Shown here: one piece after another, positions 1 to 43,586 of the stretch
How positions within the stretch are numbered: position 1 is the stretch's first letter
Layout of the letters: every line of letters begins with the position of its first letter
Source of the DNA: a virus
Direction: 5' to 3' (one strand)
IMG/VR virus record: IMGVR_UViG_3300019886_000009
Location: 1 to 43,586 of that record
Length of the DNA: 43,586 nucleotides
Notes under the pieces: generated by a model
What the model saw: only the letters and a program-made list of their open reading frames with translations
What the model was told of the DNA's origin: nothing
The model's database searches: none
Program-made: the position numbers and the translations under genes

Positions 1-153
1 TAGTCCACATAACCGAAGTCTAAGGGCTAATCAAGCTAATGCGCATAGGATTTGTCGGGAGCTCGTACACCGCCCGCTCCACCGCTCTCGCAGACGAAGA
101 CTGTATCAACTTCTTCGCCGAGACGGTGGAATCGCAGGGCGCGGTTGTGCCAG
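1..153. repeat. Terminal redundancy, left copy
   Basis: Bases 1-153 match 43434-43586 with two differences: position 20 is C here and A at 43453, and position 145 is T here and A at 43578. The match means the contig closes into a circle, as expected for assembly of a circularly permuted phage genome. The duplicated piece carries the divergent starts of the gp10-like gene and of the leftward gene ending at 43078. Confidence 0.95.
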
Positions 154-1508
154 CAAAGGCGTACGGCGGCAGCAATGCGCAGAGCGTCAAGGGCTACTTC
201 GGCACGCCGGGGTTGCTTACCTTTGCCACACTGCCAAGCAACCTGCGTGGCTCATGCGTAATCAATGGGCGCGTCTGGGCTGTTGGTGGCACGTCTCTAT
301 GCGAGGTCAACGCGGACGGTACCTTTGATGAGCGCGATACGGTTGCCAGCGATGGTAAACCGGCCTCGCTCGCCCCAAGCAGCATTGAAGTGCTCACCGT
401 TTCAGGTGGCAATGCATACTGCCTCACGGTTGCAGATGCGACCGTCGTGGACGTTACAGTCATGCTTGCCGCGCAACCTATTAAGGTCGAATATGGCGAC
501 GGCTACTTTATCGTCATCTTCAAAGATAGCAATAAATTCCAGGTATCAGCCATTCTCGATGGCACCACATGGCCGGGCTTGCAGGTTAATGAAGTTTCTG
601 TCTTCCCTGAAAATATCGTCTCCATCGTCGTCAACCATCGCGAACTATGGGTATTCGGAAACAGGCACACGCAGGTCTATCAAAACACCGGGAGCGATGA
701 GATTTACGACGTCATCCCCAGCGGGCTAATCCAGCAGGGCTGCGCGGCGACGTTCTCGCCCTGCCTGATTGACAACTCAGTATTTTGGATCGGCGAAGAC
801 GACGGCGGCGGGCGGATCGCATGGCGCTCTAATGGCTACACTCCACAGCGCATCTCCACGCATGCGGTTGAATTCGATCTGAGTACATATGCGGACATTT
901 CCGGCCTCGTGTCTTACACCTATCAGGACGAAGGCCATCTGTTCTGGGTGCTGTACATCCCCGGCTCGCAATGGTCATGGTGCTTTGACGTGGTTGAGAG
1001 CTTGTGGCACAAGCGGGCAGCATGGATCACCGAATCGGGATCGTGGGGTGCTCATCATAGCTGGAACCATGTCTATGCATTTGGCAAGCATCTGGTGGGC
1101 GACTGGGCGACCGGCAATCTTTATGAGATGAATCTGGACTTCCTCGATGATGACGGGGCAGTGCTGCGCAGCTTGCGTCGCGCTCCAACGATTGAGAATG
1201 AGATGGAGTGGATTTACCACACGATGCTCACGCTGGACTTCGAAGTCGGACTCGGACCTCAACCGCCCTTCCTTGACGGCAACGGCAATCCGAGACCGCC
1301 TCAAGCCATACTGCGTTGGAGCGATGATCGTGGCAAAACTTGGAGCAATGAGCACATCCTGGACCTTGGATTTGCAGGTGAATTCAGAAAGCGGGTCATT
1401 CAGCGCAGGCTAGGACGATCACGCTACAGGGTTTATGAGTTGGTCATCACGGACCCCATCAAGCGCGCACTCCTTGACGCCTATCTGAAGGTCGGCAATG
1501 GCGAATAA
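39..1508 (+). CDS. P22 gp10-like tail hub / packaged-DNA stabilization protein
   Basis: A 489-residue protein with the look of the phage stabilization (gp10) family. It opens with an INFF-type segment near residue 23, then a short GTPGLLTF motif near residue 55, and continues as a beta-rich protein with many Trp and Tyr. In P22, gp10 plugs the portal channel with gp4 and gp26 and carries the tail appendages. Position supports this: it follows the gp4-like gene across the contig join, with only a small protein and one leftward gene between. No clear ribosome site precedes the ATG. The start lies 28 nt from the divergent leftward start at 43443 (circular coordinates). Length is close to P22 gp10. 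The family call is by motif and synteny. Confidence 0.8.
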   Translation: MRIGFVGSSYTARSTALADEDCINFFAETVESQGAVVPAKAYGGSNAQSVKGYFGTPGLLTFATLPSNLRGSCVINGRVWAVGGTSLCEVNADGTFDERDTVASDGKPASLAPSSIEVLTVSGGNAYCLTVADATVVDVTVMLAAQPIKVEYGDGYFIVIFKDSNKFQVSAILDGTTWPGLQVNEVSVFPENIVSIVVNHRELWVFGNRHTQVYQNTGSDEIYDVIPSGLIQQGCAATFSPCLIDNSVFWIGEDDGGGRIAWRSNGYTPQRISTHAVEFDLSTYADISGLVSYTYQDEGHLFWVLYIPGSQWSWCFDVVESLWHKRAAWITESGSWGAHHSWNHVYAFGKHLVGDWATGNLYEMNLDFLDDDGAVLRSLRRAPTIENEMEWIYHTMLTLDFEVGLGPQPPFLDGNGNPRPPQAILRWSDDRGKTWSNEHILDLGFAGEFRKRVIQRRLGRSRYRVYELVITDPIKRALLDAYLKVGNGE

Positions 1509-2178
1509 CATCACCCCCTCACCCTTCCTTGCAGTTGTCCGAGCCGCCTTCGTCAATGCGGACAGGACGCTCACGCAGGTCGCGCTCCAACTGCTAGGCG
1601 ATTGGGACCAACGGCTTACCAAGGGCCTAAACCTCATCGGCCAGTTCACGGGCAACATCGCATCTACTGCAACCATTGGAAATAGGCCCGAACCCATCGG
1701 AACCACAGTGGTAAATATCACCGCCACGGGCAAGCTCAACTCCCTCACCAATGTTGCGGCAGACGTAAACACGGATCACATCGCAGACGGCACAGGGAGC
1801 CCGCTTGCAGGCGGCAGGGCAGCGACGGCGGCATTTGTAGCGTCCACGACAGGGAAGCCGATGGTTTACCACCTCGTGGGCGGCTGGGGTCCGGGCGTTA
1901 TCCCCTATAGCCAAGTCACCGGAGGGCCATCTGGACCGGGACCGGGATCTGCGCCAGCCGTCGCGCATCAGTGGATCGCAAGCTACGACGCCACCACGGG
2001 CGTCTATGCGCTATCGCAGCCTGCATTCACTGATATCAGCGGCCAGATTACAGGCGCTCAGCTTCCCGCTACGGGCTTGTCTGTGACCATCGTCACGGCG
2101 CAACTGACCGGCCCGGGGGCGCAGGGCAGCATGACTTTCACCAACGGCATTTTGACGGCTCAGACGCCGGCTACTTAG
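1498..2178 (+). CDS. Hypothetical virion-associated protein
   Basis: A 226-residue protein whose ATG overlaps the end of the gp10-like gene by 11 nt, with a GAAGG ribosome site inside that gene, so translation is probably coupled. It is rich in Thr, Gly, Ala and Pro. Residues about 1-60 look alpha-helical; the rest has short beta-like segments, including a PGPGSAPAVAHQW region near residue 150 and a tail of Thr/Ala/Gly. There is no signal peptide or membrane segment. The place between tail hub and ejection genes suggests a minor tail or tail-needle-like component, but no family is recognised. Confidence 0.7.
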   Translation: MANNITPSPFLAVVRAAFVNADRTLTQVALQLLGDWDQRLTKGLNLIGQFTGNIASTATIGNRPEPIGTTVVNITATGKLNSLTNVAADVNTDHIADGTGSPLAGGRAATAAFVASTTGKPMVYHLVGGWGPGVIPYSQVTGGPSGPGPGSAPAVAHQWIASYDATTGVYALSQPAFTDISGQITGAQLPATGLSVTIVTAQLTGPGAQGSMTFTNGILTAQTPAT

Positions 2179-2188
2179 GAGCGAGTTG

Positions 2189-2686
2189 ATGGATGCAGCG
2201 AAGGAATGGCCTCGCATTTTGGATTTTGGCACCGGGGCAACGATCACGGAGGATTTGGTCGAGTCGCGCTATCGCAAACTTGCCAAGAAATATCACCCTG
2301 ACGCGGGCGGCAGCAATGAGGACATGCAGCAGTTGAACCTCGCCAAGCAGTTCGCGCTCCGATGGATAGCCAATGAGAAGCAACGGCGAGAAATAGAGAA
2401 GCAGAACGAAGCGCGCATTGCCGAACGCCTCGTAGAACTCAACCGGGCGCTGAGGCAACAAAGCGCATTCTCGGCGCAAGCCTACCAGCAGCAAGTGAAT
2501 GAATTCTCGGCATGGCAGCAGCAATGGGCGAATCAATCGCTTGGCGGCATCGGCGGATTAGGCCAGCGGATGGCTAATGCGTATCGGCAGGAAAGCGCGC
2601 CAGCCGAAGCCCCCCAACCAGAAGCCCCTGTCGTGAACAAGCCGAAGAGCTGGCGCGAGAAGCTGACCGATTTCCTTAAACGCTAA
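2189..2686 (+). CDS. J-domain (DnaJ-like) protein
   Basis: A 165-residue protein with a J-domain in the first 70 residues. The invariant HPD tripeptide sits in KKYHPDAGGS after a basic helix (ESRYRKLAKK), the arrangement by which J-domains stimulate host Hsp70 (DnaK). The remainder is a long charged Gln-rich helix followed by a Pro/Ala linker and a basic C-terminus. AGGAG at 2177-2181 with a 7-nt spacer selects the ATG at 2189 over a TTG one codon upstream. It sits just before the presumed ejection proteins, so it could help fold or eject them. The J-domain is seen directly; the role is inference. Confidence 0.8.
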   Translation: MDAAKEWPRILDFGTGATITEDLVESRYRKLAKKYHPDAGGSNEDMQQLNLAKQFALRWIANEKQRREIEKQNEARIAERLVELNRALRQQSAFSAQAYQQQVNEFSAWQQQWANQSLGGIGGLGQRMANAYRQESAPAEAPQPEAPVVNKPKSWREKLTDFLKR

Positions 2687-3058
2687 ATGCATACATACAA
2701 GCTACTCACCCAACAAGCCGACCTCGACGCGCACCTTGTGCCCATCCTTGAGCGCAACGGCAGCGAGATCCCTCCAGCAAGCTGTTATGCGGCTGCGGTG
2801 GAATTCGATGAGGCGGGGCAGATCATCGCCTATCAGATGCTGCAAAATGCGATCTTCCTCGAGGGCTTGTGGGCTGGGGATGGCTCGGCCCACCTTTTGA
2901 GGCTGTACCGCATGGCAGTCGAGCACGCCGAAAGCCTCGGAGCGAAGCGAATCATGACCATGACGCGAGATGACGAAGCGGGCAACAGAATCGGCAGAAT
3001 CGCGGAGAAATTGGGCCTCACCAATATGCACTGGGACGTCTTCAGAAGGAGTCTTTAA
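2687..3058 (+). CDS. Hypothetical protein, weakly GNAT-like
   Basis: A 123-residue protein starting directly after the J-domain gene's stop, without a clear ribosome site, so it is probably translationally coupled. A beta-strand region (residues 40-60) is followed by a helix containing YRMAVEHAESLGAKRI and a C-terminal NRIGRIAEKLGL segment. That layout resembles the end of GNAT acetyltransferases, but the acetyl-CoA loop is not evident. In P22-like phages small proteins of this kind lie beside the ejection genes. Treat the enzymatic idea as weak. Confidence 0.65.
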   Translation: MHTYKLLTQQADLDAHLVPILERNGSEIPPASCYAAAVEFDEAGQIIAYQMLQNAIFLEGLWAGDGSAHLLRLYRMAVEHAESLGAKRIMTMTRDDEAGNRIGRIAEKLGLTNMHWDVFRRSL

Positions 3059-4336
3059 ATGCCCCTCATAGCACTCGCAGGATTAGGATTAGCGGGAAGT
3101 ATTGGCGGGGCGCTCATCGGCTCTAGCGCTGCCGGTAGCGCAGCCGATACGCAGTCAGCGGCAGCGAACCATGCGGCCGACCTGCAATACAAGGCCTCGC
3201 AGGATGCGCTCAACTTCCAAAAGCAGCAATACGGGCAGACACAAACGAATTCGGCTCCATGGCTGCAATCCGGCGCGGGCGCTCTCGGCAATCTCGATTA
3301 TCTGCTCGGCATCACGCCACCAAGCACGCAAGGCACCATGACCGGCGGGCCTCTGACGCCTTACGGTGGCACGCAGCAGCCGGGAGGTTCCGTGAGCCCA
3401 CTCCAGCGCACCGGAGGCTCTGTGGGGCCAGTGGCGACCAATGGCGGGCCTGCCATGCCGACAGCGCGTGCGATGGGGCAACCGATGAGCGGAGCAGTCC
3501 CCAGCATCAACGGGCCTGCATCTATGGGCGGCGGGCTCAACATCCCGGCAAGGGCAACGCCTCAGCCCGCGCAGACTGGTCCCGCGCAAATTGGCGCCCC
3601 TGGCATCGGATATCCTCCTGCGATCGCAGGATCATCCAACTTCGGCGCAACCGCAGGCGGAACGGGTGGGCAACCCGCCCCCGGCGTGTCAGGCACCACT
3701 GATCTCGGATCTGTCGTCAATCCCAACAATGGCGGCTTCGGATCGCTCATGCAGGGATATGGCCAAACGTTTCAGGCGCCAACCGATATCACCATGCAGA
3801 ATGACCCCGGCTATCAGGCGCGCCTGCAACTCGGCACTGATGCGCTTCAGAAGTCGGCCGCGGCAAGGGGTTCAGTGCTCACCGGGGGCACCGCCAAGGC
3901 GCTCGACAGCTATGCGCAGGACTATGCCTCGAACGAATACGGCAACGTCTACAACCGTGCGCTGACTGGATTCCAGACCGGTTACAACCAATACAACAAT
4001 GACCAGACGAACCAATACAACCGGCTCGCGGCCCTCGCCGGTATCGGCCAGCAAACAGCTTCCCAACTCGGCAGCGCGGGGCAGGCGGCCAGCAACAACG
4101 TTTCGAGCAACCTGCTCAATACCGCGAACAACATGGGCAACTCTTACCAGAACGCAGCCGCGGCGAATGCGTCCGGCACGGTAGGCAGCGCGAATGCATG
4201 GAGCGGCGCGTTGGGTCAGAGCACAAACAACCTGCAGCAATTGATGCTGCTCGGCCAGCTCCAAGGCGGCAATCAACCTGACACGATCACCGGCAGCGGC
4301 AGCAATCAGTGGTTTGGGTACGGAGGAAATGGATAA
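3059..4336 (+). CDS. DNA transfer / ejection protein (p32-like)
   Basis: A 425-residue protein with a hydrophobic glycine-rich N-terminus (LAGLGLAGSIGGALIGSSAA), a Gly/Pro/Ala-rich low-complexity middle (residues 95-235) and a conserved-looking C-terminal half. That half carries DPGYQARLQLGTDALQKSAA, ARGSVLTGGTAKAL and YNRLAALAGIGQ. This 'DPGY, AARG, GG.AKAL' pattern is known from proteins annotated as phage DNA transfer protein p32, found in virions of podoviruses and siphoviruses and thought to be ejected with DNA. AAGGAG with a 7-nt spacer supports the start. It is first of three consecutive ejection-type genes. Confidence 0.75.
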   Translation: MPLIALAGLGLAGSIGGALIGSSAAGSAADTQSAAANHAADLQYKASQDALNFQKQQYGQTQTNSAPWLQSGAGALGNLDYLLGITPPSTQGTMTGGPLTPYGGTQQPGGSVSPLQRTGGSVGPVATNGGPAMPTARAMGQPMSGAVPSINGPASMGGGLNIPARATPQPAQTGPAQIGAPGIGYPPAIAGSSNFGATAGGTGGQPAPGVSGTTDLGSVVNPNNGGFGSLMQGYGQTFQAPTDITMQNDPGYQARLQLGTDALQKSAAARGSVLTGGTAKALDSYAQDYASNEYGNVYNRALTGFQTGYNQYNNDQTNQYNRLAALAGIGQQTASQLGSAGQAASNNVSSNLLNTANNMGNSYQNAAAANASGTVGSANAWSGALGQSTNNLQQLMLLGQLQGGNQPDTITGSGSNQWFGYGGNG

Positions 4337-5904
4337 TGGGTGCCTATCAGCTAGCAGCTTTGCACGTAAATCCTCCGCAGCAGCAGGCCGATCCTACTGA
4401 GCAATACACGCGCCTCATGGCCCTCAAGCAGCAACAGCAGGATGCGCCACTGCGTCAGCAGGCATTGCAGCAACAGGTGCAGTCGGGGCAACTCGACATT
4501 CAGTCGAAGCAGCTTGAAATGAAGGATCAGCAGGCAATGCAGGCCGCAGTTCAGCAATGGGGCAAGCCTAAAGCAGCGCCTTCGGATGGCGCACCGGCTC
4601 CCGCCGCCAGCGCTACGCCGCAAAGTGGTACTGCGTCAATGCCAAGCTATGAAGACCTTTACGATCTAGCTAAGACAAACGGGGCATCTTACAAGACGCT
4701 CCAGGGCATTCAGAAGACAATTCTCGACACAAAAGAGAAGGCCGCAGCCATAGCCAAGGATGATGCACAAACCGGTCTCGATAACGCAGGCGCGCTCATT
4801 AAAAAGAATGGAGCCATTGTCGATGCGCTCACTGGAGTCATCAATGCTCCAGACAATGAACTCGTTCCACGTCTCACTCAGACGGCGCAGCAATTACAAC
4901 AACAGGGGCTACTGGACCCTCAGCATATCCAATTGGCGCAGCAGTTGGTCCAGTCAGGCGATCCGGCAGCAATCCGGCAGCAGTTAGACTTTTACGCTAA
5001 GAGTCTCGGCGGATATAGCAAGATTCAGGAGCAGGCTAAGAAGGATTTGGAGCTTCAGCAGGAAAAGGGCAAGACTGATCCGAATGCGCCTAACTATGCG
5101 CCATCGGAGCAGGCGGTAGCGGCAGGAACGGCACCGCTAGCGGCTCAGATTAAGGCCGGAAAGGTAGCGCAGGGCGCTGCTCAGGCTGGAGCAGATGAAC
5201 GGGCGCGCCTGCCCGGAGAAATGGCCCTGGCGAAGCAAAGGCAAGCGCTTTCGCAGGGTGACCCGGCGGCCGCGGGCCACTTGTTGGTCACTGGAGAGGC
5301 TACCCTCTCAGAATTAAAGGCGCGTGGCTCGACGCCGGAGTTTATCGCTAAAACGCTATATGCAGCCAGCAAAGAAAGCAGCGGTAAGTACAATGCGCAG
5401 GCGGCAGATGCGCAGTTCGCTGTAGCCAAGTCTCCCACTCAAGTGCAGTTCTTTGGCTCTGCCAAGTCGCTCACTGATAAGGGCGGCACGCTCGACCAAC
5501 TGGCTGAAACGGCGAAGAACATCCCACAGCATCAGATGCCGATATTTAACTCGCTCGACGATTGGACAAAAGCAGCGGCGGGCAGCGGCCCATTAGCGGA
5601 ATATGCCGCCCGGGTGCTTGGTGTAGCCGATGACTACGCGAAGGTGATGGGTGGCGGAACTGGTAGCGACGCGTCCAGACTTTCGGCAGCAAACCTAATC
5701 TCCGCTAAGTTGAGCAAGGAGGGAAGAGACGGAGCCATAAGCGGCATTCGCGGCTCCGTGGGTTCGCAAATCAAGTCACGCATAGGCAAAAACCCGACAC
5801 TGCTGCGCATGTATGGCGATGATTTCCCGGACGCGGCGAGTGGTGGAAGCGCGACACCGGCTTCCTCTGATCCCTTCGCACAATTCGGCGGGAAGGCTCA
5901 CTAA
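4336..5904 (+). CDS. Probable internal virion / ejection protein
   Basis: A 522-residue protein whose ATG overlaps the previous stop (TAATG), with GGAGGA 8 nt upstream. An upstream in-frame start at 4309 is less likely because it has no ribosome site. Residues 10-75 are strikingly Gln-rich coiled coil (runs such as LKQQQQDAPLRQQALQQQ), and the rest is largely alpha-helical with Ala/Gln/Lys repeats. No enzyme motif was seen. Size, helical content and position between two other ejection-type proteins match the P22 gp7/gp20/gp16 class of proteins that exit the head before DNA. The role is inferred from context. Confidence 0.65.
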   Translation: MGAYQLAALHVNPPQQQADPTEQYTRLMALKQQQQDAPLRQQALQQQVQSGQLDIQSKQLEMKDQQAMQAAVQQWGKPKAAPSDGAPAPAASATPQSGTASMPSYEDLYDLAKTNGASYKTLQGIQKTILDTKEKAAAIAKDDAQTGLDNAGALIKKNGAIVDALTGVINAPDNELVPRLTQTAQQLQQQGLLDPQHIQLAQQLVQSGDPAAIRQQLDFYAKSLGGYSKIQEQAKKDLELQQEKGKTDPNAPNYAPSEQAVAAGTAPLAAQIKAGKVAQGAAQAGADERARLPGEMALAKQRQALSQGDPAAAGHLLVTGEATLSELKARGSTPEFIAKTLYAASKESSGKYNAQAADAQFAVAKSPTQVQFFGSAKSLTDKGGTLDQLAETAKNIPQHQMPIFNSLDDWTKAAAGSGPLAEYAARVLGVADDYAKVMGGGTGSDASRLSAANLISAKLSKEGRDGAISGIRGSVGSQIKSRIGKNPTLLRMYGDDFPDAASGGSATPASSDPFAQFGGKAH

Positions 5905-7382
5905 TGTCCACGATGATCACCATGCTTGCGCCTGACGGCAGTTCGGGCGAAATCCCGATGGACAAGGTAGATGCTGCGAAGTCATCCGGCTTCAAGGTTG
6001 CAGTGCAGATGACCTCTCCTGATGGGAAGAATGGCTATATTCCCGCTGATCGCATGCACGAAGCGGCCGCAAGTGGCTTCAAGATGGTGCCTATCAATGT
6101 CCCCGATGCGGCTAAGGCCAGCTATTGGGACGCACTCACTAACCCGGTAGGCTCTGGCGGGCGTGAGCAGGGCATCTTAGGCGGCATTACACAGGTCGGC
6201 GGGCAGGCGATCAAGGCGCTCGCTAATACTGCGGCGCATCCTATTGATTCCGTAGTCGGAGCAGCCAAATTGGCAGGGAAAGCATTCACCGGAGATGCCT
6301 ACGGCGCCGGTCAGGATATCGTTGCCCCGGTCATGCAGAAGTACCAGCAGGATAAAGCTCAGGGCGGAAATGCGCTCGCGCTCGAAAATCTTGGCGGTCA
6401 GGCAGTCGGAGCAGTTGAGGGCGGGAGAATGCTCGGTGCGGCTGGTGAGAAGGTAGCCCCGGCTGTATCTGACGCTACACAAGGCGTTGCGCAGAAGGTT
6501 CAGGCGTGGGCTCGGCCCGCATCCTCCCCTTCGGTTGTCCCCAGGACGGAAATGGCCGCGCGGAATCTCAGTGCGGCAGTATTGCCCGCGACTAAGGACT
6601 CATCCAGCTTCATTAAGGCCGCGCAACAGGAAGTGCCCAACGTCCTTGATTATGCAAAGCGCACCGGCAACCCGCTCAACACGCAGTTGGAGTTTTCAAA
6701 GGCGGCAGAAGGCCACGCACAAGAAGTACGGAATCTCTATGAAAAGGAGATTCTGGGGCCTGTCGAGACCAAGCTAGTGAAAACCACCGGAACGGGATTT
6801 GGAAGCCGGATGCAGGAAGGCCCGGATACATATGCAACCCTTGGAGATATCGATAAGCGCATCGTTGACCTGAATAAGCAACTCGATGCTCCGGCGCTCA
6901 ATTCCGACGATGCCCGACGTGCTCTCGCCAGCAAGACGGAGCTTAAGGCAGAGGCCAATGGGCTGAAAGATATCCTCCATCAGAACTTGGCAGAATCATC
7001 CGGCCTCAAGCCGGAGCAGATTGCGGATGTAAGGCAGCGCGTCGGGCGCAGTTACGAGCTTGCGAATGATACCAACGCGGCCGTGACGGCCAGGATGCAG
7101 GCGGAAGGCAAAACGGACATGGGGCCAATTCACATGTCCCAGCTTCCCAGTCGTGCTCTGGAGTTCGCTCGCGGTGGGACCGTCAATATCGCAGATCGCG
7201 CATTCCAGAGGGCGATTGCGAACTTCCCCGGCCAAGCTAGTCGGCTGCCAGAGGTAAGCCAGCCCGCACCTATCCCAGCACCAGCGAGCCTTGACAGGTT
7301 AGAACAGCTTCTATCGACCGCAAGGAAGCAACAGCAAGGGGCGAGAAATGCGCAGTTCTATCCGCCAATAAGCCAGCCTTAA
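5904..7382 (+). CDS. Ejection-type protein with duplicated PDG-SGFK module
   Basis: A 492-residue protein starting in a TAATG overlap. Residues 7-33 and 34-61 are two copies of a short module with pattern M-x2-PDG-x2-G-x-IP-x-D-x3-AA-x-SGFK. A hydrophobic Gly/Ala segment (residues 85-130) follows, then a long helical region. The C-terminus is Pro-rich then Gln-rich. In P22-like order this is the last and largest ejection protein position (gp16-like), which in P22 acts at the host membrane. The duplicated module may be a peptide-binding or membrane-facing tag, but its function is unknown to me. Confidence 0.65.
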   Translation: MSTMITMLAPDGSSGEIPMDKVDAAKSSGFKVAVQMTSPDGKNGYIPADRMHEAAASGFKMVPINVPDAAKASYWDALTNPVGSGGREQGILGGITQVGGQAIKALANTAAHPIDSVVGAAKLAGKAFTGDAYGAGQDIVAPVMQKYQQDKAQGGNALALENLGGQAVGAVEGGRMLGAAGEKVAPAVSDATQGVAQKVQAWARPASSPSVVPRTEMAARNLSAAVLPATKDSSSFIKAAQQEVPNVLDYAKRTGNPLNTQLEFSKAAEGHAQEVRNLYEKEILGPVETKLVKTTGTGFGSRMQEGPDTYATLGDIDKRIVDLNKQLDAPALNSDDARRALASKTELKAEANGLKDILHQNLAESSGLKPEQIADVRQRVGRSYELANDTNAAVTARMQAEGKTDMGPIHMSQLPSRALEFARGGTVNIADRAFQRAIANFPGQASRLPEVSQPAPIPAPASLDRLEQLLSTARKQQQGARNAQFYPPISQP

Positions 7383-7468
7383 AACTTCTTACTCGCAAGC
7401 AGAATCACGCCTTCTATCAGAATCGCGCCTACAAAGACAACGGCGATGATCTCTAGCACAAGCGCCAT
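7379..7468 (-). CDS. 29-residue single-membrane-segment microprotein
   Basis: A leftward 29-codon reading frame fills the gap between two rightward late genes. The product starts MALVLEIIAVVFVGAILIEG, is one hydrophobic helix with two Glu, and ends in ASKKF, a basic tail. Its stop overlaps the end of the preceding rightward gene by 4 nt. There is no good ribosome site, but a TAGACT -10-like box lies 8 nt before the ATG, similar to other isolated leftward genes here. It could be a moron or regulator of lysis; chance is not excluded. Confidence 0.4.
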   Translation of the reverse strand: MALVLEIIAVVFVGAILIEGVILLASKKF

Positions 7469-7476
7469 AGGCTCAA

Positions 7477-7482
7477 AGTCTA
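7477..7482 (-). promoter_or_regulatory. Putative -10 box (TAGACT) for leaderless leftward microprotein
   Basis: Read on the minus strand, TAGACT lies 8 nt before the ATG at 7468, placing the expected transcription start within two bases of the start codon. The identical hexamer precedes the leftward gene start in the left terminal copy. No convincing -35 box was seen. Confidence 0.3.
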
Positions 7483-7503
7483 GCACCCCCCAAAGGAAAG
7501 TAA

Positions 7504-10302
7504 ATGACTAAGTTTTGGCCCCTCGCCATTGTTGCGCTGTTCTCTGCCTTGGCAGGGGCGCAGAAGACACCGATAATTCAGCCGCACCAGACTTTTGTCG
7601 ACGACTCTGGAAGCCCTTGCGCGGGTTGCCTTTTGCATACCTATGCCGCAGGAACGACAACCCCTTTGGCGACTTACTCGGACCCCGCAGGCACCCCCAA
7701 CCAGAACCCAGTCGTGCTCGATACGGCAGGCGGGGCAGTCATCTGGACCGGATCGGGCGCATACAAGTTTGAACTGGACTCTGCCGCCGGAAGCCTGATC
7801 TGGACGACCGATAACGTTCCCGGGTCACTCTTTGGCGGCGGCACATTCACCGGCGCAATCACGGCACCGCAGTTCAACGGACCTCTGGCGGGCGCGGTGA
7901 CAGGCCATGCCAGCCTAGATTGCGCATTGACTGGATGCACCATGAGCGGGGCGATGGTGGGCAGCGTCACGGGCCACGCCTCGCTCGACCTGCCGCTAAC
8001 GGGTGGGACCATGACCGGCCCGCTCAATGGCATCCCCATGCAGGGATACAACACCAATGCGCGCACTCCGCTCGCCGGGTTCCTGTTCAGCCGCAATGAG
8101 GCTTTCACGCAGCAGCCCATCAATATCGTGCTTCTGGGCGACTCGCAAACCATCTGCTACAACGCGCTTACAGCCTGTGCGACGGGTCCGGCTGTGGATT
8201 TCAACCGCTGGGCTGAGCAATTGCGTATCACGCTTCAGGGCATGTATGGGAGCCACGGAACGGGCATGGTGCCGCTGGTCGTGAACGTGACTAATCTGGC
8301 GGTCAATGCACAGTATTGGTCGATCTCCGGCAGCGTGACGACCTCCACCATTCTCGGCCCGTCGCAGGCCTCATCTATCGCAACGGGCGGCTCGCTGGTG
8401 CAGATGGCAAACGCGCAAGTGGCAACGTTCCATTCAGCGGCGCAATATACGACGCCTATACCGTTTGACCACTTCAACGTCTACTGCGCCACCAACGCTT
8501 CGTCGGGCTCCATCGCCGTCAACATCGATGGAACGGGCGTAGGCACGGCCTGCGGAACCCCTACAGGCTCCCCGACCGCGCATGTGGCGACGTTCACGGC
8601 TGCAAGCGGGCTCGGCAACCATACCGTGACTCTGACCTCTACCGGCACCTCCTATCTCTATGCAGGCGAAGGCACGGCTGGCACCGCTGGCATCAGCGTG
8701 CACAACCTGGGAACGGCATCGGCTGCGGCTGAATACTTCGGCACCACCGTGGCAACGCAGCTGGCCTTCTCTGACGTGATCCCCGGATCGACGCAGCTTG
8801 CCATTCTCGACCTCGGCACCAATGACGCCAACTCGCTCTTTGGATACTCGACCACCAGCTATTCGACCGCCATGCAAGCCATCATTACGCATGAGCTAAC
8901 CGGTCTGGGCGCGTCTGTGCTCGTAGTCCAGCCACCCGTAAGCAACGTGACCAGTGGCGTCACCAACTGGCCCCTATTTACGGCAGCGCTGACCACCGTA
9001 GTCAATGCGAATGCGGTCTCCTACGTGAACCTTCAGAGCCGCTGGGGGACCACCTACAACAGCAATTACTACTGCGCTGACGGCATTCACCCCTGCGATT
9101 TCGGCTCACTCGATGAGGCATCAATGATCATCGCCAGCATTGTGGACCAGCGTCCTCCCCTTCCAATGTCGACGTCGACGCAGCAGATGAATGTGAGCGT
9201 CAATGGGGCCAACCCCGGGCCATCACCGGCGGGCACAGCAGCAGCCAATATCAGCAGCAGCGTAAGCCCCAGCATCGCGACAGCGGCTCTAAGCGTGCTT
9301 GGAGGCACTAATTACAGCCTTGCAGCCTTCGGAACCGGAACGTCGTCAGGGCTTCCGGCTACGGCGGGCTTCTATGACCCGAATACGCTGGTGTTTCCGT
9401 GGAATACCAACGTCACGGATGACATCTGTTTTGGCACCCCGCTCTCAGGTGCCAACGTTGCGGCCTGCGCGGGAACCGGCTTCCATTACCAGCCCGCGAT
9501 TCAGACACTCACGGTCAATAACCTTACCGTGGGCGGCCTTTGCACCGGATGCAGCACCGGAGCGAATGCAACCTCGATTCAGAGCACTCCCGTATCCTCC
9601 ACGCCTCCCACTACAGGGCAGATCATTGCCTTCAATGGAACCAGCTATGCGCCGGCAGCGGCGGCGGCAGGCGCTGGCAACGTCAATGCAGGCACCACTA
9701 GCCAGTTTGCCTATTATGGGGCCAATGGCACCACGGTCAGCGGCATCAATACGGTGCCATCAGGCGCTGTCGTGGGCGACACCGATACGCAGACGCTCAC
9801 AGGCAAGACGCTGACCAATGATGACGCCAATACCCAGACGGCGGGCAACAATACCACCAAGCTTGCCACCACCGCATTCGTGCAGGCTGCTGTCGTGGGC
9901 GCCACCACAGGCGTATCGAGCATCGACACCCAGACCGGCGCATTCACGTTCGCCGGTACAGGCGTCTCGCATACCGGCAATGCATACACATTCACCAGTG
10001 CGGGCAGCGTCACCGATATCTCCATCTCAATCGCATCCTTCGCGATCCCGGCTAATTCCTGCTATGGGTCATCTGGCTCAGCGACCCCAGCCACCGCAAC
10101 CATGACGGGCGTCACAACCTCGATGGCTGTTCTGCCTTCGTTCATCACCAACCCCACCGCGATCGTGGGCTGGGGCACAACGGGCGGGCTCAACCTGCTG
10201 GTATGGCCATCAGCCTCGAATACCGTGTCCTACTGCATCAACAACGCGACAAGCGGATCTATCACGGGCGGGGCTATCACGCTCAGACTGGCGGCACAAT
10301 GA
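7504..10302 (+). CDS. Tail fibre/spike with signal peptide and SGNH esterase domain
   Basis: A 932-residue protein preceded by AAAGGAAAG. Residues 1-19 form a Sec-type signal peptide (MTKFWPLAIVALFSALAGA, then Gln). Residues 25-110 resemble the N-terminal domain of podophage tail fibres (HTYAAGTTTPLATYSD, NPVVLD), but with a CAGC pair. An SGNH hydrolase domain follows: LLGDSQT near residue 212 (nucleophile Ser), GTNDAN near 437 and DGIHP near 525 (Asp/His). Such domains remove acetyl or other ester groups from surface polysaccharide. The C-terminal part (600-932) has the TKLATTAFVQAAV motif common in phage fibres and a beta-rich end. It is Cys-rich. The signal peptide is unusual for a virion protein. 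Confidence 0.85.
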   Translation: MTKFWPLAIVALFSALAGAQKTPIIQPHQTFVDDSGSPCAGCLLHTYAAGTTTPLATYSDPAGTPNQNPVVLDTAGGAVIWTGSGAYKFELDSAAGSLIWTTDNVPGSLFGGGTFTGAITAPQFNGPLAGAVTGHASLDCALTGCTMSGAMVGSVTGHASLDLPLTGGTMTGPLNGIPMQGYNTNARTPLAGFLFSRNEAFTQQPINIVLLGDSQTICYNALTACATGPAVDFNRWAEQLRITLQGMYGSHGTGMVPLVVNVTNLAVNAQYWSISGSVTTSTILGPSQASSIATGGSLVQMANAQVATFHSAAQYTTPIPFDHFNVYCATNASSGSIAVNIDGTGVGTACGTPTGSPTAHVATFTAASGLGNHTVTLTSTGTSYLYAGEGTAGTAGISVHNLGTASAAAEYFGTTVATQLAFSDVIPGSTQLAILDLGTNDANSLFGYSTTSYSTAMQAIITHELTGLGASVLVVQPPVSNVTSGVTNWPLFTAALTTVVNANAVSYVNLQSRWGTTYNSNYYCADGIHPCDFGSLDEASMIIASIVDQRPPLPMSTSTQQMNVSVNGANPGPSPAGTAAANISSSVSPSIATAALSVLGGTNYSLAAFGTGTSSGLPATAGFYDPNTLVFPWNTNVTDDICFGTPLSGANVAACAGTGFHYQPAIQTLTVNNLTVGGLCTGCSTGANATSIQSTPVSSTPPTTGQIIAFNGTSYAPAAAAAGAGNVNAGTTSQFAYYGANGTTVSGINTVPSGAVVGDTDTQTLTGKTLTNDDANTQTAGNNTTKLATTAFVQAAVVGATTGVSSIDTQTGAFTFAGTGVSHTGNAYTFTSAGSVTDISISIASFAIPANSCYGSSGSATPATATMTGVTTSMAVLPSFITNPTAIVGWGTTGGLNLLVWPSASNTVSYCINNATSGSITGGAITLRLAAQ

Positions 10303-11177
10303 GAATCCTTTGCCTGCTCCTGCTCTGCTGCGCATGGGCTCACGCGCAAATCGGCGTAGCGCATACATCGGCTAAGGCCGCCGCTCCCTGCCTCTATTCG
10401 ACCGGCAGTGACCTCGCGCTTACTAGTTGGACGCCTGACCCATGCGCAAACCCGTCGTGCGCTCCTGGGGGGACGGGCGTGCCTACAGGTGTACAGCACA
10501 CGGTGGGCAATGTTATCAGCAGCCATTCGTCCATGCTGTTCGCGGAGACGGCGCAGGTATCGGCGCAGACGAACATCCTCTGGCCCTATGTGGCGGCTCA
10601 TGCCTGCAATGGGACTAACAACTTCATCTCCCATTTCTTTGTTTACATCCCCACCAGTTGGCCGGGGAATGCGGGGTCAGGAGGCGCCGGTGCCTCGAGC
10701 TACGAGTTCGATATGTACGCATTCAACTGCGGCACGACTGCGGCAGGAGTAGCGATCCGGTGCATGTTTGGAATGCAACGCTGCCAGTCCGGGTCTGGGT
10801 GCCCATCAGGGGTGGTGGGCTGGGATATCGGCGGCAATAGCAATGTGCCATGGACCTATTCGGGCGTGAACACTGCGCTGCTCTTCGATGCATGGAATGA
10901 AATCACGGTGCAAAACCACGTCGTGCGCTCTGAGTTCACGACCATGCCCTGCTCCTATGTCTCAGGCGGCACAACGTTCACCGTGCCCTATCTCTATTAC
11001 GACTCAATCACGGTGAATGGGGTCAAGTCGAACATCAACATGAAGTTTTGCACGAATCAGAACCCTACCGGCTGGTCAAGCGTCGGCAACCAATTCCAGA
11101 TTGACATTGCCAGCCACGCCACCGCGCTCTCTGTGGGCTTTTACGTCTACGGGAACACTTACGAAATGGCTTACTAG
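10299..11177 (+). CDS. Secreted Cys-rich probable jelly-roll appendage protein
   Basis: A 292-residue protein starting in an ATGA overlap with the fibre gene; an upstream start at 10203 would lie inside that gene. Residues 1-16 are a clean signal peptide (MRILCLLLLCCAWAHA, then Gln). The mature part holds ten Cys and alternating strands: FISHFFVYIP, SSYEFDMYAF, AWNEITVQNHVV, FYVYGNTYEMAY. The pattern of long strands with Trp and Tyr resembles a concanavalin-like carbohydrate-binding or glucanase sandwich. Catalytic residues could not be assigned. It is probably a polysaccharide-binding adhesin or enzyme. Disulfides would form only outside the cytoplasm, which agrees with the leader. Confidence 0.7.
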   Translation: MRILCLLLLCCAWAHAQIGVAHTSAKAAAPCLYSTGSDLALTSWTPDPCANPSCAPGGTGVPTGVQHTVGNVISSHSSMLFAETAQVSAQTNILWPYVAAHACNGTNNFISHFFVYIPTSWPGNAGSGGAGASSYEFDMYAFNCGTTAAGVAIRCMFGMQRCQSGSGCPSGVVGWDIGGNSNVPWTYSGVNTALLFDAWNEITVQNHVVRSEFTTMPCSYVSGGTTFTVPYLYYDSITVNGVKSNINMKFCTNQNPTGWSSVGNQFQIDIASHATALSVGFYVYGNTYEMAY

Positions 11178-11184
11178 GAGATTT

Positions 11185-11889
11185 ATGTTTGCACCTATCG
11201 TAGATTCACAACTCGAACTTCTCCCTTGGCAGAAGCACCTACCCAACGATGGCTCGCAGATCGGCGGGACCATGCCGACCGCGGCGGATGTGGTGCCAGT
11301 CCCTGGCCCAACACCTGGGGTTATGGTCTTCGTAAAGGGTCCGGCTTACGCGACGGTTGAGGGCTATATTACCCGTCCCAACTTCGTGACGCGCGGCTTC
11401 CCCTATACGACATTCAATTACACCATCGTGGTCGATGACCGCACCGCTGGGCAGGCGCAAGTTATCGAAACTGACCTTATCCGCATCGTCAAGCACACCG
11501 ACGGCAGCGTTTTCAAATATGACGGCAGTTTCCAGATCAACATCATGGAAGGCTGGATGCTGCAAGTGGATGGGCCTGCGCCGACTGCGGGCGCGCCCTC
11601 GTGGAAAGACACCGGCATCATCATCCCGGCGCTGGCGCCAAACGTTCCTCACACCGTCTCCATCAAGCACTTCTCCGACACTGTGAAGCGGGTCCATTCT
11701 GTGCTGTCGGCCACCATCGACGGCGTTGTGTACCCCATCCCGGCAGCGATGCAGAACATTCCGGCGACGCCTAGCACCTGGGCACCAGATACCGACCTGC
11801 CACAAGTACAACTCACGACCAACAAGGGCGGCGGCGGATATGCCGTCATACTTTCGCCTGTTTCTCTTGCCCATTCGGTGACTGCCTAA
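11185..11889 (+). CDS. Probable beta-sandwich appendage protein, no leader
   Basis: A 234-residue protein. GGAG with a 4-nt spacer selects the ATG at 11185; an earlier in-frame ATG at 11101 lies inside the previous gene. No signal peptide and no Cys-rich character, unlike its neighbours. Strand-rich segments (TTFNYTIVVDDRT, VFKYDGSFQINIMEGWMLQV, HTVSIKHFSDTVKRVHSVLS) suggest a jelly-roll or lectin-like fold. It may be a chaperone, a carbohydrate-binding module or a structural partner of the two spikes that flank it. Family not recognised. Confidence 0.65.
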   Translation: MFAPIVDSQLELLPWQKHLPNDGSQIGGTMPTAADVVPVPGPTPGVMVFVKGPAYATVEGYITRPNFVTRGFPYTTFNYTIVVDDRTAGQAQVIETDLIRIVKHTDGSVFKYDGSFQINIMEGWMLQVDGPAPTAGAPSWKDTGIIIPALAPNVPHTVSIKHFSDTVKRVHSVLSATIDGVVYPIPAAMQNIPATPSTWAPDTDLPQVQLTTNKGGGGYAVILSPVSLAHSVTA

Positions 11890-11892
11890 ACC

Positions 11893-14800
11893 ATGAAAAA
11901 ACTGATCATTGCCGGAGTAGTAAGCCTCTCTGCGTATGCACTCGCGCAGTCGCGCTTTCCGCCCATCAATCTCTTTAACGGCGATCCGACTGGAACCGCC
12001 TGCACCGGCAACCTGATCCAGCAGAGCAGCACCACAGGGTTGCTCTATACCTGTCAGGCCAGCGTCATGAAGGTGCAAGGCAATCCGTCAAGTGGCAGTG
12101 TTATACCATCCCCGCAGTTCTCGCTCTTCTATCAGCCCAACTCCGGCACTCAAGCGGCAGCCCAAGGCGATCCCAACGTGACTACGGACGGCAGCGGCAA
12201 TGTAACTGGCAAGACGATCAAGGCTAGCGTGAACAAAATTCTCATGGTCACCGCGCCGCCCTACAATGCATACTGCGATGCCGCGACACCATCCACGCTT
12301 ACCCTCACATCGGGCAGCGCAGTCACGAGCGGCGTCACATTCACGAGCGCAGATGTGGGCAAGACATTCACCGCTGGCGGAGCCTCGAGCGGTACTACTT
12401 ACCAGATGCAGGGCGCAATTCTCTCTGTGAGCAGTGGCAATGCAACGCTCTCTTTCAATGCGCCATTGTCGGTTGCGATACCCGTAGGCCACTGGTTCTA
12501 TGGCCATGACGATCAGGCGGCAATTCAAGCCGCCTTTACCGATGCATTGATTGGCAGCAGCAACGCTCTCTGTACGATCACCGGCTGCTCGATTCAATAT
12601 CCTGCGGGGAAATGCCTATCCAGCACCATCACCTATAATGGTCAGTCCTTCTTCGGCGCAGGTATCGGCGTCACTGAGTTGGTTGGGATGCCGGGACAGG
12701 ATAATTTTCAATCGCCCGATTCTGCAATCACTATGGATAGCGCCTACATTCACGACCTTTTGATCGATATCGACACCTCAGTAAATAAGGCGGCGACCGC
12801 AGGCGGCGGTGACAACACATTCCCCAACAGGATCAGCGGCACGGCAGGCGGCACGACACCGCTAACAGTCCCGATCGCGATGGATGGATTTACGTTTGGC
12901 GCAGCCACGCCGCTCAATTGTTTCGGCTCGATGACCAGCGGTTCTGCGATCCTGACATTATGCAGCACTAGCTTTTTTACGAGCATACCGCCGTCGTTTC
13001 TTGTGGGCCAGCCGGTATCTGTATCGAACGCTGGCAGCGCAGGGGGAGGGCTCACCAGTACTGTGGCATCCGTCACCGACGTTAACCATGTCGTGCTTGC
13101 CAACACGGCATCCACAACGACAACCACCGCAACCGGATACATCGGCACACCCTCAACAGTGGTCACCAAGACGCCTTGGTACTTCGGCAATTGCGGAATC
13201 GCACTCCCTTCGAGCAGCGGAACGGCGCTTGCCGCATTCAACAATGCGACGATTAGCAATGTGCAATTTAGCCCTATCAATCGCGCCTATCCAACCGACA
13301 ACCATACTTGCGCGATGTTCATGCAGGCGAATGAATACGACAACTCTTTCGAGAACATCAAGATCGTTTCCATGTTCGGCGGGCTGATTGAAGCGCCTCC
13401 AGCCTCGAATAACTCCAGCTATTTCGCATGGACACCGGACACGAACAATTACAAGAATGTGAACTTCTACCAGAACACTATCCCGATGGTCTGGTACAAC
13501 GGCATCCACCGCACTGCGAACGGAATCAATATCTATTCGCTCGGCGCTGACTTCGGCGTGGGCTTGATGCAGATCGGCTCTCCGCTTGGAAGCAGCAATA
13601 CCAATCAGCCATCGGCCACAATCACACGCTATTACAACGAATGCAACACCTGGAATGGCGGCGAGATTGCGCGGTTCTCAGGGCGAAACACGAACATCTC
13701 GGGCGGTTCGCTCGGTCAGTGCGCCTCAAAGGGGTACATCAACTGGATGGGCAACGAGAGCACCATTAACGCGCATATTGGCCCGTCGCTGCAAGTTGCC
13801 GGATACAATAACACGTTCCTCAACTCGCATCTGGGCGCAAGTTCGGTCACCGATACCGGATGGAACAATCGCGTCTATGGCGGTCCAAGCGATGCAGTAT
13901 CAGGCAGGACAAGGGAAATCAATCGCGATCCGATCCCCGCCCTTCCACCGCTCAATGAGTTAAAGGGGGCGGCATTTGCGGCAGGTATCAGCGCGACGCC
14001 TGTCCCGAACATGGATGACCTCGTTACGACCTGCAACGACTATTACGTGGTCACGTCGGGGAGTTTCAGCGTCTCATGCGTCAACGACCCTACCGGCACG
14101 GAACTGACCAAAACATACATGGTCAAAACCGGAGCAGGCGGCTTCTTCACGCAAGGCAGCACCAACAATTATTCGCTCCTGGCCGCTGGACCGCGCTTCC
14201 CTCTGGCGCAGGTTTACGCCATCACGCAAGGCCAGCTCCCCGGCTGCGCATCAACCTGCACTGGCACGCTGGCGATTACCGACCTCACTGCGGTAACCAC
14301 GCTCAAGTCGTGCTCCGTAACCTATACCGCAGCATGGGTAATCGACGGCGGCCCAAACTCGGCCCATCCGTGCCTCGTGGACTTCTCGACTGTCACCTAT
14401 GGCGACCTGATCGGCTTCAACTGGACTAGCTTCTCAGGATCGCCCACGGAGACGCGCCTCGCATTCCTCGCCTATGAGCCCGTCAACGTGGACGTTGTGC
14501 AAGAGGTACTCACCAATACCAGCTTTGCCGTGAGCATCGCAGGGCAAATTCAGGCAACTACATCGGGAACACCCCCGCTCATCAATGCAAAGCAATGGTT
14601 GTGGACCTCGAACACTCCCGGCGTGCTGGACGCCACATCTCCGGTCGGATTCTCGACCGCGGTAACAAACGCGGGTACGGTTATCAGCGCCAACGGATCA
14701 ACGAACCTCAACGCAGGCTATGGCGGCATCGTGCAGGCGGCTCCGAGTATCGTTACCGTGGCAGCGCAGAGCCCCACAGTGGTCAGCAACACGCTCAATG

Positions 14801-15978
14801 GGTCCATCCTCTCCACGGACACTTCAATCGTGATGAACTCCGCGTCGACCTCAGCCTATCCCGCCGCTGGCTGTTTCCTCATCGATCAGGAGGTAATCTG
14901 CTATTCGGGCACGCCTACGGTTGGCACGACCACATTCTCTCCAGTAACGCGCGGCCAGTGGGGGACTACGGCGCAAGCACACTCAAACGGAGCGGCTTCT
15001 CCGCTGGTTCCGATTGGGCGGCTGAATGTTATCTGTAACAGCATCACGCTCGGCAACGCTCAAATTATCTTCACGAATAATTGGACCTACTACAGCGCTT
15101 TCGTTCCGATGCAATACTGCTCGGGATATCCTGTCACGTTCCAGATAGGTTCGCTGACGAATGTCCCGACTGCGCAGATTACAAAAGTCGCTTCAATCTC
15201 AGTTGCTCAGGTTGGCGGAAACAATTCCGCAGCATCTCAGCTAGTGGCTACTCCTACGGCTGCAAACCAGATCCCCGTCTCTGCACAGATAGGAGCAGGG
15301 CCATTCAGCTACAACACGAATACGACTATGGCTGCGTTGCTTGCTTCCCCGCCCGCCATCGGGGGAACCGCACCCGCGGCTGTGGCGGCTACGACCGTGA
15401 CTGCAAGCGGAGTTTCGACATTCATATCCGCCAGCACGAACGAGCGCGTCACGGTAGGAGCTCCATCGGCAAGCCTTGCGGAGTATCGCATCCAGGCTGG
15501 GGGGACCGACCTATGGAGTTATAGAAACACGGCAAGTAGCACTAACGGGTGCCCTGTATTCGACATGGTTGGCAACAAGTGCCTCTTCCTTGTGCCTAGC
15601 AATACCATGCCCGCAAGCTCTTACGGCGGCGGGGCAAATGGCGCAATCCTCGGTGGCACTTCCACGCAGATTCTTGGCACGCTGACGGTTGGGGCGACCA
15701 AGTTCACCACTTCCGGCTGCTCCATCTCCGCGACTGCGGGCAACGGCACGGCAGGAACCTTCACGCTCGGGGCCAATACTTGCACGGCAATCGTGACCCT
15801 AAACGGCGCAACCGGCATGACGGCAGCGACTGGATGGACGTGCCAAGCGCATGACCGCACCGCGCCTACAGTGCTGATCGGTGGGGAATCATCGAGCACG
15901 ACAACGACGGCATCGTTCACGATCCCGGCCGGCGCGGGCGCTACGGATGTAATTAGTTTCGACTGTAGAGCGTTTTAA
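11893..15978 (+). CDS. Giant tail spike with signal peptide and beta-helix (pectate lyase-like) region
   Basis: A 1361-residue protein. Residues 1-18 form a signal peptide (MKKLIIAGVVSLSAYALA, then Gln). Around residues 120-330 is a pectate-lyase-3-type beginning: NAYCDAAT, later HDDQAAIQAAFTDA, IQYPAGKCLSSTITY, then SFFGAGIGVTEL. This leads into a long right-handed beta-helix, the fold of P22 gp9 and other polysaccharide-degrading spikes. The middle and C-terminal parts are Ser/Thr/Ala/Gly-rich repeats; the end (SFTIPAGAGATDVISFDCRAF is 21 residues, so only its start SFTIPAGAG is quoted) is a beta-rich tip. The ATG follows the previous stop by 3 nt without a ribosome site. The role is receptor recognition or depolymerisation, by fold only. 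Confidence 0.75.
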   Translation: MKKLIIAGVVSLSAYALAQSRFPPINLFNGDPTGTACTGNLIQQSSTTGLLYTCQASVMKVQGNPSSGSVIPSPQFSLFYQPNSGTQAAAQGDPNVTTDGSGNVTGKTIKASVNKILMVTAPPYNAYCDAATPSTLTLTSGSAVTSGVTFTSADVGKTFTAGGASSGTTYQMQGAILSVSSGNATLSFNAPLSVAIPVGHWFYGHDDQAAIQAAFTDALIGSSNALCTITGCSIQYPAGKCLSSTITYNGQSFFGAGIGVTELVGMPGQDNFQSPDSAITMDSAYIHDLLIDIDTSVNKAATAGGGDNTFPNRISGTAGGTTPLTVPIAMDGFTFGAATPLNCFGSMTSGSAILTLCSTSFFTSIPPSFLVGQPVSVSNAGSAGGGLTSTVASVTDVNHVVLANTASTTTTTATGYIGTPSTVVTKTPWYFGNCGIALPSSSGTALAAFNNATISNVQFSPINRAYPTDNHTCAMFMQANEYDNSFENIKIVSMFGGLIEAPPASNNSSYFAWTPDTNNYKNVNFYQNTIPMVWYNGIHRTANGINIYSLGADFGVGLMQIGSPLGSSNTNQPSATITRYYNECNTWNGGEIARFSGRNTNISGGSLGQCASKGYINWMGNESTINAHIGPSLQVAGYNNTFLNSHLGASSVTDTGWNNRVYGGPSDAVSGRTREINRDPIPALPPLNELKGAAFAAGISATPVPNMDDLVTTCNDYYVVTSGSFSVSCVNDPTGTELTKTYMVKTGAGGFFTQGSTNNYSLLAAGPRFPLAQVYAITQGQLPGCASTCTGTLAITDLTAVTTLKSCSVTYTAAWVIDGGPNSAHPCLVDFSTVTYGDLIGFNWTSFSGSPTETRLAFLAYEPVNVDVVQEVLTNTSFAVSIAGQIQATTSGTPPLINAKQWLWTSNTPGVLDATSPVGFSTAVTNAGTVISANGSTNLNAGYGGIVQAAPSIVTVAAQSPTVVSNTLNGSILSTDTSIVMNSASTSAYPAAGCFLIDQEVICYSGTPTVGTTTFSPVTRGQWGTTAQAHSNGAASPLVPIGRLNVICNSITLGNAQIIFTNNWTYYSAFVPMQYCSGYPVTFQIGSLTNVPTAQITKVASISVAQVGGNNSAASQLVATPTAANQIPVSAQIGAGPFSYNTNTTMAALLASPPAIGGTAPAAVAATTVTASGVSTFISASTNERVTVGAPSASLAEYRIQAGGTDLWSYRNTASSTNGCPVFDMVGNKCLFLVPSNTMPASSYGGGANGAILGGTSTQILGTLTVGATKFTTSGCSISATAGNGTAGTFTLGANTCTAIVTLNGATGMTAATGWTCQAHDRTAPTVLIGGESSSTTTTASFTIPAGAGATDVISFDCRAF

Positions 15979-15998
15979 GCAAGGGCAGCGCGGCAGTA

Positions 15999-16061
15999 AT
16001 GGCCGAACCGTTCGCTGGGGCGGATGGGCTGCAAAATACATCTAAGAATGGGGACACGTGA
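15999..16061 (+). CDS. Possible 20-residue leader peptide
   Basis: A 20-codon frame (MAEPFAGADGLQNTSKNGDT) whose TGA overlaps the GTG start of the next gene. The overlap is the main support, because a GTGA junction is common in this genome. The AAGGG ribosome site is 13 nt away, which is far. It may act as a coupling leader or be spurious. Confidence 0.25.
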   Translation: MAEPFAGADGLQNTSKNGDT

Positions 16062-16444
16062 CACAGAACATTGGGCACGGGGAGCGAATAGCGAAACTGG
16101 AGTCGCAAATGAAAGCTGTACAGGAAGGCGTTTCTAACTTCGTCAAATTCCAGTGCGATATGCGCGATTTTACGAAAGAATTTTGGACGCGCAAGGATGA
16201 AGAAGAGAAGCAGGCAAAAAAGGATAAGGAGCGGCAGGAAAAGAAGGACGCGCACCGCTCACGCATCCACTTCTGGCTGCTGGGAATATTGGCCAGCCTT
16301 ATCGTTGCCCTGTTCGTTTTCATGCTCAATGCTATCAATAACCACCACATCAGCTCTACGCAGCAATCGCACACCACGATAAATCAACCAACGGACGCAT
16401 CCAACTCAGCCGCATATGCCAACGCTCAGGGAGGTAAGCCATGA
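16058..16444 (+). CDS. XhlA-like coiled-coil membrane protein
   Basis: A 128-residue protein with an N-terminal coiled coil (ERIAKLESQMKAVQEGV), a very charged Lys/Glu segment (residues 40-66), one membrane helix (WLLGILASLIVALFVFML, residues 71-88) and a polar Ser/Thr/Asn tail. This order recalls hemolysin XhlA-like phage proteins, which help holins in lysis. Start is GTG, chosen because no ATG in this frame gives the full coiled coil. It heads a three-gene overlapping set of small proteins after the tail genes, typical of a lysis cassette. The lysis role is inferred. Confidence 0.6.
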   Translation: MTQNIGHGERIAKLESQMKAVQEGVSNFVKFQCDMRDFTKEFWTRKDEEEKQAKKDKERQEKKDAHRSRIHFWLLGILASLIVALFVFMLNAINNHHISSTQQSHTTINQPTDASNSAAYANAQGGKP

Positions 16445-16626
16445 AGGAAGAGATTCGCCGCAAGCTGGACGGGCTCAAGAAGTGGATTCGCCCGCCCTCG
16501 GACCCGGGATCACCGCCCCGGCCTCAACCGCCACCGCCTGAGCCTGCCATCCATGCTCCGCTGCCTGACGATGTGCCGACAGAGGAAGAAGTCGCGGAGT
16601 ACCGGCGGAAGCATGGGCTGCTGTGA
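16441..16626 (+). CDS. Small proline-rich hypothetical protein
   Basis: A 61-residue protein in ATGA overlap with the preceding gene and GGAGG upstream. A basic N-terminus (MKEEIRRKLDGLKKWIRPP) is followed by a run of about eleven Pro between residues 19 and 40 and an acidic end. No membrane segment. Proline-rich short proteins in lysis cassettes sometimes span the periplasm, but no export signal is visible here. Function unknown. Confidence 0.6.
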   Translation: MKEEIRRKLDGLKKWIRPPSDPGSPPRPQPPPPEPAIHAPLPDDVPTEEEVAEYRRKHGLL

Positions 16627-16910
16627 CTGACGTTGTGCTGGTAGCGCTCATCGCGGCGGTCCCGGCTACCCTTACGGCTGGGATTGCTGCCCTGCTTGGC
16701 GTCTTGAACCGCTCAAAGCTGGCTAACGTCGAGACAAAGGTGGACGGCACTCAGGCGGCAATCCTTGTCGAACTCCAACGCTTGACGGGCGAAAGTGCGA
16801 ACCGTGGCGGGCAGCTTCAAGAGCGCGACAGAACGCAGGCGCGCGCTGACTATCTCGACGATAAAAAGGCAAGTCTAGCCGCGCGCGAAAATGAATCGCC
16901 GAAACCATAG
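16623..16910 (+). CDS. Small membrane protein, holin-like
   Basis: A 95-residue protein starting with GTG in GTGA overlap. Residues 4-28 form one long hydrophobic helix (LVALIAAVPATLTAGIAALL), followed by an amphipathic, charged coiled-coil tail ending in polar residues. This is compatible with a class III-type holin or other membrane accessory factor in a lysis cassette. It shares topology with small proteins seen in other phages beside endolysins. The candidate endolysin is about 0.8 kb downstream in a separately promoted unit. Confidence 0.55.
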   Translation: MTDVVLVALIAAVPATLTAGIAALLGVLNRSKLANVETKVDGTQAAILVELQRLTGESANRGGQLQERDRTQARADYLDDKKASLAARENESPKP

Positions 16911-16918
16911 AAAGTTCT

Positions 16919-16946
16919 TTGACCGCACTAATTAATCGACTAGTAT
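16919..16946 (+). promoter_or_regulatory. Sigma70-type late promoter P16919
   Basis: TTGACC at 16919-16924, a 16-nt spacer, TAGTAT at 16941-16946, then CTGCG. The whole block including the spacer start GCACTAATWAATC recurs at 32608-32635 upstream of the terminase genes. Conservation of the spacer is more than sigma70 needs, so a phage or host regulator may bind it. It would drive the genes from 17043 to the terminator at 18808. Confidence 0.75.
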
Positions 16947-16995
16947 CTGCGCAACACAGACACGGTTCAGGTCTTGTGTTAGACCACTAATCGCA

Positions 16996-17042
16996 ACCGG
17001 AGTCATACTGAAAAACCAAGGCGGTCTGGCTCCGGTCTTTTT
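16996..17042 (+). terminator. Intrinsic terminator/attenuator in the P16919 leader
   Basis: ACCGGAGTCA (16996-17005) pairs with TGGCTCCGGT (17027-17036), 10 bp with one G-U, followed by CTTTTT directly before the ATG at 17043. An upstream hairpin pairs 16953-16961 with 16971-16980, and AGACC (16981-16985) can pair with GGTCT (17023-17027) inside the terminator loop, giving a competing fold. This looks like a regulated leader. The remaining gap 16911-16952 holds only the promoter. Confidence 0.55.
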
Positions 17043-17237
17043 ATGAGATGGATTATGACCGCATTTCTCGCATGGCTTAAGTCCAAAAACGTCACCTCGC
17101 ACTCAATCGCCCTAGGCGCTTTTGCTCTAGCAGGGCTAATCACGAAGGATGCGCAGGTTATCGAAGCCACGCCAGATCCGCCACCCCCAACGCAGGCCGC
17201 TGTCGATGCGGCGAAACCCTCGAAGGAGACGCCTTGA
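17043..17237 (+). CDS. Small membrane protein (holin candidate)
   Basis: A 64-residue protein with one hydrophobic stretch (SIALGAFALAGLI, residues 21-33) and a Pro-rich polar C-terminus (PDPPPPTQ). The ATG abuts the T-run of the leader terminator, so the second in-frame ATG at 17055 may be the real start. It is the first gene after promoter P16919 and overlaps the following lipoprotein gene. It could be a holin or spanin partner; the evidence is only topology and place. Confidence 0.5.
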   Translation: MRWIMTAFLAWLKSKNVTSHSIALGAFALAGLITKDAQVIEATPDPPPPTQAAVDAAKPSKETP

Positions 17238-17722
17238 AGCTTAAAGTTCTTGCACTCGTCACCGCACTTTGCATCAGTATCGGCACAATCGGATGCACTA
17301 ATCAGGCCGCCATCTCCGCACTCGTCACCACCCTCGGCAATGCAACCGCTGCCGTCGCCACCATCGAAGGTGCAACGGATCTTGCAGCCAAGCTCAAGGT
17401 TGACACCGCTGCCGCCTCTGCTGCCGTGCTGGCGTGGAAGTCAGGCACTCCAGCGCAGAATATTGTGCAGGCGCTCGATATCGTGGAAGCTGACTTGAAC
17501 CTGTTCCCGGTTGGCGGCAAGTATGAAGCGCTCATCGTGCTGGCCATCGGTACGGCTCAGAGCATCATCGAGATTGTGAACCCCGGCGCGGTGCCTGTAA
17601 CGGCCAAGGTGAGCGCGTCTCGGCAGATTAGGCTCAGCACCCCTCCGAAGAATGCCGCGCAGCTTAAGAAGCAGTGGAACGCGATTGCGGTGGGCTCGCT
17701 GGCGGATGCAAGGATCAACTGA
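17234..17722 (+). CDS. Probable lipoprotein of the late lysis unit
   Basis: A 162-residue protein that starts with TTG in a TTGA overlap, with GAAGGAG 5 nt upstream. The N-terminus MKLKVLALVTALCISIGTIGC is longer than quoted rules allow, so note only its ending SIGTIGC followed by TNQ: a lipobox-like site with Cys21. The mature part is Ala-rich and helical with LAAKLKVDTAAASAAV and a basic C-terminal end. It would sit in the inner or outer membrane facing the periplasm. Possible lysis accessory factor; no family recognised. Confidence 0.55.
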   Translation: MKLKVLALVTALCISIGTIGCTNQAAISALVTTLGNATAAVATIEGATDLAAKLKVDTAAASAAVLAWKSGTPAQNIVQALDIVEADLNLFPVGGKYEALIVLAIGTAQSIIEIVNPGAVPVTAKVSASRQIRLSTPPKNAAQLKKQWNAIAVGSLADARIN

Positions 17723-18177
17723 TGCCCACTCTAAATTGGCGTTGCGTCGGCGGTGACGATCCGGTAGACAGGCTGATCAAGTATGTCTCTCGCGGCGTCG
17801 TGCACCATGTTGAATTCATCGACCCGGTAGCCAAGACGTGCACGGGCGCTCATGCTCAGGGCGGCGTTATGGTCAGGCCGATGATTCCCTATCCCTACGA
17901 ATTGCACTTTTCGTGTCAGTGCACGGATGAGCAATATGGGGCAGCGTCTGCATTCCTCGCGGCTCAGATTGGCAAGCAGTACGACTTCATCGACATTGCC
18001 GCCATCGTGTTCGCGCGTAACTGGCATGACCCGAATCGCTGGATATGCTCGGAGCTTTGGGCGGCGACGATGGAGGCGGCCAAGTTGATCGGCCACATTG
18101 ACGGATCAGTGAACTTATTCACCCCGCAGGATTCGCTGGTTGTTAGCTGCGCGATGTTTCCTCCCGGCATCAAATAG
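17722..18177 (+). CDS. Permuted NlpC/P60-like (YiiX-type) protein, candidate endolysin
   Basis: A 151-residue protein starting in a TGATG overlap with AAGGA upstream. His29 in VVHHVEF and Cys109 in WICSELW match the permuted papain-like arrangement of YiiX/YebB-type NlpC/P60 proteins, where His precedes the catalytic Cys. GKQYDF (residues 84-89) fits the segment before the Cys helix. Family members act as peptidases, amidases or acyltransferases. In a late unit with membrane proteins and a lipoprotein, a murein-cleaving role is the simplest idea, and no other endolysin was found. There is no signal peptide, so a holin would be needed. Confidence 0.6.
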   Translation: MPTLNWRCVGGDDPVDRLIKYVSRGVVHHVEFIDPVAKTCTGAHAQGGVMVRPMIPYPYELHFSCQCTDEQYGAASAFLAAQIGKQYDFIDIAAIVFARNWHDPNRWICSELWAATMEAAKLIGHIDGSVNLFTPQDSLVVSCAMFPPGIK

Positions 18178-18187
18178 GAAGGCCCTC

Positions 18188-18787
18188 ATGCCAAGCACAG
18201 AACAACAGATAGAGCACATCCTTGAGCGCATCCTCAAAGTCATTATCGAGCGGAGCGATGCGATCTATCAGCTTAACTGCGAACTGTTGCACGTCGCCAA
18301 AAAGTCGCTCGATGAACAAGAAGAAACCACCGCCGCCATCATCGCCAACGGGCGCATCCTGCAAGAGATTGCGGATGGGCTGAAGGCCGAACCACTAACC
18401 ACTTCGATAGCCAACATCTTCACAGGAGATTCCCCCATGGCAAACAATGAACTCATCTTTAATGTCGGTCAGACCTCTACCGACACCATCACGCCATTTC
18501 TCGCAGATGGCGTCACCCCTTCAGGCGGCGCTGTTAGCAATGTCGTTGTGACCTTCAGCGACCCCTCAGCGACGTTCGTGGTTAACGGTGATAACACGGT
18601 GACCTTTACCGCCGTCGCAGCCTCTGCGGGCGCTGTGAGCGGGTCCACTGCGGCCACAATCACCGATACCGATGGCGCGGAGTCACAGTGGACTCAGCCG
18701 TTCACCGTGACCACCATTGACGTTACGCCGCCGCCTCCGGAGCAGCTTACGCAGTCGATCGCCAATGTGTTCTCCACACCGGTCTAG
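18188..18787 (+). CDS. Coiled coil plus Ig-like domain protein with internal start
   Basis: A 199-residue protein; AGGAAGG before the ATG at 18188 sets the start. Residues 1-70 are a coiled coil (EQQIEHILERILKVIIERSD). Residues 84-185 are a beta-rich Ig-like domain (VVVTFSDPSATFVVNGDNTV). Both parts end in the same motif: LTTSIANIF near residue 71 and LTQSIANVF at the C-terminus. A second in-frame ATG at 18437 has its own perfect ribosome site. It is the last gene before the terminator. Ig-like domains on phage proteins often bind surfaces; the role here is unknown. Confidence 0.7.
   Translation: MPSTEQQIEHILERILKVIIERSDAIYQLNCELLHVAKKSLDEQEETTAAIIANGRILQEIADGLKAEPLTTSIANIFTGDSPMANNELIFNVGQTSTDTITPFLADGVTPSGGAVSNVVVTFSDPSATFVVNGDNTVTFTAVAASAGAVSGSTAATITDTDGAESQWTQPFTVTTIDVTPPPPEQLTQSIANVFSTPV
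18424..18439 (+). promoter_or_regulatory. Internal ribosome site and start codon (AGGAG, 8 nt, ATG)
   Basis: AGGAG at 18424-18428, an 8-nt spacer and ATG at 18437, in frame with the gene starting at 18188. A product from here would be a free 116-residue Ig-like domain (MANNELIFNVG onward). The site separates the coiled coil from the Ig-like half exactly, so two products from one gene, or an old fusion of two genes, are both possible. Confidence 0.55.
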
Positions 18788-18807
18788 CTCCTCACGCTGT
18801 AATACTT

Positions 18808-18839
18808 AGCCGCCCTGCAATGGGGCGGCTGTTCTTTTT
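18808..18839 (+). terminator. Rho-independent terminator of the late lysis unit
   Basis: AGCCGCCC (18808-18815), a 7-nt loop and GGGCGGCT (18823-18830) form a perfect 8-bp stem, followed by GTTCTTTTT. It lies 20 nt after the stop of the last rightward gene and separates it from the convergent leftward operon. Confidence 0.9.
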
Positions 18840-18857
18840 GTGGCATACTTTTCTTAC

Positions 18858-18928
18858 GGGGTCTGTGGCGCACCGGTAGCGCAACTGGTTTAACCCAGGG
18901 TAGAGCGTTCAACTCGCTCCGACCCCCA
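18858..18928 (+). tRNA. tRNA-like element, non-canonical anticodon arm
   Basis: A cloverleaf can be drawn: acceptor GGGGTCT/CGACCCC (6 of 7 pairs), D stem GCGC/GCGC with loop ACCGGTA, and T arm GAGCG-TTCAACT-CGCTC (perfect). The anticodon arm pairs only 4 bp (CTGG/CCAG) around a 6-nt loop TTTAAC, and the variable region is short, so no anticodon can be assigned safely. CCA is not encoded. A TGGCATACT extended -10 box ends at 18849, about the right distance for a separate transcript. It may be a degenerate or unusual tRNA. Confidence 0.5.
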
Positions 18929-18942
18929 TAATAAGTCTATGT

Positions 18943-19110
18943 ATGCGCGCCCTTACCAAACCCGTCGCCGTCAAGGTGCAGGTCATCCTGCACACGGCAC
19001 CGCTGCCCATCTTTGCGGAGCGCAACGGGCGGCTGTGGATTGTAGGTTGGAACGTGGTGGAGAAGCTCTCAGCCTCCGTGAACAATGCCGAGAGCCAGAA
19101 GGCAAAATAG
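18943..19110 (+). CDS. Possible small hypothetical protein
   Basis: A 55-codon frame giving MRALTKPVAVKVQVILHTAP then a plausible beta-rich middle (RNGRLWIVGWNVVEKLSA) and a basic end. Codon usage looks like coding sequence. There is no ribosome site, and its last 42 nt overlap the leftward membrane protein gene. It lies just downstream of the tRNA-like element. Real or spurious is undecided. Confidence 0.35.
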   Translation: MRALTKPVAVKVQVILHTAPLPIFAERNGRLWIVGWNVVEKLSASVNNAESQKAK

Positions 19111-19224
19111 GATGAACAGCAATAGGCCAAGTCCACCGCCGGCGTACCGATAGCCGGGATTGGCATTGTTGAATCCGAAACCGCCGCAAAGCAAGATGAG
19201 CACGACTAGAAAGATAAGGATCAT
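19069..19224 (-). CDS. DUF3309-like small membrane protein
   Basis: A 51-residue protein with two hydrophobic helices (MILIFLVVLILLCGG and GLGLLLFILFCLLALGIV) joined by a Pro-Gly-Tyr loop (NPGYRYAGGG). This matches the layout of the DUF3309 family of short bacterial membrane proteins, typically with a WGY-x-PSGGLG loop. GGAGG before the ATG supports it. It is the last gene of the leftward early operon. Function unknown. Confidence 0.7.
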   Translation of the reverse strand: MILIFLVVLILLCGGFGFNNANPGYRYAGGGLGLLLFILFCLLALGIVHGG

Positions 19225-19238
19225 GGGGGAGCCTCCGC

Positions 19239-19415
19239 TTATTTAGATGCGGGATCGCGTCTCGCCCTTAACATCCAATCGGCTACCTTGTAGGACTTGG
19301 TCCCAAGTTTTATGTGATCGTCGCTGTCTTCGATCCCGCCTGGGTAGCTACTCAGATAGGCAAGCATTGCCACCATTGCGAACAGATCACGCAATTCCAA
19401 CTCTTCGTTTTTCAT
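19239..19415 (-). CDS. Small hypothetical early protein
   Basis: A 58-residue protein (MKNEELELRDLFAMVAMLAY at its start, ending YKVADWMLRARRDPASK). The form 'acidic start, hydrophobic helix, then Y.vAD.ML.AR' recurs in small phage early proteins of unknown function. GGAGAAG lies just before the ATG, and the start overlaps the upstream gene's stop by 4 nt, so translation is coupled. Confidence 0.7.
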   Translation of the reverse strand: MKNEELELRDLFAMVAMLAYLSSYPGGIEDSDDHIKLGTKSYKVADWMLRARRDPASK

Positions 19416-19531
19416 TTTCTCTTCTCCCCCTTCGCCAGCAGGTTCCGCACTAGCACGTCGATCTGCTCCCGCGCCGTCTGCAATTCCGCCTCAAGCCATT
19501 TGATGCGCGCCTTGTATTCGGCCTCGGTCAT
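19412..19531 (-). CDS. 39-residue coiled-coil peptide
   Basis: Encodes one amphipathic helix beginning MTEAEYKARIKWLEAELQTA and ending in a basic tail (KGEKRK). ATGA overlaps link it to both neighbours. The ribosome site is weak. No family recognised. Confidence 0.6.
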   Translation of the reverse strand: MTEAEYKARIKWLEAELQTAREQIDVLVRNLLAKGEKRK

Positions 19532-19683
19532 GGCTCAGGCACCAAGGCCTGATTAGCCTCCACGGCCTCTACTGTCCATTCGTGGCAGATTTCGGGCGCG
19601 CCGCAATTGTCATACGCGCACTCGTCCCTTAATTGGTCAGCATCGTTAGCCACAAAGCAATGATCTATGATGCGATCGCTCAT
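19528..19683 (-). CDS. Small acidic Cys-containing protein
   Basis: A 51-residue acidic protein with four Cys (DHCF, DECAYDNCGAPEICHEW) that could bind a metal. GGAGGG precedes the ATG and ATGA overlaps join it to both flanking genes. Possible small zinc protein or anti-restriction-type acidic protein; not recognised. Confidence 0.6.
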   Translation of the reverse strand: MSDRIIDHCFVANDADQLRDECAYDNCGAPEICHEWTVEAVEANQALVPEP

Positions 19684-19931
19684 TGTCCCTCCCTCAAACT
19701 CTTAATCCACCCAACAAACACCGCCGCCACATCCTCATACTGCCCCTTCGAATTATTGCGGATCTTCAGTGCGGCCTCTGCAAATGCCTTGTTGCGTTCG
19801 GTGCGTCCATACTCAAGGCGTTCACGGCTCAGGTCGCGGTAAGCCTGCTCAAGCTTGGCGTATTCGCTATACAGCACCCCTGCCCCTTGACCGCATGATG
19901 CCATGATTCCGTATCTGCGTATTTCAGTCAT
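19680..19931 (-). CDS. Hypothetical helical early protein
   Basis: An 83-residue protein. AAGGAG before the ATG at 19931 rules out the longer frame from 19952. It is mostly helical (AKLEQAYRDLSRERLEYGRT, then AFAEAALKIRNNSKG) with a C-terminal VFVGWIKSL. It starts MTEIRRYG, like its neighbour at 20545 (MSEIQQYG), hinting at a shared N-terminal peptide. Function unknown. Confidence 0.65.
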   Translation of the reverse strand: MTEIRRYGIMASCGQGAGVLYSEYAKLEQAYRDLSRERLEYGRTERNKAFAEAALKIRNNSKGQYEDVAAVFVGWIKSLREGQ

Positions 19932-20139
19932 GCTGCTCCTTTGCGCGCTCACTGATGATGGCGTTGAACGCTTCCGCGTATGCCTGCTTGTCGCCCTCGC
20001 AGTACCCCATGCCGTGCGCCATCAGATCGGCGGCGGTGATTGGGGCGGAAAGGCGGGCGAACTTGGCTTCTAGTCTGTCGAGGTCGTCAAGGAGCCTCAG
20101 CGCATCGGCGACGGTGTAAATTGTGCGTGTCGCCGTCAC
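19924..20139 (-). CDS. Hypothetical early protein
   Basis: A 71-residue protein starting with GTG in GTGA overlap with the upstream Lar-like gene; AAGGAG precedes it. Residues 8-35 are a helix (VADALRLLDDLDRLEAKFA). A second helix carries EGDKQAYAEAFNAIISERA. The C-terminal ISERAKEQ resembles the IIAARAKEQ end of the neighbouring Lar-like protein, perhaps from local duplication. Function unknown. Confidence 0.65.
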   Translation of the reverse strand: MTATRTIYTVADALRLLDDLDRLEAKFARLSAPITAADLMAHGMGYCEGDKQAYAEAFNAIISERAKEQHD

Positions 20140-20555
20140 GGCTGCTCCTTGGCTCGGGCTGCGATGATAGCCTGCGGCTGTGCGAGGGCGGCATCGATCT
20201 CTTTCATTAGCGCCTCACGTCCGCATACGCAAGGCTTCTCGCCGTGCATGGAGAAGCACTCCGCATCATGCAGCCACACGACGCGGTGCATCTTGGCGCT
20301 CCCTAGTGCTTCCTTCATCCGCGCATTCTCGGCGCGCAGGGTGGCGAGTTCGGCTACTGTCGCATTCCTGCGGTTCCACATTTTGGCCGCTTCAAGGGGT
20401 GATGTGGAGTCTGATCCGCCATAGTATCCTCCCTGCGCATTACAGTTCTCACATGCAACAGCGCTGGTCTCATCTCCCAAATCAGCCAAATATGCCTTAC
20501 CATTGCAAAATGGGCACGGTAGCAAATCCTTCGCGGTCACCAATTCATTCGCCAT
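20136..20555 (-). CDS. Lar-like restriction alleviation protein with extension
   Basis: A 139-residue protein. Residues 11-63 fit the Lar zinc-ribbon family: LLPCPFCNGKAYL, CENCNAQGG, then EAAKMWNRR. Lar of the Rac prophage modulates type I restriction-modification to protect unmodified DNA. A helical region and a second Cys pair (CVCGRE) follow. AGGAG precedes the ATG. It overlaps genes on both sides. It is one of two Lar-like genes in this operon. The family is known for anti-restriction; activity here is inferred. Confidence 0.75.
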   Translation of the reverse strand: MANELVTAKDLLPCPFCNGKAYLADLGDETSAVACENCNAQGGYYGGSDSTSPLEAAKMWNRRNATVAELATLRAENARMKEALGSAKMHRVVWLHDAECFSMHGEKPCVCGREALMKEIDAALAQPQAIIAARAKEQP

Positions 20556-20790
20556 GATGCTCCTCTTTCAGTGCTGCGCGTGCCTGTTCAAACGCAGTTC
20601 TGCGAACCGTATAATCTGACCGCATAGAATCACGCAATAAGACCCGCAGCGCCTTCTCAAGCTCCGCGATGCGGGCATCCTTGGCTGCGAGGGCTGCGAG
20701 GTGTGCGGCATAAAGAATGAATGCGCCACCATTCCGCTCGAACTCCTTTAGGTCAATAGCCCCGAATCCATACTGCTGTATCTCGCTCAT
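20545..20790 (-). CDS. Hypothetical early protein
   Basis: An 81-residue protein with start at 20790 set by AAGGAG (7-nt spacer), not the longer frame. It begins MSEIQQYGFGAIDLKEFERN and continues as an Ala/Leu coiled coil (ALAAKDARIAELEKALRVLL). It overlaps the Lar-like gene downstream by 11 nt. Similar short coiled-coil proteins are common in phage early operons; function unknown. Confidence 0.65.
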   Translation of the reverse strand: MSEIQQYGFGAIDLKEFERNGGAFILYAAHLAALAAKDARIAELEKALRVLLRDSMRSDYTVRRTAFEQARAALKEEHHGE

Positions 20791-21011
20791 CTGCTCACTC
20801 CTTTCCATTGCGCGAACTCTAGGCGTTCTACTACTACTCTTAGCCGTTGTAGTTCTAACAACAATTCCGCCGTCTCGCAGGACGCCTGATAGACTTCGCG
20901 CATCCTCTCGTCACTCTCAAGCCGCTGGGCTTGCTGACCGTAGAACACAATCCAGCCTTCCAGATCGTGCAATGGATTTGCCTTGTCGTAGCTATTCTTG
21001 TACTCGCTCAT
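20787..21011 (-). CDS. Hypothetical early protein
   Basis: A 74-residue protein; AAGGAG before the ATG at 21011 fixes the start. Helical, with SDERMREVYQASCETAELLL and LRVVVERLEFAQW. ATGA overlap with the next gene. No family recognised. Confidence 0.65.
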   Translation of the reverse strand: MSEYKNSYDKANPLHDLEGWIVFYGQQAQRLESDERMREVYQASCETAELLLELQRLRVVVERLEFAQWKGVSR

Positions 21012-21066
21012 CCGTTCTCTCCTTTGCGGGCCACATCGAGTGGCGTGGTGGTTAGGGCGACGGTGG

Positions 21067-21297
21067 CTAGACTTTTGGCTCTGTGCGCGTGTTCCAACGC
21101 TGCACAGCACGTTCCGGCAGGTAGTTGGCGATCTGCTGGACTTCGCAATCTTCGCAGCGCACGTAATAATCGTCAGGCTCAGTCAGGTGGTCTAATTCCA
21201 CGTTCTCGCTCCCACAGAATGGGCAAGGGAGCAGAATTGGCTCCATCTCGTAGGGATTGGTCCGAAGATTGTCTGTTGCTGTGTTGTAGCCACTCAT
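21067..21297 (-). CDS. Second Lar-like zinc-ribbon protein
   Basis: A 76-residue protein almost entirely made of a Lar-type domain: LLPCPFCGSENVELDH, CEDCEVQQI, then AVQRWNTRT. The four Cys form two CxxC pairs for one zinc. This is nearer to the classical short Lar than its neighbour at 20136. It probably counters host restriction. A near-palindrome (CATAG...CTATG, 21317-21335) lies just upstream of its start and might be an operator or RNA hairpin. Confidence 0.75.
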   Translation of the reverse strand: MSGYNTATDNLRTNPYEMEPILLPCPFCGSENVELDHLTEPDDYYVRCEDCEVQQIANYLPERAVQRWNTRTEPKV

Positions 21298-21371
21298 TTC
21301 ATCCCTTTCTTGGCGCCATAGCGCTAGCGCCTATGTTTGCGGGCCACCGAAGCGACCCGCGTGTGGGTTGG

Positions 21372-21494
21372 TTAGTGTGCGTGGTTGAAGTGCCAGGCCA
21401 CCATCGCCGGGATGATGCGCGCGATAATGACGGCTATTGCAATCAGCCAAAGCACCTTGCCCCAGGTGGGCAGCGACTTGAAGTGTTTGATCAT
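21372..21494 (-). CDS. 40-residue membrane microprotein
   Basis: One hydrophobic helix (WGKVLWLIAIAVIIARIIPA) after a basic N-terminus, ending WHFNHAH. AGGG lies before the ATG. It is one of at least seven tiny membrane proteins spread through this operon. Function unknown. Confidence 0.6.
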   Translation of the reverse strand: MIKHFKSLPTWGKVLWLIAIAVIIARIIPAMVAWHFNHAH

Positions 21495-21498
21495 TGCC

Positions 21499-22164
21499 CT
21501 AGCCTATTTCAAACCAGGGCGTGAACGAAACCATCCAGTAATGCTGGTAGCAGGCTTTCCCGTAGAACCATAGTGGGCCAATTACATCGACCTCCATCTG
21601 GCAGAACGTCCCCGGATCAGGCGTACTCCATGGATTGGGCGACGTGAGGTTAGCGATTGGATGGCTTGAACTTAACCCGCTTGGCGTCGTAACAATCGTG
21701 ATGGTTCCGCCTGTGACGGCCCGCTTCCAGCCCTGACCACCGCCGCCCCTGCCGCCAGTGCTAAGCGTGTACTCGTAGGCAAAACTGATTTTTATCAAAC
21801 CGTTGTAGCCTGACCCATGGAACGAAGCGGCGATGGACGTAACTTCGGACGCGGTGCGGCCCAGGCTCGTGACCATGGTTCTGGTGTCGATCTCATTGTC
21901 GATATATGCCTGACCCAAGGTGCTCAGGCTGCCCCCGAAGTAAACCCATTGCGCGAGCGGCCTCGGGTCCAGCGTGTGAATCTGAAAATATGCGGTTGCC
22001 TGCGTATCGCCTTGCAGCGTGACCGGGATAACGATACAGGACAGCGGGGTAAGGCCGGGACCGCAGGCGCGGGTGCCAATGGTGGCGGTGATTATGTCTT
22101 GTGAGTGCGCGGCGGTGGCGGTGAGGGCCAGGGCCAGACTTAACAACACGATGCGGGGTTTCAT
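21499..22164 (-). CDS. Exported hypothetical protein
   Basis: A 221-residue protein with a signal peptide (MKPRIVLLSLALALTATAAHS, ending before Gln; only MKPRIVLLSLALAL should be taken as its core). The mature part is beta-rich (ATAYFQIHTLDPRPLAQWVY, FHGSGYNGLIKISFAYEY), has a glycine-rich loop (GGRGGGGQG) and four Cys. AAAGGA precedes the ATG. It lies in the early operon, so it could be made during lysogeny or early infection and act in the periplasm or outer membrane, for example in superinfection exclusion. That role is speculation. Confidence 0.7.
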   Translation of the reverse strand: MKPRIVLLSLALALTATAAHSQDIITATIGTRACGPGLTPLSCIVIPVTLQGDTQATAYFQIHTLDPRPLAQWVYFGGSLSTLGQAYIDNEIDTRTMVTSLGRTASEVTSIAASFHGSGYNGLIKISFAYEYTLSTGGRGGGGQGWKRAVTGGTITIVTTPSGLSSSHPIANLTSPNPWSTPDPGTFCQMEVDVIGPLWFYGKACYQHYWMVSFTPWFEIG

Positions 22165-22178
22165 GGATTCCTTTCGGG

Positions 22179-22553
22179 TTACGGTTGAACTTGTGCGCCC
22201 CTAACTGCGGACACTATTTTCACGGCGGCCTCATCGAATGTATCGCCGCGCATGATCTTCTCATCGCGGAGAATCTTGCTTACGGCAGCGACGGCTGGAT
22301 CTATCGGCTTCGCGGTCAGGCGAAGACGTCGACAAGTGAGTAGGTCGTTTAGGCTCCCTAGGCCGAGTAGATAAAGCGACACTTCTTTGCGATATTCTGC
22401 ATGCCTACTCCACTCCTCATTCGTCACCGGCCCCAACATCGCATCCATCGCAACGCTGAGGGCTGCGGTCATGCGTTTGGTATCGAAGCCAGTCGGATAC
22501 TCGTCGGGGTTGTAGGCATCGCACATCCGCTCCACCAACTCTTGATGCTTCAC
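22179..22553 (-). CDS. Hypothetical early protein
   Basis: A 124-residue protein starting with GTG at 22553, set by GGAGGGGAAA and a GTGA overlap. Helical segments include MTAALSVAMDAMLG, VTNEEWSRHAEYRKEVSLYL and DPAVAAVSKIL. A C-terminal DEAAVKIVSAVRG motif is common in small phage proteins of unknown function. A much longer frame through this region is spurious because it overprints two clear genes. Confidence 0.7.
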   Translation of the reverse strand: MKHQELVERMCDAYNPDEYPTGFDTKRMTAALSVAMDAMLGPVTNEEWSRHAEYRKEVSLYLLGLGSLNDLLTCRRLRLTAKPIDPAVAAVSKILRDEKIMRGDTFDEAAVKIVSAVRGAQVQP

Positions 22554-22954
22554 TTTCCCCTCCTCAAAACCACCATGCCCTGCGGCATCTTGTCCCTCAG
22601 TTGCATGTTGCCAATCACCGCCGGCGTCTCCAGCGAGATATCCACGGCATAAACCAGCTTGCTCCAGCGGTGATGCCCTCTGCGATCGAGCATCTGTGCA
22701 GCCTGATAGTTGAACGCAGGCACGAGCATGCTGTAGGCCCACTGGCGCGCTCCATGCTTCGAGATGAAGTCCGGCAGCACCTTCTCGCGATTGCAGGCAC
22801 AGCGGGCCGCCCGTTGCGTGGAGTAGGCATCGAGGCTGCGAATGGTAACGTCTGCGGTGAGCAGCGACCATTTGGCAAAGTCGATGTGCGGTGCGGGCGT
22901 CTCGGCATATGCGGCCAGAGTGAGCAGGAGCAGGAGCGGGGCAAGGTATTTCAT
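22550..22954 (-). CDS. Exported hypothetical protein
   Basis: A 134-residue protein with a signal peptide (MKYLAPLLLLLTLAAYA, then ETP). The mature part is helical, with a SLDAYSTQRAARCACNRE segment, a HGARQWAYSMLVPAFNY segment and a basic end. The 'DA.ST......E..P' pattern resembles small envelope proteins I associate with acidobacterial genomes, which supports the host guess. It starts in ATGA overlap with the upstream gene. The function is unknown. Confidence 0.65.
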   Translation of the reverse strand: MKYLAPLLLLLTLAAYAETPAPHIDFAKWSLLTADVTIRSLDAYSTQRAARCACNREKVLPDFISKHGARQWAYSMLVPAFNYQAAQMLDRRGHHRWSKLVYAVDISLETPAVIGNMQLRDKMPQGMVVLRRGK

Positions 22955-23490
22955 GCGGATTCTGCCCTTTCCGCGCTGATCTCTTTCCACGCCTCCGCTC
23001 CCCATAGGAGAGCCCCGAGAATATCGCGCTCATCTCCCGTTGCAGTCCTCTCCTTCCATTCGACCTCTGACCACGGCGCCTTGGGCGTGAGAGTAAAATT
23101 ACCCACGAACGCATCAGTATGCCCTTCATCGAAATAGCGGTACTCAAACGGAAGTTTTGAGCTATTGAAGAGAGCACAGAGCCAACCGTAGGGCGCTCTC
23201 CATGCCGTCTTAAATCGCAGCACTAAGCGAGAGCCGTCAAAGTCCGCAAAGTGCTCCCCATATGCATTCCACTTCGTGCTCCAGTTAGCAGTGCACCAAT
23301 CGAGGGCGTTGTCGGGGAACTTGTTTTTATGGTCAGCCCCAACGCTCCCCATCCAGCAATTAAGCGGGACGGGCAATAGGAGAGAGAAGTCAATCTGCAT
23401 CGACTGATTCCGCACGAGGCCCAGCACGCGCTCTGCCTGCGCAGGGTAAACGGGTTCAAAGACGACTTCGTTAATTACATGATTTGGCAT
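22951..23490 (-). CDS. Api92-like / DUF1281 protein
   Basis: A 179-residue protein starting MPNHVINEVVFEP, with IDFSLLLPVP near residue 35 and WCTANWSTKWNAY near residue 66. These three features match the Api92-like (DUF1281, ferredoxin-like fold) family found in phages, prophages and plasmids near anti-restriction genes. The function is not established. Its place among Lar-like and methyltransferase genes fits a host-defence role, which is inference. Confidence 0.8.
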   Translation of the reverse strand: MPNHVINEVVFEPVYPAQAERVLGLVRNQSMQIDFSLLLPVPLNCWMGSVGADHKNKFPDNALDWCTANWSTKWNAYGEHFADFDGSRLVLRFKTAWRAPYGWLCALFNSSKLPFEYRYFDEGHTDAFVGNFTLTPKAPWSEVEWKERTATGDERDILGALLWGAEAWKEISAERAESA

Positions 23491-23804
23491 TACCGTAAGG
23501 CCTCCAAGCCTTCATCAATCGTTCTTGCAATCACATATTTGTGACCCAATGCCTCTACGCGCTCCCTGAATGCCGCCTGTGCCTCTTTGCGCGACTTGCG
23601 GGTAGCTCCGGCAGGGTCCTTCGTCTCCAGCCACGTCACGGGGCGATTACGCGGGAAGCAGAGGATGTCTGCGGTCCCTTCCGGGCATAGGTGAATCCAG
23701 TAAGGCCCCTTTTGCAGAGCGCCCGACTGCATGCGGAATGCTTCGACGCCCATCTGCTTGAGCATCTTGAGCAAGGGGCCGGTAAGATCCTTCGTCTCGC
23801 CCAT
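23490..23804 (-). CDS. VRR-NUC domain nuclease
   Basis: A 104-residue protein consisting of one VRR-NUC domain. It shows GTADILCF (metal-binding Asp), WLETKDP (Glu-x-Lys), a K-x2-AQAAF segment and GHKYVIA. These define the PD-(D/E)xK fold of the family, known as structure-specific DNA nucleases. In phages it may resolve recombination or replication junctions. GGAGG and a TAATG overlap fix the start at 23804; a longer frame to 23879 is not needed. Confidence 0.85.
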   Translation of the reverse strand: MGETKDLTGPLLKMLKQMGVEAFRMQSGALQKGPYWIHLCPEGTADILCFPRNRPVTWLETKDPAGATRKSRKEAQAAFRERVEALGHKYVIARTIDEGLEALR

Positions 23805-24019
23805 TACGCCACCCTCCGCGACAACTCCAACATGCGTTCGATGGATTCGCTCTGCGGATCTTTGCGCTTGCCGACACACAAGCTGCGGTCATATTCGCGC
23901 AGCCAATTGCGCACTGCATCCGCATCTCTGTCGAGCAGCGCCGCCAACTCTTCGGCTGATACCCTCGCGCGGTTATTGAGAATTTGGCGCTTCTCATGCG
24001 CGTTGAATAGCTGGCTCAC
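23804..24019 (-). CDS. Small helix-turn-helix protein
   Basis: A 71-residue protein with GTG start in GTGA overlap. Residues 18-48 look like an HTH (RVSAEELAALLDRDADAVRN), with basic flanks. It could be a DNA-binding regulator or adaptor of replication. Its gene overlaps the nuclease gene at TAATG, so both are made together. Confidence 0.65.
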   Translation of the reverse strand: MSQLFNAHEKRQILNNRARVSAEELAALLDRDADAVRNWLREYDRSLCVGKRKDPQSESIERMLELSRRVA

Positions 24020-24222
24020 TTGGCCCTCTTATCGCGCCTGATCCGAGTGGCGCACTCCTCGCACAATGTCTCATAGCCCAAATCGCGAGGTTTACCGCAC
24101 AAAACGCACAGGCCATTAGTCTTTCGTTGCGTCCTGCGAATCTGCGCATAATGCTTCATGCACAGACCCCTGCCCTCAACGGGCTTATCGCAGCCAATCT
24201 CACAACACGTGCTTACCGTCAC
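24016..24222 (-). CDS. Small two-site zinc protein
   Basis: A 68-residue protein with GTG start (GAGGTGA upstream). It has two Cys clusters: CCEIGCDKPVEGRGLCMKHY, and LCVLCGKPRDLG followed by LCEEC. This resembles the metal-binding N-terminal half of phage HNH proteins, but no HNH catalytic motif follows. A strongly basic end (RIRRDKRAK) suggests nucleic-acid binding. Confidence 0.65.
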   Translation of the reverse strand: MTVSTCCEIGCDKPVEGRGLCMKHYAQIRRTQRKTNGLCVLCGKPRDLGYETLCEECATRIRRDKRAK

Positions 24223-24401
24223 TTGCTCACCTCGCGATTCTCTTTCGGCTCTGGCATGAATCCCCTTTTCCCGTGACAGCGGCAGGTGCATAATGTGCGC
24301 TCAGCGCCGTGGCCCTTAACGCCTGTGCATCTTTGGCATCTACCGTCCCTGCAGTAGGTGCCGGGATTGCTGCCGCGTGAGTACTGCCTCACTCCGCCCA
24401 T
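24219..24401 (-). CDS. Small Cys/His-rich basic protein
   Basis: A 60-residue protein with six Cys and two His in YCRDGRCQRCTGVKGHG and LCTCRCHGKRG, probably binding zinc. Start at 24401 is set by GGGGAT and position inside the preceding gene's end. A longer frame upstream is Arg-rich noise. Function unknown; likely nucleic-acid binding. Confidence 0.55.
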   Translation of the reverse strand: MGGVRQYSRGSNPGTYCRDGRCQRCTGVKGHGAERTLCTCRCHGKRGFMPEPKENREVSK

Positions 24402-24490
24402 GGTGCATATCCCCGCTTGATGACCACGAATCCAACCGCGAGGGCGGCGACGATGAGTGCGATGATGCCGAGTCCGATGGCGATCCCCAT
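24389..24490 (-). CDS. 33-residue membrane microprotein
   Basis: One membrane helix (GIAIGLGIIALIVAALAVGF) ending VVIKRGYAPWAE. GGAGG precedes the ATG, which overlaps the upstream stop (TAATG). Same class as the other tiny membrane genes here. Confidence 0.6.
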   Translation of the reverse strand: MGIAIGLGIIALIVAALAVGFVVIKRGYAPWAE

Positions 24491-24801
24491 TAGCGGCCTC
24501 CGTTTGCTTTGGCGAGCGCCGCTCTGACAATCTCGGCGGGCCAAATGCACCCCTCGTGGCCTGCCAGCGTCTTGGCCTCGATGGATTCAAGTGCCGTTAA
24601 TGCGACGTTGAGTGCCTCATACATCTCCGGCGCGGCGGCGATGAGTGCTCCGTTTGCTCTGGCGGGGAGGTCGTCTCCGGTCAGGATTGCCGCTGTCCAT
24701 GCTGCGGCAATCGATTGATAACGACCGCTTACCTGGCCGGTAATTACTATGCTGTACTCGGACTCTTCTGCTTCCCACGGTCCCGGTGAGAATTTAGCCA
24801 T
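24490..24801 (-). CDS. FSPGPW-type phage hypothetical protein
   Basis: A 103-residue protein of a widespread phage type: FSPGPWEAE at the start, RANGALIAAAPEMYEAL in the middle, helical end. AGGAGG selects the ATG at 24801. A paralogue is at 28987 in the same operon. Proteins with this '(T/S)PGPW ... LIAAAP.MYEAL' pattern are abundant in phages and prophages, but the function is unknown. Confidence 0.75.
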   Translation of the reverse strand: MAKFSPGPWEAEESEYSIVITGQVSGRYQSIAAAWTAAILTGDDLPARANGALIAAAPEMYEALNVALTALESIEAKTLAGHEGCIWPAEIVRAALAKANGGR

Positions 24802-24950
24802 CACTTACCTCCTACGAGTTGCCAGTACACGATTGCTGCGATAACTACGGCGACGATGACAGCGAAGCACACCACGGCGAACTTGCGATTCCAGCGCGCC
24901 TCGTCGCATTCGGTGCACTGGTACAGGTCGTGCGGGCAGCGGTGGGTCAT
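24801..24950 (-). CDS. 49-residue zinc-knuckle membrane microprotein
   Basis: Starts MTHRCPHDLYQCTECDEARW, a four-ligand zinc-like knuckle (C, H, C, C), followed by a membrane helix (FAVVCFAVIVAVVIAAIVYW). The gene overlaps the methyltransferase stop (ATGA). A cytoplasmic zinc head anchored to the membrane is the likely topology. Function unknown. Confidence 0.6.
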   Translation of the reverse strand: MTHRCPHDLYQCTECDEARWNRKFAVVCFAVIVAVVIAAIVYWQLVGGK

Positions 24951-25594
24951 GCGGTGGCCTCTTCCTCGAAACTGAATACTTCTTGGCTGAGGCGCTTGGC
25001 GGCGATCTCGCAATAGCGTTCTTCGATCTCGATGCCAATTGCCTTGCGGCCTAGATTCTTGGCGGCGACCAGCGTTGTGCCGGAGCCCATGAAGGGGTCG
25101 AGGATTATTCCTTCTGGCTTAGCCTTGGAGATGCACCATTCCATGACGGCAACGGGCTTCTGTGTCGGGTGCGAGACGGGCTCGGGCCGAAGGAAGCCCT
25201 GACTCGTGACCGCGTACAAATAGATTCCATAACCGCCCTTCATCCATGCGGCTTCGGCATCGGCGAGAAACGCCTTGCCGTTCTTGAATCGCTTATCCCA
25301 CACCAGCCATGTACCCATAGGAAGCCTGCTTGAATAGCAATTAGCGCCCCACAGGACGACGCAACGGAACTGCATCCACGGCGATGGGTCGAACGGCTCA
25401 GAGTCTCCCCTAACGGGCTCGTAGGTGTTTCCCGGCGTGACGTCTATACCAGAGAACCTCGAGTAATCCGTATCAAAGTCAATCCCATATGGCGGATCGG
25501 TAATCACCGCATCGCACTTCGGCAGCCCCGGCAGAATCTCTCTGCAATCGCCGTGGAAGATGGTTATTCCGGCGTGCTCGTAGTAAGGCGTCAT
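24947..25594 (-). CDS. DNA methyltransferase, DPPY type
   Basis: A 215-residue N4-cytosine/N6-adenine methyltransferase. Motif IV is DPPYGIDF (residues 33-40); the S-adenosylmethionine motif I is DPFMGSGTT near residue 170, placed after motif IV, the beta-class order. HPTQKPVAVMEW near residue 150 is the usual motif before it. It is short, as solitary phage methyltransferases are, with no partner nuclease gene. It probably protects phage DNA or regulates expression. Start at 25594 is set by ATGA overlap; a longer frame upstream is not supported. Confidence 0.9.
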   Translation of the reverse strand: MTPYYEHAGITIFHGDCREILPGLPKCDAVITDPPYGIDFDTDYSRFSGIDVTPGNTYEPVRGDSEPFDPSPWMQFRCVVLWGANCYSSRLPMGTWLVWDKRFKNGKAFLADAEAAWMKGGYGIYLYAVTSQGFLRPEPVSHPTQKPVAVMEWCISKAKPEGIILDPFMGSGTTLVAAKNLGRKAIGIEIEERYCEIAAKRLSQEVFSFEEEATA

Positions 25595-25818
25595 CGCGCA
25601 TCGCTCCTGTGAATCTCGATACATGCCCCGCCGCAGATGCGACCAAAGGCGTGCAGCTTGCTCTTGGGTACGCCCTGGCAGCGGCGCGGCTTGAAGTCTG
25701 TGGGCTCGATATAGCCGGCGCATCCGACGTTGCACTCCATGCAGCGCCATGCGGCGAGCGTGGTGCGTGTCGTTAATACCGGCGCTTGCTGCTCCTGTTC
25801 ACGCGGCGCTGTTCGCAT
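25591..25818 (-). CDS. Small Cys-rich zinc protein
   Basis: A 75-residue protein with a basic/Gln start and six Cys in WRCMECNVGC, RRCQGVP and RICGGACIE. AGGAGG precedes the ATG. Overlaps the methyltransferase gene (ATGA) and the loader-like gene by 20 nt. A metal-binding role is likely; family not recognised. Confidence 0.6.
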   Translation of the reverse strand: MRTAPREQEQQAPVLTTRTTLAAWRCMECNVGCAGYIEPTDFKPRRCQGVPKSKLHAFGRICGGACIEIHRSDAR

Positions 25819-26224
25819 CTGGGGCCTCCTGACGTTCGCGGATACATGCCGCAACATGCTCTGACCATTTGCGCTGGCGCTCGGCGCTTTCGCGGGCCTG
25901 GATGGTGTACTTCATGGCCTCGCGCTGGGCCTCGATCTCCTCGGCGACTTCATCGGGGCGGGGGAAGAATTTCTGCTCAGGGTCAATGCGTAAAGCCTCG
26001 ATTGCCCGTTGCACTGCGGGGAGGGAGTATTTCAGGGCCAGCGCTTCGAAGTCCCTCATGTACTCCCCGATCGCGTCCGTCAAGTCCTGGCTCGGGTACC
26101 GGCGAATCAGGGTCTCCAGCAAAGCGAGTAGGGTCGATGAGTCCCCGCTGGATAGCGATTTCTGCAAGGGCGCGTCTTGCGCTGTCAACGCGCTTGTGAG
26201 TGTCGCTTTGTTTACTCGTTCCAT
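25799..26224 (-). CDS. Helicase-loader-like replication protein
   Basis: A 141-residue helical protein with LLALLETLIRRYPSQDLTDA, then EYMRDFEALALKY and FFPRPDEVAEEIEAQ. The FFPRPDE segment is common in phage replication accessory proteins next to initiator genes, in the position of lambda P or DnaC-type loaders. GGAGGG precedes the ATG. The 5' 242 nt overlap the 3' end of the initiator gene in another frame. No ATPase motif was seen, so it is not a DnaC-type AAA protein. Confidence 0.6.
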   Translation of the reverse strand: MERVNKATLTSALTAQDAPLQKSLSSGDSSTLLALLETLIRRYPSQDLTDAIGEYMRDFEALALKYSLPAVQRAIEALRIDPEQKFFPRPDEVAEEIEAQREAMKYTIQARESAERQRKWSEHVAACIRERQEAPDANSAA

Positions 26225-26960
26225 TGCTTCCCTCCGTTGGCATTGGTTTGTTGAACCTGTCGATTGGCCCGCTTCCGTAGCTCGTGATCCAGCGAATCCA
26301 CTGCGAGGGCCGGTCGCTGTGATTCACGTCTGACTTGAAACGCGCCCTCAGGAATCCGGTGAATTGCTCCAGCGTGATGTGCGGAGCTTCGCGGAGCCAC
26401 ATCCCAAGCTGCTTACCTTCCATCGGTCCCCACGGCATTTGAATGCCCGGATTCTTTGCTTCCCAGTAGCTGGCGATTGCGCTCTTGAAACTCATGTGAC
26501 GGTCGTCTGAGGTGCGCTCGCGCTTGACGCGAGAAGGCTTTTGTATCTGTTCTGTATCTGCTTCTGAGTCTGTATCTGTATCTGGGGGTGTTACAGTAGC
26601 GTTTCCTTTCGTTTCAGTAACGTTACATACCGTTTCATGTAACGTTTCATCCTGTTTCAATGTGCTTCTGAAGCGGCGAACGCGGTCTGTACTGCTGTCA
26701 GATAGGAACTGTCTACGATTCCAATTGATCACTGTCCAGTCCTCCTCGATGAAACCCTTCGCAAGGAAAAGCGCCTTAGTCTCGGCAAGCTCTTGTTCGG
26801 AGATCCGCCAATGAAACGCGCGCTCTGTTTCATGTAACGTTTCCTCTTTGCACCGCTCGCAAAACAGCATGACGAGTCTCCTCTGCATGGCCTCTGGCAG
26901 CATCTGCACCTTAGGGTCATCCGCAAATTCCGAGTACAGCCGAAACCAACTATTTGCCAA
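25983..26960 (-). CDS. Phage replication initiator (O-like / replisome organizer)
   Basis: A 325-residue protein with TTG start. Residues 1-95 are a typical winged-helix N-terminus of phage replisome organizers: WFRLYSEFADDPKVQMLPEA, QRRLVMLFCERC, INWNRRQFLSDSSTDRVRRF. An acidic Asp/Glu/Thr linker (DTDTDSEADTE) follows, then a C-terminal region (WGPMEGKQLGMWLREAP and RPSQWIRWI). The protein would bind origin repeats and recruit helicase. Its gene contains 21-bp-spaced iterons and TGTATCTG repeats. The last 80 codons overprint the next gene. TTG was chosen because the family begins near MANSW and no ATG is available. Confidence 0.85.
   Translation of the reverse strand: MANSWFRLYSEFADDPKVQMLPEAMQRRLVMLFCERCKEETLHETERAFHWRISEQELAETKALFLAKGFIEEDWTVINWNRRQFLSDSSTDRVRRFRSTLKQDETLHETVCNVTETKGNATVTPPDTDTDSEADTEQIQKPSRVKRERTSDDRHMSFKSAIASYWEAKNPGIQMPWGPMEGKQLGMWLREAPHITLEQFTGFLRARFKSDVNHSDRPSQWIRWITSYGSGPIDRFNKPMPTEGSNGTSKQSDTHKRVDSARRALAEIAIQRGLIDPTRFAGDPDSPVPEPGLDGRDRGVHEGLRSAGPEILPPRSATGNRGFTH
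26542..26668. repeat. Origin-like iterons and TGTATCTG repeats
   Basis: Plus-strand iterons start at 26590 (GTTACAGTAGCGTTTC), 26611 (GTTTCAGTAACGTTAC) and 26632 (GTTTCATGTAACGTTTC), exactly 21 bp apart, with a degraded one at 26654. The 17-mer at 26632 recurs exactly at 26827. Beside them are four TGTATCTG copies at 26542, 26553, 26571 and 26577. Iterons inside the initiator gene next to a strand-asymmetric repeat tract mirror the lambda origin layout. Confidence 0.65.
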
Positions 26961-26965
26961 GGCAG

Positions 26966-27058
26966 CTAATCCCCATTTTTCTGTATCCGCGTCTTTGCCG
27001 GATCAGGCCAAACCATCCACCCGATCACCACCACAATGCACAGCAAGAAAGTGTCCAT
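26966..27058 (-). CDS. 30-residue membrane microprotein
   Basis: MDTFLLCIVVVIGWMVWP is a membrane helix followed by a polar basic end (AKTRIQKNGD). GGGGG lies before the ATG. An in-frame ATG at 27100 would add 14 residues. The stretch 27059-27157 upstream otherwise shows nothing. Function unknown. Confidence 0.5.
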   Translation of the reverse strand: MDTFLLCIVVVIGWMVWPDPAKTRIQKNGD

Positions 27059-27157
27059 ACATCCCCCAGGTGTTACTGCGGGGCTTGACGTACCCCGCAT
27101 GAAAGGTCAGCTTGGCCGGCTTCCCTTCACGCTCTGGCCGCAGGAGTGGCGGTGAGG

Positions 27158-27748
27158 TTAAGCTTCTACTGCGTTCTTGCTGTCGATCGCGGCGTTCAAG
27201 TCTGCGAGCATGTCTTGCGGGTTCATGCCTGCATGCTTGCCGAGATAGCCAGCTTGTTCTTCAGTTGTCCAATCCAAGATCCCGAATGCAGCGGTGATGC
27301 GTGGATCCAGCGTGCCCGCGATGCCATTGGTTGCGGCCTTGGCGGCCGTCTTATGCATGACCATCTCCAGAGCCTTCTTGCGCCCCTGTGGAACCGTGAT
27401 CGGCATATCCTCCGCGAGGTCGGGGCTGCCCCAGATGCGAATGCAGTCCACGGTGTCGCGGCCGAACTTGGTGGTGGAGGGAAACAGTGTGATGCGCTTG
27501 CCTACCCACCCATGCGGATTGTTGCCGAACATGCGCCGCAGGCACTCGCCGTTAGTCTTCGGGACGACAAGCTCAAGCGGTCGCTCTACAAAAGAGGCGA
27601 TTACCTTTGCGGCGGCCTTACCTGTTTCCCCGATAAGCTCTGCAACGTCGATGTCCTTGATGGTTAGGGTGACTTTCTTTCCTTTGAGCAGATCCGCTTT
27701 CAAGAATCTGCCAGGGTAAAGTTCTGAATATGTGTCAGGGAGTGCCAT
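27158..27748 (-). CDS. Recombination-associated phage protein
   Basis: A 196-residue protein starting in TAATG overlap with the exonuclease gene. N-terminal YPGRFLKADLLKGKKVTLTI and middle FVERPLELVVPKTNGECLRR, then WVGKRITLF, match a type of phage protein found next to exonuclease and annealing genes. It is beta-rich at the N-terminus, with a helical C-terminus. A single-strand DNA-binding or annealing role is suggested by position only. Confidence 0.65.
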   Translation of the reverse strand: MALPDTYSELYPGRFLKADLLKGKKVTLTIKDIDVAELIGETGKAAAKVIASFVERPLELVVPKTNGECLRRMFGNNPHGWVGKRITLFPSTTKFGRDTVDCIRIWGSPDLAEDMPITVPQGRKKALEMVMHKTAAKAATNGIAGTLDPRITAAFGILDWTTEEQAGYLGKHAGMNPQDMLADLNAAIDSKNAVEA

Positions 27749-28596
27749 TACGAATCCATTTCCAGACCCTCAAGTGCAAGGTCTTCATCGTTGTCAGTCG
27801 AGGTGGCCCGTGTGGGCAGTTGCAAGTCTGATTCTTCGGGTTGATCAGCCGGCCAAGTGCCTGTCTTCTCGCACTCGACCAGCACCTTGATTACTTCGTC
27901 CAGTTCCTCTTTCCCTTGCAGTAGTACGTCCTTGGGGATGCGGTAGACGGCGCTCTCGTGCGGGGCCTTGGATTCGATAGCCCCCAGCTTCATGCTCGCG
28001 TCGGTGTCTAAAAGTGCCATGACGCCCATGTGCTGTATCGCCATCTTGATGTGATAGCCAAGCGCATACGACTGCGCCCCGAACTTGTATGCGCGACAAT
28101 CGCGGGTAGTCTTGAGATCGAATACGGCTCTCATCGTTGGAATCCACTTATCGATCCGCGCCTTCATGCGCCTGCCGGTTACATGGTCGACCCAGAACAA
28201 GCTGACTTCAGTCGGTCCCTTGGCGTCGGCATACTTGCGAATAGGGAGGTTCTTGCGAGCGCCAACGGCCATACCGACCATTGCCGCGCATTCATCCTCA
28301 GTCACGATCATCTTGCTGGAATTGGCGCAACTGAAGGCATCCCATACCTTTCCTCGGCGAACCTTTTGGTCCTCTTCCAATCCCCACACCGCGAAATCGT
28401 CTACCTTGGTTGGTTCAAGGATCAGGCGGTGCGTTGCGATGCCTAATTTAAGCGCTGGCGTAGTTGGCTGCGGGTGGTCCTTCATGTAGCGGTAATGCAT
28501 AGGCGACCGGCGCATGTGGACGATAGATGACCCGTTCAGTGCATCCTCGGCCGCATACTGCTCGAACGGGAGTTCGTAATAGATGCCGTATTTCAT
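27748..28596 (-). CDS. Exonuclease VIII-like PD-(D/E)XK nuclease
   Basis: A 282-residue protein of the RecE C-terminal/DUF3799 type. It has LGIATHRLILEP near residue 55, GRRMKARIDKW (catalytic Asp), AVFDLKTTRD (D-x-K active site) and SYALGYHIKMAIQ (the QxxxY-like helix). Such enzymes degrade the 5' strand for phage recombination with an annealing partner. The start at 28596 is set by ATGA overlap. The partner may be the next gene. Confidence 0.85.
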   Translation of the reverse strand: MKYGIYYELPFEQYAAEDALNGSSIVHMRRSPMHYRYMKDHPQPTTPALKLGIATHRLILEPTKVDDFAVWGLEEDQKVRRGKVWDAFSCANSSKMIVTEDECAAMVGMAVGARKNLPIRKYADAKGPTEVSLFWVDHVTGRRMKARIDKWIPTMRAVFDLKTTRDCRAYKFGAQSYALGYHIKMAIQHMGVMALLDTDASMKLGAIESKAPHESAVYRIPKDVLLQGKEELDEVIKVLVECEKTGTWPADQPEESDLQLPTRATSTDNDEDLALEGLEMDS

Positions 28597-28811
28597 GCGA
28601 TCACCGCCTTGTTGTGCTGTTCCAGCCACCAAGCCTCAGCAGCATCCTCACCGCGAACGGCGCAGATGGTGCAAAAGGTGCAAACGTCGCCCTTGGCATG
28701 GACCCTGAAGTCGCCGCATTCCTTGCAGTAGATGGGCTTGGCCGGCGGTGGTGCCACGGTGCAATGCATGTCGTACAGGCGGTCTAGTTCGGCTTTGCGT
28801 TCGGGCGTCAT
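28593..28811 (-). CDS. Small zinc-ribbon protein
   Basis: A 72-residue protein with start at 28811 in ATGA overlap. Helix (RKAELDRLYDMHC) followed by YCKECGDFRVHAKG and CTFCTIC, two Cys pairs for one zinc, then a helical end. A longer upstream frame is spurious. Function unknown. Confidence 0.6.
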   Translation of the reverse strand: MTPERKAELDRLYDMHCTVAPPPAKPIYCKECGDFRVHAKGDVCTFCTICAVRGEDAAEAWWLEQHNKAVIA

Positions 28812-28990
28812 TGCGCAACCTGCTTTCTGCGCGCCCGGTAGCCGCTGTAGTCGCCCAGATGAAAAGCGGCGGCGATCGCGAGGCATACAGAGACAATCAT
28901 CGGAGCAGCGCCGGTGGTGTAGTCGTGAACGATGGCCACGACCATGAACAATGCGGCTTGAGTGGTGATATCGATGAGGCTGCGCTTCAT
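28808..28990 (-). CDS. 60-residue membrane microprotein
   Basis: Two hydrophobic segments (AALFMVVAIV and APMIVSVCLAIAAAF) and a basic end (GYRARRKQVAQ). ATGA overlaps link it to both neighbours. Part of the small membrane protein series of this operon. Confidence 0.6.
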   Translation of the reverse strand: MKRSLIDITTQAALFMVVAIVHDYTTGAAPMIVSVCLAIAAAFHLGDYSGYRARRKQVAQ

Positions 28991-29298
28991 CGGCGGCCTG
29001 CTTTCGCGAGGGCTGCGTCAATCTGCTCAGTTATGCGCATAGCCTTGTTGGGGCCGCCATTGTCGTTAATGTCGGAATGGTCGTAGAACCACTCGCGAGC
29101 TTCTTCCAGCGCCTCGTACATATCCGGCGCTGCCGCGATGAGGGCTGCGTTTGCGCGCCCCTGTTCTGGGTTAGTAACGGATAGCGGGTTGAATTCGGCA
29201 ATGATGATCTCGTCTGGTGAAAAGATCGAGTGATACGCCTTCCCATTGCCGTACATGCCGCTGTCGTGGTCCCACGGGCCCGGTGTGAACTTAGTCAT
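28987..29298 (-). CDS. FTPGPW-type phage hypothetical protein (paralogue)
   Basis: A 103-residue protein with MTKFTPGPWDHDSG, RANAALIAAAPDMYEALEE and a helical end ALAKAGRR. It is a paralogue of the protein at 24490 (same length, same motifs, same end ALAKA-x-GR-type). Start at 29298 is in TAATG overlap. Each copy has a tiny membrane gene beside it, so the pair of genes may have duplicated together. Confidence 0.75.
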   Translation of the reverse strand: MTKFTPGPWDHDSGMYGNGKAYHSIFSPDEIIIAEFNPLSVTNPEQGRANAALIAAAPDMYEALEEAREWFYDHSDINDNGGPNKAMRITEQIDAALAKAGRR

Positions 29299-29435
29299 TA
29301 GCGGCGTCCCTTCTGGCAGAAATCCAGCCACCAATCAGCGGCGCGATTAAGCTCCGGCGAGTAACGCGTGACGAGGAAGGCGCCAAGGATCAGCGCAACG
29401 GAAAGTGCAGCTATGAATGTGAGGAGGTCTAGCAT
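29298..29435 (-). CDS. 45-residue membrane microprotein
   Basis: One membrane helix (LLTFIAALSVALILGAFLV), then TRYSPELNRAADWWLDF and a basic end. TAATG overlaps at both ends make it part of the operon. Function unknown. Confidence 0.6.
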   Translation of the reverse strand: MLDLLTFIAALSVALILGAFLVTRYSPELNRAADWWLDFCQKGRR

Positions 29436-29839
29436 TAGATCACCGCCTTGAGCGCGTCTAGGTCCTTCTGCATGTCGGCGATGTAATCCACCTTGCCCTC
29501 AATCTCGGCGATGGCGTGAGAGTGAATCCTGATCGCGTCGAGGGTGCTGTCGATGTGCACCTTGAGCATGGCGTCAGGCAGCACGCGCCACTCGTTGGTT
29601 TCCATGCGGTGCTTGGCGCGGGTAGCGTTGTAAATCAGGGTGTCGAGATCCATGGTCAAGATAGAGCGCATCTCGGTCTCATGGCAGCGCATCGTTTCAA
29701 GCTGCGCCTGCGCCTGCTCGATATCGGCGAGGATGATGCTCGCGGCTAGCTTGCCGGCCAGTTCGGATTTGGTAGGTGTGAGGGCTAATGCGGTTGGGAT
29801 GTGCTTGTCGATCAGTTGATAGATTCGTCTGTGATTCAT
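29435..29839 (-). CDS. Helical hypothetical early protein
   Basis: A 134-residue protein preceded by GGAGGA. Long helices (LAGKLAASIILADIEQAQAQ, AIAEIEGKVDYIADMQKDL) suggest a coiled coil. No enzyme motif. Second gene of the leftward operon. Function unknown. Confidence 0.65.
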   Translation of the reverse strand: MNHRRIYQLIDKHIPTALALTPTKSELAGKLAASIILADIEQAQAQLETMRCHETEMRSILTMDLDTLIYNATRAKHRMETNEWRVLPDAMLKVHIDSTLDAIRIHSHAIAEIEGKVDYIADMQKDLDALKAVI

Positions 29840-29880
29840 TTGCTTCCTCCATAACGGCGGCCACCGGGTTGGGGTGTGGT

Positions 29881-30105
29881 TTATGCGAGCGGGTGAACTT
29901 CCAAGGCTCCGCTGAAGCCCACGAAGGTCTTGTGGAAGTAGCGGCTTGAGGAGGTTCGTTCGAGGGTGATCGAGTCGAGAATGTATGCGCTTGAGAGCGA
30001 CTTCTTCTCGTAGGCGGCAAGTGGTGGTCCCTGGGGGTCGCTGAGGAGTGATCCGCCTTCTGGAACCACAAACTTCTTTCCGATAGCTAACTTGGCGAAT
30101 TTCAT
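29881..30105 (-). CDS. First gene of the leftward operon, hypothetical
   Basis: A 74-residue protein with GGAGG 5 nt before the ATG. Beta-rich start (MKFAKLAIGKKFVVPEGGSL), then SSRYFHKTFVGFSGALEV. No membrane segment. It lies directly behind the operator-like dyad, so it is the first product under control of the neighbouring HTH regulator. Function unknown. Confidence 0.65.
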   Translation of the reverse strand: MKFAKLAIGKKFVVPEGGSLLSDPQGPPLAAYEKKSLSSAYILDSITLERTSSSRYFHKTFVGFSGALEVHPLA

Positions 30106-30130
30106 CCGTGCCTCCGGTGCGTTAAACTGA

Positions 30131-30238
30131 AAGCGTTACTTCTGCGTTTTCAGGTCACTTAAACCGGAGCAATTACGGAGAACGCTGCGATTTAAGTTCG
30201 AAACCAACATCTGACCTGAAATCCTAGACTTAACGCTT
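30131..30238. promoter_or_regulatory. Operator-like dyad between regulator and leftward operon
   Basis: AAGCGTTA (30131-30138) and TTTCAGGTCA (30148-30157) are mirrored by TGACCTGAAA (30212-30221) and TAACGCTT (30231-30238). Both arms are 27 nt long with the same 9-nt gap, centred at 30184. ACTTAAA/TTTAAGT (30157-30163, 30191-30197) is nested inside. AGCGTTA also occurs, inverted, within the regulator's own promoter at 30487-30493. This suggests a multi-site operator. Confidence 0.6.
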
Positions 30239-30253
30239 ACTTTTGCGGGGTTG

Positions 30254-30463
30254 CTACGCTGCTTTTTTGCGGAATATTATCTCCCGCTCATAGCCAAGAA
30301 AGCTTGCCACCTTAGCGCCCATAGGTCTCTTGCCGCTCAGAATCTCTGAGATATAAACAAGGCTGACCCCGGCTTGCTTGGCAACGGCGGTCATGGTCGA
30401 TTCCCGTGTCATCTTTCGAAGTTCCTCGACCATCGTGTCGTGCTTGCGAACTGTCTTAGGCAT
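30254..30463 (-). CDS. HTH (XRE/Cro-like) regulator
   Basis: A 69-residue protein with a helix-turn-helix (MTAVAKQAGVSLVYISEILS, then GKRPMGAKVASFLGY). Short size and isolated position match Cro/CI-type phage regulators, although there is no C-terminal dimerisation or cleavage domain as in CI. It probably binds the AGCGTTA sites next to it and switches between lysogeny and lytic growth. The ATG lies 7 nt after a TTAACT -10 box, so the message may be leaderless, like lambda cI from PRM. Confidence 0.8.
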   Translation of the reverse strand: MPKTVRKHDTMVEELRKMTRESTMTAVAKQAGVSLVYISEILSGKRPMGAKVASFLGYEREIIFRKKAA

Positions 30464-30470
30464 GTCGTTA

Positions 30471-30498
30471 AGTTAATGCAACCGCCTAACGCTGTCAA
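30471..30498 (-). promoter_or_regulatory. Promoter of the HTH regulator with operator in the spacer
   Basis: Minus-strand TTGACA (30493-30498), 16-nt spacer, TTAACT (30471-30476). The spacer begins with GCGTTAGG, so an AGCGTTA site overlaps the -35 end. The expected transcription start is within one base of the ATG at 30463. This predicts autoregulation and a leaderless message. Confidence 0.65.
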
Positions 30499-30551
30499 TA
30501 GCTATTTTAATTATTTTCGCGCACGCGGATTTCGCGCTAAGATGGAGGCTT

Positions 30552-30684
30552 AGCGGGCCGAGGCAAATAGGTGGCATAGGAGCGAAAACCGCCTAGACGC
30601 TTCCTTCGGGAACGGCTGTGAAAATGCTTGCTCGATACTGAGGGGACTCGTGGGTAAATGCCTGCTCGGTATGGACGGCCCGCT
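30552..30684. ncRNA. Putative structured RNA or attP region beside integrase
   Basis: Four helices can be drawn: AGCGGGCCG/CGGCCCGCT closing the element (30552-30560 with 30676-30684), TAGGTGG/CCGCCTA (30568-30574 with 30589-30595), TTCC-TTCG-GGAA (30601-30612) and ATACTGAG/CTCGGTAT (30635-30642 with 30665-30672). Two 20-nt direct repeats (30622 and 30656) share 16 positions. The closing arm abuts the integrase stop. It could be an RNA on either strand, the integrase terminator, or attP with arm sites. The strand is not known. The remaining stretch 30499-30551 shows nothing else. Confidence 0.4.
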
Positions 30685-31737
30685 TTACTTCTTCCCACCC
30701 GGCCATGAAATCAGCCTCGAGCTCGGCTCCTGATCCAAGCACAGCTTTGTAATCGCCACGGCTTTCTTCTCAATGCGCTGCTTGCTGTATCGATCGCGCG
30801 TCCTCGTATCGCTGTGGCCAAAGATCTCCTGAAACATCTGGTCTGAGACGTTTGGATCGCTCAGCAGTTTGGTCCCGAAATGCGAGCGCATGTCGTAGAT
30901 GACAAAACCCTGCAGGCCGGCTTCTTTGAGGATCTTGCGCGCAGCCCCGTAGATGCCCTCCATTGGCCGGTTGAACTCGGGCTTAGATGGTGCTCTCTTG
31001 TCCACACGATGCGCGTAGTGAGGCAGGATGTAGTGCGTAGGCTCAGAGCCTCCCAGGTCCTCCCAGCGATGCAGCAGCCAACGCATGGAGCGCAGGGAGA
31101 GCCAATTGAGGGGAATGGTGCGGATGCGGAAATCGTTCTTGGTGCCCTCATTGACCGTGATGATGGGCGTGTCCTCATTCAGCAGCACATCCTCGCGTTT
31201 GAGGTGCCTCATCTCCCCAAAGCCCATGCCGGTGTTGGCCATCACGACCAGGCAGTGGCCGGCGAGCAGGCGTCGGGGCTTACTCGCATCCAGAGCAACC
31301 GCCAGCAGCCGGCGCTCCTCCTCTGGGCTCATGTTCTGCCTGACCTTCTTTTTCAGCGCAGGAAGCGGCCGGTAAACATCCTTGATGCGCTGCCAGACGT
31401 TGGCTTCTTTGAGGATGGGAGCGAGCACCGCCGACACCTCACCGTTGACCCTGACAGCGCAGCAAGCCTCACTGCGGTGGCGTTGGAAGGCCCGCACATG
31501 GCCGACGTGGAAATCTTTCAAGGTCAACTCCCCGAAGAACTCGGAGAGGGCTTTCGCATATTGCCGGTAGACACGCAAGGTTGAGGGTCGGATATACACG
31601 CTGTGATTTGTGATCCAAATTTGAGCGGCAACGGAAAAAGGCAACGAAGAATCAAGGGCCTGCATAGTTTCAAGATCGGTGCATGCTGAACAGTTTTCAT
31701 GATTCAGCGTATGCTGACGACGGTCGCAATAGTCCAT
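30685..31737 (-). CDS. int: Tyrosine integrase
   Basis: A 350-residue tyrosine recombinase. ATG at 31737 follows GGAGGT; a TTG at 31788 is less likely. The N-terminus holds a zinc-like cluster (CDRRQHTLNHENCSAC), then a core-binding SAM-like domain (SVYIRPSTLRVYRQYAKALS). In the catalytic domain the usual Arg I position in 'TGxR' reads TGMGFGEMRHL (Gly; Arg is five positions later). Lys lies in EGTKNDFRIR, the His-x2-Arg box reads YDMRSH (Tyr for His), then FGHSDTRTRDRYSK carries His and nucleophile Tyr. It would integrate the phage at a host attB. Altered Arg I/His spacing is noted as odd. Confidence 0.85.
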   Translation of the reverse strand: MDYCDRRQHTLNHENCSACTDLETMQALDSSLPFSVAAQIWITNHSVYIRPSTLRVYRQYAKALSEFFGELTLKDFHVGHVRAFQRHRSEACCAVRVNGEVSAVLAPILKEANVWQRIKDVYRPLPALKKKVRQNMSPEEERRLLAVALDASKPRRLLAGHCLVVMANTGMGFGEMRHLKREDVLLNEDTPIITVNEGTKNDFRIRTIPLNWLSLRSMRWLLHRWEDLGGSEPTHYILPHYAHRVDKRAPSKPEFNRPMEGIYGAARKILKEAGLQGFVIYDMRSHFGTKLLSDPNVSDQMFQEIFGHSDTRTRDRYSKQRIEKKAVAITKLCLDQEPSSRLISWPGGKK

Positions 31738-31863
31738 AACGAACGTACCTCCGCGCAAGTTACCTAGGTGGTATGAAGTGAACTCCAAGGGCTTGTGCGA
31801 GGACGATTAAAATAAGTGTACCCGGGCTTGAGGATGTGCCTGAAGCCTCGTTGTGGAACATAG

Positions 31864-31937
31864 CTTGCGGCTAAGTTATAAAAATGTCAATTAAATAATT
31901 AAACAGTGCTTGAAATAGCTTGGCCGCAAGGTATATT
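31864..31937 (+). promoter_or_regulatory. Promoter and inverted repeat between integrase and small rightward operon
   Basis: TTGAAA (31910-31915), 16-nt spacer, TATATT (31932-31937) face right. CTTGCGGC (31864-31871) and GCCGCAAG (31923-31930) are inverted copies; the second fills the promoter spacer. TAGCTTG also repeats at 31861 and 31916. The layout suggests a repressor bridging the divergent region. The AT-rich stretch 31738-31909 otherwise holds only the integrase leader; its promoter was not resolved. Confidence 0.55.
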
Positions 31938-31958
31938 CTGTGGGTGTTGGGAGGGATG

Positions 31959-32204
31959 ATGGACGCCAAAGAGATATATGAGGCAAAAGAACTGTGCGTG
32001 AACTTAGGTGAGTGTGCGGCGACATATTACCTCGTGCTCTTGATCAAGGAAGTAGAAGGCGAAAAGAAGACATTGAGGGAATATCGAAACGGTCATCGCG
32101 ACCACGCTAATCTTTGTGTCAACGGTCGCGTCTATCCGGGCCTCGGGCCGATGGATGACCGCTGCGATACCTGCCAGGCTGCGGATGAGATGCTGAAGCC
32201 ATGA
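31959..32204 (+). CDS. Small hypothetical protein of the rightward lysogeny operon
   Basis: An 81-residue protein; GGAGG five bases before the ATG at 31959 makes this the better of two adjacent ATGs. Helical N-terminal half (KEIYEAKELCVNLGECAATY), then LCVNGRVYPGLGPMDDRC and CDTC, a possible zinc site. It is the first gene after the TTGAAA/TATATT promoter, with a very short leader. Function unknown. Confidence 0.6.
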   Translation: MDAKEIYEAKELCVNLGECAATYYLVLLIKEVEGEKKTLREYRNGHRDHANLCVNGRVYPGLGPMDDRCDTCQAADEMLKP

Positions 32205-32347
32205 CCAAGAAAATCAGCGCAGCCTCTAAATTCGGTCGCAAGGGCGGCAAGGCGAGGGCGAAGGCGCTCACCAAGGCACAGCGAGTCGAGATTGCGCGTA
32301 AGGCTGGGATCGCGGGGGCGAAGAAGAGATGGGGGAAGAAATGCTAA
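32201..32347 (+). CDS. 48-residue basic DNA-binding-like protein
   Basis: Starts in ATGA overlap. About one third Lys/Arg, with FGRKGGKARAKALT and EIARKAGIAGAKKRWGKK, a repeated 'GGKARA.AL...R.EIA.KAG..RW' form known from tiny phage and plasmid proteins. Probably binds nucleic acid. Confidence 0.65.
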   Translation: MTKKISAASKFGRKGGKARAKALTKAQRVEIARKAGIAGAKKRWGKKC

Positions 32348-32517
32348 ATTGTGCCGATACCGAAGGCAAAGTCGTCGTTCTTTATAGGGAGTTGATCCGC
32401 GAAAGGGAAATGCTCGCACTCCGGATTTGGGAGATTGATAGAGCTATAGAGGCGATGAGGGTATTCATACGCGAACAGCCGGAGATTCAGACGGAGCCAA
32501 AAGAAGCGGAGGGGTGA
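32341..32517 (+). CDS. 58-residue coiled-coil protein
   Basis: Helical protein (REREMLALRIWEIDRAIEAM) with an acidic end. GGGGGAAG before the ATG at 32341 favours it over the in-frame ATG at 32329. Overlaps the preceding gene by 7 nt. Function unknown. Confidence 0.55.
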   Translation: MLNCADTEGKVVVLYRELIREREMLALRIWEIDRAIEAMRVFIREQPEIQTEPKEAEG

Positions 32518-32520
32518 ACA

Positions 32521-32601
32521 GTGAGATACGTTATCAGGGTGGTTGATGGCAAAAGCGCGGATGCTAGCCAGCAAACGCCCCCGGTTGCCCCGCCCGCATA
32601 A
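32521..32601 (+). CDS. 26-residue peptide
   Basis: GTG start with GGAGGGG upstream; product MRYVIRVVDGKSADASQQTP plus PPVAPPA. It ends 6 nt before the late promoter at 32608. Short, but the ribosome site is strong. Confidence 0.4.
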   Translation: MRYVIRVVDGKSADASQQTPPVAPPA

Positions 32602-32607
32602 ATTATT

Positions 32608-32635
32608 TTGACTGCACTAATAAATCATGTACTAT
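32608..32635 (+). promoter_or_regulatory. Sigma70-type late promoter P32608
   Basis: TTGACT (32608-32613), a 16-nt spacer beginning GCACTAATAAATC, TACTAT (32630-32635), then CTGCG. Near-copy of P16919. It heads the terminase-capsid cluster. The 106-nt leader before 32742 can form a GCCGGAC/GTCGGGC hairpin with one mismatch and GGGC/GCCC pairs, but no T-run. Confidence 0.75.
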
Positions 32636-32741
32636 CTGCGTCGTTAGCTCCTCGGTAGTGCTTTACCTGATGCCGGACACAGGATAACGTCGGGCGCCAA
32701 TTAAGGCCCTGCCCTTGGAGTCTCTAAAACCCCAATAAACC

Positions 32742-33056
32742 ATGGCATCTAATACCAAAGTCACCAACTTAACAGGCGGACGCAGAATCAAGCGCAGTCA
32801 AGCAATTGGCCGCGTGGAGCACTGCGTTTCAGTCTGGGTTGAATACGGCATTTCCATCCGTGACCTGACGCTGGCTGAGTCGATAGCAGCAAGATCGGCG
32901 CAAACCAAACTCTATCCCTCTCCGCCATTTGCCGAGCAGCCTGGGCTGGTTTACCGCGTGCCGGATTATATGCAGGCCGCACACAGGCGCAGCCTGCAGC
33001 TTATCGGCGCGGCGAATCAGTTCTGGCCAAAGAAGCCGATTGTGCAGCCAGCATGA
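32742..33056 (+). CDS. Hypothetical protein before terminase genes
   Basis: A 104-residue basic protein starting MASNTKVTNLTGGRRIKRSQ, then VWVEYGISIRDLTLAESIAA and a Pro/Trp-containing C-terminus. No ribosome site; the start context is AATAAACCATG. As the first gene after the late promoter it may be a packaging or late-regulation factor, by position only. The 82-nt gap downstream holds a perfect palindrome GCAACGTTGC at 33104-33113. Confidence 0.55.
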   Translation: MASNTKVTNLTGGRRIKRSQAIGRVEHCVSVWVEYGISIRDLTLAESIAARSAQTKLYPSPPFAEQPGLVYRVPDYMQAAHRRSLQLIGAANQFWPKKPIVQPA

Positions 33057-33138
33057 AACCTAGGGGGTAGGGGGTGAGGAAGCCAAATCAAGCGCATTTA
33101 ACCGCAACGTTGCAACTCGGGAATAAGAAGGGAAACTG

Positions 33139-33600
33139 ATGGCTGATGAAGCAAATATCGGAAGGCCATCAAGCTACACCGAAGCAACCGCTGAAGCTAT
33201 ATGCGAACGGCTTGCAAGTGGTGAGTCGCTCCGCAAGATATGTGCCTCTGAAGGAATGCCGTCTCAGCCTACAGTGTTCAAGTGGATCAAGGATGTTCCT
33301 GACTTCGCTAAGCAGTACGCGAGCGCGCGCGAAGCCCAGATGGAGCACATGGCTGAAGAGATTCTGGCTATCTCTGATGAGGCCAGCGGCGACACAATCG
33401 TAACCGAGACAGGCGCCAAGCCTGACAGCGAATGGATTCAACGCTCTAAGCTGCGTGTCGATACCCGCAAATGGCTCATGAGCAAGATGGCTCCCAAGAA
33501 GTACGGCGACAAGGTCGAGCAGTTCATCAGCGGGCCTGATGGCGGTCCAATCCAGCAGGCAATAACAGTTGAGTTTGTGAAGCCTGGAAATGTCAGCTAA
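33139..33600 (+). CDS. Terminase small subunit
   Basis: A 153-residue protein with an HTH near the start (RLASGESLRKICASEGMPSQ, PTVFKWIKDVPDF), a helical oligomerisation region (REAQMEHMAEEILAISDEAS) and WIQRSKLRVDTRKWLMSKMA then KKYGDKVEQ. These are hallmarks of a common phage small terminase type, which binds pac/cos DNA and starts packaging. AAGGGA precedes the ATG. The large subunit gene overlaps by 11 nt. Confidence 0.9.
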   Translation: MADEANIGRPSSYTEATAEAICERLASGESLRKICASEGMPSQPTVFKWIKDVPDFAKQYASAREAQMEHMAEEILAISDEASGDTIVTETGAKPDSEWIQRSKLRVDTRKWLMSKMAPKKYGDKVEQFISGPDGGPIQQAITVEFVKPGNVS

Positions 33601-34873
33601 AGTTCAATTCCTCGATAAGCTGTCCTTTCTGTTCGAGCATCATCCCTATAAGACGCTCTTTGGGGGGCGCGATGGGGTCAAGTCGTGGTCGATAGCTCAA
33701 GCGCTCCTGCTTTTAGGGACAGGCAGTATCCCGGGTTGGCCTGACCCGTTGCGTATCCTCTGTGGGCGCGAAACAATGGACTCAATTCGCGAGTCTGTCC
33801 ATCAATTGCTCACCGACCAAATCGTTCGCTTGGGACTCGAGCAGTTTTATACCCCTCTCCAATCAGAGATAAGAGGGAAGAACGGAACAGAGTTTGTTTT
33901 CTGCGGTTTGCGGAAGCAGACGGTCAGTTCCATTAAGTCCTACGAGGCGATTGACATATTTTGGGGCGAGGAAGCCTCAACAGTCAGCCGGCGCTCACTC
34001 ACTATTCTCCTGCCGACGATCAGAAAGCCCAGATCAGAGATTTGGTGGTCTCTTAATCCCGACCTGGAGACCGATCCGGTTTATCAGGATTTTGTCATTA
34101 ACCCGCCGAAGGGTGCCGTTACCGTCAAGACCAGCTACCACGACAATAACTGGCTGAGCGAAGAGTCCAATCAGAAGATCCAAACACTAAAGGAACGCGA
34201 TCCGGACACGTTCCACCACGTCTATGAAGGCGCTACGCGCTCCACGGTTGAAGGCGCGATCTACAAGCAGGAAATACAGGCATCAGAGCGTGATGGGCGC
34301 ATTCGGTCAGTACCGTATGAGCCCACAATGCCGGTCGATACATTCTGGGATCTAGGCTTTGCCGATCGAGTGAGTATCTGGGCAGCGCAGCGCACGCCAT
34401 TTGAGATTCGCATTCTCCGTTACTTCGAGGCTGATCACCAAGCAATCGATTATTACCTTCGCGAGATGCAGACCTGGGGATACGTGTTCGGGACGTGCTA
34501 TTTGCCGTGGGATGGCGGCACACGCAACCTCGGCACGGGCAAGTCAATAGAAGAGTTAATGCGCATGAAGGGGTTCAATGTCAGAGTTAACCGCCAATTG
34601 AGTGTAGCTGATGGGATAAATGCGACGCGGACACTCTTTCCGCAGCTGTACTTCGATGCAGTCCTGTGTGCGGACGGGTTGCAATATCTGAGGCGCTACC
34701 AGTGGGGCCCACCGACGGCGCTGGGCGTTCCACGCAGCCAGCCATTGCATGACGATGCCAGCCACCCCGCAGACGCGCTCAGAACGCTGGCGATAGGGAT
34801 CAAAGAGCAGGAGCGCAAGTATGATCCGCCTGCCCCGCAAACCTATTACGGCTCAGATGGATGGATGGCATAG
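33590..34873 (+). CDS. Terminase large subunit
   Basis: A 427-residue ATPase-nuclease. Walker A-type GGRDGVKS is at residues 25-32, Walker B IDIFWGEEA near 122-130, then the WWSLNP coupling-type motif, and the RNase H-like nuclease domain begins at FWDLGFADRVSIW near residue 250 with further acidic sites, including HDDASHPADALR at the end. The motor translocates DNA into the prohead and cuts headfuls. Typical length. Asp instead of Gly/Ser in the Walker A loop is unusual but its frame is intact. Confidence 0.9.
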   Translation: MSAKVQFLDKLSFLFEHHPYKTLFGGRDGVKSWSIAQALLLLGTGSIPGWPDPLRILCGRETMDSIRESVHQLLTDQIVRLGLEQFYTPLQSEIRGKNGTEFVFCGLRKQTVSSIKSYEAIDIFWGEEASTVSRRSLTILLPTIRKPRSEIWWSLNPDLETDPVYQDFVINPPKGAVTVKTSYHDNNWLSEESNQKIQTLKERDPDTFHHVYEGATRSTVEGAIYKQEIQASERDGRIRSVPYEPTMPVDTFWDLGFADRVSIWAAQRTPFEIRILRYFEADHQAIDYYLREMQTWGYVFGTCYLPWDGGTRNLGTGKSIEELMRMKGFNVRVNRQLSVADGINATRTLFPQLYFDAVLCADGLQYLRRYQWGPPTALGVPRSQPLHDDASHPADALRTLAIGIKEQERKYDPPAPQTYYGSDGWMA

Positions 34874-34970
34874 GTTTCGGTGCAAGGCGAGAAACGGCCC
34901 CGTCCGCACGAATCTTGCATTAAACGAGGGAACAACGTCAGCCCCGCCGGAAGATACAAAGGAGGAAATC

Positions 34971-35285
34971 ATGGATGAAGTAGTCAAGGCACCAGTTGCA
35001 CCGAGCCTAACCCAAGCAAACGCACCAGCAACGGCTTTCCCGCGCCCCGTTCCGCCAGCGCAGCCTTCACCCGTTGCGCCGAAGGCGGTAGTGGCACCCG
35101 CGCCGCGGATCGCGCCTCCCTATGCGGGCAAGACGGTGACTTCAGTCAAGACCTCCCAGGTCGCGTCGATCTTCGTGGTCGACATCCTCTTCAGCGACAA
35201 CACCCATTACTTCATCAAGAACCATCAGGGCGTCATCGAGGTTGGCGGTACCGCTGACATGAGCACCGGGACGAGGTTGAACTAG
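34971..35285 (+). CDS. Hypothetical late protein
   Basis: A 104-residue protein; AAGGAGG with perfect spacing sets the ATG at 34971, though the frame stays open upstream into the terminase gene. Pro/Ala-rich N-terminal half (FPRPVPPAQPSPVAPKA), then a small beta domain (VASIFVVDILFSDNTHYFIK). Between terminase and portal, so perhaps a head protein. Function unknown. The span 34874-34970 holds no other feature. Confidence 0.65.
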   Translation: MDEVVKAPVAPSLTQANAPATAFPRPVPPAQPSPVAPKAVVAPAPRIAPPYAGKTVTSVKTSQVASIFVVDILFSDNTHYFIKNHQGVIEVGGTADMSTGTRLN

Positions 35286-35297
35286 GGCGTGGAACCA

Positions 35298-35489
35298 ATG
35301 GAGTCACTGATTCATGGCCAAAAGCACACCAGCACCGAAACCCGCGAAGCTGCCCAAGTCCGCTCCGAGGCTAAGCGCATCCACAGCCTCCTCTATCCGC
35401 GCGAAAGTTTCCAAGGCGATGGGCAAGTGTTGACTTTCGCCAACGGCTGCCCAGTGCTGAGCGAAGGCCCGCAGGTGGATGATCTGTGA
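35298..35489 (+). CDS. Small hypothetical protein before portal
   Basis: A 63-residue protein whose stop overlaps the portal start (GTGA). It begins MESLIHGQKHTSTETREAAQ and is polar and helical. A competing frame, 35314-35433, encodes a 39-residue basic peptide (MAKSTPAPKPAKLPKSAPRL onward), typical of small phage proteins. Which is translated cannot be decided here; the coupling favours the longer one. Confidence 0.45.
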   Translation: MESLIHGQKHTSTETREAAQVRSEAKRIHSLLYPRESFQGDGQVLTFANGCPVLSEGPQVDDL

Positions 35490-37663
35490 CCGTTGCAACC
35501 GCCGACGATATCGAACTCGATGCAAAGAAGGTGCTCGACTTCCTCGCCACTGCACGCAAGCGTTTTGCTGCGGCGGCCGAGGATGAGCGCGAACTGCGTG
35601 ACAAGTTCAATGACGACTTGAGATTCGCATCGCCTGACGGCGAGGATCAGTGGGATGTGAAGCTAAAGCAAGAACGCGATGCGGCCAGGCGCCCAGCCCT
35701 GACATTCCCTCGCTGCCACATCTTCGTCCAGCAAGTCTCGAACGAAGCCCGCCAGAATAAGCCTCAAGTCAAGTATGCAGTGAGCGATGGAGGCGACAAA
35801 GACACCGCCGATGTGATGGAAGGGCTGGCGCGGTACATCCAGTACAGCTCAGATGCGCAGGTGGCATATGAGACGGCCGTCGAGTACTCTGCTGGCGGAT
35901 CATTCGGCTATTACCGCTTCTTGACCGATTACTGCGATGATGACTCGGACGATTTAGACCTCAAGATTGTGCCAGTGCTCGATCCGACCACCATCTACGG
36001 GCGCCTTGTTCCCGCCATCTTCGGACGCCAGCCCAAATACTGGTTTGTGGTCGAGGATATTCCCAAGGATGAGTTCAAGCTCACATATCCCGATTCTGAC
36101 TTGGCCTCTCTGACATGGTCTGAGGCAGAGGACGGCAGCCCCGGTTGGATAGGCTCCGAGACCGTCCGCATCGCCGAATACTGGTGGGTAGAAGAGAAGC
36201 GCACCAAGGGCAAGCGTCGCCCTGAAATCACCATTAAGATGTGCAAGACAAACGGCTTCGAGATCCTGCCCGGCAATGACGGAGAAACGTCAGAGACCAC
36301 TTGGCCGGGCACCAAATGCAACATCATTCCTGTGCTCGGCAAGCAGATGATCCGCGAAGGCAAGCCGAAGTTGTCATCTGTCGTCCGCCCGCAAAAGAGC
36401 GCACAGCAGCTTATCAATTACAGCAAATCGCGCATTGCAGAGACGCTTGCGCAGTCGCCCGTGTCGCCTTGGATCGCGGTCGAGGGGCAGCTTGCAGGCT
36501 ATGAGCAGCAGTGGATGGCGTCGAACACTAACCCTGTCGCCGCGCTTATGTACAAGGCCGTCGATGTAGCAGGCAGGCCCGCGCCGCCACCCCAACGGCA
36601 AGTCTATGAACCGCCGATTCAGTCGCTCTCTGGCTTCATCATGCAGGAAATCGACGACATGAAGGCGACCACAGGCATCTATGATGCCTCGCTCGGCAGT
36701 CAGGGCAATGAAACCAGCGGCAAGGGCATTCTCGCTCGCCAGCAACAGACAAACCTGTCCACCATGCACTTTATGGACAACCTTGAACGCTCATTCAAGC
36801 AGGCTGGCGAGGTCATGGGCGAGCTTATCCCCAAGATTTACGATGCAGCCCGCACCATCAAGATCCTCGGCCCCGATGAGGCGCAGAAAGTCGTCCAGAT
36901 CAACCAGCAGCACAAGGACGAGAACGGCAAAGACAAGCACTATGACCTCGCAGGCACCAAGGGTAGCTGGGTAGTCACGATGGGCCGCTCGTATTCATCG
37001 AAGCGCATGGAATCCTTCGACATGATGCAGTCAGTATTGGCGAGCCAGCCCGGCTTGATCAATGTCATTGGTGACATCTTCTTTGGAAGCTCGGACCTGG
37101 CCGGTGCTGATCAGATGGCGGAGCGGTTTAAGAAGATGCTGCCGCCGAACTTGCAGGATCAGGGCGATGGCGAGCAGATTCCACCGCAGGCGCAGGCCGC
37201 AATACAGCAGCTACAGCAAGCCCATCAGGCCCTTAATGCTCATGCGCAGAACCTCGAGAAGCAGCTTGGCCAGATGCAGTTCGAGAAAACGGCGAAAACC
37301 GTCGAGCATCAAGGGAAGCTGGAAGAGATCGCAGCCAAGTATCAGGCAGACATGGCGCTCGAGGACAAGAAGCTGCTCGCGCAAATCACCATTGCCGAGA
37401 TTGGAACGAAGGCGCAGATTGTGAGCGACAGAGAGGCTGATAGGCGTGCTCTAGAGGCTCAGTTCCATGATCAAGCACACGACGTCGCGCTGGCCGCTGT
37501 AGGCCACCAGCAGGCTCAGGACATGGCGGCGCAGCAGGCTGGCCATCAGCAGGATGCAGCGGCGCAACAGGCCGATGCGCAGAGCCAGCAGAGCGCTCAG
37601 GATGCGGCACAGAGCCAAGCTCAGCAGGAACAGGCCGCGCAGCAGCAACAGGATGGACAGTAG
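35486..37663 (+). CDS. P22-like portal protein
   Basis: A 725-residue portal, the size of P22 gp1. P22-type features: RRPALTFPRCHIFVQQVSNE near residue 70, DVMEGLARYIQYSSDAQVAY near 112, and PVLDPTTIYG near 165. The C-terminal 130 residues form a long coiled coil that becomes an Ala/Gln run, corresponding to the P22 barrel that reaches into the head. It forms the dodecameric DNA channel. GTG start overlaps the previous stop. Confidence 0.9.
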   Translation: MTVATADDIELDAKKVLDFLATARKRFAAAAEDERELRDKFNDDLRFASPDGEDQWDVKLKQERDAARRPALTFPRCHIFVQQVSNEARQNKPQVKYAVSDGGDKDTADVMEGLARYIQYSSDAQVAYETAVEYSAGGSFGYYRFLTDYCDDDSDDLDLKIVPVLDPTTIYGRLVPAIFGRQPKYWFVVEDIPKDEFKLTYPDSDLASLTWSEAEDGSPGWIGSETVRIAEYWWVEEKRTKGKRRPEITIKMCKTNGFEILPGNDGETSETTWPGTKCNIIPVLGKQMIREGKPKLSSVVRPQKSAQQLINYSKSRIAETLAQSPVSPWIAVEGQLAGYEQQWMASNTNPVAALMYKAVDVAGRPAPPPQRQVYEPPIQSLSGFIMQEIDDMKATTGIYDASLGSQGNETSGKGILARQQQTNLSTMHFMDNLERSFKQAGEVMGELIPKIYDAARTIKILGPDEAQKVVQINQQHKDENGKDKHYDLAGTKGSWVVTMGRSYSSKRMESFDMMQSVLASQPGLINVIGDIFFGSSDLAGADQMAERFKKMLPPNLQDQGDGEQIPPQAQAAIQQLQQAHQALNAHAQNLEKQLGQMQFEKTAKTVEHQGKLEEIAAKYQADMALEDKKLLAQITIAEIGTKAQIVSDREADRRALEAQFHDQAHDVALAAVGHQQAQDMAAQQAGHQQDAAAQQADAQSQQSAQDAAQSQAQQEQAAQQQQDGQ

Positions 37664-37726
37664 GTTGAGCCGTTTCATTTATTCAGCCGAAAGGGCGGGG
37701 CGGGCGGAATCCGTAGAGGTCTAGCT

Positions 37727-37891
37727 ATGGACCAACGTGGCTTTAGCGCCACCAACCTACATGTTCACTTCGAAATCGGCACAGGCACAACAAGAAGGGG
37801 CAGCGCAATAACCTGCCCTACGCCTGAAAAGGAAAGGCTAGTTGTTGTCACCCCCGCAACGCGACTCCGGAGATGGGGACCTTCGCGTTAG
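37727..37891 (+). CDS. Possible 54-residue peptide
   Basis: ATG with AGAGGT upstream; product starts MDQRGFSATNLHVHFEIGTG and becomes Arg-rich. It lies in the gap after the portal gene and its end overlaps the large hairpin at 37836. No family. Uncertain. Confidence 0.3.
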   Translation: MDQRGFSATNLHVHFEIGTGTTRRGSAITCPTPEKERLVVVTPATRLRRWGPSR

Positions 37892-37910
37892 CCCCGAACA
37901 ACAACCAGCC
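37836..37910. other. Large nested hairpin after portal gene
   Basis: GGCTAGTTGTTGT (37836-37848) pairs with ACAACAACCAGCC (37898-37910), 12 of 13 bases. Inside, AACGCGA (37858-37864) pairs with TCGCGTT (37883-37889). No T-run follows, so it is not a simple terminator. It could tune portal versus scaffold/coat message levels. Confidence 0.5.
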
Positions 37911-37930
37911 CTGCACCCAAGTTTATCAGT

Positions 37931-38146
37931 TTATGGAATGCGGGAGCCTATGTCCCTCTCCCATTTATCAGCGCCTGGGAATGGGTCATCGATCAAATGC
38001 CCGCTCGCATCTCGTTTTGGGTACTCGGTCATGTGCGTATGATCGCCGCCAAAGTTGCTGCCCTCTCGGTTCCGGCCTTCCCATAGGGGGCATCCGCAGG
38101 TGATGCAGACGCCGTTAGATTCGCGTTGCCTCTCGTCGTCCCACAT
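37931..38146 (-). CDS. Leftward small zinc-finger-like gene in the head cluster
   Basis: A 71-residue protein with CITCGCPLWEGRNREG, then GGDHTHMTEYPKRDASGHL; two or three Cys and two His may bind zinc. It runs against the head genes, between portal and scaffold, like a moron. No ribosome site. A TGCTAAACT extended -10 box places the transcript start exactly on the A of the ATG, so it may be leaderless. Function unknown. Confidence 0.55.
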   Translation of the reverse strand: MWDDERQRESNGVCITCGCPLWEGRNREGSNFGGDHTHMTEYPKRDASGHLIDDPFPGADKWERDIGSRIP

Positions 38147-38152
38147 GCCATA

Positions 38153-38158
38153 AGTTTA
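38153..38158 (-). promoter_or_regulatory. Extended -10 box (TAAACT) for leaderless zinc-finger gene
   Basis: Minus strand TG-C-TAAACT ends 6 nt before the ATG at 38146. A TTGACG lies 20 nt further up, too far to be an ideal -35. Confidence 0.4.
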
Positions 38159-38205
38159 GCAACATCTCGCTAGCCCGGCGTCAAGGGCATCAATAAAAGG
38201 CACAA

Positions 38206-39210
38206 ATGAATGAGCAGCAGACGCAAGCGGCGTCGTCACCCGCAGAGCACGAAGATGTGTTTGGTGGTCAGCAGCCCACGTTTGGCGAGTACAGCCAATA
38301 TCGCCAGACCGGGGAGCTTCCCGCAAGATTCAAGCCAGCAGAAACCGCAACAAATGACGCGCCGGAAGAGACGGTGGCCCCCGCAGGTGATGAGCCTGAA
38401 ACTGCATTGGAATCGGACCCCGATGATGAAGCCCAGGAGCCACCGAAACCAGTTTCTCCCGCACAGAAGCGCATTCTCCAACTGCTCGCCGAAAACAAGG
38501 AATTAAGGCGCAAAGCTGAAGCAGCCGCCAAACCAGACGTAACACCGGGTTCGTCTCCCGCGCCGGCAGCACAGCAAACCGCTCAGCCGCCCCAGAATTA
38601 CCAGGAATGGCGGAAAGACTTCAAGCCCTCCAAGTGGGTTGAGGATTACGGCAAGCAGAACCCTGAAGCGAGTTACGAAGACGCGACCGCAGCTATGGCC
38701 GATCATCTCGGCGAAGTGCGGGAACACTTCAAAACCGCTGAAGATGCGCGCAAAGCTCAGGCCAAAGAGATCGGTTCCAAGATCGCAGAGGCCAAAAGCC
38801 GGTATGAAGACTTTGATCAGGTAACCAAGCCCTTTGTGACTGCGCTCGTGTCCGACCCTACTGTTCAGCCAATAGTGAAGCAGATGGTCAATGACTCTGA
38901 TGTGTTCGCCGATCTTGCTTTCACCCTTGCCGGTGACGACAAGTTTCTCGCGATCGCTAAGGGTGATCCGGGCAAAGCCATTCGCTATATAGCAAAGGTC
39001 GAAAGCCTGATCGAAGAAGAGTTACTGAAAACCGGCAAAACAGCGGAAGAAACTAACGGCAAGGCTCCTGAGAAGAAAGTCACCAGCGCCCCGAAACCTC
39101 CATCGCCTGTGAGCGGTGCGTCTTCGAGGGCCTTTGACGTGAGCGACGAAAGCCTTTCTGCCGATGAGTGGGCGCGCAAGCGTACCCAGCAACTCGCCAA
39201 AAAAGGTTGA
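38206..39210 (+). CDS. Scaffolding protein
   Basis: A 334-residue acidic, helical protein between portal and coat, the P22 gene 8 position. It begins MNEQQTQAASSPAEHEDVFG, with a Glu/Pro/Ala-rich N-terminus, a helix near residue 87 (KRILQLLAENKELRRKAEAA) and a basic end (ADEWARKRTQQLAKKG), like the coat-binding C-terminal helix of scaffolds. It directs prohead assembly and then leaves. AAAGG precedes the ATG. The call rests on composition and place. Confidence 0.8.
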   Translation: MNEQQTQAASSPAEHEDVFGGQQPTFGEYSQYRQTGELPARFKPAETATNDAPEETVAPAGDEPETALESDPDDEAQEPPKPVSPAQKRILQLLAENKELRRKAEAAAKPDVTPGSSPAPAAQQTAQPPQNYQEWRKDFKPSKWVEDYGKQNPEASYEDATAAMADHLGEVREHFKTAEDARKAQAKEIGSKIAEAKSRYEDFDQVTKPFVTALVSDPTVQPIVKQMVNDSDVFADLAFTLAGDDKFLAIAKGDPGKAIRYIAKVESLIEEELLKTGKTAEETNGKAPEKKVTSAPKPPSPVSGASSRAFDVSDESLSADEWARKRTQQLAKKG

Positions 39211-39232
39211 CGGTTCGCTCTAAGGAGCAATC

Positions 39233-40435
39233 GTGGCCAACACCCTTCTTTCACCCACAATCATCACGCGGGAAGCTCTCCGCATCCTGCACGCGAAGCT
39301 AAACTTCATCTCGAATTGCGATAAGCAGTACGACAACCAGTTTGCCAATTCGGGCGCATCCCCTTCAGGCAAAATCGGCCCTTCGCTCACCATCCGTATG
39401 CCGAACCAGTATACGGTTCGCACCGGATCGGTTCTGCAAGTGCAGGACACCGCAGAAACCATCCAGGTCATCACGGCCTCGACGCAGAAGGGCGTGGACA
39501 CCAATTTCACGTCTCAGGATCTTACCCTCACCATTGACGAGTTCAGCAAGCGTTACCTTGACCCTGCTATGTCCGTTCTCGCCACCAGTGTCGAGAATGA
39601 CGCGCTGTCGATGGTGAAGGACGTCTATAACGCGGTCGATGACAATGCGGCAACGTTCAGCTATCTGGACTTTGCCAAGGGCCGCAAGACGCTGAATCAG
39701 TACCTTGCTCCCGACACAGGCCGCGTGGGAGTTCTGCATTCGGATCACGTGGTCTCGTTCCTCGATGCCATCAAGGGCAACTTCAACCCGCAGGAATCGG
39801 TATCCCGCCCCTACCTTACCGGCAAGATCGGCAAAGTTCAGGGCCTGGACACCTTCGAAAACACCGTGCTTAACCCGTTCCAGAGCGGCACGGCAGCGGC
39901 AACCACCCTCTACACCGTCAATGGCGCTACCCAATCAGGCGCGACCATCACAGTGCAGACCGGCACCACCACATTCCTCAAGGGCGACATCGTGACCTTT
40001 GCGGGCGCCAACGCTGTCGATCCTGAAAGCAAGGCCGACAGGGGATTCCTGCAGAAGTTTGTCGTCACTGCGGATTCCGGAGCCAGTGCAACCTCTCTGG
40101 CCATCGATCCGCCCATCACCATATCCGGGGCGAAGCAGAACGTCACCGGCTACCCAACCAACACCGGAGCAGTGGTGAAGATTGGCGGCGGCGCATCTGC
40201 CCTCTATAAGCAGTCGATCCTGTTCCAATCGGAAGCATTTGCCTTTGTCACAGCCGATCTCATCGATGTGAGCAAGTTCGGCACATGGGGAGGCCGTCAG
40301 GTCATGGACAGCATCTCGATGCGCATTGCCCGTCAGTATGACATCGTCAACGACAAGATTCCGTGCAGAATCGACATACTCTACGGCTACAAGACCATCC
40401 GGCCGCAGTTGGCTGTTCGCGTCATCGCACAGTAA
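39233..40435 (+). CDS. Major capsid protein, P22 coat-like
   Basis: A 400-residue coat protein with the P22 coat pattern: MANTLLSPTIITREALRILH at the start, FISNCDKQYDNQF, MPNQYTVRTG, then DLTLTIDEFSKRYLDPAMSV, and AFAFVTADLIDV and QYDIVNDKIPCRIDILYGYK at the end. A Gly/Thr-rich insertion around residues 220-310 may be the I-domain. HK97-fold subunits form the icosahedral head. GTG start with AAGGAG, 22 nt after the scaffold gene. Confidence 0.92.
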   Translation: MANTLLSPTIITREALRILHAKLNFISNCDKQYDNQFANSGASPSGKIGPSLTIRMPNQYTVRTGSVLQVQDTAETIQVITASTQKGVDTNFTSQDLTLTIDEFSKRYLDPAMSVLATSVENDALSMVKDVYNAVDDNAATFSYLDFAKGRKTLNQYLAPDTGRVGVLHSDHVVSFLDAIKGNFNPQESVSRPYLTGKIGKVQGLDTFENTVLNPFQSGTAAATTLYTVNGATQSGATITVQTGTTTFLKGDIVTFAGANAVDPESKADRGFLQKFVVTADSGASATSLAIDPPITISGAKQNVTGYPTNTGAVVKIGGGASALYKQSILFQSEAFAFVTADLIDVSKFGTWGGRQVMDSISMRIARQYDIVNDKIPCRIDILYGYKTIRPQLAVRVIAQ

Positions 40436-40467
40436 CCGGAACCCAATCCAGAACAGGAGCAAATTCA

Positions 40468-40707
40468 ATGGCAATCGGCAAACAGCTCAGTGATGCAAAC
40501 GGTTCCGGCACGGCCCTCGGGCAGTCGGCAACCGACACGATCTCCTTCTACGGAGCCACCCCGGTAGCACAGCGCGCCGCATCGATTCAGGGCGCATCTG
40601 TGGTATCGGTCTCCTCAAACATCACCATTGCGGCCAGCCTCACGGCTTGGATGGTGGAAGTAACGGCCACGCTGGTTGGCTTGGGCTTGTGGAAAGGCGC
40701 CGCGTAA
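40468..40707 (+). CDS. Small head-associated protein
   Basis: A 79-residue protein starting MAIGKQLSDANGSGTALGQS, then ATDTISFYGATPVAQRA. This 'GTxLGQSATDxISFYGxTPVxQ' pattern is frequent in short proteins encoded after phage coat genes and at the ends of head-fibre proteins. It may decorate the capsid. AGGAG before the ATG at 40468; the open frame extends upstream into coat but is not needed. Confidence 0.7.
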   Translation: MAIGKQLSDANGSGTALGQSATDTISFYGATPVAQRAASIQGASVVSVSSNITIAASLTAWMVEVTATLVGLGLWKGAA

Positions 40708-41285
40708 TCAAACTGTCGTTCGTAGTTTCCACGTTCAACCGCCCGGGCATGTTGCCAATCGTGCTACATGCCCTGGCTGTGCAAACATGTGCAGACTTCG
40801 AGGTAATCGTAACCAATAATGGCCCTTTTCAGCACGAATGCCGCGAAGTTGTGGATGCAATGGATTCGCGCTTCTCGCACGTCGACACATCCCTGACCCA
40901 GAGCTGCTACGAATCGGCAGAGCTCGCGGTCGCAAATTGGGCAACGGGCGATTTCATCTGTTTTCCCTCCGACGATTCCTACTATGTCCCATGCTTCGCC
41001 GAGGTGATGCTCAAAGCGGCGGAAGAGAACCGCTGGGATCTGGTTTATTGCAACATGGTCTATGACGCTCGGTTCAACGGCCAGTGCTACGGGCTGGTAA
41101 ACGTGCAGCCGATGGAAAACAGCATTGACAAGACTGGATTTATCCTGCGGCGAAGTCGGTTTGTCGATTTTCCCGGCAAGACGGCCGGTGGACCGTGCAA
41201 CTCAGACGGACTGCTCATTGAAGCGCTACTTCGAAGCGGCATATCTCACGGCAAGGTGCCGGATGTTCTCATGGTGCACAACTAA
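40689..41285 (+). CDS. Glycosyltransferase family 2-like protein
   Basis: A 198-residue GT-A-type protein. KLSFVVSTFNRPGMLPIVLH and DFEVIVTNNG form the nucleotide-sugar-binding start; WATGDFICFPSDDSYYVPCF carries the metal-binding DxD-like SDDS. The C-terminal part is short for a full GT2. GTG at 40689 (overlapping the previous gene) is my choice; an ATG at 40647 is in the same frame. With the next gene it may glycosylate virion or host surface molecules. Confidence 0.7.
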   Translation: MERRRVIKLSFVVSTFNRPGMLPIVLHALAVQTCADFEVIVTNNGPFQHECREVVDAMDSRFSHVDTSLTQSCYESAELAVANWATGDFICFPSDDSYYVPCFAEVMLKAAEENRWDLVYCNMVYDARFNGQCYGLVNVQPMENSIDKTGFILRRSRFVDFPGKTAGGPCNSDGLLIEALLRSGISHGKVPDVLMVHN

Positions 41286-41984
41286 ATGAGCAAGAAAGTC
41301 GTTTTCTGTACGCCGAGTTTATCCGGTCCGACGGAGCCCTACATCAAGTCATTGGAAGACTCTCTGCCGCTGATCAAGGCCGCGGGCTGGGAAGAGGGTT
41401 ACGCCCAGCAAGTAAATTGCCCCTACATTTCGGCGGCACGCGCCAACATGACCCGTGCCGCCCTCGACGCCAAGGCTGATGTGGTTGTCTATCTCGACTA
41501 TGACGTTTCGTGGCAGCCGGGAGACTTATTGAAGCTGCTCGAAACTGAGGGCGATGTGGTCGCGGGAACCTACCGCTGCAAGACGGAAGACGGTCCAACA
41601 GCAGAGTTCTACATGGGCACCTGGGAGACGAATCCAGACTTTACCCCGAAGGTGAGAGCGTCGGACGGCGCAATCAGCGCCAAGCTGGTTCCTGCCGGCT
41701 TCCTCAAGGTCACCAAGGAGGCCATCGACAGCTTCATGGTCGCTTACCCGGAGTTGTGCTATGGGCCGATGTATCACCTGTCCATCGACCTGTTCAACCA
41801 TGGCGCACAGGAGCGCATCTGGTGGGGCGAGGATTACTCATTCTCCCGGCGCTGGAAGGACAAATGCGGCGATATCTGGATTGTGCCTGATTTGAGCATC
41901 GATCATCACACCAAGGCCAGGGTTTACAAGGGCAATCTTCACCAATTCATGATCCGTCAACCCGGCGGAAGCGAGGCGCAATGA
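41286..41984 (+). CDS. Glycosyltransferase-like protein (GT-A fold)
   Basis: A 232-residue protein: KVVFCTPSLSGPTEPYIKSL, then YISAARANMTRAALDAKADV and VVYLDYDVSWQPGDLLKLL, where DYD is the metal/sugar-binding acidic motif. VVAGTYRCKTEDGP follows, and the end has WWGEDYSFSRRWK, typical of the acceptor side. Such proteins are found in phage genomes near structural genes. Substrate unknown. It abuts the previous gene. Confidence 0.7.
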   Translation: MSKKVVFCTPSLSGPTEPYIKSLEDSLPLIKAAGWEEGYAQQVNCPYISAARANMTRAALDAKADVVVYLDYDVSWQPGDLLKLLETEGDVVAGTYRCKTEDGPTAEFYMGTWETNPDFTPKVRASDGAISAKLVPAGFLKVTKEAIDSFMVAYPELCYGPMYHLSIDLFNHGAQERIWWGEDYSFSRRWKDKCGDIWIVPDLSIDHHTKARVYKGNLHQFMIRQPGGSEAQ

Positions 41985-42139
41985 CCAGCGAGCAGATCAG
42001 GAAAATGGAGCCGATGGGACTCAGCGAGCGGGAATGGCTAAAGCAGATCTGCCTGCAACTTGCGCTGCTCAATGAGAGCTGCCCCGTCGCGTCCAACATG
42101 CAACTGCCTTATCAAAGCCGTAGCAAAAAGGTTAACTGA
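41981..42139 (+). CDS. 52-residue hypothetical protein
   Basis: ATGA overlap with the glycosyltransferase gene and TGATG overlap with the gp4-like gene; GAGG upstream. Helical, with LSEREWLKQICLQLALLNES. Function unknown, but the tight coupling supports it. Confidence 0.6.
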   Translation: MTSEQIRKMEPMGLSEREWLKQICLQLALLNESCPVASNMQLPYQSRSKKVN

Positions 42140-43002
42140 TGGCGCAGGGACTCATAGGAACAGACGCTCTCGGCAATCAATACTCGATACTCATCGTGCC
42201 CGACGTCAATGGTCCGACATTGTCGGTTACAGCGGTCCACAACGTCACGCCTTCGAACCCTGACGGCTCGATCACGCAGAAGGCCCTGGCGCTGATTGCA
42301 AGCTCTCTCAGGATCATCAAAGTACTGGCATCCGGCGAACCGGTCCCCATCGAGGAAGCTAACGATTCCCTGATGGTGCTGAATCAGATGCTGGACGCGT
42401 GGAACGCCGACCGGCTGGCGATTTACACCACGAACACTGCCGACTTCGCGCTCGTGTCAGGTCAGCAGGCTTACACGCTCGGCATTGGTGGCGATTTCAA
42501 CACCACATGGCCTGCGCGCATCGACAGCATGAGCGCCATCTTGCTGAACAACCCCACCAACCCGATCGAAGTGCCTATGGATATGTATTCGGTGGAGGAT
42601 TGGCAGACCAAGTTGCCGGTGAAGAACGTTCCCGGCTCATTCCCGCTGATTTGCTACGATGACGGCGGGTTTCCGCTCAGAACGCTAAGCATGTGGCCTA
42701 TTCCGCAAGGGCAGGCCGTCAACGTTCGCGTCTATAGCTGGCAGGGTCTGGGGATGCCGGCCAACCTGCAGGCCAACATGAACTTCCCGCCCGGCTATGC
42801 GGAGGCGTTTCGCTACAACTTAGCCCTGCGACTGAACGGCGAATTTGATGGAAAAATGAGTCAGGCCGACATGGCGATCGCAGTTGAGTCACTGGCGCGC
42901 ATCAAGTCAATGAATGCGCCCTCGCTCGAGCTCAGGTCTGATTATTGCCCATCTTCGGATGGGTCCAGATATCGCGCCGAAATGTTTGGGTTGGGCTACT
43001 AA
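42139..43002 (+). CDS. P22 gp4-like tail accessory factor
   Basis: A 287-residue protein. The central segment is diagnostic of gp4-type head-tail joining proteins: LMVLNQMLDAWNADRLAIYT, then FALVSGQQAYTLGIGGDFNT and WPARIDSMS. The N-terminal 75 residues are an extension. P22 gp4 extends the portal, seals packaged DNA and has muramidase activity in some relatives; no catalytic Glu is assigned here. Position before the gp10-like gene agrees. Confidence 0.85.
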   Translation: MAQGLIGTDALGNQYSILIVPDVNGPTLSVTAVHNVTPSNPDGSITQKALALIASSLRIIKVLASGEPVPIEEANDSLMVLNQMLDAWNADRLAIYTTNTADFALVSGQQAYTLGIGGDFNTTWPARIDSMSAILLNNPTNPIEVPMDMYSVEDWQTKLPVKNVPGSFPLICYDDGGFPLRTLSMWPIPQGQAVNVRVYSWQGLGMPANLQANMNFPPGYAEAFRYNLALRLNGEFDGKMSQADMAIAVESLARIKSMNAPSLELRSDYCPSSDGSRYRAEMFGLGY

Positions 43003-43148
43003 TGAAATTCCCTGTCAAGCTCATCCATCCCGACCATCCGCAGAATGACAACCCCGACCCAACCAGGGTCAAGGTGCTCACTGCCAAGAATCAGGCTGAA
43101 TTAGATGGTCTGCTTCGGATTGGCTGGAAGGTTCGACCCGCATCTTGA
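43002..43148 (+). CDS. 48-residue hypothetical protein
   Basis: TAATG overlap with gp4-like gene. MKFPVKLIHPDHPQNDNPDP, then VLTAKNQAELDGLLRIGWK: the 'P..L.HPD........V.....E...L...GW' form is common to small phage head-tail region proteins of unknown role. Its last 71 nt overlap the leftward gene at 43078. Confidence 0.65.
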   Translation: MKFPVKLIHPDHPQNDNPDPTRVKVLTAKNQAELDGLLRIGWKVRPAS

Positions 43149-43443
43149 GGTATAAGGGGCTACCAATCTTAGTCACGGGCAAGTCGTCATTCAGGAACGC
43201 GGCCACATATTCTTCATTGGCAAGGTTCGCCTTGAGGTCGCGCAGGCAATCTCCCATGGCCGCAGCCTCCACAGGCGATACCATGTGCCATCCGTGGCAC
43301 CTATTCTCTCCGCAATTGCATGGGATAGGGACCCATCGGTAACCGTTGTCTGTCACGCCTGACGCATCGTCCTGTATTTCGCCCCCATATAGCCTACGGC
43401 GATTGGATGCGAAATATTCGATGAATTCCCTTTTAGTCCACAT
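43078..43443 (-). CDS. Leftward Cys-containing gene between gp4- and gp10-like genes
   Basis: A 121-residue protein starting MWTKREFIEYFASNRRRLYG. A CNCGENRCHGWHMV cluster may bind zinc. The C-terminal 23 residues overprint the rightward gene at 43002. It stands alone against the late cluster, like a moron, and the start is 28 nt from the gp10-like start. A TATACT box ends 6 nt before the ATG, putting transcription on the start codon, so the message may be leaderless. Longer frames to 43542 would run into the gp10-like gene. Confidence 0.6.
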   Translation of the reverse strand: MWTKREFIEYFASNRRRLYGGEIQDDASGVTDNGYRWVPIPCNCGENRCHGWHMVSPVEAAAMGDCLRDLKANLANEEYVAAFLNDDLPVTKIGSPLYLKMRVEPSSQSEADHLIQPDSWQ

Positions 43444-43586
43444 AACCGAAGTATAAGGGCTAATCAAGCTAATGCGCATAGGATTTGTCGGGAGCTCGTA
43501 CACCGCCCGCTCCACCGCTCTCGCAGACGAAGACTGTATCAACTTCTTCGCCGAGACGGTGGAATCGCAGGGCGCGGATGTGCCAG
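43434..43586. repeat. Terminal redundancy, right copy, with 5' part of the gp10-like gene
   Basis: Matches bases 1-153 apart from two substitutions. It contains codons 1-38 of the gp10-like gene from ATG 43472; the change at 43578 turns a Val codon into Asp. It is an assembly duplicate of one genomic locus rather than a second gene. Confidence 0.95.
43450..43455 (-). promoter_or_regulatory. Putative -10 box (TATACT) of the leftward gene
   Basis: Minus strand TATACT ends 6 nt before the ATG at 43443. In the left terminal copy the same box reads TAGACT, because of the substitution at position 20/43453. No clear -35 box. Confidence 0.4.

Follow-up and report, generated by a model that had tools for sequence, protein, structure and literature searches.

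Tailspikes of the P22 type are carried in the virion as six trimers on the tail hub, and they are a standard model of how proteins fold and assemble in the cytoplasm. The virus record analyzed here (the window, 43,586 bases in its entirety) raises the question of why consecutive tail-appendage genes of a P22-like phage should begin with apparent Sec signal peptides, and in which compartment their products would fold before reaching the virion.

Appendage genes in a P22-like gene set

The window contained P22-like genes for the terminase, portal, scaffold, major head protein, head closure/tail hub, and a DNA-ejection protein, in agreement with the podovirus proposed in the initial annotation; because an integrase gene was also present, the phage is probably temperate. 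The appendage region consisted of four genes following the ejection genes (Table 1). Three of them had the reading frames, start codons, and leaders that the annotation had claimed; the remaining gene encoded no leader, so at least one product of the cluster is not predicted to be exported. The three leaders displayed the features of predicted Sec/signal-peptidase-I substrates, namely a basic n-region, a hydrophobic core, and an AxA-type cleavage site. The tailspike leader MTKFWPLAIVALFSALAGA (start ATG 7504, with AAAGGAAAGTAA just ahead) was followed by QKTP, the second leader MRILCLLLLCCAWAHA (ATG 10299, overlapping the preceding stop) by QIGV, and the third, MKKLIIAGVVSLSAYALA (start ATG 11893), by QSRF.

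Table 1 Positions of the appendage genes, their parts, and related phage genes in the window
Feature	Position	Strand	Details
gp10-like head closure/tail hub	39..1508	+	presumed docking partner
Three ejection-region genes	3059..7382	+	no Cys; immediately upstream of the appendage genes
Leadered tailspike gene, whole	7504..10302	+	932 aa precursor; mature protein with 16 Cys
Tailspike Sec leader	7504..7560	+	MTKFWPLAIVALFSALAGA; predicted cut before Gln20
Mature N-terminal head-binding domain (HBD)	7561..7833	+	P22 tailspike type
CAGC Cys pair of the HBD	7618..7629	+	residues 39/42; coupled to the leader across relatives
GDSL/SGNH-esterase-like region	8137..9093	+	motifs GDSQ, LGTND, DGIHP
Leadered protein, fold unassigned	10299..11177	+	292 aa; MRILCLLLLCCAWAHA then Q; ten Cys in the mature part
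Leaderless neighbor	11185..11889	+	234 aa; no Cys
Leadered protein	11893..15978	+	1361 aa; MKKLIIAGVVSLSAYALA then Q; 28 Cys in the mature part
Phage integrase	30685-31788	-	
gp4-like adaptor	42139..43002	+	part of the presumed docking site

The N-terminal domain of the tailspike had been read as the normal virion-binding type with a CAGC pair, and both points held. Residues ~24 to 110 matched 34 phage records in a tblastn search, and a profile of 15 leadered relatives matched the head-binding domain of the Pam1 tailspike (7eeq, E 2.4e-11) as well as the Pan3 tail spike (9vyg). The structure model of the mature HBD (pLDDT 91) matched the tailspike domains of Pan3, Pam1, P22, and Sf6 with Z values of 7.8-11.3 in the VIA table, in which the next other row reached 6.6; on the basis of this model, the protein is predicted to carry a P22-type HBD fold at its N-terminus. 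Further downstream, a PF13472 match (E 3.9e-6, 27.9 bits) fell below the curated cut-off of 32.9; together with the motifs listed in Table 1, this GDSL-like match makes the protein a candidate esterase.

The ten cysteines reported for the 292-residue neighbor were all counted in its mature part, and three more were located in its leader. In the 1361-aa protein, the segments DDQAAIQAA and YPAGKC resembled, as judged by eye, the start of a β-helix tailspike, and searches of Pfam families and PDB sequences returned no match for it. The model of P0002 alone had a pLDDT of 32, too low to use, and no whole-length relatives of P0001, P0002, or P0003 were confirmed among the viral contigs.

Leaders and the cysteine pair among relatives

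Leaders were called with a home-made rule combining hydropathy and a cleavage site, together with comparative evidence. Among ORFs of at least 350 aa, 26/80 scored as leadered in contigs with a leadered tailspike, compared to 1/305 in contigs with a leaderless one; as the same rule was applied to both, the leaders in the window exceed what chance would give. One contig with a leaderless tailspike (L113) nevertheless contained a 415-aa ORF that scores as leadered.

Relatives were searched with a DNA pattern for C.GC...TY.AGT, which describes the cysteine pair of the HBD (CxGC) and does not include the leader. This pattern retrieved 18 further viral contigs, and in 18/18 a leader lay directly ahead of the HBD (two of them start with GTG), so that, with the window included, 19/19 CxGC forms were leadered. 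The control pattern, representing the Cys-less form of the HBD, matched at least 120 contigs; among the approximately 120 matches listed, the proteins started near the HBD with no leader, with one exception (L089). This sequence, also designated G019, has a leadered HBD with no CxGC pair and is the exception to the coupling. Variant forms were also found: L172, L176, and L177 have an altered pair plus another cysteine and are leadered, and L171 and L173 have a single cysteine and are leaderless.

The tailspikes P22 gp9, Sf6 gp14, Pam1, and Pan3 resemble the window tailspike in HBD fold, P22-like gene set, and location of the spike gene near the ejection genes. In contrast to the window protein, Pam1, Pan3, and all 14 other annotated-phage homologues that were fetched start at the mature region, with leaders in 0/16 and CxGC pairs in 0/16. 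In the members checked, leaderless synthesis is thus a trait of the known P22-type assembly route and not of the fold, and the window tailspike departs from it. Similarly, the esterase tailspikes of Pseudoalteromonas phage H6/1 (gp20) and Vibrio phage 1.211 combine an HBD with a GDSL/SGNH annotation in one spike, as in the window, but they are leaderless. The initial annotation had asked for the same leaders in metagenomic P22-like phages, and the CxGC contigs supplied them. It had also named leaderless homologues starting at the mature region as evidence against its reading; this description applies to the annotated-phage homologues and to nearly all Cys-less contigs, but it fails for all 18 CxGC contigs.

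Outside the viral contigs, the cysteine-pair pattern hit 11 stretches in the genome contigs, with at best weak, accidental domain scores. Searches of bacterial genomes, centered on Pseudomonadota, gave 13 HBD-like matches, several of them weak, with neither the cysteine pair nor an evident leader.

In the hub tree, four changes of leader state were needed, three of them forced by supported branches, and the cysteine pair never went the opposite way to the leader state. The MCP and portal trees forced only one change and did not require more than one origin; the contigs thus cannot count as independent of one another, and the comparison of leader and cysteine pair (19 versus 122 contigs) is descriptive only, its Fisher p-value being an overstatement.

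Cysteine numbers, cleavage sites, and virion genes

The initial annotation had suggested that disulfides form outside the cytoplasm. Cysteine parity was examined in 20 leadered records, taking ORFs of 250 aa or longer whose mature proteins have any cysteine. An even number was found in 36/42 leader-scoring mature proteins (p=2.8e-6) and in 92/182 proteins with no scored leader (p=0.94), and the two groups contained 1.74 and 0.94 cysteines per 100 aa, respectively. The window proteins had mature counts of 16, 10, and 28, against 0 in the leaderless neighbor. Because leadered proteins favor even cysteine numbers, the suggestion of disulfides gained support. Taken together, the sequence data strongly indicate export and directly support a Sec route with disulfide formation. 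The scaffold and ejection-region proteins of the window contained no cysteine, and the ejection-region proteins were also Cys-free in G001, G007, G009, and G018. A 1429-aa ORF with 44 cysteines and no scored leader lies amid the leadered genes of G018 (3391-7680, minus strand).

Cleavage sites were placed by hand in 23 leaders; alanine occupied position -1 in 21/23 and glutamine position +1 in 16/23. The predicted mature N-terminus lay a median of 14 residues ahead of the HBD, which equals the distance from the initial methionine to the HBD in leaderless relatives; predicted cleavage would therefore restore the N-terminus of the leaderless proteins.

Homologues of the portal, coat, gp4, gp10, and ejection proteins were common to leadered and leaderless contigs. 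Each of the 19 leadered records searched contained one full HBD; because many of these records are fragments, the lack of a second copy is not proof of its absence. Besides its full copy, G016 has a weak partial HBD match at 33844-34005. In the longer leadered records, two to five further leadered appendage genes accompanied the tailspike: the total was three each in G001, G009, and G018, G003 had four behind the ejection genes plus another two ahead of the portal, and G007 had six if the record is circular. Two of the accompanying proteins had Ig-like or CE2-like matches, and most had none.

Proposed export with late docking and its alternatives

We consider it probable that a P22-like podovirus, itself probably temperate, makes the receptor-binding appendages encoded at this locus as Sec precursors, which fold with disulfides in the periplasm and dock at lysis on hubs made in the cytoplasm. 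Late in infection, the appendage chains would cross the inner membrane unfolded via Sec, signal peptidase I would remove the leader, and the mature proteins would fold with disulfides in the periplasm. Meanwhile, heads with the gp4/gp10-like tail hub would be assembled in the cytoplasm. Lysis would mix the compartments, allowing the mature HBD, which would keep the N-terminus and fold of its leaderless relatives, to dock on the hub and complete the virion. What the sequences themselves show is the leaders with their cleavage-site motif, the link between leader and cysteine pair, even cysteine numbers, the HBD fold, and a single full HBD per record; from these features we infer that the proteins are actually exported, cleaved, and disulfide-bonded, and that they dock at lysis or later. 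Docking on the hub is suggested because the HBD is retained, single-copy, and encoded in the tailspike position. In P22, heads that are already complete can still receive their tailspikes. Docking at lysis would have to work against dilution.

The main rival also assumes export of the leadered proteins but has them work away from the virion, on the surface of the host or in the surrounding medium, for example in receptor masking, superinfection blocking, or polysaccharide modification. Leaders and even cysteine numbers show only export, an esterase-like domain would suit the modification of surface polysaccharide, and the integrase makes expression in lysogens conceivable. We nevertheless regard this reading as unlikely: the domain that docks on the virion has been conserved along with the hub genes, the leadered genes occupy the usual tailspike position, and the leadered HBD is the only full copy per record, so a virion lacking it would have no recognisable tailspike. 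Export followed by later addition and action on the host surface, the two possibilities raised at the outset, both stay leading candidates, and the conserved single-copy docking domain appears to favor export with late docking.

It is improbable that the leader stays uncleaved, whether to anchor the protein in the membrane or on the hub or to extend the N-terminus of a virion protein as a structural element; cleavage is so far predicted from sequence, but the strong preference for alanine at -1 and glutamine at +1, the restored leaderless N-terminus, and even cysteine numbers pointing to an oxidizing compartment all speak against retention. There is little to recommend a scheme with two products, a long form for export and a short one that begins at an internal start, stays in the cytoplasm, and enters virions: several relatives do have a GTG, TTG, or ATG after the cleavage site and ahead of the HBD, but no such codon was present in the window tailspike gene or in eight others examined, and the cysteine pair would have no obvious use in the cytoplasmic form. 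Equally remote is a role of the CxGC pair in metal binding or trimer packing, for which three pairs could cluster in a spike expected to be trimeric, but the even cysteine numbers span whole leadered proteins and not the HBD alone.

On balance, we slightly favor two-compartment virion assembly in one tailed-phage lineage, with cytoplasmic heads and hubs, receptor-binding appendages folded and oxidized in the periplasm, and virions finished at lysis. In the portion of the open-access PMC literature covered, neither a leader on a tailed-phage spike or fiber nor an exported-tailspike route for tailed phages was found described, and the nearest exported relatives there are bacterial. The MAT fibers of Bdellovibrio have a signal peptide and then form trimers resembling phage fibers (PMC10769870), but they are bacterial proteins encoded outside any phage structural operon. 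Pantoea WceF (PMC7949094) is an exported bacterial exopolysaccharide enzyme with a tailspike-like fold and a Tat leader; it weakly matched the HBD model. Leader-bearing endolysins of the Lys44 and SAR types are phage late proteins using the host Sec system (PMC6116005), but they are lysis enzymes and not appendages. That phage DGR proteins lack signal peptides has been taken as support for the phage origin of these receptor-binding proteins (PMC6199706). If entire sets of tailspikes are exported, virion assembly would span two compartments, disulfides would be available to the receptor-binding proteins of phages, and annotation rules crediting leadered spikes to the host would overlook them. 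The proposal predicts mature Gln N-termini in virions and spikes in the periplasm.

Several further observations were made in the window. A GT2 glycosyltransferase gene at 40647-41285 lies between those for the major head protein and the tail adaptor. An early-region protein of 221 aa (21499-22164, minus strand), with no match in Pfam or PHROGs, has a clear leader, MKPRIVLLSLALALTATA, followed by AHSQ. The product of 17234-17722 begins with a leader containing a lipobox-like cysteine (IGTIGC), and lipoprotein-like leaders were likewise present in G003 (1832-2290), G007 (32241-32696), and G018 (995-1387).
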